DNA of 41,735 bases from Solirubrobacteraceae bacterium (GTDB lineage Bacteria; Actinomycetota; Thermoleophilia; Solirubrobacterales; Solirubrobacteraceae): positions 1 to 41,735 of the forward strand of contig JADGPN010000004.1 in assembly GCA_017882465.1 (NCBI GenBank), read 5' to 3'. The notes beneath the pieces were generated by a model. It saw only the letters and a program-made list of their open reading frames with translations, had not been told where the DNA came from and made no database searches. A program made the position numbers and the translations under genes. Positions 1 to 41,735 of the stretch are shown one piece after another; the stretch's first letter is position 1; every line of letters begins with the position of its first letter.

Positions 1-1782
1 TTCGGCGCTGCGCCCGCCATGATCGTGTACGCCGTGTGCTCGGTGGTCCCCGACTGCCTGGAGCGCACCGCCCCGATCAAGGTCGCCTTCAATGCCGCAC
101 AGTACGTGCTGACGATCGCCGCCGCCGCGGCCGTGATGGCTCTAGCCTCGGTCGCGCTTCCCGTCGCCCTGACCGCCGCCAACCTGCCGGTGATCGTGGC
201 CGCCGGGGCAGCGTTCTTCGCCGCCAACCACCTCCTGGCCGGAGCCGGGGCCGCGCTGCTGGCCGACCTTCCCGTGCTGCCCTATCTCCAGGAGGACTTC
301 GCCTTCCAGGCCTGGACTGCCGGCTGCCTGCTGTCCTTCACCCCGGCGCTCGTCGCCGCCGCGTACACGAGCGTGGCGCTGATACCGGTCTCGTTCGTGC
401 CGCTGCTGGCCATCTACGCCGGCGGCCGCCAGGCCGCGGTCAACAGCCACCGCGCCTCTCACGACGCGCTCACCGAGCTGCCGAACCGATCGCTGCTGGC
501 GGAGCGCCTGCGCTCGGCCGTGCTCGTCGCCGAGCGCGAGCAGACGCTCGTGGCGGCCATGATCATCGACCTCGACGACTTCAAGGCGGTCAACGACACC
601 CTCGGACACGAGTTCGGCGATGCCGTGCTGAAGAAGATCGCTCCGCGGCTCGAACACGCCCTCGGACCGAACGCCACCCTCGCCCGTCTCGGCGGCGACG
701 AGTTCGCGGTCGTGCTCGAGAGCATCCACGACGAGGCCGAGGCGGCCGCGGTTGCCCAGCGGCTGCTCGAGGCCCTGGACCGTACGTTGGAGGTGGATAC
801 GCTCGCGCTGCAGATCGCCGCCAGCGTCGGGATCGCCTGCTTCCCCCAGCACGGCCGCACCGTGCCCGAGCTGCTGCGTCACGCCGACGTGGCGCTGTAC
901 TGCGCCAAGGCCTCGGACGTGCCCTTCCAGCTGTACGCGTTCGACCAGGACGACTACAGCCTCGACCGCCTGTCCTTGGCCGCCCAGTTGCGGCGCGGCA
1001 TCGACCGCGGCGAGCTCGTCGTCCACTACCAGCCCAAGGTCCCGCTGCGCGGCGGCGGCATGCGCGGAGTCGAGGCGCTGGCGCGCTGGAACCATCCGCA
1101 GCTCGGGTCCATCGGGCCCGATGGCTTCATCCCCCTCGCCGAGCAGACGGGCGTGATCAAGCTGCTGACCGACCGGGTGCTCGAGGCCACGCTCAGGCAA
1201 TGCGAGCTGTGGCGCCGGGAAGGGATGGACCTGCACGTGTCGGTCAACGTGTCCACCCGCAACCTGCTCGACCACGACCTGCCCGCGACCATCCGTGGCC
1301 TGCTCGAGCGCTTCCACCTGCCGGCATCGTCGCTTCAGCTCGAGATCACCGAGAGCCGGATCGTCGCCGACCTCGGTCGCGCGCGGACGGTTCTCAATGA
1401 GCTCCGGGGGATGGGCGTGACGATCGCGATCGACGACTTCGGGACCGGCTTCTCGTCGCTGTCCCAGCTCCAGCAGCTGCCGATCGACGAGATCAAGATC
1501 GATCGCTCGTTTGTGATGCGGATGGAGACCGATCGCAACGATGCGGTGCTCGTGCGCTCGATCATCGAGCTCGGCCGCAACCTGGGCCTGCGCGTCACCG
1601 CCGAAGGCGTCGAGAGTGAGAGCATCAAGCGCAGCCTCTCGGAGCTGGGCTGCGACTTTGTCCAGGGCTACCACATCGGGCGGCCCGGGGTGGCGGAGGA
1701 ATGCCGGCGGAGCTTCGACGTGATCGAGCACCCCGTGGCGCCGCCGCTGGCGGCGGTGCGCAGGATCGAGACCGGGGTCTGA
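1..1782 (+). CDS. Membrane GGDEF-EAL cyclic-di-GMP signalling protein, 5' end cut off
   Basis: Bifunctional c-di-GMP synthase/phosphodiesterase candidate in the inner membrane. The frame is open to the first base, so the start probably lies upstream; the first ATG inside is at 19. Counting from that ATG, residues 25-135 are several hydrophobic segments. A diguanylate cyclase domain follows (about 145-305) with an intact GGDEF signature at 225-229. I see no RxxD inhibitory site just before it. The EAL domain (about 320-570) keeps VEALARW (351-357), the DDFGTG metal-binding motif and the late AEGVE motif, so both activities look possible. It ends 12 bp from the convergent adenosyltransferase stop. 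The domain calls are secure; which activity dominates cannot be read from the sequence. Confidence 0.93.
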   Translation, partial: FGAAPAMIVYAVCSVVPDCLERTAPIKVAFNAAQYVLTIAAAAAVMALASVALPVALTAANLPVIVAAGAAFFAANHLLAGAGAALLADLPVLPYLQEDFAFQAWTAGCLLSFTPALVAAAYTSVALIPVSFVPLLAIYAGGRQAAVNSHRASHDALTELPNRSLLAERLRSAVLVAEREQTLVAAMIIDLDDFKAVNDTLGHEFGDAVLKKIAPRLEHALGPNATLARLGGDEFAVVLESIHDEAEAAAVAQRLLEALDRTLEVDTLALQIAASVGIACFPQHGRTVPELLRHADVALYCAKASDVPFQLYAFDQDDYSLDRLSLAAQLRRGIDRGELVVHYQPKVPLRGGGMRGVEALARWNHPQLGSIGPDGFIPLAEQTGVIKLLTDRVLEATLRQCELWRREGMDLHVSVNVSTRNLLDHDLPATIRGLLERFHLPASSLQLEITESRIVADLGRARTVLNELRGMGVTIAIDDFGTGFSSLSQLQQLPIDEIKIDRSFVMRMETDRNDAVLVRSIIELGRNLGLRVTAEGVESESIKRSLSELGCDFVQGYHIGRPGVAEECRRSFDVIEHPVAPPLAAVRRIETGV

Positions 1783-1794
1783 GCTGGTGACCTT

Positions 1795-2349
1795 CTACCG
1801 GTAGCGGCCCGGCTCCCACAACGGCTCGTCGCCGCCATTGGCCCCGCGGCTGAGGATGAACAGCAGATCCGAGAGGCGGTTGAGGTAGCGGATCACCTCG
1901 GGGTTGAGCTCCCCGGCGCACGCGATGGCCAGGCGCTCGGCGCGGCGGCAGACGGTGCGGCACACGTGCAGGTGCGCGGCCGCCGGGGTGCCGCCCGGAA
2001 GCACGAATGACTTCAGCGGTGCGAGCGTGGCATTGACCTCGTCGCATCGCGCCTCGAGCCAGGCGGTCTGCTCGGGCAGCACGCGCAGTCGCTCGCGCGC
2101 GGGGTCCTCGGGGGCCGAGATGTCCGCCCCGACGTCGAACAGGTCGTTCTGGATCCGCCGCAGCCAGTCCGCATAGTGCTCGGGCATCGGCTCGACTGTG
2201 AGCGCCAGGCCGATGTGCGAGTTGAGCTCGTCGACCGTCCCGTAGGCCTCGATCCGCGGATGGGTCTTCGGCACCCGGCTCATGTCTCCCAGGTGCGTCT
2301 CGCCGGAATCGCCGAGCCGCGTGTAGATCCGCGTCAGGTTGATCGTCAT
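1795..2349 (-). CDS. pduO: PduO-type ATP:cob(I)alamin adenosyltransferase
   Basis: Transfers adenosyl from ATP to cob(I)alamin, giving coenzyme B12 in the cytoplasm. The 184-aa product has the family's N-terminal TRxGDxGxT-type ATP loop (IYTRLGDSGETHL), the EAYGTVDELNSHIG motif, the FVLPGG segment, and the C-terminal RTVCRRAER plus YLNRLSDLLFILSR helices that form the trimer active site. The frame is open further upstream, but ATG 2349 matches the family start. It is preceded by GAGGAG and by a TAGACT -10 on the same strand. The gene diverges from the B12-riboswitch operon, so adenosylation is encoded beside uptake. Length fits the family (about 180-200 aa). Confidence 0.95.
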   Translation of the reverse strand: MTINLTRIYTRLGDSGETHLGDMSRVPKTHPRIEAYGTVDELNSHIGLALTVEPMPEHYADWLRRIQNDLFDVGADISAPEDPARERLRVLPEQTAWLEARCDEVNATLAPLKSFVLPGGTPAAAHLHVCRTVCRRAERLAIACAGELNPEVIRYLNRLSDLLFILSRGANGGDEPLWEPGRYR

Positions 2350-2359
2350 CCCGCTCCTC

Positions 2360-2365
2360 AGTCTA
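2360..2365 (-). promoter_or_regulatory. Candidate -10 element for the adenosyltransferase gene
   Basis: TAGACT on the minus strand ends 10 nt before ATG 2349, and the GAGGAG ribosome-binding site lies between them. It fits the TANNNT pattern seen before other genes here. No convincing -35 is visible. Confidence 0.45.
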
Positions 2366-2409
2366 CGGTCCCCGGGGGTGCGACGGCGCTCCGGCATCTC
2401 CCGGCGCGG

Positions 2410-2415
2410 TATGAT
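2410..2415 (+). promoter_or_regulatory. Candidate -10 element for the B12 uptake operon
   Basis: TATGAT lies about 12 nt before the first paired base of the cobalamin riboswitch. A start at about 2422 would place the aptamer at the very 5' end of the mRNA. No clear -35 is seen 17 bp upstream. Confidence 0.5.
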
Positions 2416-2425
2416 GCCGCCGTCA

Positions 2426-2577
2426 AAGGTCGGTGGTGATGGGAAGCCGGTGAAAGTCCGGCGTGGACCCGCCACTGTGATCGGGGACGCCAGCCGCATT
2501 GCAAGCCACTGGGCGAATCTCACACCCGGGAAGGCGCGGCCGGTCGGCCCGTAAGCCAGGAGACCAGCCTCCGACCG
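2426..2577 (+). ncRNA. Cobalamin riboswitch
   Basis: This is an adenosylcobalamin-class aptamer. The outer P1 stem GGTCGG (2428-2433) pairs with CCGACC (2571-2576). Inside it are the conserved GGGAAGCCGGTGAAAGTCCGG block (2441 onwards), GCCACTGTGATC (2471 onwards), the CCCGGGAAGGC arm and the B12 box AGCCAGGAGACC (2554-2565). It sits 37 nt before ATG 2615, and a GGAAAGGGG ribosome-binding site (2596-2604) lies just downstream, so control of translation initiation is likely. In known examples ligand binding represses expression, which fits an uptake operon that opens when B12 is scarce. Confidence 0.96.
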
Positions 2578-2614
2578 CAAAGCCGAAGCCCTCGTGGAAA
2601 GGGGTGGCTCACAC

Positions 2615-3310
2615 ATGAAGCGCAGACCAATCCTCGCCGCAGGCGGAGCGACTCTCGCCTTGGCCCTCATCTCCTCAACCGTCGCGCTCGCCGCGGCCGG
2701 CCCCAAGGTGACCGTCCGCATCGAAGGCAGGACGCGCGCCCTGCTGGCGCCGACGTTGGTGCGGACGCGCACGGGCTCGATCACCCACAACGGTGCGCCG
2801 CGGGGCGCGTGCCCGGAGACGAGCGCCGCCGGCGTCCTCGACACGGCGGCCCATCATCGCTGGAGCGGCACGTTCGGCTCCTTTGGGATCCCCGATTACT
2901 TCATCACCTCGATCCTGGGTGACACCGAGAAGAGCAAGGCGTACTACTGGGGCATCTGGATCGACAACCGCTTCGCCACCACCGGCGCGTGTGAGATCAA
3001 GCTGCACTCGGGCGACCGCCTCCTGTTCGCGGTCGATTCCATCTCTCACCACGAGCACCCGCTGAACCTCACGGGTCCCGCGGTCGCCCGCGTGGGCCAC
3101 TCGTTCTCGGTCAAGGTCGTCTCGTTCAGCGACTCCGGGGTGGCCAAGCCGCTGCGCGGCGCGCATGTTCGCGGCGCCGGGCCGACCGCGACCACCAACA
3201 GCCACGGGGTCGCCACGCTCACGGCCACCCACACGGGCACGCTGGCGCTCCGCGCCGACCGCAGCGGGTACATCCGCGCCACGCCGCTGAGCATCCGGGT
3301 CACTCTGTAG
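2615..3310 (+). CDS. Secreted DUF4430 (transcobalamin C-terminal-like) protein
   Basis: First gene of the riboswitch operon, 231 aa. Residues 1-28 form a signal peptide (basic MKRR, hydrophobic core, ALA cleavage region). The middle resembles the DUF4430 fold, the family of the C-terminal beta domain of transcobalamin and intrinsic factor: YYWGIWIDNR (110-119), then a GD-containing strand LHSGDRLLFAVD (130-141). Cys66 and Cys126 could form a disulfide. Residues 150-231 look like an Ig/carboxypeptidase-regulatory-like beta domain (NSHGVATLTA repeat end). ATG 2615 is chosen over an in-frame GTG at 2594 because a GGGG-containing ribosome-binding site lies about 10 nt upstream. No membrane anchor is visible, so it may be released or held by partners. 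The role in cobalamin capture is inferred from fold and riboswitch. Confidence 0.8.
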   Translation: MKRRPILAAGGATLALALISSTVALAAAGPKVTVRIEGRTRALLAPTLVRTRTGSITHNGAPRGACPETSAAGVLDTAAHHRWSGTFGSFGIPDYFITSILGDTEKSKAYYWGIWIDNRFATTGACEIKLHSGDRLLFAVDSISHHEHPLNLTGPAVARVGHSFSVKVVSFSDSGVAKPLRGAHVRGAGPTATTNSHGVATLTATHTGTLALRADRSGYIRATPLSIRVTL

Positions 3311-3329
3311 TGGTCGCTCCCGCGAGCGC

Positions 3330-4256
3330 GTGAGCCCCATCGTCCGCATCGCGCTCGCGACACTGGCCGTGATCGGTGTCGCGGGCTGCGGGCTGGGCCC
3401 CGGTCGCGGAACCTCCGACGTCAGCCTGACCGTCACGCGCAGCTTCGGCGCCGGTCAGGTCGGCGCAATCACGGTGCACCAGGTGCCCGGCGCCGAGACC
3501 GTGATGCGCATGCTGCAGCGCTCGTTCGAGGTGACGACGCGCTATGGCGGCGGCTTCGTCGAGTCGGTCAACGGCCACTCCGGCGGCTCATCGCACCTCG
3601 ACTGGTTCTACTACGTCAACGGCGTCGAGGCGGCGGCCGGGGCCGCCGGCACCAGCGTGCACCGCGGCGACCGGATCTGGTGGGACCTGCACAATTGGAG
3701 CGCGACCAACAGCATCCCCGCTGTCGTGGGGTCCTACCCCGAGCCGTTCGTGCACGGTGTTGGCGGCAAGCGCCTGCCGGTCACGCTCGAGTGCGCTGCC
3801 GAGGTCAACGCGGCGTGCGACAAGGCCGCCGCCGCGCTTACCGCGGCGGGCGTTCCGCTGGCGCGCCAGTTCATCGGCACCGGCTCGGGCCCGGACACGA
3901 TCGGCGTGGTGGTCGGCACGTGGCGTGAGGTGAGCGGGCAGGTCGCCTCGGCTCTGATCGCCCGCGGGCCGTCGGCCAGCGGCGTCTACGCGCGCTTCAG
4001 CGGTCTCGATGGCAGGGCGCTCGAGCTGCTCGATCCCCATGGCCGGCCTGTGCGCACGCTCGGCGCCGGTGCCGGGCTGGTGGCCGCCACCGGCGATCAC
4101 ATCTCGGAGCCGACGTGGCTGATCACCGGCACCGACCCGGCCGGCGTCCTGGCCGCGGCCGCGGCTCTGACGCCAGGCCGGCTGCGCAACCATTTTGCGC
4201 TCGCCGTCCACCGGAGCAGCGATGTCCCGGTACCGGTACAGGGGCCGGCGGGGTGA
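3330..4256 (+). CDS. DUF4430-domain lipoprotein, putative cobalamin-binding component
   Basis: 308 aa from GTG 3330. The signal peptide ends in a lipobox, VAGC, with Cys20 as lipidation site, so the protein is predicted to be tethered to the outer face of the membrane. Residues 30-125 are a good DUF4430 match: a TVMRML helix, the YGGGFVESVNG strand, DWFYYVNGVEA (91-101) and GDRIWWDLHNW (113-123). These are the hallmark positions of the transcobalamin/intrinsic factor C-terminal domain. The remaining 170 residues form an extra alpha/beta region (LPVTLECAAEVNAACDK onward) that I do not recognise. It lies 19 bp after the first DUF4430 gene and overlaps the next start by GTGA, so it is translationally coupled to the permease. 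Confidence 0.82.
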   Translation: MSPIVRIALATLAVIGVAGCGLGPGRGTSDVSLTVTRSFGAGQVGAITVHQVPGAETVMRMLQRSFEVTTRYGGGFVESVNGHSGGSSHLDWFYYVNGVEAAAGAAGTSVHRGDRIWWDLHNWSATNSIPAVVGSYPEPFVHGVGGKRLPVTLECAAEVNAACDKAAAALTAAGVPLARQFIGTGSGPDTIGVVVGTWREVSGQVASALIARGPSASGVYARFSGLDGRALELLDPHGRPVRTLGAGAGLVAATGDHISEPTWLITGTDPAGVLAAAAALTPGRLRNHFALAVHRSSDVPVPVQGPAG

Positions 4257-5113
4257 GCTACCGCCGGCTGGCGAGCCCGCTCCACGCCGCCCGCGCCGGC
4301 GCCGGCTGCGCCTACTGCCTGGCGCTGGCGTGCGCGGCCCTGCTGGCCGAGCACCCGATCATGCTGGCGGCGGTGACGCTGGCGATCGCGGGCGCCGGGT
4401 GTGCCGCCGGAGTGGGCCGCGAGCTTCGCCGCGCCGCCCTGTTCGCGATTCCGTTGGCCGTGATGATCGTGCTCGTCAACGCATTCGTGAGCCGCGACGG
4501 GCTCACGGTACTCCTCCGCCTCGGCCAGCTGCCGGTGCTGGGGCACACCGACATCACGCTCGAGGCCACCGCCTACGGCGCCATCCTCGGCCTGCGCGCA
4601 GTGGCGCTGATCCTGTGCGGGGCGCTGTACACCGCAGCGGTCGACCCCGACGAGGTGCTGCGGCTGTTCCGGCGCGTCTCGTTCCGCTCCGCCCTGACTG
4701 CGACCTTGGCCACGCGGATGGTGCCGGTGCTGGTGCGTGACGCCCGGCGCTTGGCCGATGCGCAGCGCTGCCGGCCGGGCAAGCCGCCCTCGCGCCTGGC
4801 CCTGATGCGCGCAGCCAGCAGCGGCGTGCTCGACCGCGCCCTTGACGTGGCCGCGGCGCTCGAGGTGCGGGGCTACGGCTCGGCGCACCGACCGCCGCGG
4901 GCAAGGCGGCCATACTCCCGCCACGACGTAGCCTTCGCCGCCGCCGCCGCCGCGATCGTGATGCTCTCGGTCGGCGCGCGTGCGACCGGGGCCGCTCCCT
5001 TCCACGCCTATCCGTCGCTGTATTCGCCGGCCGGCTCCGGAGTGCTCGCGATCGCGGCCGCGCTCCTGGCCTGCGCGCTGGCCCCGTTCGCCGACCGCAG
5101 GGGGATCGGATGA
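4253..5113 (+). CDS. ECF transporter T component (EcfT/CbiQ family)
   Basis: Transmembrane coupling subunit linking the S component to the ECF ATPases. 286 aa from GTG 4253, which overlaps the previous stop (GTGA). There are about five or six hydrophobic segments. The cytoplasmic coupling-helix region carries the two characteristic basic motifs: RDARRLADAQRCRPG and, later, ALEVRGYG (the Ala-Arg-Gly type motif that docks on the ATPases). The frame is open further upstream inside the lipoprotein gene, but those codons encode a low-complexity shadow, so the coupled GTG is preferred. The riboswitch suggests cobalamin as cargo rather than Co2+. There is no CbiM or CbiN nearby. Confidence 0.88.
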   Translation: MSYRRLASPLHAARAGAGCAYCLALACAALLAEHPIMLAAVTLAIAGAGCAAGVGRELRRAALFAIPLAVMIVLVNAFVSRDGLTVLLRLGQLPVLGHTDITLEATAYGAILGLRAVALILCGALYTAAVDPDEVLRLFRRVSFRSALTATLATRMVPVLVRDARRLADAQRCRPGKPPSRLALMRAASSGVLDRALDVAAALEVRGYGSAHRPPRARRPYSRHDVAFAAAAAAIVMLSVGARATGAAPFHAYPSLYSPAGSGVLAIAAALLACALAPFADRRGIG

Positions 5114-6759
5114 CGAGCGTCCTGCGCGTCGAGCATCTGAGCTACAGCTATCCCGGCGCCGAGCGGCCGGCGGTCCGCGATCTCTCGCTGGAGATCTCGG
5201 CTGGAGAGCTGGTCGTGCTGGCCGGCGCGTCCGGGTCGGGCAAGTCGACGTTGCTGCGGGCGGCGAGCGGCCTCGTGCCCCATTTCTACGGCGGTGAGAT
5301 CGCCGGGCGCGTGACCGTGGCCGGGATGGACACCCGCGAGCACGGCCCAGGCGAGCTGGCCTTCGCCGTCGGCACCCTGTTTCAGGATCCCGAAACGCAG
5401 GTCGTGATGGGCACCGTGCGCGCGGAGCTGGCCTTCCCGCTCGAGAACCGAGGCGAGAGCGGCTCCGCCGTCGCCAGGGGAGTGGAGGAGACCGCCCTGG
5501 CGCTCGGGATCAGCCACCTGCTCGACCGGTCCACGAGCGAGCTCTCCGGGGGCGAGCTTCAGCGGGTGGCGCTGGGGGCGGCGCTGGCCGGCCGCCCCGC
5601 GCTGGTCGTCCTCGACGAGCCCACCTCCCAGCTCGATCCTGTCGCGGGCGACGAGCTGATCTCCCTGCTGCGCCGGTGCAACGAGGACGCCGACACGACC
5701 ATCGTGCTGGCCGAGCACCGCCTCGAACGCTGTCTGTCGGCCGCCGACCGCGTGATCGCGCTCGTGGACGGCGAGATCGCCTGCGACGCTGATCCGGCCG
5801 ACTTTCTGCGCTGGGCGGCGCTCGGCGCCCCGGAGCTCCAGACCCCCGGTGCCCGGCTGCTGGCCGGAGCCGGATTGCCCGCGGCGGTCGGGGTCAAGCC
5901 CGCGCGCGCTGCGTTGCGCGAGCGCGGTCTGCTGCCCGACCCCCGGGCCGCCGGCAGCGCGCCTGCCCAGGGCGAGGATCGGCGCCGCGGCCGGCCGAGG
6001 CGGGTTACGCGGCCGCTCCGCGGCCGGGAGCGGAGCGCCGAGCCGGCGCTGGCGCTGGCTCGGGTGTGGCACGAGCTCCCCCGCGGTCCGGCGATTCTCC
6101 GTGACGCCTCGCTCGTGCTGATGGCCGGCGAGCACGTGGCGCTGATGGGGCGCAACGGCGCGGGCAAGTCGACGCTGCTCAGGCACGCCGCTGGTCTGAT
6201 GCGCCCCACGCGGGGCAAGGTGCAGAGCGCCGGCCGCGTGGCGCTGCTGCTGCAGAACCCCACCGACTACCTGGTCCACGAGACGGTGGCCGCTGAGGCC
6301 TCGGTTCATTCGCTGGCCGCCGTCGGGCTGTCGAGCGCCGCTTTCGCCGGGCGCAACCCGCGCGACCTCTCGGGCGGCGAGCGGCAGCGCCTGGCCCTGG
6401 CGATCGTGCTCGACGATCCGGACGGTCCTCCCGCCGTGGTGTGCCTCGATGAACCCACCCGGGGCATGGATCGGGGGCGCAAGGGAGAGCTGGCGGAGCT
6501 CTTGGCCGAGATGCCCGCCGCCGTGCTGGTGGCCACCCACGATCCCGAGTTCGTGGCCGCATTCGCCGATCGCGTCGTGCTGCTCGCCGATGGGGCTCCG
6601 ATCGCCGACGGGCCTGCCGCGGACGTGCTCGCCGGCGGAACCTATTTTGCCACCGAGACGGCCCGCATCCTGGGTGGCGCCGGCGGGGCGCTGCGGCCCG
6701 AGGAGGGCGTGGCCCTGATCGCCGGCTCGCTGCAGACCGAGGCGGTGACCGCCCGATGA
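5110..6759 (+). CDS. Fused double ECF ATPase (EcfA-EcfA')
   Basis: 549-aa cytoplasmic ABC ATPase with two nucleotide-binding domains in one chain. Domain 1 has Walker A GASGSGKST (39-47), Q-loop FQDPETQ (91-97), signature LSGGE (145-149) and Walker B with LDEPT (168-172). An Arg/Pro-rich linker spans about 245-310. Domain 2 has Walker A GRNGAGKST (347-355), signature LSGGE (420-424) and Walker B LDEPT (446-450), with a switch His in ATHDPEF. All catalytic elements are intact in both halves. ATG 5110 overlaps the permease stop (ATGA). It powers the ECF importer together with the T subunit upstream and the S subunit downstream. Confidence 0.95.
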   Translation: MTSVLRVEHLSYSYPGAERPAVRDLSLEISAGELVVLAGASGSGKSTLLRAASGLVPHFYGGEIAGRVTVAGMDTREHGPGELAFAVGTLFQDPETQVVMGTVRAELAFPLENRGESGSAVARGVEETALALGISHLLDRSTSELSGGELQRVALGAALAGRPALVVLDEPTSQLDPVAGDELISLLRRCNEDADTTIVLAEHRLERCLSAADRVIALVDGEIACDADPADFLRWAALGAPELQTPGARLLAGAGLPAAVGVKPARAALRERGLLPDPRAAGSAPAQGEDRRRGRPRRVTRPLRGRERSAEPALALARVWHELPRGPAILRDASLVLMAGEHVALMGRNGAGKSTLLRHAAGLMRPTRGKVQSAGRVALLLQNPTDYLVHETVAAEASVHSLAAVGLSSAAFAGRNPRDLSGGERQRLALAIVLDDPDGPPAVVCLDEPTRGMDRGRKGELAELLAEMPAAVLVATHDPEFVAAFADRVVLLADGAPIADGPAADVLAGGTYFATETARILGGAGGALRPEEGVALIAGSLQTEAVTAR

Positions 6760-6784
6760 CCACCCCGACCGCAAGGAGGCCCGC

Positions 6785-8542
6785 GTGAGCTGGCAACTCG
6801 GCTCGTTCGCGATCCTCGGACTCGCGCTCGTGGGCGGGTTCGGCTGGTACGAGCGCGCGCGGCCCTCGGCTCGCATGGTCGCGCTCGTGGGCACGCTGGC
6901 CGCGTTCGCCGCGCTCGGCCGGATCGCCTTCGCGGCACTGCCCAACGTGAAGCCGACCACGGATATCGTGCTCATCTCGGGCTACGCGCTCGGCGGCGCC
7001 CCCGGATTCGTGGTCGGAGCGCTCGCCGGTCTGACGTCGAACTTCTTCTTCGGGCAGGGTCCCTGGACGCCCTGGCAGATGGCCGCCTGGGGCCTGACCG
7101 GGGTGCTCGGCGCGGGTGTGGCCATCGCCGGCGGGCGCCGTCTCGGACGATGGCCGCTGGCGATCGTGTGCGCGATCGCTGGCTTCGCGTTCGCGGCGGT
7201 CCAGGATCTCGGCGACTGGGTCACCTACAGCGACCACAGCGCCGCCCAGCTCAGGATCTATGTCGGCAAGGGAATCGGATTCGACTGCATCCACGCCGCC
7301 GGCTGCCTCCTGTTCGCGCTGGCCTTCGGACCGGCCCTGGCGCGAGCGCTGCGGCGCTTCGCCGCTCGGCTCGAGGTGACCTGGCTGCACCCCCCGGGCC
7401 CCCGCCCGGCCGCCCGGGCGGGGCTGCTGCCGGCGACCCTGCTGGCGGTGATCGCGGCCGGCGCCGGCGGCCTCGCCGTGCCCGGCGGGGCCAGGGCGGC
7501 AACGCTGTCCGGCTATCTGCTCGGGGCTCAGCAGAGCGACGGCGGCTTCGGGCCCGCCCCGGGCCAGCCCGCCAACGCGCTTGACACCGGATGGGCCGCG
7601 CTGGGCCTGGCGGCCGAGGGTCACAACCCGCTCGACGTCAGCCGCGCCGGCCACAGCGTGCTCGACTACGTGCGCGGTGGGGTCGGCTCGCTGAGCGACG
7701 CCGGGGCGCTCGAGCGCACGATCCTCGTCGTCGGAGCGGCCGGTCAGCCGGCCGCGGACTTCGGCGGCCATGACCTCGCGTCCGCTCTGCGGCGCCGGAT
7801 CCGCCCCGACGGCTCGGTGGCCGACCAGGTCAACCTGACCGCGTTCGCGGTACTCGCGCTGCGGGCCGCCGGTGTGGCCCCAGGCTCGCGCACGCTGTCC
7901 TGGCTCGTGCACCAGCAGGACGGCGACGGTGGATTCAACTTCGCCACGGCCGGCGATTCGAGCGATGCCGACGACACCGGAGCCGCGCTCGAGGCTCTGG
8001 CCCGCGCCGGCGGCTCGGCCGTGCGGGCCCGCTCGCGGGCGGTCAGGTTCCTGCGCAGCGCACAACAGCGCGACGGCGGGTTCGCCGCCCAGCCCGGAGG
8101 GGAATCCAACGCCCAATCGACGTCCTGGGCCATCCAGGGCCTGCTGGCGGCCGGTGTCGATCCCGGCTCGCTGCATCGCGGCGGGGCGACCTCGCCGCTC
8201 GGCTTCATCCAGTCCCTGACGGCGCCGGACGGCCACGTGCGCTACTCCCGCTCGAGCGACCAGACGCCGGTGTGGGTGACCGCCGAGGCGGCGATGGCGC
8301 TCGCGGGCCGGCCGCTTCCGCTCGCCGCCGTGGCCCGTCAGCCAGCCCCGGTCACGGCCGTCGCCCGGGCCGCCTCCGCGACGCGTGGTCGCACGCGCTC
8401 GCGGGTAGCGCACCCGTCCCGGAGGGCCGCCGCCGCCGCCGTCGTCGCTCATCACCGGTCGGCAACACCCGCCATGCTCGAGCTCGCCACCGGGTTCGCG
8501 ATCGCCACCGCGCTGGCGCTGGCACCGGTCGGTGTGAGCTGA
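6785..8542 (+). CDS. ECF substrate-binding S component fused to an extracytoplasmic alpha/alpha-toroid domain
   Basis: 585 aa from GTG 6785, preceded by AAGGAGG (6773-6779). Residues 1-195 form about six TM helices typical of ECF S components, with the conserved-looking FFFGQGPWTPWQMAAWG stretch (87-103) and LGDWVTY (142-148); B12-type S components (CbrT-like) are the closest idea. TM7 (about 212-235) leads out of the membrane. Residues 240-510 carry prenyltransferase/squalene-cyclase-type repeats: QQSDGGFG (249-256), QQDGDGGFN (377-385), QQRDGGFA (427-434), each followed by a DTGWAAL-, DTGAALEAL- or STSWAIQGL-type helix. A basic linker and a last hydrophobic helix (565-582) follow. The toroid matches the fold of the N-terminal alpha domain of intrinsic factor. 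S-component identity and B12 specificity are inferred from context and riboswitch. Confidence 0.82.
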   Translation: MSWQLGSFAILGLALVGGFGWYERARPSARMVALVGTLAAFAALGRIAFAALPNVKPTTDIVLISGYALGGAPGFVVGALAGLTSNFFFGQGPWTPWQMAAWGLTGVLGAGVAIAGGRRLGRWPLAIVCAIAGFAFAAVQDLGDWVTYSDHSAAQLRIYVGKGIGFDCIHAAGCLLFALAFGPALARALRRFAARLEVTWLHPPGPRPAARAGLLPATLLAVIAAGAGGLAVPGGARAATLSGYLLGAQQSDGGFGPAPGQPANALDTGWAALGLAAEGHNPLDVSRAGHSVLDYVRGGVGSLSDAGALERTILVVGAAGQPAADFGGHDLASALRRRIRPDGSVADQVNLTAFAVLALRAAGVAPGSRTLSWLVHQQDGDGGFNFATAGDSSDADDTGAALEALARAGGSAVRARSRAVRFLRSAQQRDGGFAAQPGGESNAQSTSWAIQGLLAAGVDPGSLHRGGATSPLGFIQSLTAPDGHVRYSRSSDQTPVWVTAEAAMALAGRPLPLAAVARQPAPVTAVARAASATRGRTRSRVAHPSRRAAAAAVVAHHRSATPAMLELATGFAIATALALAPVGVS

Positions 8543-8596
8543 TCGTGACCAGCAGCGGCACGTCACATGCGCTCAACCGATAGCCTCCCGCGGCGC

Positions 8597-9724
8597 ATGA
8601 AAATCGGAGTGCCGAAAGAGACGGATGCTGGGGAGCGTCGGGTGGCGCTGGTGCCTGAGGCCGTGAAGAAGCTCGTGGCTCAGGATTTGGAGGTGCTGGT
8701 GCAGCGGGGCGCGGGGGATGGTGCGCTGATCCCGGACTCGCTGTATGAGGATGCCGGCGCGAGGCTGGCGGAGGAGTCGGCGGTGTGGGACGCGGATGTG
8801 ATCGTCAAGGTGGCGCCCCCGAGCGCGGAGGAGACGACGCGGCTGGGGCCCGAGAGCGTGCTGATCGGTTTCCTGGCGCCGTTGTCGAATGGTGAGGGCG
8901 TGCGGGCGATCGCCGGGTCGGGCGCCACGAGCTTTGCTCTGGAGGCGGTGCCGCGGATCAGCCGCGCGCAGTCGATGGACGCGCTGTCCTCGCAGTCGAA
9001 CGTGGCCGGTTATCGGGCCGCGTTGCTGGGTGCTCAGGAGATGGGGCGCTTCTATCCGATGCTGATGACGGCGGCAGGCACGATTCGCCCGGCGACGGTG
9101 CTGGTGCTGGGTGCGGGTGTGGCGGGGTTGCAGGCAATCGCGACGGCGCGCCGGTTGGGTGCGGTGGTGCAGGGGTTTGACGTGCGCGCGGCGGTGAAGG
9201 AGCAGGTGGAGAGTTTGGGCGCGCATTTTCTGGAGTTCGATCTGGGTGGTGATCTGGAGGGCGCGGGCGGTTATGCGAAGGAGCTGACCGCGGAGCAGCA
9301 GCTGCGTCAGCAGGAGTTGATGGCGGAGGCGATCGGCAAGGTGGATGTGGTGATCACGACCGCTCTGGTGCCGGGCCGCCGGGCGCCGATTCTGGTGACT
9401 GAGGAGGCGGTGAAGCGGATGAAGCCGGGATCGGTGATCGTCGATCTGGCCGGCGAGGCGGGTGGGAACTGCGAGTTGACCGAGCCGGGGGAGACGGTGA
9501 TCAAGTACGGGGTGAAGATCGTCGCGCCGCTGAATTTGGCCTCGACGATGGCCGAGCACGCCTCGCAGCTGTATGCGCGCAACATCCAGTCGCTGCTGGA
9601 GCTGATGATCTCCGAGGGCGCGCTGAAGCTCGACTTCGACGACGAGATCATCGCCGGCGCGTGCGTCACCCGCGGCGGTGAGATCGTCCACGAAGGCGCC
9701 AAAGCCGCGGCCGGCGCCCAGTAG
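8597..9724 (+). CDS. pntAA: NAD(P) transhydrogenase alpha subunit, NAD(H)-binding part (PntAA)
   Basis: Soluble dI domain of the proton-translocating transhydrogenase, which moves hydride from NADH to NADP+ using the proton gradient. 375 aa starting MKIGVPKE, the standard alanine dehydrogenase/PNT N-terminus. ATG 8597 fits the family; an in-frame ATG at 8567 adds ten unlikely residues. Visible motifs are RRVALVPE, the SQSNVAGYRAA segment, a Rossmann glycine motif VLGAGVAGLQA, and the C-terminal SLLELMI region. TAGCCT lies 10 nt before the start and no SD is seen. Codons are rich in G- and T-ending forms up to about 9600 and then switch to C-ending ones. Confidence 0.97.
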   Translation: MKIGVPKETDAGERRVALVPEAVKKLVAQDLEVLVQRGAGDGALIPDSLYEDAGARLAEESAVWDADVIVKVAPPSAEETTRLGPESVLIGFLAPLSNGEGVRAIAGSGATSFALEAVPRISRAQSMDALSSQSNVAGYRAALLGAQEMGRFYPMLMTAAGTIRPATVLVLGAGVAGLQAIATARRLGAVVQGFDVRAAVKEQVESLGAHFLEFDLGGDLEGAGGYAKELTAEQQLRQQELMAEAIGKVDVVITTALVPGRRAPILVTEEAVKRMKPGSVIVDLAGEAGGNCELTEPGETVIKYGVKIVAPLNLASTMAEHASQLYARNIQSLLELMISEGALKLDFDDEIIAGACVTRGGEIVHEGAKAAAGAQ

Positions 9725-9744
9725 CACGAGGAGGCGAGACAGCG

Positions 9745-10077
9745 ATGAGCATCGTCACGGATATTGCGATCTTGGTGTTGGCGGCGTTCGTGGGCTTCGA
9801 GGTGATCTCGAAGGTTCCGAATACGTTGCATACGCCGTTGATGTCGGGCACGAACGCGATTCACGGGATCGTGGTGCTGGGCGGGCTGTTGCTGATGCAC
9901 ATCGCGAGCGGGGTGCTGGAGCACGTGCTGTTGGTGATTGCGGTCATGTTCGGGACGATCAACGTGATCGGCGGTTTCCTGGTCACCGACCGGATGCTGG
10001 CGATGTTCAAGCGCAAGCCCGAGCCGGTGGGTGAGGCGGCTCCGAAGGCGGCGGTTGAGGAGGGCGAGGCGGAGTGA
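9745..10077 (+). CDS. pntAB: NAD(P) transhydrogenase alpha subunit, membrane part (PntAB)
   Basis: 110-aa membrane protein forming half of the proton channel (dII). Three hydrophobic helices span about 4-20, 38-58 and 62-83; the loop holding VPNTLHTPLMSGTNAIHGI is the family hallmark. The C-terminus is charged (KRKPEPVGEAAPK). It follows pntAA by 20 bp with GAGGAGGCGA upstream and overlaps pntB by 4 bp (GTGA), so all three genes form an operon. TTG is a frequent leucine codon here, unlike the CTC/CTG-dominated neighbours. Confidence 0.96.
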   Translation: MSIVTDIAILVLAAFVGFEVISKVPNTLHTPLMSGTNAIHGIVVLGGLLLMHIASGVLEHVLLVIAVMFGTINVIGGFLVTDRMLAMFKRKPEPVGEAAPKAAVEEGEAE

Positions 10078-11516
10078 CCTTTTTGGCCACGTCGTTCCTG
10101 CACAAGCAGGCGCTGATCGATTCGCTGTACATCGTCGCGTTCTCGCTGTTCATCTTTGGGCTGAGCCGCTTGACGGGCCCCAGGACGGCGGTGAACGGGA
10201 ACAAGATCGCGGCGGTCGGCATGGCGATCGCGGTGGTCGCGACGCTGCTGGAGCCCGGGGTGCTGGACGGGTCGGCGCCATGGCTGATCGCGCTGGGGCT
10301 CGGCCTCGGCACGGCGGTGGGGATCCCGGCGGCGCTGAACGTGAAGATGACGCAGATGCCGCAGATGGTGGCGTTGTTCAACGGTGTGGGTGGTGGTGCG
10401 GTGGCGTTGATCGCGTGGGTGGAGTTCCGCCATGGCTTCCAGCTCGGCCCTCACGCCGGCGGGGATTGGCCGCTGCGGGTGGAGATTCCGTCGTTGTTCG
10501 CGGCGATCGTGGGGTCGGTGTCGTTCTGGGGCTCGAACATCGCGTTCGGGAAGTTGCAGGAGATCTTGCCCGGCAAGCCGATCAAGCTGCCGGGCCAGTC
10601 GGTGATCAATGCGGTGCTGCTGGCGATCTGCACGATCACGGCGATCATCCTGTGCGCCGGCACGCATTCGCAGGTGCTGTTCTTCTTCGGGATCCTGGTC
10701 GCGGCGGCGGTGTTGGGGAATATGGTGGTGCTGCCGATCGGCGGGGCGGACATGCCGGTGGTGATCTCGCTGCTGAACGCGTTCACCGGGCTCTCGGCGG
10801 CGGCGACCGGTGTGGCGCTCAACAACACGGCGTTGATCGTGGCTGGGATGATCGTGGGCGCGTCGGGTTCGATCCTGACCAATCTGATGGCCAAGGCGAT
10901 GAACCGCTCGGTGCCGGCGATCATCGCCGGCGGGTTCGGCGGCGCCGTCGCGGCCCCGGTCGGCGCCGCGGGCCAGGATGGCGGGACGGTGCGCTCGACC
11001 AGCGCCCAGGACGTCGCGATCCAGCTCTCCTACGCCCGGCTGGTGGTGATCGCTCCCGGATACGGGATGGCGGTCGCCCAGGCCCAGCACGCGGTGCGCG
11101 AGCTCGAGCGGGCGTTGGAGGCCAAGGGCGTGGAGGTCAAGTACGCGATCCACCCGGTGGCAGGGCGGATGCCGGGGCACATGAACGTGCTCCTGGCCGA
11201 GGCCGACGTCCCCTATGACCTCTTGCGGGAGATGGACGACATCAACCCCGAATTCTCTCGCACCGACGTCACCCTGGTCATCGGCGCCAACGACGTCACC
11301 AATCCCGCGGCCAAGAACGAGCCCGGCTCCCCGATCTACGGGATGCCGATCCTCGAGGTCGACAAGTCCAAGGCGGTGATCGTGCTCAAGCGCTCCATGG
11401 CCTCCGGGTTCGCCGGCATCGACAACCCCCTCTTCTACGGCCCCAAGACCGAGCTCCTGTTCGGAGACGCCAAAGCATCCGTCTCCGCTATCACCAGCGA
11501 AGTCCAGGCCCTCTGA
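10074..11516 (+). CDS. pntB: NAD(P) transhydrogenase beta subunit (PntB)
   Basis: 480-aa subunit containing the rest of the proton channel and the NADP(H)-binding dIII domain. GTG 10074 overlaps the pntAB stop. Residues 1-290 hold about eight or nine TM helices, with motifs MPQMVALFNGVGGGA and NAFTGLSAAATGVAL. The C-terminal 180 residues form dIII: APGYGMAVAQAQHAV (NADP dinucleotide loop), IHPVAGRMPGHMNVLLAEA, and the VIGANDVTNPAA and GMPILEVDKSK motifs, all intact. Codon style changes near 10920: G/T-ending codons before, C-ending after. The gene is complete. Confidence 0.97.
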   Translation: MTFLATSFLHKQALIDSLYIVAFSLFIFGLSRLTGPRTAVNGNKIAAVGMAIAVVATLLEPGVLDGSAPWLIALGLGLGTAVGIPAALNVKMTQMPQMVALFNGVGGGAVALIAWVEFRHGFQLGPHAGGDWPLRVEIPSLFAAIVGSVSFWGSNIAFGKLQEILPGKPIKLPGQSVINAVLLAICTITAIILCAGTHSQVLFFFGILVAAAVLGNMVVLPIGGADMPVVISLLNAFTGLSAAATGVALNNTALIVAGMIVGASGSILTNLMAKAMNRSVPAIIAGGFGGAVAAPVGAAGQDGGTVRSTSAQDVAIQLSYARLVVIAPGYGMAVAQAQHAVRELERALEAKGVEVKYAIHPVAGRMPGHMNVLLAEADVPYDLLREMDDINPEFSRTDVTLVIGANDVTNPAAKNEPGSPIYGMPILEVDKSKAVIVLKRSMASGFAGIDNPLFYGPKTELLFGDAKASVSAITSEVQAL

Positions 11517-11541
11517 GCGACTCGCCGCTCCCGCCGCGGCG

Positions 11542-11565
11542 GCCGTGGCCACACGCGCCCACGGC
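11542..11565 (+). terminator. Hairpin after pntB, possible terminator
   Basis: GCCGTGG (11542-11548) and CCACGGC (11559-11565) form a perfect 7-bp GC-rich stem with a 10-nt loop, 25 nt after the pntB stop. No U-tract follows, so it is at best a weak or factor-dependent terminator. Confidence 0.35.
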
Positions 11566-11594
11566 GGTCGGGTCTCCGCAATGGACAGTTTTCA

Positions 11595-11655
11595 GGTGTG
11601 AAGGCGGTCACACGAGCCGGTTGACACTTCATACCGGCACAAGTGCGGATAGAGT
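11595..11655 (+). promoter_or_regulatory. Putative promoter/operator region of the cyclic-nucleotide-domain gene
   Basis: An imperfect inverted repeat, GGTGTGAAG (11595-11603) and CTTCATACC (11627-11635), matches at 8 of 9 positions. TTGACA (11621-11626) overlaps the second arm, and a TANNNT hexamer, TAGAGT, lies at 11650-11655. The 23-bp gap between TTGACA and TAGAGT is too long for a standard sigma-70 promoter, so the exact elements are uncertain. A repressor or CRP-like site is possible. Confidence 0.35.
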
Positions 11656-11763
11656 CGCCTCTCCGAGAACCGAGATCTCGTGGGGACGTGCCCGCGACGC
11701 GGTCGAGCACCGTGGGTGCCGGCGTGCCGCCCCTGTCAACAAACGCGAGCGAGGAGCGACCCG

Positions 11764-12177
11764 ATGGGCATGGACCCCAACCGGCTGAAGGCAATTCCCC
11801 TGTTCTCCGATCTGTCCGACGAGGAGGCCCGGCGCCTGGCCGCCTTCGCCACCGAGACCAGCGCCGCCGAGGGCCAGATCCTGATGAAGGAGGGCGACTA
11901 CTCGACCGAGCTGATCGCAATCGAGGAGGGCAGCGCCGACGTCGAGAAGGGCGGCCAGACGATCGCCTCGCTCCACGCCGGAGACCTGATCGGCGAGATC
12001 GGGCTGCTCAACCGCGAACCGCGGAACGCCACCGTGATCGCGACCTCGCCGATGCGAGTGTTCAAGCTCACGCACTGGGAGATCCGGCGCATGTCCGACG
12101 ACACCGTCCACCGGATCGAGCGGATCGTCCAGGATCGCCTGCAGGCCGGCGTCGCCGATCCCGCGAGCCACGACTAG
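11764..12177 (+). CDS. Small cyclic-nucleotide-binding-domain (CNB) protein
   Basis: 137 aa, essentially one CNB/CRP sensor fold (residues 10-120). It opens with the family's L-FSDLSDEEARRLAAF helix, then the jelly-roll with MKEGDYSTELIAIEEGSADV and the phosphate-binding cassette region GDLIGEIGLLNREPRNATVIA. In classical cAMP sites this cassette reads GExALL...RxA; here Gly-Glu and the RNA(T) arginine are kept. There is no HTH domain, so it is not a CRP-type transcription factor by itself. ATG 11764 has GAGGAG upstream (about 11750). Partner and ligand (cAMP, cGMP or none) are unknown. Confidence 0.85.
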   Translation: MGMDPNRLKAIPLFSDLSDEEARRLAAFATETSAAEGQILMKEGDYSTELIAIEEGSADVEKGGQTIASLHAGDLIGEIGLLNREPRNATVIATSPMRVFKLTHWEIRRMSDDTVHRIERIVQDRLQAGVADPASHD

Positions 12178-12287
12178 TTGGCTCCGGCGTCGGGCGGGCG
12201 TTCGAAAACCCTGCCGCTGATGCCCATCTTGCAGGTCCTCTTCTCGCAAATTACGGCTTTTTGAGCGTCGGTTCTCTCGTGACCGTC

Positions 12288-12296
12288 TGATACCGT
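12288..12296 (+). promoter_or_regulatory. Extended -10 promoter of the c-di-AMP riboswitch transcript
   Basis: TGATACCGT is an extended -10 (TG-N-TANNNT). Transcription would begin at about 12302-12304, exactly at the 5' strand of the riboswitch P1 stem. No clear -35 is visible, as expected for extended -10 promoters. Confidence 0.5.
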
Positions 12297-12299
12297 GCG

Positions 12300-12428
12300 C
12301 GCTGCCGAGTTCCTGGGACAGCCGCCCCAGGGAACGGGGAACCCAATTCATTTGGGGCGAGTCCCGCGGTGATCCGTGGGAAGCGCTTGCGATCAAGCGC
12401 TAGCCCGTCAGCTAACCCCGCAGGCAGA
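12300..12428 (+). ncRNA. c-di-AMP (ydaO/yuaA-type) riboswitch
   Basis: Outer pairing is CTGCC (12302-12306) with GGCAG (12423-12427). The core shows the class landmarks: CGGGGAACCCAATT, TTGGGGCGAGTCCCGC, a variable hairpin (GAAGCGCTTGCGATCAAGCGC) and the near-invariant 3' block GCCCGTCAGCTAACCCCGCAGGC. In actinobacteria this riboswitch typically sits before cell-wall hydrolase genes, as here. Binding of c-di-AMP generally turns expression off. About 30 nt of expression platform remain before the GGAGGAG ribosome-binding site at 12457. Confidence 0.93.
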
Positions 12429-12468
12429 CCAGGCGCGATTGCAAGTCCGAACCCGCGGAGGAGCCGAC

Positions 12469-13425
12469 GTGCTCACTTTCAGCAGGATTCGTCCCCAAAG
12501 CCCGTGCAAGGCCGATCCGGATCGGGTCGTGGCTTGCCCGCGCGCCGAACGTGAACGTGCAATGAACGGCCTGCGACGGATCACGCTCCTGATCGCCCTG
12601 TGCGTGCTCGGCCCCGCCTCCGTGGCGCAGGCCTCCACCGGTGGCGTCGGGGTCGTGGCGCCCCAGGCACCGCGTGGGCTCGCCGAGCCCGCGAAGACCA
12701 CGCTCCAGATCCCGTTCACCCGGACGCTGAGACGCGGGCAGACCGGCTCGGACATCAAGACCCTGCAGACATGGCTCACAGATGTGGGCTTTCAGGTCCC
12801 GGTCGTCGGGGTGTTCGGGCCGATGACCCAGCAGGCGGTCCGCTCCTTCCAGCACGCTCACAATCTGCGCCCCGCCAGCGGCGCTGTCGGCGTCAAGACC
12901 GCGACCGTGCTCTACACGGCGCTGAAGGCGGCCACCAAGTCGGGGTCGGTGCTGGGCGCGGCTCAGGGCGTGGCGTCAACGTCGTGGGTCTTCCCGCTGG
13001 CGCCGAAGTCGCGGGTTCTGCCGCCCAGCGACTGGACGCTCGACCAGGGGGTCGATATCGGCACCGTCAACAACGCCTGCGGCTCGCAGGTGGTCGAGGT
13101 GGCGATCACCTCCGGCACGATCGTCGGCGAGGGCATCGACGGATTCGGCCCCTACGCCCCGATCCTCAAGGTCGACTCGGGCACCTACAAGGGTCGCTAC
13201 ATCTACTACGGCCACGCCGCACCGGCGCTCGTTCCCGTCGGAGCTCACGTGAGCGCCGGCCAGCCGATCGCCGAGGTGGGCTGCGGCATCGTCGGGATCT
13301 CCAGCGCGCCGCACATCGAGATTGGCATCAGTGACGTCGGCGGCGGTCCGTGCTGCCCGTCCTACCAAGAGACGTCACCCGAGATGGACAAGATCGTGCT
13401 CGGTCTCTGGCCGCACGCCCGCTAG
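12469..13425 (+). CDS. Secreted PG-binding domain/M23-like (LytM) protein under c-di-AMP riboswitch
   Basis: Cell-envelope protein probably acting on or binding peptidoglycan. GTG 12469 is chosen for its strong GGAGGAG SD (12457-12463). An in-frame ATG at 12562 without SD would begin right at the signal peptide (MNGLRRITLLIALCVLG... ending AQAS), so the GTG form has a 31-residue n-region extension. A PG_binding_1 domain follows (TLRRGQTGSDIKTLQTWL to the VGVKTATVLY region), then an M23-like beta domain. Its zinc-site motifs deviate: HxGxD reads DQGVD, and the HxH motif reads PHIEIG. YYGHAA keeps its His. A catalytically altered or structural LytM domain is therefore likely. Confidence 0.85.
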   Translation: MLTFSRIRPQSPCKADPDRVVACPRAERERAMNGLRRITLLIALCVLGPASVAQASTGGVGVVAPQAPRGLAEPAKTTLQIPFTRTLRRGQTGSDIKTLQTWLTDVGFQVPVVGVFGPMTQQAVRSFQHAHNLRPASGAVGVKTATVLYTALKAATKSGSVLGAAQGVASTSWVFPLAPKSRVLPPSDWTLDQGVDIGTVNNACGSQVVEVAITSGTIVGEGIDGFGPYAPILKVDSGTYKGRYIYYGHAAPALVPVGAHVSAGQPIAEVGCGIVGISSAPHIEIGISDVGGGPCCPSYQETSPEMDKIVLGLWPHAR

Positions 13426-13518
13426 CCAGGTTGCCTCACGCCCCGGCGGCTACGAACCGCCCTCCGCGCAGCCGGTCCGCGCCTGAACCTCTCACGGCCG
13501 CCCGACCTCTCTGGTCCG

Positions 13519-13524
13519 TACCCT
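13519..13524 (+). promoter_or_regulatory. Candidate leaderless -10 of glpD
   Basis: TACCCT ends 7 nt before ATG 13532 and no SD is present. This fits a leaderless transcript. Confidence 0.45.
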
Positions 13525-13531
13525 GCGCGGA

Positions 13532-15078
13532 ATGCTTTCCCGAGAACGGGCGATCAAGCTCCTGGCTGGTGAGCGCTACGACGTGGTCGTGATCGGCGGC
13601 GGCATCACCGGCGCCGGAGTCGCGCTCGATGCGGCCACCCGCGGCTACAGCGTGGCGCTGGTCGAGAAGGCCGACTTCGCCTCCGGGACCAGCAGCCGCT
13701 CCTCGAAGCTGGTCCACGGCGACATGCTGGTCGGGATCGGCCTGAACATGTACGACGTGATGGCGACGCCCGGACTGCGCGGACGCCGCAGCGCACGGCG
13801 CGCGGCGCTCGACGCCGGCGAGGCGCCGGACGCCGATTGGAGTCCCGAGCGCCACCGGGTGATCTCTGGGGAAGAGGTGCTCGAGCTGTCCCGGCGCTCG
13901 AATCCCGCAACCCTACGGGCGGATATCTGTTCTATGACTGCCAGACCGACGACGCCCGCCTGGTGCTGACCGTCCTCGGCGAGGCCGAGCGCTTCGGCGC
14001 CATCTGTGCCAACCGGCTCGAGGTGATCGAGCTCGTACAGGAGGACGGGAGGGCCGCGGATGTCAAGGTGCGTGATGGGGAAACCGAATCCGAATTCACC
14101 GTGCGGGCCGAGAACGTCGTGAACGCGACGGGGGTCTGGGCCGACCGGATCCGGCCCGAGGAGCTGCACTCCGAGGCCGAGGTGCCGACGATCCGGCCCA
14201 GCCGCGGCACGCACATCACGCTGGATCGATCCGATCTGCCGCTCGTGTCCGGGGCGATCGTGCCCGCGGGCGAGGGCCGGTCGATCTTCGCCCTGCCGTG
14301 GCTGGGACGCAGCCTGGTCGGCACCACCGACAACAACTACGACGGTGACGTCGACCACGTCCAGCCGGCTGCCGACGACGTCGAATACCTGCTCGACGCC
14401 ACCAATGCGTTCTTCGGCACCAGCCTCACGAACAGCAATCTGACCGGCGCCTACGCCGGCGTCCGGCCCTTGATCTCGACCGGGGACACGCGGAAGTCGG
14501 TCGACATCTCGCGCAAGGCCGAGCTGTATGAGACCTCGAGCGGCCTGATCACGATCACCGGCGGCAAGCTGACCACCTGGCGCCGGATGGCCAAGATGGC
14601 GGTCGACCGCCTGGCCGAGCGCGACGGTCGCCAGGCGCCGTGCCGCACGCACGAGATCCCGCTCGGACAGGCGATCGATCCGCAAGGCCTGCCGCGGGTC
14701 GAGGGGGTCCGCGATGACGCCTATGGAGCGCTCGCGTCGCGCTACGGCCACGCGGCCCAGAAGGTGCTGCAGACGGCGGGAGAGCGGGGCGAGCTCGCCC
14801 AGCCGACCGTCGGAGAGCTGCCCGATCTGCTCGCCGAGGCCCCGTTCTCCGCCCGCCACGAACAGGCCCGGAGCGTCGGCGACGTGCTGCTCCGGCGCAC
14901 GCGGCTGGGGCTGCTGGCCGCGCGCGAGCTGTGCACACCGGGGAGCGAGGCGCCGCTGCGGGTCGCTCGGGCGATGGGCCAGGAGCTCGGATGGGACGAG
15001 CGACGAGTTGACGCCGAGGTGGAGCGCTTCCGGCAGGAGGCACGCGCCGAGGGCATCTGCGGACCAGGCGAGGGCTGA
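13532..15078 (+). pseudogene. glpD: Aerobic glycerol-3-phosphate dehydrogenase, internally deleted and frameshifted
   Basis: FAD-dependent oxidation of glycerol-3-phosphate to DHAP, feeding quinone at the membrane. The N-terminus is intact ([14 protein letters not shown] dinucleotide motif, [15 protein letters not shown]). After KLVHG near 13720 the sequence jumps to a segment that normally lies about 50 residues later ([12 protein letters not shown]), so the conserved GGLRYL region is missing. A second lesion near 13888 shifts frame: VLEL continues only if one base is restored before TCCCGGCG, after which [17 protein letters not shown] follows in another frame. The rest (14000-15078) is intact, including GGKLTTWRRMA and the C-terminal DAO_C domain. 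Either a real pseudogene or an assembly/sequencing error. Confidence 0.85.
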
Positions 15079-15081
15079 AAG

Positions 15082-16983
15082 CTGCGCCGCCTGCTCGTAC
15101 CGATCCTGCTGCTGACCGCACTGCTGCCGGTGGCGAGCGTCGCCTCCGCGCAGTCGCCCGAGCTGCTCCCGAGCGTCGCGGTCGACGGGCCCAACCCCGG
15201 AGTCGGAAACCTCACCGGGCTCTCGGTGTCCCGTGACGGGACCGGAGGGCTCGTCTACACCAAGGTGATCGCCGGCGTGGCCCATGTGTTCGTGTCACGG
15301 CTGATCGGGGGCGCCTTCCAGGCCCCCGAGCAGGTCGACGCGACGCTGGCCGGCGCGTCCTCGCAGCCGGTGATCGCTGCCGGGGACAACGGGCTGCTGC
15401 TGATCGCGTTCATCAACGCGGGCCAGCTGTACGTGGTCACGAGGCCGAGCGCCGCAGCCGGCTACAGCGCCCCCGGCGACCTGTTCAGCGGCGCCGCCAA
15501 CCCCGCGATCGCGCTCAGCATCCACAACAAGGGATATCTCGCCTTCGCGGCCGCCGCCGGGGCGGGTGGCCACGACGTCAGGGCGGCCTACTGGGTCAAC
15601 GGGGCCTGGGCGGTGGAGTCATCGCCCCTCGACGCCGCGCCGGCCGACGATGCCGGCGCCGGCACGGGGGCACCTCGCGTGGCCGCGTCCGGCGACGGAG
15701 TCGGGATCGTGGTCTGGGGCGAGGCCGGGCACATCGATACGCGACGGGTCTGGGGGACCTCCCCGAGCGTCGTCTTCGAGCAGGCCGACCCGTCCGCGCT
15801 GTCGGGCTGGAACGAGGTGTCGGCATCCCTGCCCAGCATCTCCAGCGGCGACGACTCCTCATTCGCCGACGTGACCTTCCAGGAGCAGCTCTCGAGTGGC
15901 TCCGCGCAGCAGTCTCGGGTCGTGATGCGCAAGCTGCGGGCGTCCCAATACGACCCGATCGCCCCGCTGGCGCCCGACGGGCTCACCACGCCCGGACCCG
16001 AGGGCGCCGACCAGCCGCAGGCGATCCTCAGCGAGGCCTACCAGGGCTTCCTCACCTCGGCCCGGGACAGCTCGAACCAGGTGTGGGCCGCGCGCCTGGG
16101 GCCGGCGGGCTTGCCGCAGACCGTGATCCAGCTGGACAGCCTCCCCAATGCCACGCCCCCGTACGCGGTTCCGGGCACCGCGGGCCTGTACTCGGGCCTG
16201 GTCGTGTGGCAGCACGACCCGGGTCCCTCAGGGGTGCCGGAGATCCGCGCCCGCTACTTCGACGGCACCAGCTGGGCTCCCGAGCTGGTCGCCTCCTCGC
16301 CGGCGCTCGGGCCGACGAACGCCGCCGCCGGCATCGCCGCCGCGGGCGACATCGCCGGCGACGTCGCCGCGGCCTGGGTGCAGGGCTCGGCCGGTTCGTC
16401 CGCGATCGTGACGGCGCTCCTGTACAACGGCCCCGGATCGTTCGGCGCGGTGAGCGCGTCGCGTTACTCCACCACGGCCCGTCCCGTGTTCGCGTGGTCG
16501 GCGGCCCGCGAACAGTGGGGCCCGCTTCAGTATTCGCTGGCCCTGGACGGTGTCGCGGTCGTACGGACGACCGCCGCCAAGCTGCGGGTCCCAAGCGCGC
16601 TGACCCAGGGTCCCCACGTGTGGCAGGTGACCGCGACCAACCAGGCCGGGCAGGCCTCCCAGGCTCGGGCGGTGCGGGTGTTCGTCGACAGCTATGCGCC
16701 GGCGGCCCAGTTCACGCTCACGGGCCCGCAGCGCGCGAAGTCGTTCCTGAGGCTGAACGTGCGCGATTCCGATCAGCCGCCGGGACTACCGGCGTCCGAC
16801 GGCTCCGGCGTGGCCCAGATGAAGGTCTCGTGGGGAGACGGCAAGGCCGCCACGATCCGGCACAGGACGATTCATGCCTATGCGCGCCCGGGCCGCTATC
16901 GCCTGACCGTGGCGGTCACCGATCGCGCCGGGAACCGGACCACCCTGATCCGGGTGCTGCGGATCATCGCGGCCGGAAAGTGA
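15082..16983 (+). CDS. Secreted protein with C-terminal PKD domain, probable CTG start
   Basis: About 633 aa, exported. The only ATG/GTG near the start is GTG 15130, but codons 15082-15141 encode a clear signal peptide (LRRLLVPILLLTALLP, then ASVASAQ). The frame upstream is closed by the glpD TGA (15076-15078). CTG 15082 is therefore the likely start, unless a start codon was lost. The body is beta-rich with repeated blocks such as DDAGAGTGAPRVAASGDGVG and AAWVQGS, suggesting a propeller of exo-sialidase/WD-like blades; this is not certain. Residues about 540-630 are PKD-like (VSWGDGKAATIRH, HAYARPGRYRLTVAVTDRAGN). Function unknown. Confidence 0.72.
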   Translation: MRRLLVPILLLTALLPVASVASAQSPELLPSVAVDGPNPGVGNLTGLSVSRDGTGGLVYTKVIAGVAHVFVSRLIGGAFQAPEQVDATLAGASSQPVIAAGDNGLLLIAFINAGQLYVVTRPSAAAGYSAPGDLFSGAANPAIALSIHNKGYLAFAAAAGAGGHDVRAAYWVNGAWAVESSPLDAAPADDAGAGTGAPRVAASGDGVGIVVWGEAGHIDTRRVWGTSPSVVFEQADPSALSGWNEVSASLPSISSGDDSSFADVTFQEQLSSGSAQQSRVVMRKLRASQYDPIAPLAPDGLTTPGPEGADQPQAILSEAYQGFLTSARDSSNQVWAARLGPAGLPQTVIQLDSLPNATPPYAVPGTAGLYSGLVVWQHDPGPSGVPEIRARYFDGTSWAPELVASSPALGPTNAAAGIAAAGDIAGDVAAAWVQGSAGSSAIVTALLYNGPGSFGAVSASRYSTTARPVFAWSAAREQWGPLQYSLALDGVAVVRTTAAKLRVPSALTQGPHVWQVTATNQAGQASQARAVRVFVDSYAPAAQFTLTGPQRAKSFLRLNVRDSDQPPGLPASDGSGVAQMKVSWGDGKAATIRHRTIHAYARPGRYRLTVAVTDRAGNRTTLIRVLRIIAAGK

Positions 16984-16993
16984 CGCGTCGCCG

Positions 16994-17941
16994 GTGAGCG
17001 CGCCGGCCCGGAGGTTTGCGACCAGCGGCGGGACGCTGAACCTCGGCGTGCGCCCGGTGCTGATGGGCATCGTCAACGCGACGCCTGATTCGTTCTCCGA
17101 CGCCGGCCTGCACCGAACGCTCGACGAGCGTGTCGCGCTGGCCCGCTCGCTGCTCGACGCCGGGGCCGAGATCATCGACATCGGGGGGGAGTCGGGGGTG
17201 ACCAACGCGCCGGCGGTCGACCCCAGCGAGGAGATCGAGCGAGTGGTCCCGCTGATCCAACGCGTCACCGGCGAGCTGGGCGCGCGCGTCTCGGTCGACA
17301 CCTACAAGCCGGCGGTGGCGCGCGCGGCGATCGCCGCCGGTGCCTCGATCGTCAACGACGTCAGCGGCCTGCGTGATCCGGACCTCGCCGACGTCGCCGC
17401 CGAGACCGGCGCCGGGCTCATCCTCATGCACACTCGGGCGGCGCCGAAGCACAAGCTGCTGGATCCCAGCTTCGACGGGCGCATCGTGGCCGACGTCGAG
17501 TCGTTCCTACGCGAGCGGATCGCGCTCGCGACCGGGCGCGGCGTGCGGTTCGAGCAGCTGATGCTGGATCCCGGCCCGGACTTCGCGAAGACCCCCTCGC
17601 AGACGGTCGAGGTGCTGCGTTCGGTGGCTGCACTCCACGCGCTGGAGCGTCCTCTGCTGCTCGCCGTCTCGCGCAAGGACTTCATCGGCGCGATCACCGG
17701 TCGCCCGCCCCGCGAGCGGCTTGCCGGCACGCTGGCCGCCCTGGCTCACGGCGTCGACGCCGGAGCCCATGTGTTCCGCATCCACGACGTGGCCGAGGCG
17801 GCCGACTTCCTGGCCGTGCGCGCCGCCCTGCGCGGCGAGCTCGAGCTGACCAGCAGCCTGCTTCTGCCCGAACCGCTCCGGCGCGAACAGGAGTCCGCTG
17901 AGCCGGGCCGCGCTCAAGCCGGCGAGCGGGGCGGTCGATGA
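16994..17941 (+). CDS. folP: Dihydropteroate synthase with divergent pABA loop
   Basis: Condenses pABA with dihydropterin pyrophosphate in folate synthesis. 315 aa, TIM barrel from GTG 16994, 10 bp after the previous stop. Conserved blocks: MGIVNATPDSFSD, AEIIDIGGES, VSVDTYKP, IVNDVSGL, MLDPGPDFAKT, SRKDFIG and the C-terminal FRIHDV. The loop after GGES, normally TRPGA and contacting pABA and sulfonamides, reads GVTNAPA here. About 30 C-terminal residues beyond the barrel are polar and disordered. folD lies 5.4 kb downstream, so the folate genes are not in one operon. Catalytic assignment is strong; sulfonamide response cannot be predicted. Confidence 0.92.
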   Translation: MSAPARRFATSGGTLNLGVRPVLMGIVNATPDSFSDAGLHRTLDERVALARSLLDAGAEIIDIGGESGVTNAPAVDPSEEIERVVPLIQRVTGELGARVSVDTYKPAVARAAIAAGASIVNDVSGLRDPDLADVAAETGAGLILMHTRAAPKHKLLDPSFDGRIVADVESFLRERIALATGRGVRFEQLMLDPGPDFAKTPSQTVEVLRSVAALHALERPLLLAVSRKDFIGAITGRPPRERLAGTLAALAHGVDAGAHVFRIHDVAEAADFLAVRAALRGELELTSSLLLPEPLRREQESAEPGRAQAGERGGR

Positions 17942-17951
17942 CGCGTTCAGC

Positions 17952-18134
17952 ATGCCGACCGGTCGCCGCACGTGGGCCTACGCGCTTCCCGGCCTCGGGG
18001 GCGCCGGACTGATCCTCAGCCTCTGGCTGCCGGCGGCCACCACCGACAGTATCAGCCCGCCACGCGCACACACCGACAGCGAAGCCAGCGCAACGAGGCC
18101 CCCGCCCCGGTGGCGCCGCCGGCGGGATAGATAG
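17952..18134 (+). pseudogene. Possible relic of a small membrane protein
   Basis: A 60-codon frame starting 10 bp after folP. The first 30 residues look like a real N-terminus (MPTGRRTWAYALPGLGGAGL, then ILSLWLPAA, one TM helix). The rest is Arg/Pro-rich and resembles non-coding GC-rich DNA. It resembles the opening helix of multi-TM proteins like those at 24238-25910, so it may be the surviving head of a deleted gene. It could also be chance. Confidence 0.3.
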
Positions 18135-18422
18135 GTGGGGCTGCGGAATGGGTGAATGGGTGTCCCCGGCGGGGCGGCGGTTCGCGCGGCGGCTCGGGCG
18201 CGAGACGGGAGCACCCCGCCGGAGTACAGCACCGCCGGCGTCCCGCCGCACCCCCGCCGTTGTCGTACAGCCCCTACCCGTTGCACCGGAACCAGCGTGC
18301 AGAACGTGCCAATCGAACCGCGCCCGGAGCCTCCTTGGCAACCTAAGCGTGCCACACACGCATAACGGACCAAGCTCTTCGGCGACGGCGTGACTTGGCA
18401 GGTTAAGCACGCTGGATTCCGG

Positions 18423-18502
18423 CCGATCGCCGGGTTCGTGCCGGGGAGGCCGCCCAACCCGCCCGATCGCCGGGTTCGTGCCGGGGAGGCCGCCCAACCC
18501 GC
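18423..18502. repeat. 40-bp perfect tandem duplication
   Basis: Two adjacent identical copies beginning CCGATCGCCGGGTTCG. Each copy contains arms CGGGTT and AACCCG separated by 19 nt, so each could fold as a hairpin. Confidence 0.9.
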
Positions 18503-18550
18503 CCGAAGCTCCACCTCCCCTGTCCCAGTCGCCGTTTCGCCCCGCCGCGA

Positions 18551-18585
18551 CCATCCGCGCCACGGAGCCCCATCCGCGCCACGGA
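18551..18585. repeat. 16-bp direct repeat, period 19
   Basis: CCATCCGCGCCACGGA occurs at 18551-18566 and again at 18570-18585, followed by a partial copy, CCATCCGC. Confidence 0.85.
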
Positions 18586-18743
18586 TTCCATCCGCCTCCC
18601 GGAGCCTTCACTCACCCACCGAAACGCCGCCGCCGCGCCCCCAGCCTGCGGAGTTCCGCCACCGGACCAGCTAGGGTATGGGTGATCGCCGGTCGCTGGC
18701 TCAACGCGACCGGAGCCCACCGAATCTCCCAAGGAGGCCCCAG

Positions 18744-20072
18744 ATGTCAGTAATGGATCGAACCTCGCTCGACGAGAGCCCGCTCGCCGACCTACATACG
18801 ATCGCCTCGCAGCTGTCGATCGACGGCTATAGGCGGCTGCGACGCGAAGCTCTAATCGACGCGATCCTCGAGAAGCAGAGCGGCGAGGGCGCCGGCGAGT
18901 CGTCGCCCCGCCGGCGCACGAGAACCCGCAGGACCAAGACCACCGAGCCCGCTGAGGCCGTGAGCGAGGGCGCGAGCAGCGACGATGCCGCGGCCGAGGA
19001 CACGCGCGACGACGCCGAGGCCGAGGACACGCGCGACGAGGACGAGCCGGCGCAGCGGCGCCGGCGCGGCCGCCGCGGCGGCCGTACCCGCTCTGTCGGC
19101 CGCGACGACGCCCCGGAGGCCGAGGCCAAGGAGGAGCCCGCGGAGGCCGAGGAGGCCCGCGAGGAGGAGGAGCAGGTGGTGGAGGGTGTGGTCGAGCTGC
19201 TGCCCAACGGCTCCGGCTTCCTCCGCATCCATCCACCCGAGCCCTCCGATGAGGACGTCTACGTCTCTGCGGCTCAGGTCAAGCGCTGCGAGCTCGTCGC
19301 CGGCGACCGCATCTCCGGCCCTCGCCGCGCGCCGCGCCGCTCCGAGCGGTTCCCGTCGATGGTCAGGATCGACACGATCAACGACCGTCCCGCCTCGGAG
19401 GTCGCCGAGGGCACGCGCTTCGACGACCTTCCCGCCGCGTTCGCCGACGAGCGCATCCGGCTGGGCTCCGAGGACCCGACGATCAAGGCGATCGAGTGGC
19501 TCACGCCGTTCGGCAAGGGCTCACGCGTGAGCATCGTGGGCGGATCGAGGGCGGGCAAGACGGAGGCCCTGCTGAGGCTGGCCCGCGCGATCGCCGACCA
19601 GGAGGGTCTGCAGGTGTCTGTGGCCCTCGCCGGCGTACGCCCGGAGGAGATCTCCGAGTGGGCCCGGGCCGGCGTCGAGCCTGCGGCCGCCGTCAGCTTT
19701 GCCGCCTCGTCCGATGCCCAAGCGGGCGCGGTGGAGCGGGTGATCGACCAGGCGCGCCGGATCGCCGCTCGCGGCGCCGACGCCGTGGTGCTGATCGACA
19801 CCCTGGACGGCCTGCACCAATCGGCGGCCCGGAAGGCCATCGCTGCGGCGCGCAACATCGTCGACGGCGGCTCGGTGACGGTCATCGCCACCGGCGCCAA
19901 GCCGATCGGCGGCGAGACGACGGTGATCACGCTCGACACCGCGCTGGCCAGCACGGGCCGGTTCCCGGCCCTCGATCTGGCGGCCAGCGGGACGATCCGG
20001 CCCGAGCTGCTGGTCGGCGAGGCCGGCGCCGAGGCGATCGCCCGCGCGCGCGCCGAGGCGCTCGAGGGCTAG
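18744..20072 (+). CDS. Shortened Rho-family protein with degenerate ATPase
   Basis: 442 aa; ATG 18744 with AAGGAGG at 18731-18737. Domains: Rho_N-like helical segment (about 10-45, LADLHTIASQLSIDGYRRLR), a long Arg/Glu/Asp-rich disordered linker (50-145), an OB/cold-shock RNA-binding domain (150-215, GVVELLPNGSGFLR, DVYVSAAQVKR), then a RecA-type ATPase. Walker A (GGSRAGKT) and Walker B (VVLIDTLD) remain. The catalytic motif DERPEE reads AGVRPEE, so the Glu at the catalytic position is Val. The Q-loop block (normally SGG...PKRFFG before AARN) is deleted. The R-loop/arginine-finger segment (normally EEFKGTGN...) is reduced to TALASTGR, and most of the C-terminal tail is absent. Likely a non-motor Rho paralogue; a canonical rho may lie elsewhere. 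Confidence 0.85.
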   Translation: MSVMDRTSLDESPLADLHTIASQLSIDGYRRLRREALIDAILEKQSGEGAGESSPRRRTRTRRTKTTEPAEAVSEGASSDDAAAEDTRDDAEAEDTRDEDEPAQRRRRGRRGGRTRSVGRDDAPEAEAKEEPAEAEEAREEEEQVVEGVVELLPNGSGFLRIHPPEPSDEDVYVSAAQVKRCELVAGDRISGPRRAPRRSERFPSMVRIDTINDRPASEVAEGTRFDDLPAAFADERIRLGSEDPTIKAIEWLTPFGKGSRVSIVGGSRAGKTEALLRLARAIADQEGLQVSVALAGVRPEEISEWARAGVEPAAAVSFAASSDAQAGAVERVIDQARRIAARGADAVVLIDTLDGLHQSAARKAIAAARNIVDGGSVTVIATGAKPIGGETTVITLDTALASTGRFPALDLAASGTIRPELLVGEAGAEAIARARAEALEG

Positions 20073-20097
20073 TCCCCTCAGGACGCCGGCCCGGGGG

Positions 20098-21039
20098 TCA
20101 GTACGCCGTGCACCGCGAGCGGTGCCGCGGCGAGCCCTTGTACCGCGGCTCCTGACCCCGGGTCCAGAGCAGGCGATCGACGGCAACGGCGCACGTGGAG
20201 GCCCGGGCCGAGACGATCAGCTCCACGGCATGCAGCGCGCAGGCGCGGATCTCGACCTCCTCGGGTGACCCGTGCTCGATCAGCTCGCCGCGCTCGATCC
20301 GGCCCACGAGCTCGGGCTCGACGCGCAGGAGGCCGTCGACTCTGAGCACATGAGGCACGAGGTTGTCGGCGAACATGGTCAAGCGGTCGAGATCCGCGAA
20401 CGGGGCGGCCCCGGCCTGCGCCAGGTCAGCGGCGGCGATCTGCGCGCGCTTGAGGAACGGAACGCGCAGGCCCGCGTAGCCCGAGACGTCGGCGAAGCAG
20501 TCCCAGTGCGCAAGCAGTTCGGCAAGCGCCACCGCCGAGCTGCCCGCGGTCTCGATCACCGCGCCGAAGCGCCCGTCGTGCTCGGCCGAGATCCGCGCTC
20601 CGAGGTCGCGCAGCGAGGCGGCGAACAGGCCCATCAGCTCGTGCCCGGGGTCCTGGCCCAGAACGCCGGCGATCTCGCTGGCGTCGATCCGGGCCAGCTC
20701 GTCGCAGCTCCACGGACCGAGCCGCTCGAACCGGTCCGTGATGCCCATCGCGACCGTGTGGTAGCCCGAGCGCCGATCGCGCTTGCGCAGGGTGGGAAAC
20801 CAGCCGGAGCCGAAGTTGACCGCGTCGAGGGTGAGCCAGTACGCGCACGTCGCCTCGGCGGCCGCGCCGAGCAGATGGACCGGCGCTCCCGAGGATGGCG
20901 GGACGGCGGACGCTCCCCGCGGGTCGAGCCGCAGAGCTGCGGCATAGGCCGGCACGGCCTCGGCAATCAGCTCCACGCTCCCGGCCTGCTCGGCCACCAG
21001 CCGGCAAGCCGTCCGAAGCTCGCTGAGGACGTCGCTCAC
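20098..21039 (-). CDS. Queuosine salvage protein (DUF2419/QNG1 family)
   Basis: 313 aa, predicted queuosine-5'-phosphate N-glycosidase releasing queuine for tRNA modification. Family landmarks in order: FGSGWFPTLRKR, SGYHTVAMGI, LRVPFLKRAQIAAADL, LTMFADNLVPHVLR, EIRACALHAVELI and the C-terminal VDRLLWTRGQEPRYK followed by RSRCTAY. GTG 21039 is chosen because upstream codons are a shadow of pcrA's 5' end. The gene diverges from pcrA and converges on the rho-like gene with 25 bp between stops. No tRNA-guanine transglycosylase or queuosine synthesis gene is in the window. Family call is firm; the exact substrate is known from eukaryotic and a few bacterial members. Confidence 0.88.
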   Translation of the reverse strand: MSDVLSELRTACRLVAEQAGSVELIAEAVPAYAAALRLDPRGASAVPPSSGAPVHLLGAAAEATCAYWLTLDAVNFGSGWFPTLRKRDRRSGYHTVAMGITDRFERLGPWSCDELARIDASEIAGVLGQDPGHELMGLFAASLRDLGARISAEHDGRFGAVIETAGSSAVALAELLAHWDCFADVSGYAGLRVPFLKRAQIAAADLAQAGAAPFADLDRLTMFADNLVPHVLRVDGLLRVEPELVGRIERGELIEHGSPEEVEIRACALHAVELIVSARASTCAVAVDRLLWTRGQEPRYKGSPRHRSRCTAY

Positions 21040-21106
21040 CGCTGCAGCATGACCGAGCCGGCCTCGCGGGACGACCACCGGGCCAGCTAACTTTGAGGGC
21101 GATCGA

Positions 21107-23302
21107 ATGGCGCAGCTCGCAGACGACATCGAGACCCTGCTCGAGGGCCTCAACGACCAGCAGAGAGAGGCCGTCACCCACGGCGAGGGCCCGCTGCTGA
21201 TCCTCGCCGGGGCCGGATCGGGCAAGACCCGGGTGCTCACCCACCGGATCGCGCATCTGGTGGCCACCGACGCGGCCAAGCCGAACGAGATCCTGGCCAT
21301 CACCTTCACGAACAAGGCGGCGGGGGAGATGCGGGATCGGGCCGAGCTGCTGGTCGGCCGGCGGGTGCGCGCGATGTGGGTGATGACGTTCCATGCCGCC
21401 TGCGCACGGATGCTGCGCGCCGATGCGCACCGGCTGGGCTACACGCGCCAGTTCACGATCTATGACCAGGCCGACGCCCGGCGGCTGGTGAAGCGCTGCC
21501 TGGACGAGCTCGGGATCGATCCCAAGCGGTTCACCCCGGGGGCGATCCACTCCCAGATCTCCGACGCGAAGAACAAGCTCCGCGACGCCGACGACTACGG
21601 CCGCATGGTCGGGTCGTTCTTCGAGCAGACGGTGGCGGATGTCTACCGGACCTACGAGCGCGAGCTGCACCGCATGAACGCGATGGACTTCGACGATCTG
21701 CTGGTGCGCGCGGTCAACGTGCTGGAGCTGTTCCCGGAGGTGCGCGAGCGCTACGCGAACGGGTTCCGGCACGTGCTCGTCGACGAGTACCAGGACACCA
21801 ACCACGCCCAGTACCGGTGGCTGCAGCTGCTGGCCGGCGAGCATCGCAACCTGATGGTGGTCGGCGACGATGCGCAGTCGGTCTACGGGTTCCGCGGAGC
21901 CGACATCAGGAACATCCTCGACTTCGAGGACACATTTCCCGACGCTCGGGTGATCAAGCTGGAGCAGAACTACCGTTCAACCCAGACGATCCTCGACGCC
22001 GCCAACGCGGTGATCCGCAACAACCGGGCGCAGAAGCCGAAATCCCTGTGGACGGAGCTCGGTCAGGGTGACCCGATCAAGGTTCGCGAGCTCGAGGACG
22101 AGCACGCCGAGGCCCGGTTCGTGACCGGCGAGGTCCAGCGGCTCGTGGACGAGGGGGTGTCGCGGTCGGAGATCGCCGTCTTCTACCGCACCAATGCCCA
22201 GTCGCGGGTGCTGGAGGACATGCTCGTACGGGCGGAGATCGCCTACCAGGTGATCGGCGGGACCAAGTTCTACGAGCGGGCCGAGATCAAGGACGCGATC
22301 GCGTACCTGACGACGCTGATCAACCCCCAGGACGCGGGCGCGTTCACGCGCATCGTCAACTCGCCGCGCCGCGGGATCGGTTCCACCTCGCTCTCGCGGG
22401 TGCTGGCCTTCGCCAACACGATGGGGGTGACGGTCTGGGAGGCGGCCTCCGAGCCCGAGCAAGTGCCCGGCCTCGGAGCGGCGGCGAGCAAGGCCCTGCG
22501 GCGCTTCATGGGCACGATGCACGTGCTCAGGGAGCGGGCGGAGAGCGGAGCGCCGCTCGCGGCCCTGCTGCAGGAGACCCTGCGGGAGAGCGGATACCTC
22601 GACGCGCTCGAGGCCGAGCGCACGATCGAGGCCCAGGGCCGGCTGGAGAACCTCGAGGAGCTGGTCAACGTGGCGGCCGAATACGACTCGGCCGACTCGG
22701 GCTCCGAGCGGGCGGGAACACTGGGCGAGTTCCTGCAGCAGATCGCGCTGATCGCCGACGCCGACGGTCGCGCCGACGACGACGGCCTGGTGACGCTGAT
22801 GACGTTGCACAACGCGAAGGGGCTCGAATATCCGATCGTGCTCATGATCGGCTGCGAGGAGGGGGTGTTCCCGCACTCGCGGGCGCTCGACGAGGGCGGC
22901 CTCGAGGAGGAGCGCCGGCTCTGCTACGTCGGCATCACCCGCGCCGAGCGGGACCTGTACGTGACCTACGCCCGCACGCGCACCGTCTTCGGCGCGCGCA
23001 GCTACGGCGCTCCGAGCCGGTTCATCGGGGAGATCCCGCGCGAGCTCACCGACCGCGAGGAGCAGCCGGCGCGGGGACTCGGCGGGATCCGGCCCCGGGC
23101 CATATCGTGGTCGACCGCCTCTGCGGCGCCGGAGCCGCAGGCGCCGGCCGCCTACCGTCTGGGCGAGGACGTCGTGCACGCGGCGTTCGGAGAAGGCGTC
23201 GTCACCGGCGTCGAGCCCGGCGGGATCGTGGTCATCCGCTTCAGCAAGGACCACTCCGAGCGAAAGCTCGTCGCCGATCTGGCCCCGATCTCCAAGCGGT
23301 AG
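21107..23302 (+). CDS. pcrA: UvrD/PcrA-type 3'-5' DNA helicase
   Basis: 731-aa superfamily 1 helicase for repair and replication/transcription conflict. Motifs in order: Q-motif LNDQQREAV (15-23), Walker A AGAGSGKT (34-41), TFTNKAAGEMRDR (motif Ia), VDEYQDTN (Walker B), GDDAQSVYGFRGAD (motif III), LEQNYRS (motif IV), VTLMTLHNAKGLEYPIV (motif V) and RRLCYVGITRAERDLY (motif VI). The C-terminus (about 680-728) is the PcrA/UvrD Tudor-like domain that contacts RNA polymerase (GEDVVHAAFGEGVV, FSKDHSERKL). TAACTT at about 21088 is a candidate -10. Complete, nothing unusual. Confidence 0.97.
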   Translation: MAQLADDIETLLEGLNDQQREAVTHGEGPLLILAGAGSGKTRVLTHRIAHLVATDAAKPNEILAITFTNKAAGEMRDRAELLVGRRVRAMWVMTFHAACARMLRADAHRLGYTRQFTIYDQADARRLVKRCLDELGIDPKRFTPGAIHSQISDAKNKLRDADDYGRMVGSFFEQTVADVYRTYERELHRMNAMDFDDLLVRAVNVLELFPEVRERYANGFRHVLVDEYQDTNHAQYRWLQLLAGEHRNLMVVGDDAQSVYGFRGADIRNILDFEDTFPDARVIKLEQNYRSTQTILDAANAVIRNNRAQKPKSLWTELGQGDPIKVRELEDEHAEARFVTGEVQRLVDEGVSRSEIAVFYRTNAQSRVLEDMLVRAEIAYQVIGGTKFYERAEIKDAIAYLTTLINPQDAGAFTRIVNSPRRGIGSTSLSRVLAFANTMGVTVWEAASEPEQVPGLGAAASKALRRFMGTMHVLRERAESGAPLAALLQETLRESGYLDALEAERTIEAQGRLENLEELVNVAAEYDSADSGSERAGTLGEFLQQIALIADADGRADDDGLVTLMTLHNAKGLEYPIVLMIGCEEGVFPHSRALDEGGLEEERRLCYVGITRAERDLYVTYARTRTVFGARSYGAPSRFIGEIPRELTDREEQPARGLGGIRPRAISWSTASAAPEPQAPAAYRLGEDVVHAAFGEGVVTGVEPGGIVVIRFSKDHSERKLVADLAPISKR

Positions 23303-23351
23303 GCGGCGCTACCTCGGTCTCTCCAAGCGGCATCGTCCCCGCCCGATCCTC

Positions 23352-23357
23352 TAGCGT
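23352..23357 (+). promoter_or_regulatory. Candidate leaderless -10 of folD
   Basis: TAGCGT ends 7 nt before ATG 23365, and no SD lies between. Confidence 0.5.
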
Positions 23358-23364
23358 GCCCGGC

Positions 23365-24237
23365 ATGACGGCGGCGATCATCGATGGACGCGCGGTGGCC
23401 GAGCGCGTGCGCGAGCAGGTGGCCGGCGAAGTGGCGCAGCTCGTCGAGCGCACGGGACGGCCGCCGGGGCTGGCGACGATCCTGGTCGGCGACGACCCGG
23501 CGTCGGTGGTGTACGTGGCGATGAAGCGCAAGGCGTGTGCCGAGGCCGGGATCGCCGACCACCACCAGCATCTGCCTACCGACGTCTCGCAGGCGGATGT
23601 CGCCGCGCTGATCGAGCGCCGCAACGCTGATCCCGAGGTCAGTGGGATCCTGCTGCAGCTGCCGGTGCCAGCGGGCCTGAACGGCCAGGACCTGACAGGA
23701 CTGATCGCGCCGGGCAAGGATGTCGACGGGCTCACGCCGATCAGCGTCGGCCGGCTCGTGAGGGGCACGCCGGGCCTGCGACCCTGCACTCCGGTGGGCG
23801 TGATCGCGCTGCTTGACGCCTACGACGTGCCGCTGGAGGGCGCCGAGACCGTGGTCGTCGGGCGCTCGGACCTGGTCGGCAAGCCGGTCTCGCTGCTGCT
23901 GCTGGCGCGCCATGCCACGGTCACGATCTGCCATTCCCGCACCCGCGATCTCTCCGCCGTGTGCTCGCGCGCGGACGTGCTGGTGGCCGCCGCCGGGATT
24001 CCGCGCCTGCTCGGCGCCGAGCACGTGAAACCCGGCGCCGTGGTTATCGACGTCGGGGTCAACCGCGCCGAGCAGGGCCTGGTCGGCGACGTGGACTTCG
24101 CCACCGTGGCCGAGCGCGCGCGCTTGATCACACCCGTGCCCGGCGGGGTGGGCCCGATGACGATCGCGATGCTGCTGCGCAACACGCTCCTGGCGGCCGG
24201 CCTGCAAGAGTCGGCAGGCGCTCAGAGCGCCGCGTAG
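23365..24237 (+). CDS. folD: Methylenetetrahydrofolate dehydrogenase/cyclohydrolase
   Basis: 290-aa bifunctional enzyme interconverting 5,10-methylene-, methenyl- and 10-formyl-THF. The catalytic region Tyr50...Lys54 is intact (VVYVAMKRKACAEAGI), followed by GILLQLPVP, the DVDGL motif, TPVGVIALLD, the Rossmann segment VVVGRSDLVGKPVS and the closing PVPGGVGPMTIAMLL. ATG 23365 begins the family N-terminus; longer in-frame readings overlap pcrA. A four-TM protein starts on the base after its stop codon, so folD heads a small operon. Confidence 0.97.
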   Translation: MTAAIIDGRAVAERVREQVAGEVAQLVERTGRPPGLATILVGDDPASVVYVAMKRKACAEAGIADHHQHLPTDVSQADVAALIERRNADPEVSGILLQLPVPAGLNGQDLTGLIAPGKDVDGLTPISVGRLVRGTPGLRPCTPVGVIALLDAYDVPLEGAETVVVGRSDLVGKPVSLLLLARHATVTICHSRTRDLSAVCSRADVLVAAAGIPRLLGAEHVKPGAVVIDVGVNRAEQGLVGDVDFATVAERARLITPVPGGVGPMTIAMLLRNTLLAAGLQESAGAQSAA

Positions 24238-24747
24238 GTGGCCACCTCCACACCCGCCTCCACGACGGCACGGCGCACATCCCTGCGCCTGAGGGGCGAG
24301 GCCATCGCGGGCCTCAGCTCGCTGATGCTGCTGATCCTGATGTTCGGGGTCCAGTGGTACGGCGTGGCCGGCGCGGGTGACGCGCTGGCGGCACACTCGG
24401 ACCGGACGAGCTCCGAGAACGCCTGGCAGGCGCTGACCACGCTCCGCTGGCTGATGCTGCTCACGATCCTGGTCGGGATCGGCGCGATGGCGCTTCGGAT
24501 CACCCAGCGCGGGCACGGAACCCCGACGGATCTGAGCCCGATCGTGACCGTGCTAGGGAGCCTCACCGGGGTGCTGCTCGCGTATCGGGTGCTGATCAAC
24601 CTGCCCTCACCGGGGACCGTGCTGGACCAGAAGCTGGGCGCATTTCTGGGTCTCGTGTGCGCCGTGGGGATTGCCTTTGGGGGCTATGAATCGCGACGGC
24701 ACGCAAGGAAGTCGGCCAGAACCGTCGTACAAAGGTCGAGAAGGTGA
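24238..24747 (+). CDS. Four-TM membrane protein, paralogue of the protein at 25338
   Basis: 169 aa from GTG 24238, directly abutting the folD stop. A short polar N-terminus precedes four hydrophobic helices: GLSSLMLLILMFGVQWYG, LMLLTILVGIGAMAL, PIVTVLGSLTGVLLAYRVL and LGAFLGLVCAVGIAFGGY. The tail is basic. It shares an architecture and motifs with 25338-25910: GExIAG at the first helix, NAWxAxT, a TQR loop, DxxL, and GIxFGGYxS at the last helix. Function unknown. The conserved Trp after helix 1 and the outward loop are shared traits. Confidence 0.8.
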   Translation: MATSTPASTTARRTSLRLRGEAIAGLSSLMLLILMFGVQWYGVAGAGDALAAHSDRTSSENAWQALTTLRWLMLLTILVGIGAMALRITQRGHGTPTDLSPIVTVLGSLTGVLLAYRVLINLPSPGTVLDQKLGAFLGLVCAVGIAFGGYESRRHARKSARTVVQRSRR

Positions 24748-24890
24748 ACCCCCTGCGCTTTTCCGCCCCACCCAGCGCTATCTTTGCCGCGCGCACCGGC
24801 ACGCTCGGGGGCTGTGGCCGGGTCGTCGAGGAGTGCACCTGCAGCGCTGATGCCATCCGGCATCAACCCTACCCATAGATGGAGGAGTCA

Positions 24891-25304
24891 ATGAATCTGG
24901 ACAACGTGACCAGGGATGACTGGATTCTCGGAGGAATCGCGCTGGTCTTGGTGATCGATCTGCTGTTCCTGGCCTGGTTCGACATCTCGGTCGGCCCGCT
25001 GTCGTTCTCGTTCACCGCCACCGACTCACCCGACGGCTGGCTGGGCATCCTGGCCGTGCTGTCGGCGCTGGCGCTGATCGCCGACATCGCGATCGAGCGA
25101 CTGACGCAGACCGAGCTGCCGACGATCGGCGGCGACCGAGCCTCGACCCGCAAGATCCTCGCCACCGCGGCGGCCGGCTTCGTGGCGCTGAAGTTCCTGT
25201 TCCACATCCATTTCAGCCTGTTCGGCATCGGGTTCTGGCTCGGAGCGATCCTGGCGATCGCGCTCGCGGTCCTGGTCTGGCGCCCGCAGACCGTCGCCCG
25301 CTGA
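24891..25304 (+). CDS. Four-TM membrane protein
   Basis: 137 aa. ATG 24891 is preceded by GGAGGAG (24881-24887); an in-frame ATG at 24879 would add four residues but lacks an SD. Four hydrophobic stretches: DWILGGIALVLVIDLLFLAW, GWLGILAVLSALALIADIAI, KILATAAAGFVALKFLF and GFWLGAILAIALAVLVW. It looks like a shorter cousin of its two neighbours but lacks the GGYxS end. It lies 143 bp after the first gene and 33 bp before the next. No function can be assigned. Confidence 0.78.
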   Translation: MNLDNVTRDDWILGGIALVLVIDLLFLAWFDISVGPLSFSFTATDSPDGWLGILAVLSALALIADIAIERLTQTELPTIGGDRASTRKILATAAAGFVALKFLFHIHFSLFGIGFWLGAILAIALAVLVWRPQTVAR

Positions 25305-25337
25305 ACCGGCCACGGCTCGCGGCTGAAGACGGGACAT

Positions 25338-25910
25338 ATGGACTTCGATCCATCGCGGCTGCGGGACGGTGAGGTGATCGCCGGCGTCAGCGCGGTGGCA
25401 CTGTTCATCTTCATGTTCCTGAGCTGGTTCGGGCTGCAGGTGAACGCGGTCAGTCTCGGCGGCTTCGCGGTGGCAGCGGCCACCTACAACGCCTGGGACG
25501 CGTTCACCGTGATCGACCTGATCCTGCTGCTGACCGTGGTCACGGCGCTGGCCCTGGTCGTCGCCCAGGCGACCCAGCGCTCGCCTGCGATCCCGGTCAA
25601 CCTCAGTGTGATCACCACCACGCTGGCCGTGATCTCGGTGCTACTGATCGTGTTCCGCATGCTCGATCCCCCCTCGATCGTCGACGTCCCGGCGGTCCTG
25701 GATGCGCACCTCGACCGCACGCTCGAGGTCGGGTGCTATCTCGGCCTCGTGGCCTCGCTCGGGATCCTGTTCGGCGGCTATCGCTCGATGCGCGTGGAGG
25801 GTCTGGCCCCCAGGGATGCCCGGACCGAGGTCGAGACGGTGACTCTCGGCGGCGGGGGCTCGACCCCACCGCCGGCCGGCGGGCCGCCCGGCGCCGGCGC
25901 AGCCGGCTGA
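25338..25910 (+). CDS. Four-TM membrane protein with Gly/Pro-rich tail
   Basis: 190 aa, paralogous to 24238-24747. It starts with a charged MDFDPSRLRDGEVIAG, then helices VALFIFMFLSWFG, LILLLTVVTALALVVAQ, VITTTLAVISVLLIVFRML and VGCYLGLVASLGILFGGY. An extracytoplasmic loop (about 110-130) carries DPPSIVDVPAVLD. The cytoplasmic tail ends in GGGGSTPPPAGG-type low complexity. It ends 44 bp before gatC. Function unknown. Confidence 0.8.
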   Translation: MDFDPSRLRDGEVIAGVSAVALFIFMFLSWFGLQVNAVSLGGFAVAAATYNAWDAFTVIDLILLLTVVTALALVVAQATQRSPAIPVNLSVITTTLAVISVLLIVFRMLDPPSIVDVPAVLDAHLDRTLEVGCYLGLVASLGILFGGYRSMRVEGLAPRDARTEVETVTLGGGGSTPPPAGGPPGAGAAG

Positions 25911-25940
25911 AGCGGCAGTCGCCGGGCGCGGCGCGAGTCC

Positions 25941-25946
25941 TAGAAT
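25941..25946 (+). promoter_or_regulatory. Candidate leaderless -10 of gatCAB
   Basis: TAGAAT ends 8 nt before the gatC ATG (25955), with no SD, so gatC is probably translated from a leaderless mRNA. Confidence 0.5.
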
Positions 25947-25954
25947 CCCCCGGC

Positions 25955-26242
25955 ATGCTCGACTCCGCCCAGGTCCTTCACGTGGCGCGCCTCGCGCGTC
26001 TGGAGCTGACCGACGACGAGCTGGAGAAGATGGCCTCCGAGCTGTCGAAGGTGCTGCAGCACATCGAGACGATCTCAGAGCTCGATCTCGACCGCGTGCC
26101 ACCGACCTCGCACGTAGTCGATGTCGTCAATGCCCTCCGAGCCGACGAGCCGCAGCCGTGCCTGCCGCGCAAGGTCGCGCTGGCCTCCGCTCCTGACCCG
26201 GTGGACGGCGGCTTCGGAGTCCCGAGCCCCGGCGCGGCATGA
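25955..26242 (+). CDS. gatC: Asp/Glu-tRNA amidotransferase subunit C
   Basis: 95-aa belt subunit that wraps around GatA and stabilises the GatA-GatB complex. Typical sequence: [44 protein letters not shown], then the LRADEP tail. ATG 25955 gives the normal length. Its stop overlaps the gatA start (ATGA). Confidence 0.95.
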
Positions 26243-27653
26243 GCGAGCTGATCGACCTGACCGCCGCCCAGGCGGCGAAGCTGACGCGCGCTGGCGAGCT
26301 CGATCCCGCCGAGCTGTTCGAGGCCTACCGGGCCCGCGCCGCGGGCGACGAGCTCAACGCCTTCACCTGGGTGGCCGATGTGGCGCCCGCCGGGCCTCCG
26401 GCGGCCGGCGCGCCGCTGGGCGGCGTTCCGCTCGCGGTCAAGGACCTGTTCTGCACCGAGGGCGTCCCGAGCCAGGCCGGCTCGCGGATCCTCGAAGGCT
26501 ACCGGCCCCCGTACACGGCCACGGTGGTGGCGCAGCTGGCGGCCGGCGGCGCGCCGCTGCTGGGCAAGACGAATCAGGACGAGTTTGCGATGGGCTCCTC
26601 GAACGAGAACTCGGGCTACGGGCCGGTGCTGAACCCCTGGGATCGCTCGCGGGTGCCGGGCGGATCCTCGGGCGGCAGCGCCGCCGCGGTCGCCGCCGGC
26701 CTCGCGCCGTGGGCGATCGGTACCGACACCGGCGGCTCAATCCGCCAGCCGGCGGCGCTGTGCGGCATCGTCGGCCTCAAGCCGACGTACGGCGCCTGTT
26801 CGCGATATGGGATGATCGCGTTCGCCTCCTCGCTGGACCAGGCCGGGCCGCTCACCCGCGATGTCACCGACGCCGCCATGCTGCTGGCGCACATGATCGG
26901 TCACGACGAGCGCGACTCGACCTCGCTCCCGTTCCCCGGCGAGATCGCGCTGCCAGCGCGCGAGGACCTACGCGGTGTTCGCTTCGGCGTGCCCGAGGAG
27001 CTGGCCGGCGACGGGATCGAACCCGGGGTGCTCGACAGCTTCCGGGCCACGCTCGAGCTGGCCAAGCGGCTGGGCGCCACCGTGGAGCCGTGCACGCTCC
27101 CGCACGCGCCGCACGCGCTGTCGGCCTACTACCTGATCGCGCCGGCCGAGGCGTCGGCGAACCTGGCCCGCTATGACGGCGTCCGCTACGGGCTGCGCGT
27201 CGACGCCCCGGACCTGATCTCGATGTACACCCGCACCCGGTCCGCCGGGTTCGGGCCCGAGGTCAAGCGGCGGATCATGCTCGGCACCTATGCGCTCTCG
27301 AGCGGTTACTACGACGCCTACTACGGAACGGCCCAGAAGGTTCGCACGATGATCGCCGAAGATTTCCGGGCGGTGTTCGAGGGGTTCGACTTCGTCGTCA
27401 CGCCCACGAGTCCCTGGACGGCGTTCGAGCTGGGCGCCAAGACCGCCGATCCCCTGGCGATGTACCTGAACGACTTCTGCACCGTGCCGATGCCGCTGGC
27501 CGGCATTCCGGCGGTCTCGATCCCGTCGGGGCTGAGCGCGGGGCTGCCGGTCGGCTTCCAGCTCGCCGGTCCGGCGTTCAGCGAGAGCCGGCTGCTCGAC
27601 GCCGCCTATGCGCTCGAGCAGGCGATCGGCTTCGACGGGAGCGCCGCGCGCCG

Positions 27654-27657
<4 letters not shown>
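26239..27657 (+). CDS. gatA: Asp/Glu-tRNA amidotransferase subunit A
   Basis: 472-aa amidase-signature glutaminase that releases ammonia from glutamine for transamidation of Glu-tRNA(Gln) and/or Asp-tRNA(Asn). The Ser-cisSer-Lys triad is visible: Lys in PLAVKDLF, and the two serines in the [13 protein letters not shown] and [12 protein letters not shown] segments. The ammonia-tunnel and glutamine-binding region ([22 protein letters not shown]) is present. Starts 4 bp inside gatC and ends 4 bp inside gatB, indicating tight coupling. Confidence 0.96.
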
Positions 27658-29081
<1,424 letters not shown>

Positions 29082-30137
29082 TCAGCGGCGCGTCGCGAGC
29101 CGGCGGAGCATGATCCCACCCCCGAGCAGGAGCAGGCCGGCCAGCAGGCGCGGGATCACGTCGAAGCCGGTCAGCGGCAACGTCTGACCCGTCTGGGCCG
29201 CGGTGGTGGCGGTGGCCGAGCTGGGGGTCGTGGTGCTGGAGCTCGGCGTGCTGTTCGTGGTCGAGCCCGTGTTGGACGAGGCGGCCGCCTGCACGACCAC
29301 CGTGCCGTGCATGAACGGGTGCAGCGTGCAGATGTACGCGAACGTCCCCGCCGTCGTGAACGTGTGCGAGGCGCTCTGGCCCTTCTGCAGCGTGCCCGTA
29401 TCGAAGCTGTGGTCCGACGCCGTTGCCGTGTGCGCGGTGGGCCCGTTGTTGGTCCAGGTGATCGTGGCCCCGACGTGGATCGTGATCGTCGCCGGCGAGA
29501 ACTGGAAGTCCGAGATCGTGTCGGACGAGTCCGAGGAGATCCGGGCCCGCAGACCGGTTCCACCGCCGGCCGGCCGGGCGCTCGCGTGGCTGGGCGAGTG
29601 GACGGCCGGCGCCGGGGCGGCGACGACGACGGCCAGCGTTGCCAGCACCGTGGCCAGCCCGGTGGTGATCCGGACCGCGACCTGCCGGCTGCCAGCGGCG
29701 GGGAAGACGTGATCCACGTTGTCGACGGCGCCCGTGTCGGTCGCGAAGCTTCCACTCCCGTCGAGATCCCAGCGGTAGTCCGTCGCGCCGGCCGGCGGGT
29801 TGTGAACCGTGAGCACCGAAGGGCTGCTCGCGACCGGCTGGGCGGGCACGATCGTGATCGCCGGTGGGGGCCCGGGGGCCGGGGCGGCGGCTGGCGCCGG
29901 CGTGGTGGTCGTGGTCGGAGCCGAAGGCGCGCTCGGGGTCGGGGTGGTGGCGGCGGTGCTGGCCGGCGCGGTCGTGGTCGTCGCGGTGGTGATGGCCGCG
30001 GGGGCCGGCGCGGCAGTCGTGGTCGCGGCGGCCTGGTCCGCTGGGACGCGGGGTCCCTTCGCGTCAGCGAGCGAGACGGGGAGCGCGATCATGCTGATCA
30101 GAGCCAGCAGCTGGGCCGGGAGGCTGCGGTGGAGCAT
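29082..30137 (-). CDS. Wall-anchored (LPxTG) cupredoxin with PKD domain
   Basis: 351-aa surface protein. Signal peptide 1-26; Ala/Thr/Pro-rich stalk 30-95; PKD-like domain about 97-172 (YRWDLDGSG, HVFPAAGSRQVAV); plastocyanin-like domain 205-285. Type 1 copper ligands are all present: His236 (TAH), Cys270 (YIC), His273 (LHP) and Met276. A Ser/Thr linker leads to LPLTG (320-324), a hydrophobic helix and basic tail LRRLATRR, a sortase anchoring signal. Probable small extracellular electron carrier or copper-binding protein. No sortase or respiratory partner lies in the window. Confidence 0.88.
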   Translation of the reverse strand: MLHRSLPAQLLALISMIALPVSLADAKGPRVPADQAAATTTAAPAPAAITTATTTTAPASTAATTPTPSAPSAPTTTTTPAPAAAPAPGPPPAITIVPAQPVASSPSVLTVHNPPAGATDYRWDLDGSGSFATDTGAVDNVDHVFPAAGSRQVAVRITTGLATVLATLAVVVAAPAPAVHSPSHASARPAGGGTGLRARISSDSSDTISDFQFSPATITIHVGATITWTNNGPTAHTATASDHSFDTGTLQKGQSASHTFTTAGTFAYICTLHPFMHGTVVVQAAASSNTGSTTNSTPSSSTTTPSSATATTAAQTGQTLPLTGFDVIPRLLAGLLLLGGGIMLRRLATRR

Positions 30138-30224
30138 CCGAGTCCTTTCGACGCCGTGAGGGGGGCGAATCTTCCCGCAATCGGGTTTACCATGGCGTTT
30201 CCCATGTCGTCAGGAGGCTCAAGC

Positions 30225-30449
30225 ATGTCTCGACTGATCAGGATGGACCGCACCGGGCACACCACCGTGGCCGAGTGGACGGCGGAGGATGGGCCCGCGG
30301 TGGAGGCGGCCGTCGCGGCCTTCCGCGCCGAGCTCGACCAGGGGTACTACGCGGTCATCTCACGCGGCGAGGGGCTGGCCGAGCAGGTGCGCCAGCTCCC
30401 GATCGACGCCTCGCTGGTAATCCTGCGCCGGCCGATCGCCGGCGGCTGA
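30225..30449 (+). CDS. Small conserved-looking cytoplasmic protein
   Basis: 74 aa. ATG 30225 has AGGAGG (30212-30217) at good spacing; in-frame ATGs upstream (30192, 30204) lack an SD. The sequence begins MSRLIRMDRTGHTTVAEW, contains a helix AVEAAVAAFRAELDQGYYAV and ends in a strand SLVILRRPIAGG, suggesting a compact alpha/beta fold. No function recognised. The next gene starts 9 bp after its stop. Confidence 0.65.
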   Translation: MSRLIRMDRTGHTTVAEWTAEDGPAVEAAVAAFRAELDQGYYAVISRGEGLAEQVRQLPIDASLVILRRPIAGG

Positions 30450-30458
30450 GCCGCCGTC

Positions 30459-31178
30459 GTGTCGCTGGACGCGAGCCTGACGGGCGGCGGCCTCCCCGAG
30501 CTCGCGACCGTCTACTGGCGGCCGCGAGCCACTGACCGCTCGCTCACCCGCGCCGGTCGTCTGTGGACGCTGACCACGATCGCGCACACGGTGCCGTTCA
30601 TCGTCGCCGCGACGCTGCTGATCGCGCTCAATCCGGTCACGATCCCGGTGGCGTTGATGGCGCTGGCCCACGCCTGGATCATCCCGGAGCTGTATGCGTC
30701 GCGGGCCGCCGGCGTGCTGCGCCGCCGGGCACCGGCCGGGGCCGAGGCCGAGCAGGTCGCGCTGGGATTGCTGGGCGACCTGATCGACACCGCACCCCGG
30801 GAACTGCACGCCGGCACCGGCCTGGTGATGGAGCGGGGACAGCTGGGCGTCTGGCTCGTCGGCGAGGCGGGCGCAGTCCTGGCCCGGCCGGGCGGCCGCC
30901 GGGTGCACTGCTGCTGCGTCAAGGTCACCGAACGCGAGCTGCCTTCGAGCGACCGCATCGCGCATCTGCTGTTGGCGCTGCGCGAGGACGAGGCGGGCTT
31001 CGCCACGGTCGCTAATCTCGCCTTCTCCGGTGCGGTGTGGCGGCTGCGCCGCCGGCTGCCGGCGGACATGCGCCCGGCGTTGAGCGCAGCGGCGGAGGCG
31101 GCACGGGCTCCCGGACGGCATCTGGCGGCAGTGGGCGCTGATCGTCACCACGCGCCCTCGGGCGCAGTGGCGGGCTAG
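30459..31178 (+). CDS. Membrane protein of unknown function
   Basis: 239 aa from GTG 30459, 9 bp after the 74-aa gene, so likely co-transcribed. Two adjacent hydrophobic helices lie at about 38-58 (IAHTVPFIVAATLLIALNPV) and 60-75 (IPVALMALAHAWIIP). The remainder is cytoplasmic alpha/beta with VALGLLGDLIDTAP, VMERGQLGVWLVGEAGAV and a late DRIAHLLLALREDEAGF helix. An unusual Cys triplet occurs in RVHCCCVKV. No family recognised. Confidence 0.65.
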   Translation: MSLDASLTGGGLPELATVYWRPRATDRSLTRAGRLWTLTTIAHTVPFIVAATLLIALNPVTIPVALMALAHAWIIPELYASRAAGVLRRRAPAGAEAEQVALGLLGDLIDTAPRELHAGTGLVMERGQLGVWLVGEAGAVLARPGGRRVHCCCVKVTERELPSSDRIAHLLLALREDEAGFATVANLAFSGAVWRLRRRLPADMRPALSAAAEAARAPGRHLAAVGADRHHAPSGAVAG

Positions 31179-31234
31179 CAATCTTGGCCGCGCGGATAAT
31201 GCGCGCTTCAGGATTGGGGCCCATAATGCTGCCC

Positions 31235-31408
31235 ATGACACGTACAGCCACATCAGCCCGAGTCCTGCTCGTGGCCGACCACCGGCCGACTGCGCCGGAG
31301 CCGGGAAGCACACCAGTTCGGCGCTACCGGCTCGCGCGTCTTCGGCTTGACGGCCCGGCCGCCCAGCCGGTTTCGCGGTTCGATCACCTCAAGCGCAGCT
31401 TCGACTGA
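31235..31408 (+). CDS. Possible small protein, likely leaderless
   Basis: 57 codons from ATG 31235. CATAAT (31222-31227) ends 7 nt before the ATG, which supports a leaderless start. A possible strand RVLLVADHRP is followed by a basic stretch. No homology recognised, and coding status is uncertain. Confidence 0.4.
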   Translation: MTRTATSARVLLVADHRPTAPEPGSTPVRRYRLARLRLDGPAAQPVSRFDHLKRSFD

Positions 31409-31465
31409 TCGGGGTCCCGGTCCGCGCTTGGCGGGCCGGCTTCGCGTCAGCGCTACGCTTTGATC

Positions 31466-31651
31466 ATGGAACAAGAAGCTCCAGCTCACACTTCACTGCT
31501 GAAACGCCTGCTTGCGTTCGTCGTTCTGATCGCCGCAGTCGTGATTGCGTTCAAGATCGTCATCGGACTTGTGATGTCGGTTGTCTGGATCATCATCGGT
31601 CTGGCGGTCGCGGTCGCGATCCTGTGGGCGCTCAAAGTGCTCGTCTGGTGA
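31466..31651 (+). CDS. Small two-helix membrane protein
   Basis: 61 aa from ATG 31466. Polar MEQEAPAHTSLLKR then an almost continuous hydrophobic region, about two TM helices (LLAFVVLIAAVVIAFKIVIG and VVWIIIGLAVAVAILWAL). TACGCT (31454-31459) ends 6 nt before the ATG, again suggesting a leaderless mRNA. It lies 14 bp before the next gene. Function unknown. Confidence 0.65.
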   Translation: MEQEAPAHTSLLKRLLAFVVLIAAVVIAFKIVIGLVMSVVWIIIGLAVAVAILWALKVLVW

Positions 31652-31665
31652 GGTGAACCAATCCC

Positions 31666-31968
31666 GTGGAGGGCATGGGTCTGATTGTGATCCTGTTCTT
31701 CTTCGGGCTGGCCGGCGGCATCGTCGCGCGCACGAAGGGGAACTCCTTTCTGCTCTGGTTCACGATCTCGTTCGTGGTGCCGTTCCTCGGACTGATCGCG
31801 GCGGCGCTGTACCGGTCTGACAGCCGGGAGCTGCGTCGCCAGTGCCCCGGTTGCGGACGCGTGGTCAAGCTCCACGACGCCGTCTGCACGCGCTGCGGCG
31901 AAGAGCTCGAGTTCCCCAGCGTCGCCATCGCCTCCGAGGTGGCGACGGCGCGGCAGCGGACGGCGTAG
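31666..31968 (+). CDS. Small membrane protein with a zinc ribbon
   Basis: 100 aa. GTG 31666 has GAGGTG nine nt upstream; ATG 31675 is an alternative. Two TM helices (LIVILFFFGLAGGIVA and WFTISFVVPFLGLIAAAL) are followed by a cytoplasmic four-cysteine zinc ribbon, CPGC (about 62-65) and CTRC (about 76-79). Such TM plus ribbon proteins are common and mostly uncharacterised. Confidence 0.75.
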   Translation: MEGMGLIVILFFFGLAGGIVARTKGNSFLLWFTISFVVPFLGLIAAALYRSDSRELRRQCPGCGRVVKLHDAVCTRCGEELEFPSVAIASEVATARQRTA

Positions 31969-32099
31969 GGCGGCGGCCACGGCCGCCGGCACCCCGCTGG
32001 TCGGTCCCGAGCGGCCAAAACGCGCGCTAGACTGGCCTTCCCCGCAGTGCGCGGAACGGCCGCGTGCGCACAGATGGTCCGCGAAAGGAGGAAGCGCCA

Positions 32100-33776
32100 A
32101 TGCGCGCAGTCGACGCTCTGATGGAATGCCTCAAAGCTGAAGGTGTCGACGTCGTATTCGGTCTGCCGGGTGGCGCCAACCTCCCGACCTACGACGCCTT
32201 CTACGACGCCGGCATCCGCCACATCCTCGTCCGCCACGAGGCCGGTGGCGGCCACGCGGCCGAGGGCTACGCCAAGGCCTCCGGCAAGGTCGGCGTCTCG
32301 CTCGGCACCAGCGGGCCGGGCGCCACCAATCTGGTCACGCCGATCTGCGACGCGATGATGGACTCGGTCCCGGTCGTGTTCATCACCGGCCAGGTGCGCA
32401 CCGAACTGCTCGGGACCGACGGCTTCCAGGAGGCCGACACGATCGGCATCACGATGCCGATCGTCAAGCACAGCTTCATGATCCAGCATCCGCTGGAGAT
32501 CCCGCGCACGGTCCACGAGGCGTTCCACGTCGCCCGCACCGGGCGTCCGGGACCGGTGGTGGTCGACATCCCACAGGATCTCAGCCGAGCCGACATCCCC
32601 TATGAGCCGGTCTCCGACGTGCACCTGCCCGGGTACCAGCCCACCATCGACGGCAACCAGAAGCAGATCCGCCTGGCCGCCAAGGCGCTGGCCAATTCGC
32701 GGCGCCCGGTGATCTACGCCGGCGGCGGCGTCGTCGGAGCCAACGCGGGCCCTGAGCTGACCGAGCTGGGGCTGGCGGACAAGTTCCCGGTCACCTGCAC
32801 GGTGATGGGCCTGGGTGGCTTCCCGGCGCCGCACGAACAGTGGCTCGGCATGCTGGGCATGCACGGCACGCGGGCGGCCAATTACGCCATCGACGAGGCC
32901 GATCTGATCGTGGGTATCGGAGCCCGCTTCGACGACCGCATCACCGGGAAGCTGTCGGAGTTCGCCCCCCGGGCCAAGTTCATCCACATCGACATCGATC
33001 CGGCCGAGATCTCCAAGAACGTGCCCGCCCACATCCCCATCGTGGGCGATGCCAAGAACATCATCCCGCGGCTGACGGCCGAGTACCGCGCGCTGGCGCC
33101 GGATCCGGCCCGGCTCGAGGAGTGGTGGTCGAGGATCCGGACCTGGCAGGAACGGCATCCGCTCCATTACGAGGACAGCACCGACGGCGAGATCAAGCCG
33201 CAGTACATGATCCAGGCCCTGTACCAGGCCACCGAGGGCGACGCGATCGTCACCAGCGACGTCGGTCAGCACCAGATGTGGACGGCCCAGTACTACCACT
33301 TCAACCAGCCGCGCCGGTGGATCAACTCGGGCGGTCTGGGGACGATGGGATTCGGGCTGCCCGCCGCGATGGGGGCCAAGGTCGGCTGTCCCGACAAGAC
33401 GGTGGTGTGCGTCTCCGGTGACGGGTCGGTGCAGATGAACATGCAGGAGCTCGCGACCTGCGCCCAGGAGGACATCGCGATCAAGGTGTTCATCATGAAC
33501 AACGGCTACCTGGGCATGGTCCGCCAGTGGCAGGAGCTGTTCTGGGACAAGCGCTACAGCCAGGTCGAGACCGGCCAATGGCCCGACTTCGTCAAGGTCG
33601 CAGAGGCATACGGGGCGACCGGAATGCGCTTCGAGGACAAGAACACGCTGGTGAGCGACATGAAGGAGGCGCTGGCCACCGAGGGCCCCGTGCTCGTCGA
33701 CGTCCGGGTCACGCGCGAGGAGAACACATATCCGATGATTCCGGCGGGCAAGGCAGCCCGGGACATGGTGGGTTGA
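32100..33776 (+). CDS. ilvB: Acetolactate synthase large (catalytic) subunit
   Basis: 558-aa ThDP-dependent enzyme making 2-acetolactate or 2-aceto-2-hydroxybutyrate for branched-chain amino acids. ATG 32100 with AAAGGAGG (32084-32091). The catalytic Glu47 is in RHEAGGGHAAEG. The FAD/central domain is present (VVGIGARFDDRITG), and the ThDP motif GDGSVQMNMQELAT ... NN is intact, as is the herbicide-site region GMVRQWQELFW. ilvN begins 1 bp after its stop. TAGACT at 32028-32033 is a possible -10, giving a leader of about 65 nt with no evident attenuator or T-box. Confidence 0.97.
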   Translation: MRAVDALMECLKAEGVDVVFGLPGGANLPTYDAFYDAGIRHILVRHEAGGGHAAEGYAKASGKVGVSLGTSGPGATNLVTPICDAMMDSVPVVFITGQVRTELLGTDGFQEADTIGITMPIVKHSFMIQHPLEIPRTVHEAFHVARTGRPGPVVVDIPQDLSRADIPYEPVSDVHLPGYQPTIDGNQKQIRLAAKALANSRRPVIYAGGGVVGANAGPELTELGLADKFPVTCTVMGLGGFPAPHEQWLGMLGMHGTRAANYAIDEADLIVGIGARFDDRITGKLSEFAPRAKFIHIDIDPAEISKNVPAHIPIVGDAKNIIPRLTAEYRALAPDPARLEEWWSRIRTWQERHPLHYEDSTDGEIKPQYMIQALYQATEGDAIVTSDVGQHQMWTAQYYHFNQPRRWINSGGLGTMGFGLPAAMGAKVGCPDKTVVCVSGDGSVQMNMQELATCAQEDIAIKVFIMNNGYLGMVRQWQELFWDKRYSQVETGQWPDFVKVAEAYGATGMRFEDKNTLVSDMKEALATEGPVLVDVRVTREENTYPMIPAGKAARDMVG

Positions 33777-33777
33777 C

Positions 33778-34335
33778 GTGGGCGAGCCAGCTACCAAGGA
33801 AGTCCTGTCGCTCGACGAGCTCGAGGCGGTCGCCGGGTTGCGCACCGGTCGCAAGCACATCCTCTCGATCCTGGTCGAGAACAAGCCGGGTGTCCTGACC
33901 CGGATCGCCGGTCTGTTCGCGCGGCGCGGCTTCAACATCGACACGCTGGCGGTCGGGCCGACGGACGACCCTACCGTGTCCCGCGTGACGCTGACCCTCG
34001 ACGGCGCGCTGCATCCGATCGATCAGGTCACCAAGCAGCTCCACAAGCTCGTCAACGTGCTCAAGATCCGCGACCTCGAGCCCGAGGAGACGCTGGCCCG
34101 CGAGCTGGCGCTGTTCAAGGTCAGCACCGACGGCGCCGGCCGTGCCGAGGTGATGCAGATCTGCGAGATCTTCCGCGCCAAGATCGTCGACGTGACCAAG
34201 CGCTCGGTGATCTGCGAGGTCACCGGGACGTGCGACAAGGTGGATGCGTTCGAGCGGCTGGTCCGCCCGTTCGGGCTGATCGAGATGGCGCGCACCGGCG
34301 AGATCGCGATCTCCCGCGGTCGGAGCGAGACCTGA
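33778..34335 (+). CDS. ilvN: Acetolactate synthase small (regulatory) subunit
   Basis: 185 aa from GTG 33778. An N-terminal ACT domain (HILSILVENKPGVLTRIAGLFARRGFNIDTLAVG) binds valine for feedback control and activates IlvB. The C-terminal ALS_ss_C domain is present (EVMQICEIFRAKIVDV, ... FGLIEMARTGEIAISRG). A roughly 20-residue N-terminal extension before the ACT domain is unremarkable. Coupled to ilvB. No ilvC lies within the window. Confidence 0.96.
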   Translation: MGEPATKEVLSLDELEAVAGLRTGRKHILSILVENKPGVLTRIAGLFARRGFNIDTLAVGPTDDPTVSRVTLTLDGALHPIDQVTKQLHKLVNVLKIRDLEPEETLARELALFKVSTDGAGRAEVMQICEIFRAKIVDVTKRSVICEVTGTCDKVDAFERLVRPFGLIEMARTGEIAISRGRSET

Positions 34336-34366
34336 GCCGGGGCACTAGCTCGGACGGCTGGGGTCG

Positions 34367-35809
34367 ATGAGCGGCGTCGTCACCGGATCGCCGCCGCCGC
34401 GCTGGCTTGACGACCGGGCGCAGGATCGCCTGGCCGAGCGGATCGAGGCGGCGCTCCGGCGAGCCCGCACGGCGGGCTCGCCGATCCTGGCCAGCGTCAC
34501 CGTCTCGCTCCCCGCGGGCGTTGATCCGACTGCCGTGGTGGTCGCCTCTCGCCGGCCCGGAGAGCACTGGTTCTGCTTCGAGCAGCCCGACCGCGGCGGG
34601 TCCGCGATCGCCGCGCTCGGCTGCGCACGGGCGATCGAGGCCGGCGGACCGGAGCGCTTCCAGGAGGTCGCCGCCCGCTGGCGCTCGGCCGCCGCCGGCG
34701 CCCAGGCCGATCCGGTCGACGGTGCCCCGGGCTCGGGCCTGGCCGCCGTGGGCGGATTCGCCTTCGCGCCCGATGGGGGCGGGCCGCCGCAGTGGTCGGG
34801 GTTCGCCCCCGCTTCGCTTATCGTCCCGGAGATCGGCTTCGCCCGGAGGGGGGACGAGGTCCGGCTCACCGTCACCGTCGACCTCGCGCCCGACGACACC
34901 AGCGGCGACGCGCTGACCGGCATCGAGCGCCGCCTCGGCGAGCTCCGGGCGGATCGGCTTCCGCTGCTCGACCCCGACCCGGCCGGGGCGTACGGCGTCC
35001 TCAGCCCGATGCCGCCGTCGCATTTCGAGCAGGCCGTCGAGCAGGCGGTGCGGAGGATCCGGGCCGGTGAGCTCTCGAAGATCGTTCTGGCTCGCGAGGT
35101 GCAGGTGCAGGCCCCGATCGAACACTCGCCGGGCGCAGTGCTCGGAGTGCTCCGCGAGGCGTTTCCGTCCTGCTACGTGTTCGCGGTCGGCCGCGGCGGC
35201 TCGACCTTCATCGCGGCCAGTCCCGAGTTGCTGGTGCGGCGGGAGGGCCAGCGGGCGAGCACGGTGGCGCTGGCCGGATCGGCCCGCCGCAGCGCTGATC
35301 CCGCGGTCGACGATCACCTCGGCGAGCAGCTGCTGCAGAGCGAGAAGGATCGCGAGGAGAACGCGATCGTGGTCCAGCGCATCGCGCGCTCGCTGCGCCC
35401 GCACTCGGTGTGGATCACCGCCGCGCCCGACCCGGTGCTGGTCCGAGTGGCCAACATCCAGCATCTGGCGACCCCGATCCGAGCCCAGCTGGCGGCGCCG
35501 ATGGGAGCGGTGGCGCTGGCCGGCCTGCTCCATCCCACCCCGGCCGTGGGCGGCGAGCCGCGGGACCGGGCGACGAAGCTGATCCCGGCCCTCGAGGGGC
35601 TCGATCGCGGCTGGTATGCAGGGCCGGTGGGCTGGACCGACGCATCCGGCGACGGCGAGTTCTGCGTCGCCCTGCGCTGCGCGCTGCTGAGCGGCCGGCT
35701 GGCCCACTGCTACGCCGGCTGCGGCATCGTCCGCGACTCGGATCCGGCCTCCGAGCTCGCCGAGTCGGAGATCAAGCTTCAGGCCATGTTGCCGGTCCTG
35801 GCCGGCTGA
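34367..35809 (+). CDS. menF: Isochorismate synthase
   Basis: 480 aa; converts chorismate to isochorismate, the first committed step to menaquinone. The N-terminal half is variable; the chorismate-binding domain spans about 220-475. Visible motifs: IRAGELSKIVLAREV (catalytic Lys region), FIAASPELLVRREG, ALAGSARR, QSEKDREENAIVVQ (metal Glu), HLATPIRA, LHPTPAVGG and YAGCGIVRDSDP...E. Context (menD immediately downstream, convergent) favours MenF over a siderophore or salicylate enzyme. ATG 34367 starts 31 bp after ilvN. Stop is 3 bp from the menD stop. Confidence 0.94.
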   Translation: MSGVVTGSPPPRWLDDRAQDRLAERIEAALRRARTAGSPILASVTVSLPAGVDPTAVVVASRRPGEHWFCFEQPDRGGSAIAALGCARAIEAGGPERFQEVAARWRSAAAGAQADPVDGAPGSGLAAVGGFAFAPDGGGPPQWSGFAPASLIVPEIGFARRGDEVRLTVTVDLAPDDTSGDALTGIERRLGELRADRLPLLDPDPAGAYGVLSPMPPSHFEQAVEQAVRRIRAGELSKIVLAREVQVQAPIEHSPGAVLGVLREAFPSCYVFAVGRGGSTFIAASPELLVRREGQRASTVALAGSARRSADPAVDDHLGEQLLQSEKDREENAIVVQRIARSLRPHSVWITAAPDPVLVRVANIQHLATPIRAQLAAPMGAVALAGLLHPTPAVGGEPRDRATKLIPALEGLDRGWYAGPVGWTDASGDGEFCVALRCALLSGRLAHCYAGCGIVRDSDPASELAESEIKLQAMLPVLAG

Positions 35810-35812
35810 CCA

Positions 35813-37498
35813 TCACAGAGCCGACAGGGCCGCGTCGGCGATCCGGCGATGCAGAGCCAGGTTCTCGGCGCGGTCGGTGCGGACCTCGATGATCGTGGTC
35901 CCGCCTGAGCGCAGCGAGCGCCGCACGGCGGCCTCGAGCTCGGCGACCTCGGTGGGTCGTTCGTAGCCGCAGCCGTAGAGGCGTGCGGCGTGCTCGAACG
36001 GCAGCCCGTGCGGCGTGGCGACGTGCTCCTCGAAGGCGTCCGTCTCACCGGCCACGGGCAGGAAGTGGAAGATCCCGCCGCCGTCGTTGTTGAGCAGCAC
36101 GATCGTGAGCGCGAGCTCCAGCCGGCGCGCGGCGAGCAGACCGCCGATGTCGTAGGCGAGCGCGACATCCCCGATCAGCAGCACGACCGGGCGCTCGCCC
36201 GCGGCCGCCGCTCCGAAGGCCGAGGAGACTGTGCCGTCGATCCCGTTCGCGCCCCGGTTCGACAGGACTCTGGGGGCGTCCTCGTGGACGCCGAAGAACA
36301 GCTCGACGTCTCGCACCGGCATCGAGGAGGCCACGAACAGGCTCGTGCCGGCTCCGAGCCAGTCGCCCAGCCGGGCGGCGACGAGCGGCTCGGACAGGTC
36401 CGTGCCCAGGGTCTCGGCGATCGCGGCGGCGACGCGGTCATCTGCCGCTCGCCACGCGGCCAGCCAGTCGGGATTGCCGGGACCGGCCGGGGCGATCGCA
36501 TCGAGCTCCTGCACCGGGTCTCCGGTGTGGCGCTCGCTCACGACGCCGGCCGGGTCCTGCCAGGCCGCCTCGGGGTCGAGGGAGAGCTGCTCGATGCCGT
36601 CGAGCCCCGCCAGCCACACGCGCAGCGGCTTCGAGGTGGGTAGATCGCCGATCCGGATCACCAGCTCCGGGGTCAGCTCGCGGCTGAGCGCCTCGTCGCG
36701 CAGGAGCATGTCGTAGTGCGCGATCGCCGCCGGTCCGTGGCGGGCCCCGGAGAGCGGATCGGCGAGCAGCGGATAGCCGGCGCGCCCGGCGACTCGCGCC
36801 GCGGCGAGACCGAGGTCGGGCCGGCGCTCCTCTCGGCCCGCGACGATCACTCCTCGGGCCGCTGCGGGCCGCCGCTGCCGGGCGCCCGTGGCGACAGTGG
36901 CGCGGCGCATCCACGGGCCACCGTCGGCCCGGCCGCCGCCGTCCGCGGGCAGCGGCTCCTCCAGCACCAGTGGCTCGCGCAGGGGGATGTTCAGGTGCAC
37001 CGGTCCCGGGCGGCCGCCGAGCGCGGTCCAGTAGGCGCGGCAGGCCAGCGTCCTGATCCACCGCAGGGTGGCGTGGCTCGCCTCGTGGGTGCCGAGCTCG
37101 AAGAACCACTTGACCGCGTCGCCATAGAGCTTCAGCTGGTCGATCGTCTGTCCGGCGCCGACGTCGCGGAGCTCCGGAGGGCGGTCAGCGGTGAGCACGA
37201 TCAGGGGCACGCGCGCGTGGTGAGCCTCGATCACGGCCGGCGCGAGGTTTGCCGCTGCTGTTCCCGACGTGCAGGCCACGGCCACCGGCGCTCCGCTCGC
37301 CTTGGCGGCGCCGAGCGCGAAGAACCCGGCGCAGCGTTCGTCGACATGTGACCAGCAGCGGATTCGCGGCTCGCGCGCCAGCGACAGCACGATCGGCGTC
37401 GAGCGCGATCCCGGCGATGTGCAGGCGTGCCTGACGCCGCAGCGCGCAAGCTCGTCGCACAGGGCGCGCAGGAGCAGGTAGCTGTCGGTGGCGGTCAT
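35813..37498 (-). CDS. menD: SEPHCHC synthase (MenD)
   Basis: 561-aa ThDP enzyme adding the succinyl semialdehyde unit from 2-oxoglutarate to isochorismate. Motifs: CTSPGSRSTPIVLS, HVDERCAGFFALGAAK (catalytic Glu region), ACTSGTAAANLAPAV, LTADRPPELRDVGAGQTIDQ, SNRGANGIDGTVSSAFG and VLLNNDGGGIFHFLP. ATG 37498 starts the family N-terminus; longer readings run antisense through menH. It starts only 12 bp from the divergent menH ATG, so the two promoters must sit inside each other's transcripts. Confidence 0.96.
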   Translation of the reverse strand: MTATDSYLLLRALCDELARCGVRHACTSPGSRSTPIVLSLAREPRIRCWSHVDERCAGFFALGAAKASGAPVAVACTSGTAAANLAPAVIEAHHARVPLIVLTADRPPELRDVGAGQTIDQLKLYGDAVKWFFELGTHEASHATLRWIRTLACRAYWTALGGRPGPVHLNIPLREPLVLEEPLPADGGGRADGGPWMRRATVATGARQRRPAAARGVIVAGREERRPDLGLAAARVAGRAGYPLLADPLSGARHGPAAIAHYDMLLRDEALSRELTPELVIRIGDLPTSKPLRVWLAGLDGIEQLSLDPEAAWQDPAGVVSERHTGDPVQELDAIAPAGPGNPDWLAAWRAADDRVAAAIAETLGTDLSEPLVAARLGDWLGAGTSLFVASSMPVRDVELFFGVHEDAPRVLSNRGANGIDGTVSSAFGAAAAGERPVVLLIGDVALAYDIGGLLAARRLELALTIVLLNNDGGGIFHFLPVAGETDAFEEHVATPHGLPFEHAARLYGCGYERPTEVAELEAAVRRSLRSGGTTIIEVRTDRAENLALHRRIADAALSAL

Positions 37499-37510
37499 GA
37501 TGTCGCTGTG

Positions 37511-38248
37511 ATGGTGCGCAATCTCGTGCTCCTCCACGGCTTCACGCACACCGGAGCGAGCTGGGACCCTGTGGTCACGGCGCTGGGCGAACGCTACCTT
37601 GCCCTCGCCCCGGACATCCGCGGCCACGGCGCCTCCTCCTCGCTCGAGCCCGTGACGCTGGATTCCGTGCTCGAGGATCTCGCGCGGCTCCCGCCGTCCC
37701 GGTTCACACTCGCCGGGTACTCGATGGGCGGGCGGATCGCCCTTCACGCCGCGCTGGCCCTGCCCGCCCGGGTGCAGAGGCTGGTCCTGATCGGCGCGAG
37801 CCCCGGGCTGGCCGATCCCGGCGAGCGCGCGGCGCGGGCCGCTGCTGACGAGGCGCTGGCCCGCGACATCGAGGGCCTGTCGATCGAGGACTTCGCGCGG
37901 CGCTGGGCGGCCACGCCGGTGCTCGCCGGCCAGTCGCCCGAAGTGCTCGAGGCCGCTCACGCCGACCGGCTGCGCAGCCGGCCGGACGGGCTGGCCCGCG
38001 GGCTGCGGGGGCTGGGGACGGCCACGCTGCCGCCGGTCCGGGATCGACTGCGGGAGCTGGCGATGCCGGTCACCCTGATCGCCGGCGAGCGAGACGACAA
38101 GTTCCGGGCGCTGGCCGAGTGGATGGCCGACCTGATCCCGCGGGCGCAGGTCGAGGTCGTCGCGGGCGCCGGGCACGCGGTGCACCTCGAGGCGCCCGAG
38201 CGCGTCGCCGAGATCATTGCCGCGAGCGATCGCGCCCCGGCCGGCTGA
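37511..38248 (+). CDS. menH: SHCHC synthase-like alpha/beta hydrolase (MenH)
   Basis: 245 aa. Eliminates pyruvate from SEPHCHC to give SHCHC. LVLLHGFTHTGASWD (oxyanion loop), DIRGHGAS, nucleophile elbow GYSMGGR (Ser71), acid region LIAGERDDKF and catalytic His in GAGHAVHLE are all in place. ATG 37511 is used (GTG 37508 is adjacent). Divergent from menD and convergent with menC (3 bp between stops). The position supports MenH over an unrelated hydrolase. Confidence 0.9.
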   Translation: MVRNLVLLHGFTHTGASWDPVVTALGERYLALAPDIRGHGASSSLEPVTLDSVLEDLARLPPSRFTLAGYSMGGRIALHAALALPARVQRLVLIGASPGLADPGERAARAAADEALARDIEGLSIEDFARRWAATPVLAGQSPEVLEAAHADRLRSRPDGLARGLRGLGTATLPPVRDRLRELAMPVTLIAGERDDKFRALAEWMADLIPRAQVEVVAGAGHAVHLEAPERVAEIIAASDRAPAG

Positions 38249-38251
38249 ACG

Positions 38252-39292
38252 TCAGTCCAGGAGGTACCAGGACAGCAGCCCGTCACCGAGGCCCGGGCCG
38301 GCCGGCCACGGCATCCGCCCATGACGGGGTGAGAGCGGCGCCGGCCGGCCGCCGAACAGCCCCAAGGTGCCCAGGCCGCAGGCGCGCTCGGGCGCGATCG
38401 CCGCCGCGGCGTGGAGCGCCGCCGCGATCCCGAGCGGGCCGTCGAGCGTCGACGCCAGGTACACGTCGTAGCCGACTCGCCGCGCCTGTGTGGCTGCTTC
38501 GATCAGGCCGGAGATGCCGCCGCAGCGGGCCACCTTCAGGCACACCGCCGAGCACGCCCGTGACGCGAGCGCCCCCGGCAGCGCCGCGCTCTCATCGAGG
38601 GCCACCGGCACCTCGGCCTCGCGGGCCACGGCCGCGATCGCCTCGAGGCCGGACGTGGGCTCCTCGCACAGCTCGATTCCCGCCGGCGCCAACGCCCGCA
38701 GCCAGGCTACGGCCTCCTCGGGCGACCAGACCCCGTTGGCGTCGACCCGGATCCGCATCTCGGGCCCGGCGGCAGCCCGCACCGCCGCGAGCCGGCCGGC
38801 ATCGTCGCCGATCCCCACCTTCAGCTTCAGGCAGCCAAAGCCGGCCCCACGGATCGCGGCGGCCTCGCTCGCCGCGCCGGCCCGGTCCTCGGCGGTGATC
38901 GTGGCGTTCACCTCCACGGGCTCGCGATCCGCCGCGCCCAACAGCTCCCGCACCGGCCGGCCGGACCGGCGCCCGGCCAGATCCCACAGCGCCAGGTCGA
39001 TCGCCGCGACCGCCTGTGGCAGGACGGCACGCTCGCGGCAGGAGGCCAGCAGCTCGGCGTGCGCGTGCCCGTCGGAATCCTCGAGTGCCCCGCGGCAGTC
39101 CTCGAGCGCGGAGCGGACGCCAGCGATGCTGACCCCGTCATACGGCTCGAGCGGGGCGGCCTCACCGCTGCCCGACCGGCCCTCGGCGTCCTCCAGGCTC
39201 AGCACCAGGAGCTCGCGTTTGGTGATCCGACCGTAGGCTGCGGCGAACGGCGCCCGCAGGGACGCCGTGACCGGCTCGATCCGCACCTTCAC
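38252..39292 (-). CDS. menC: o-Succinylbenzoate synthase
   Basis: 346-aa enolase-superfamily enzyme dehydrating SHCHC to o-succinylbenzoate. Barrel residues in order: KxK base in CLKLKVGIG, metal ligands Asp in RVDANGVW, Glu in LCEEPTS and Asp in VALDES, and the opposite-face Lys in CLKVARCGG. N-terminal capping domain FAAAYGRITKRELLVL. Dipeptide epimerases share this fold, but the men context decides. Last gene of menB-menA-menC on the minus strand, 34 bp after menA. Confidence 0.93.
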   Translation of the reverse strand: MKVRIEPVTASLRAPFAAAYGRITKRELLVLSLEDAEGRSGSGEAAPLEPYDGVSIAGVRSALEDCRGALEDSDGHAHAELLASCRERAVLPQAVAAIDLALWDLAGRRSGRPVRELLGAADREPVEVNATITAEDRAGAASEAAAIRGAGFGCLKLKVGIGDDAGRLAAVRAAAGPEMRIRVDANGVWSPEEAVAWLRALAPAGIELCEEPTSGLEAIAAVAREAEVPVALDESAALPGALASRACSAVCLKVARCGGISGLIEAATQARRVGYDVYLASTLDGPLGIAAALHAAAAIAPERACGLGTLGLFGGRPAPLSPRHGRMPWPAGPGLGDGLLSWYLLD

Positions 39293-39326
39293 CCGGAGCC
39301 CCCGGGGCTCGGATGCGCCGTCCGGC

Positions 39327-40232
39327 TCACCGGCTGAGCAGCAGCCCCGCCGCCAGCAGCGTGCAGAACGCCAGCTGCAGCATCCCGGTCTGCGCGAGCG
39401 CCTGGTTCAGAGAGCCGCCGTCGGTGTGGTTGCGCACCGTCCGGACGACCTGCGCGGCGAACGGCAGCGTCAGCCACGGCAGCAGCACCCACGGCTTGAG
39501 CGGGCCGAACAGCCACGTCACCGGCGTCAGCAGGTAGGCGAGGTAGACCATCCCGGCGAACATCGTGCGGGTGCGGTCGCGACCGAGCCGCACGGCGAGC
39601 GTGCGCTTGCCGGCGCGGCGGTCGGTGTCGATGTCGCGCACGTTGTTCACCACCAGGATTCCGGCGGCCAGCAGTCCCACCGGAACGGCCAGCGCGAAGG
39701 CCTCCCACACGAGGTGCGTGGTCTGCACGAAGTAGGACCCCGCCACCGCGACGATGCCGAAGAACAGGAATACGAACACCTCGCCCAGCCCCTCGTAGCC
39801 GTAGGGCTTGGGACCGCCGGTGTACAGCACCCCGGCGAGGATCGACGCCGCGCCGACGATCAGCAGCTGCCACCCGGCGACGACGACGAGGTACAAACCC
39901 GCCAACACGGCGATGCCGAAGGACACGTAGGTCGCGACCAGCACGCTCCCCGGCGGCACGAGGCCGCCGGCGGTGACGCGCACCGGACCCAGCCGGTCCT
40001 CGGTGTCGGCGCCGCGCCGGGCATCGGAGTAGTCGTTGGAGAGGTTCGTACCGACCTGGATGAAGATCGCCCCGACCAGCGCCGCGATGAAGCGCAGCGG
40101 GTGGAAGACGTGCACGAACCCGGCCAGCGCGGTGCCCACGAGCACGGGGGCGACGGCCGCCGGCAGCGTGCGCACCCGCGCCGCCATCAGCCAGATGCGG
40201 ATCCCGCTCGGGGTGGGCGATGGGTCGGGCAC
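39327..40232 (-). CDS. menA: 1,4-Dihydroxy-2-naphthoate polyprenyltransferase
   Basis: 301-aa UbiA-family membrane enzyme attaching the isoprenoid side chain to DHNA. About eight to nine TM helices. First Asp-rich motif [18 protein letters not shown], second [25 protein letters not shown] 40232 shares its first base with the menB TAG, so it is translationally coupled. Confidence 0.95.
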
Positions 40233-41092
40233 TACGGCCGCCGAGGGAACTTGGAGAAGTCAGGAGGGCGCTTCTCGAGGTACGCGCTCCTGCCCTCGAG
40301 CGCCTCTTCGCTCATGTAGAAGAGCAGGTTGGCATCGTGGGCCAGCTGCTGGATGCCGGCCAGGCCGTCCTCGTCGGCGTTGAAGCTCGCCTTCAGCAGG
40401 CGCAACGAGAACGGCGACAGCGCCAGCATCTCGCGACACCACTGCACGGTCTCCTGCTCGAGGCGCTCGAGTGGCACGACCGTGTTGATCAGACCCATCT
40501 CCAGCGCCTGCTGGGCGTCGTACTGCCGGCACAGGAACCAGATCTCCTTGGCCTTCTTCGGTCCCACGAGGCGCGACAGGACGCTGGCGCCAAAGCCGCC
40601 GTCGAACGACCCGACCTTGGGTCCGGTCTGGCCGAAGCGCGCATTGTCGGCCGCGATCGTGAGGTCGCAGACGACCTGGAGCACGTGTCCGCCGCCGATC
40701 GCGTAGCCGGCCACCATGGCCACGACGGGCTTGGGCATGCGACGGATCTGGATCTGCAGATCGGTGACGTGGAAGCGCCCGACACCTGGCTGGGCGCCGG
40801 CCGCAGCGGGGTCCGCACCGGTGACGTAGCCACCCTTGTGGCCGCGCACGCGCTGATCGCCTCCGGAGCAGAACGCGTCGGGTCCCTCGCCGGTCAGGAT
40901 CGCGACGCCGACCCGCTGGTCTTCGCGGGCGCGCTCGAACGCGTCCGACAGCTCGATCACCGTCTCGGGGCGGAACGCGTTGCGTACCTCGGGGCGGTTG
41001 ATGGTGATCTTTGCGATGCCGGCGTCCTCGCCGGTCGACAGCTCGTACCGGATATCCGAATAATCGCCGGCCGCCTTCCAGGTCAGTGACAC
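40232..41092 (-). CDS. menB: 1,4-Dihydroxy-2-naphthoyl-CoA synthase
   Basis: 286-aa crotonase-fold enzyme closing the naphthoate ring of o-succinylbenzoyl-CoA. GTG 41092 with AGGAGG (41101-41106). Hallmarks: [79 protein letters not shown] and a C-terminal [12 protein letters not shown] stretch. First gene of menB-menA-menC, divergent from menE with 52 bp between starts. Confidence 0.97.
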
Positions 41093-41128
41093 GCGGTAGC
41101 CTCCTGTGGCGGGTGTTGCGGCGCCGGA

Positions 41129-41138
41129 GACTACCGTG
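41129..41138. promoter_or_regulatory. Overlapping divergent -10 elements of menB and menE
   Basis: AGACTACCGT contains TAGTCT on the minus strand (41134 to 41129; 36 nt before menB GTG) and TACCGT on the plus strand (41133-41138; 6 nt before menE ATG). The two TANNNT hexamers share two base pairs, a possible bidirectional promoter. Confidence 0.45.
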
Positions 41139-41144
41139 TGCCCA

Positions 41145-41735
41145 TGGACACCTGGCTGGATCGCGCCGCTCGCATGCACTCCGAGCGCACAGCGCTCGAG
41201 ACCTCGCACACGCAGCTCAGCTATGCCGAGCTCGACGACCGCGCCCGGCGCGCGGCCGGGGCGCTGAAGGAGTTGGGGGTCGCCCCCGGCAACCGTGTGG
41301 CGCTGGCGCTGCCGGCGGGACCCGAGTTCGCCGCCGCGCTGCACGGCTGCATGCGAGCCGCCGCCGTGGCGGTGCCGATCGACCGTCGCCTGGGGGCCGC
41401 GGAGCGGGCATCACGTGCCGCCGGGGCCGCCGTGCTCGTGGACGCGCCGCTCGACGGGCCGGCGCTGCGGCGCGCCCCGCCTCTGTCGCTGGACGACGTC
41501 GCAACGGTCGTGCACACGTCGGGAACGACCTCGGCGCCACGGCCGGTGGCGCTCACGTACGGCAACTGGCTCGCCAGCGCGCTCGGCTCGGCGGTGGCGC
41601 TCGGACTCGATCCGCAGGAGCGGTGGCTGTGCCCGATGCCGCTGACCCACGTCGGCGGCCTGTCGATCCTCCATCGCAGCTCGATCTACGCGACCACCGC
41701 CGTCCTCCGTGAGCGCTTCGACACCGCCGAGGTGC
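41145..41735 (+). CDS. menE: o-Succinylbenzoate-CoA ligase, 3' end beyond window
   Basis: AMP-forming acyl-CoA ligase activating o-succinylbenzoate for MenB. 197 codons are visible from ATG 41145 with no stop before the window end. N-terminus [19 protein letters not shown], then [20 protein letters not shown]. The ATP P-loop reads [17 protein letters not shown], with Arg where Lys is usual, followed by NW and PMPLTHVGG. The early segment is short, as in compact MenE enzymes. TACCGT lies 6 nt upstream and no SD is seen, so probably leaderless. Confidence 0.9.

Follow-up and report, generated by a model that had tools for sequence, protein, structure and literature searches.

A probable cobalamin ECF importer operon of a Solirubrobacteraceae bacterium with two DUF4430 proteins and an alpha/alpha toroid fused to the S component

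The window analysed here, 41,735 nucleotides from a Solirubrobacteraceae bacterium (GCA_017882465.1, contig JADGPN010000004.1, positions 1 to 41,735, forward strand), carries a cobalamin riboswitch on the plus strand at 2410..2586. The riboswitch matches RF00174 over its full length (model positions 1-189 of 189) with 95.6 bits (E 9.8e-23), against a gathering score of 31.5. Genes for a secreted DUF4430 protein (D1), a DUF4430 lipoprotein (D2), EcfT, a double EcfA ATPase and an S-toroid fusion follow in this order on its 3' side. The EcfT transmembrane coupling protein (4253..5113, plus strand) has six hydrophobic segments and matches PF02361 CbiQ (E 2.4e-13), and its GTG start codon at 4253 overlaps the stop codon of D2. 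The fused EcfA-EcfA' double ATPase (5110..6759, plus strand) contains two ABC_tran stretches (PF00005, whole-protein E 3e-44); its match to TIGR04520 (E 9.9e-78) lies under the equivalog cut-off. With a CbiQ-like EcfT and two ABC ATPases in one chain, the locus encodes an importer of the ECF type. A PduO-type cob(I)alamin adenosyltransferase gene (1795..2349, minus strand; PF01923 E 3.7e-63, TIGR00636 E 2.4e-53) is divergent from the operon, starting with MTINLTRIYT at 2349 and ending at 1795. An earlier note on this DNA had described a riboswitch operon with two exported DUF4430 proteins, a toroid-S fusion, EcfT and a double ATPase, and a divergent adenosyltransferase gene; Rfam, Pfam and PDB-profile matches recover the whole arrangement.

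Of the 149 genomes sampled from the same class, 87 have a whole or partial match to the S-toroid protein P0005 (6785-8542), and a cobalamin riboswitch is present in 35 of 40 related stretches. This recurrence excludes a chance arrangement. The remaining five stretches comprise L038 and L053, which are ended by a contig end, and the toroid-only loci L058, L065 and L069, where neither Rfam nor R1, a riboswitch model built from the window together with 12 relatives, found a riboswitch. R1 also gave no match at the toroid-only loci L232, L242, L243, L244 and L246 (the last ended by a contig end), a weak negative because the model probably misses divergent riboswitches. No riboswitch was found at the DUF4430 loci L230, L233, L235 and L227, and no cobalamin riboswitch in two archaeal genomes with S and DUF4430 and without a toroid. 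EcfT was matched in 32 of 40 and 70 of 80 related loci. The adenosyltransferase was matched in 10 of 40 and 14 of 80, the first match per locus always lying on the strand opposite to the operon.

The S component takes up residues 1-212 of P0005 (6785..7420, plus strand). It matches 6fnp_A, from the ECF-CbrT entry 6FNP, with E 3.3e-10 over 165 residues (30-194), while its match to Pfam ECF_trnsprt (E 0.0037) is under the cut-off. Six hydrophobic segments appear at a lowered threshold of 1.25, and a GPWTPWQM-like motif is conserved in an alignment of 21 rows. By sequence comparison, the domain is a homologue of CbrT, an experimentally proven B12 S component. CbrT was found by experiment to transport cobalamin and cobinamide, and binds cobalamin on its own with a Kd of 9.2 nM (PMC5997447), which implies that capture proteins are not strictly required. 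The ECF-CbrT system of Lactobacillus delbrueckii (eLife 2018, PMC5997447; 6FNP) resembles the present one in its homologous S component, its ECF module and a pduO adenosyltransferase in the cluster. However, the single group II module there serves several S components, whereas the window encodes a module of its own; the solved CbrT chain has 182 residues, and no toroid is mentioned in the available part of that paper.

In the host genome (94.95% complete, 4.46% contamination), no match to CbiC or to FecCD, the BtuC-type permease, was found, yet nine B12-binding domains score above the cut-off. The operon is therefore the likely B12 importer of this genome, and the host seems incapable of B12 synthesis. 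A single cobalamin riboswitch was detected in the genome among the 150 of 326 first-look candidates that were scored. B12 as the substrate is well supported by computation, and the locus very likely encodes a B12 importer with extracellular capture proteins.

D1 (2594..3310, plus strand) and D2 (3330..4256, plus strand) match PF14478 with E 3.6e-7 (31.0 bits) and E 1.6e-12 (48.1 bits), respectively, against a gathering score of 23.8. The reading of D1 begins with GTG at 2594, and ATG at 2615 is the preferred, probable start. D1 has one N-terminal hydrophobic stretch and, by eye, no lipobox; its C-terminal region shows a weak CarboxypepD_reg-like match under the cut-off (E 0.011). In D2, a VAGC lipobox is visible by eye, and its Cys20 is conserved in at least 90% of a 27-row alignment. 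The AlphaFold2 model of D2 (pLDDT 91.3) has strands at 31-37 and 42-49, a helix at 58-65, a hairpin at 68-71 and 76-80, and strands at 90-96 and 115-122; read from the DSSP string, this is a beta-grasp core in which an inserted beta-hairpin follows the helix. A Foldseek search against the PDB ranks the beta domain of transcobalamin 2bb6 first (E 2.0e-4). Seven matches reach E<=1e-3: three to transcobalamin (2bb6, 2v3n, 7qbe), two to its beta domain in isolation (5no0, 5np4) and two to chains of 3u7z, a putative metal-binding protein from Ruminococcus gnavus. The next ranks are those of intrinsic factor and haptocorrin. The modelling thus gives good support to the view that the DUF4430 domain of D2 adopts the fold of the transcobalamin beta domain. 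Transcobalamin and intrinsic factor were absent among the five matches of the D2 profile to PDB sequences.

The alpha/alpha toroid covers about residues 240-515 of P0005 (7502..8329, plus strand), with a PF00432 Prenyltrans match at residues 347-454 (E 5.5e-9). Judged by hydropathy, an extra hydrophobic helix 7 (residues 214-232; 7424..7480, plus strand), probably a membrane helix, leads into it, and a weaker C-terminal stretch (residues 567-585; 8483..8539, plus strand) may be an anchor. The linker at residues 516-566 is rich in Arg, a misfit with the positive-inside rule if the toroid lies outside; the stretch 349-367 inside the toroid is also flagged as hydrophobic at the lowered threshold. 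Squalene cyclases and prenyltransferases are closest by sequence among the best 60 of 92 matches to PDB sequences, from which transcobalamin and intrinsic factor are absent. The protein matches the SCO2321 family membrane protein model NF053823 with E 1.4e-23; at L222, a locus with the gene order A-S-toroid-DUF4430, the toroid ORF matches it with E 1.7e-32; at 83.5 and 112.8 bits against an equivalog cut-off of 300, both are non-members by the NCBI rule. A search of the literature on SCO2321-SCO2325, by title, found nothing related. Many relatives encode the toroid in a gene of its own, so that tethering to S is optional. In addition, four of seven genomes searched (three archaeal, one bacterial) have S and DUF4430 with no toroid found; the toroid is dispensable in some lineages.

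The two folds are linked in relatives by natural fusions and by free-standing riboswitch units that pair both, which argues for a functional connection. Toroid-DUF4430 fusions occur in 33 ORFs from 31 of 80 loci, several with the transcobalamin domain order and a short linker. The window toroid matches the toroid half of these fusions (hhalign probability 98.8, E 9.7e-17), and the split DUF4430 matches the other half (E 9.7e-9). Among 60 S loci that offer 5 kb or more of sequence in front of S, a same-strand DUF4430 ORF was found in 59 and a toroid as well in 51; R1 placed a cobalamin riboswitch upstream on the same strand in 44 and anywhere in 47. The DUF4430 and toroid profiles were iterated twice on the same loci. 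Five DUF4430-toroid units are each preceded by a separate cobalamin riboswitch (L234, L237, two in L245, and the second unit of L238, which adjoins the ECF unit), pointing to a joint cobalamin-handling job. Meanwhile, a strong S match (E<1e-35, a limit chosen after a gap in the list was seen) occurs in 48 of 296 genomes of the phylum, all 48 of which have DUF4430; conversely, 48 of the 52 DUF4430 genomes in this sample have a strong S, and Pfam DUF4430 is found in 3 of 52 weak-S genomes, all of these counts being phylogenetically non-independent.

The earlier note had proposed that toroid and DUF4430 sandwich cobalamin outside the membrane and hand it to S. A fused relative served as a natural stand-in. 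Its AlphaFold2 model, made without ligand, contains both folds in the transcobalamin order (pTM 0.64, linker pLDDT below 50), and its 15 top-ranking PDB matches consist entirely of haptocorrin, transcobalamin and intrinsic factor. However, the domain orientation differs from that of whole carriers (rmsd 16-24 A over both domains, TM 0.30-0.39). The B12 substrate, the extracellular beta-domain fold and the DUF4430-toroid link of the proposal are well supported by computation, but neither the domain orientation of transcobalamin nor a closed clamp appears in the fused model. The likeness to animal carriers was reached by fold comparison only: sequence profiles gave, among the matches listed, cyclases, prenyltransferases and Ig-like domains, transcobalamin and intrinsic factor were absent among 47 matches of the fused profile to PDB sequences, and a phmmer search with one fused protein for animal carriers gave no match.

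Our main reading, with a probability of roughly 0.6, is a riboswitch-controlled cobalamin/cobamide ECF importer with its own ECF module, capture by DUF4430 and docking on the toroid above S. At low AdoCbl, the riboswitch would permit expression of the operon. D1, released, and D2, lipid-anchored, would capture cobalamin outside the cell through their DUF4430 domains. The toroid, which we infer to bind cobalamin too, would be held on the outer face by the helix joined to S, as the counterpart of the alpha domain. A loaded DUF4430 protein would dock on it and bring cobalamin above the CbrT-like S, which would take it over for inward transport driven by EcfT/EcfAA, and the adenosyltransferase would convert the imported cobalamin to AdoCbl. 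A joint cobalamin clamp of toroid and DUF4430 is plausible. As a precedent, the alpha and beta domains of human transcobalamin, when expressed separately, require cobalamin in order to assemble, and the beta domain binds cobalamin even by itself (PMC5599065). The two DUF4430 copies are unexplained by a 1:1 clamp and count against the joint-clamp view. The stronger reading, a naturally split transcobalamin whose alpha half sits on S while interchangeable secreted and lipoprotein beta halves close the clamp over the translocation site, is tentative, and we give it slightly less than even odds.

A simpler course, in which DUF4430 hands cobalamin straight to S and a non-binding toroid serves as a cell-wall anchor of the complex or as a docking site for DUF4430, would suit the four genomes with S and DUF4430 without the toroid and the relatives with a separate toroid gene. 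We consider it unlikely in view of the 33 fused ORFs, several of them with the short-linked transcobalamin order, and the five riboswitch-headed DUF4430-toroid units. DxDD is the catalytic acid motif of class II terpene cyclases, and the window toroid retains DxDDT; with squalene-hopene cyclases as the best PDB sequence matches listed, the toroid might be an enzyme of this kind acting on a lipid or corrinoid. However, of 27 toroids just 6 have the complete DxDD and 20 keep its middle Asp, and the context is cobalamin uptake, with the riboswitch at 47 of the 60 S loci that have sufficient flank, so that we hold such an enzyme to be very improbable.

As to the substrate, CbiQ provides the sole Pfam and NCBIfam matches of EcfT, as import of cobalt rather than cobalamin would predict. 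Yet the S domain matches CbrT, the Pfam scan gave no CbiM match, an adenosyltransferase gene is adjacent, and cobalt for corrin synthesis would have no clear use because CbiC was not found in the genome; cobalt import is the most improbable alternative of all. A preference of D1 and D2 for other cobamides, cobinamide or a different tetrapyrrole, as in a general corrinoid scavenger, is improbable to a lesser degree. Cobinamide is also carried by CbrT (PMC5997447) and bound by the human transcobalamin beta domain (PMC5599065), and the available text of Burroughs et al. (PMC1796856) allows other ligands; the present data do not separate cobalamin from other cobamides.

The importer reading with DUF4430 capture and toroid docking has a precedent in Burroughs et al. 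2007 (PMC1796856), where bacterial DUF4430/toroid proteins were predicted to scavenge B12 through joint action of both domains beside CbiQ/CbiO transporters, and animals to have obtained the pair of toroid and beta domain from Gram-positive bacteria. According to the available part of that paper, the transcobalamin-like SLBB (soluble-ligand-binding beta-grasp) clade shares with the present system the kind of extracellular domain, alpha/alpha toroid fusions in both orders (as in our relatives), a second, paralogous copy within the operon, operons with CbiQ/CbiO, and hosts usually without B12 synthesis. The clade was placed there in low-GC Gram-positives, planctomycetes and euryarchaea, actinobacteria being named once, for ComEA; this text names no S component and mentions no riboswitch. 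In contrast to that clade, the toroid of the window is joined to the S component, with DUF4430 in proteins of its own. Human transcobalamin, intrinsic factor and haptocorrin combine the same two folds, an alpha/alpha toroid and a DUF4430-type beta domain, but in a single soluble chain that enters cells by receptor-mediated endocytosis, whereas separate chains serve an ABC-type importer here. In the literature searched, we found no description of a split form in which S carries the toroid, nor any experiment on the 2007 prediction, and among DUF4430 titles none on bacterial B12 uptake. This split arrangement, tethered to the membrane, appears to be a new variant within the transcobalamin-like family predicted in 2007.

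If the split-transcobalamin reading is true, ECF importers would have gained a stage that corresponds to the substrate-binding proteins of classical ABC importers, and an accessory of a bacterial transporter would have the animal carriers as its detached, soluble relatives. The operon makes the 2007 prediction of B12 scavenging directly testable and offers a bacterial context in which intrinsic factor and transcobalamin may have originated. In addition, it suggests how actinobacteria incapable of corrin synthesis compete for B12.

The operon lies at positions 2410-8542 of the forward strand and consists of a cobalamin riboswitch followed by five closely packed genes. Its first gene encodes the secreted DUF4430 protein D1 (238 codons from GTG 2594), for which the ATG at 2615, downstream of a purine-rich stretch, is the likelier start; the second encodes the DUF4430 lipoprotein D2 (308 codons), and both proteins exceed the Pfam gathering score for DUF4430. 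The gene of the coupling protein EcfT, starting at 4253 on the forward strand, overlaps the end of D2 and is followed, again with an overlap, by that of the fused double ATPase EcfAA. The S component makes up residues 1-212 of the last product, P0005; behind it come a seventh hydrophobic helix (residues 214-232), a toroid (residues about 240-515), a linker rich in Arg and, finally, another hydrophobic stretch (residues 567-585). An adenosyltransferase gene runs in the opposite direction from 2349 on the reverse strand. The earlier note had described these genes and this layout, from the riboswitch and the two DUF4430 genes through EcfT, EcfAA and the S-toroid fusion to the divergent adenosyltransferase, and was correct on all main points. 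A GGDEF-EAL protein is encoded upstream of the operon (19-1782, +). Downstream, NAD(P) transhydrogenase or alanine dehydrogenase-type subunits (AlaDh_PNT, PNTB; 8567-11516, +) probably form a separate unit, and a c-di-AMP (ydaO) riboswitch (12293-12441, +; 57.6 bits) overlaps the 5' end of an ORF that encodes a peptidoglycan-binding domain.

The S domain of P0005 falls below the Pfam cut-off, and it aligns over 165 residues (E 3.3e-10) with the ECF-CbrT crystal structure (6fnp, chain A). According to the accessible text of the CbrT paper, cobalamin and cobinamide are transported, and CbrT alone binds cyanocobalamin with a Kd of 9.2 nM (PMC5997447). The genome assembly (94.95% complete, 4.46% contamination, 757 contigs) contains one cobalamin riboswitch and ten B12-binding domain matches, nine of them above the cut-off; neither CbiC nor a FecCD/BtuC-type permease was matched, absences that are not absolute in so fragmented an assembly. 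Because nine B12-binding domains exceed the cut-off and CbiC has no match, the organism is, judging from its sequence, a B12 user and seems to be without at least one corrin-ring enzyme. The operon is the sole B12 importer candidate found in the genome, where other importers were sought as FecCD/BtuC-type permeases. Its relatives place the genome near Solirubrobacterales. We put the probability that it is a B12-type importer at about 95%.

The AlphaFold2 model of D2, built on a 27-row alignment (mean pLDDT 91.3, pTM 0.87), gave seven Foldseek matches in the PDB at E<=1e-3. They are transcobalamin (2bb6, 2v3n, 7qbe), the isolated transcobalamin beta domain in apo and cobalamin-bound form (5no0, 5np4), and a putative metal-binding protein, matched with two of its chains (3u7z). 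Further down stand intrinsic factor (2pmv, E 4e-3) and haptocorrin (4kki, E 1e-2), and from rank 18 the carriers are interspersed with cellulose-synthase BcsB chains and, lower down, glycosidases. TM-scores normalised by the whole query are low for the seven matches (0.24-0.27), since the DUF4430 domain makes up only about 100 of the 308 residues; normalised by its own length, the isolated beta domain scores 0.61. The model also shows a beta-hairpin after the helix, which the available text of Burroughs et al. (2007) gives as a mark of the transcobalamin-like clade (PMC1796856). Cobalamin is very probably captured by the DUF4430 proteins. The C-terminal half of D2 (residues 150-300; 3777-4229, +) is a well-predicted alpha/beta domain, to which the weaker matches (E 4e-3 to 1e-1) to BcsB and to glycosidases such as GH67 and GH84 are taken to belong; it may serve for docking to the cell wall or to the ECF module. 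In the same phylum, two exceptionally long ORFs (1839 and 1944 codons) carry three and two DUF4430 domains, respectively; the former adjoins S and ATPase genes, and no S component was found in the stretch around the latter. Fish genomes, as far as the accessible text goes, also encode short Tcn-like proteins that consist of nothing but a DUF4430 domain and so parallel, in animals, the lone DUF4430 proteins (PMC4350170).

Among 296 genomes of the phylum, DUF4430 occurs in 52 and S in 100. With strong S defined as E<1e-35, a limit chosen after seeing the gap between 1e-38 and 1e-27, all 48 strong-S genomes have DUF4430, whereas the 52 weak-S genomes have it by Pfam in only three. Conversely, 48 of the 52 DUF4430 genomes have a strong S and 51 any S, the exception being G377 (82% complete). 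The genomes are related, so this co-occurrence is to be read as a pattern and not as a p-value. The toroid does not occur universally: among seven genomes checked for lacking a toroid near S, it was absent from four (three archaeal, one bacterial) and located elsewhere in the other three. At three loci of Thermoplasmatota-type archaea (L155, L175, L131) DUF4430 adjoins a CbrT-like S component; no toroid was found in these genomes, and no cobalamin riboswitch in the two searched.

Scanning genome contigs with the S alignment yielded at least 596 candidate stretches, and the counts that follow refer to the best 80. DUF4430 was found in 64, a toroid in 63 and a riboswitch in 53 of these loci; the toroid is fused to S in 24 and is a separate gene in many others. 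Co-location was counted wherever 5 kb or more precede S, which left 60 loci and excluded the 20 with less flank: a same-strand DUF4430 ORF is present in 59, with a toroid as well in 51; R1, our cobalamin riboswitch model, has an upstream match on the S strand in 44 of the 60 and a match at any position in 47. Toroid and DUF4430 share one polypeptide in 33 ORFs from 31 of the 80 loci, mostly in Clostridia and Bacilli and in both domain orders, with none in the 40 stretches of the window's own class (L034-L073). Several of these fusions read toroid, short linker, DUF4430, which is the order of intrinsic factor. Natural fusions occur in Moorella and Desulfoscipio, among others (L142, L133). By profile comparison, the toroid and DUF4430 of the window match the corresponding halves of the fusions at E 9.7e-17 and 9.7e-9. 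DUF4430 and toroid belong together, and the most telling sign is the existence of separate riboswitch-led pairs. Two DUF4430-toroid units (L234, L237) stand behind their own cobalamin riboswitch in stretches with no match to S or EcfA, and at L238 a second such unit behind a riboswitch directly follows an ECF unit. In L245 (G111:C4:105000-122000, 6642-15677), two divergent cobalamin riboswitches each precede toroid and DUF4430 genes on their own strand, with about 2 kb between the two genes in one unit; S has no match in this stretch, nor EcfA in L073, which spans most of it. Lone DUF4430 genes also follow a riboswitch (L231, L223). As counter-evidence, no riboswitch was found in four DUF4430 loci (L227, L230, L233, L235) or in eight toroid-only loci, including L246, truncated by the contig end. 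L222 (G305:C1:3652000-3666000) has the gene order A-S-toroid-DUF4430 with no R1 match, and its toroid ORF matches SCO2321_fam below the cut-off.

By sequence, the toroid of P0005 is of the prenyltransferase/squalene-cyclase type, and only 6 of 27 relatives keep the whole terpene cyclase motif DxDD, which argues against catalysis. Hydropathy, and the chains that toroids share with secreted-type DUF4430 in relatives, would place it outside the membrane; six helices in S are visible only at a lowered hydropathy threshold, which also flags one toroid stretch. For the joint clamp suggested in the earlier note, the natural fusion L174 served as a stand-in (416 residues, 39-row alignment; pLDDT 86.1, pTM 0.64, linker pLDDT below 50). 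Of the PDB structures matched by this model, the top 15 (E 2.4e-10 to 1.0e-6) are without exception haptocorrin, transcobalamin or intrinsic factor; these matches span both domains and outrank any prenyltransferase. With an rmsd of 16-24 A and TM 0.30-0.39 against the carriers, the model does not adopt their closed arrangement. We would count this as neutral, because the halves of human transcobalamin, expressed as separate proteins, assemble only upon cobalamin addition, a precedent indicating that a split carrier can work; the beta half alone binds cobalamin (PMC5599065, from the accessible text). That the toroid is the second half of the clamp seems somewhat more probable than another role.

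In the proposed mechanism, low AdoCbl would open the riboswitch, D1 and D2 would capture cobalamin outside the cell, and the loaded DUF4430 domain would dock onto the S-tethered toroid; cobalamin would then be handed to S, for which a direct hand-over is plausible, imported by EcfT/EcfAA and converted by the adenosyltransferase.

The accessible text of Burroughs, Balaji, Iyer and Aravind (2007) describes bacterial transcobalamin-like beta-grasp domains with a toroid fused on either side, in operons holding a second copy and CbiO/CbiQ and in hosts usually without B12 synthesis, and predicts that the two domains bind B12 jointly and that animals received them from low-GC Gram-positives (PMC1796856). 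The partly accessible literature searched yielded no description of the split form in which S carries the toroid, subscription journals lying mostly outside its coverage. Given the 2007 description, the window system is an actinobacterial variant of the family predicted there, and what is added to that prediction is the link to a proven S component and riboswitch control.
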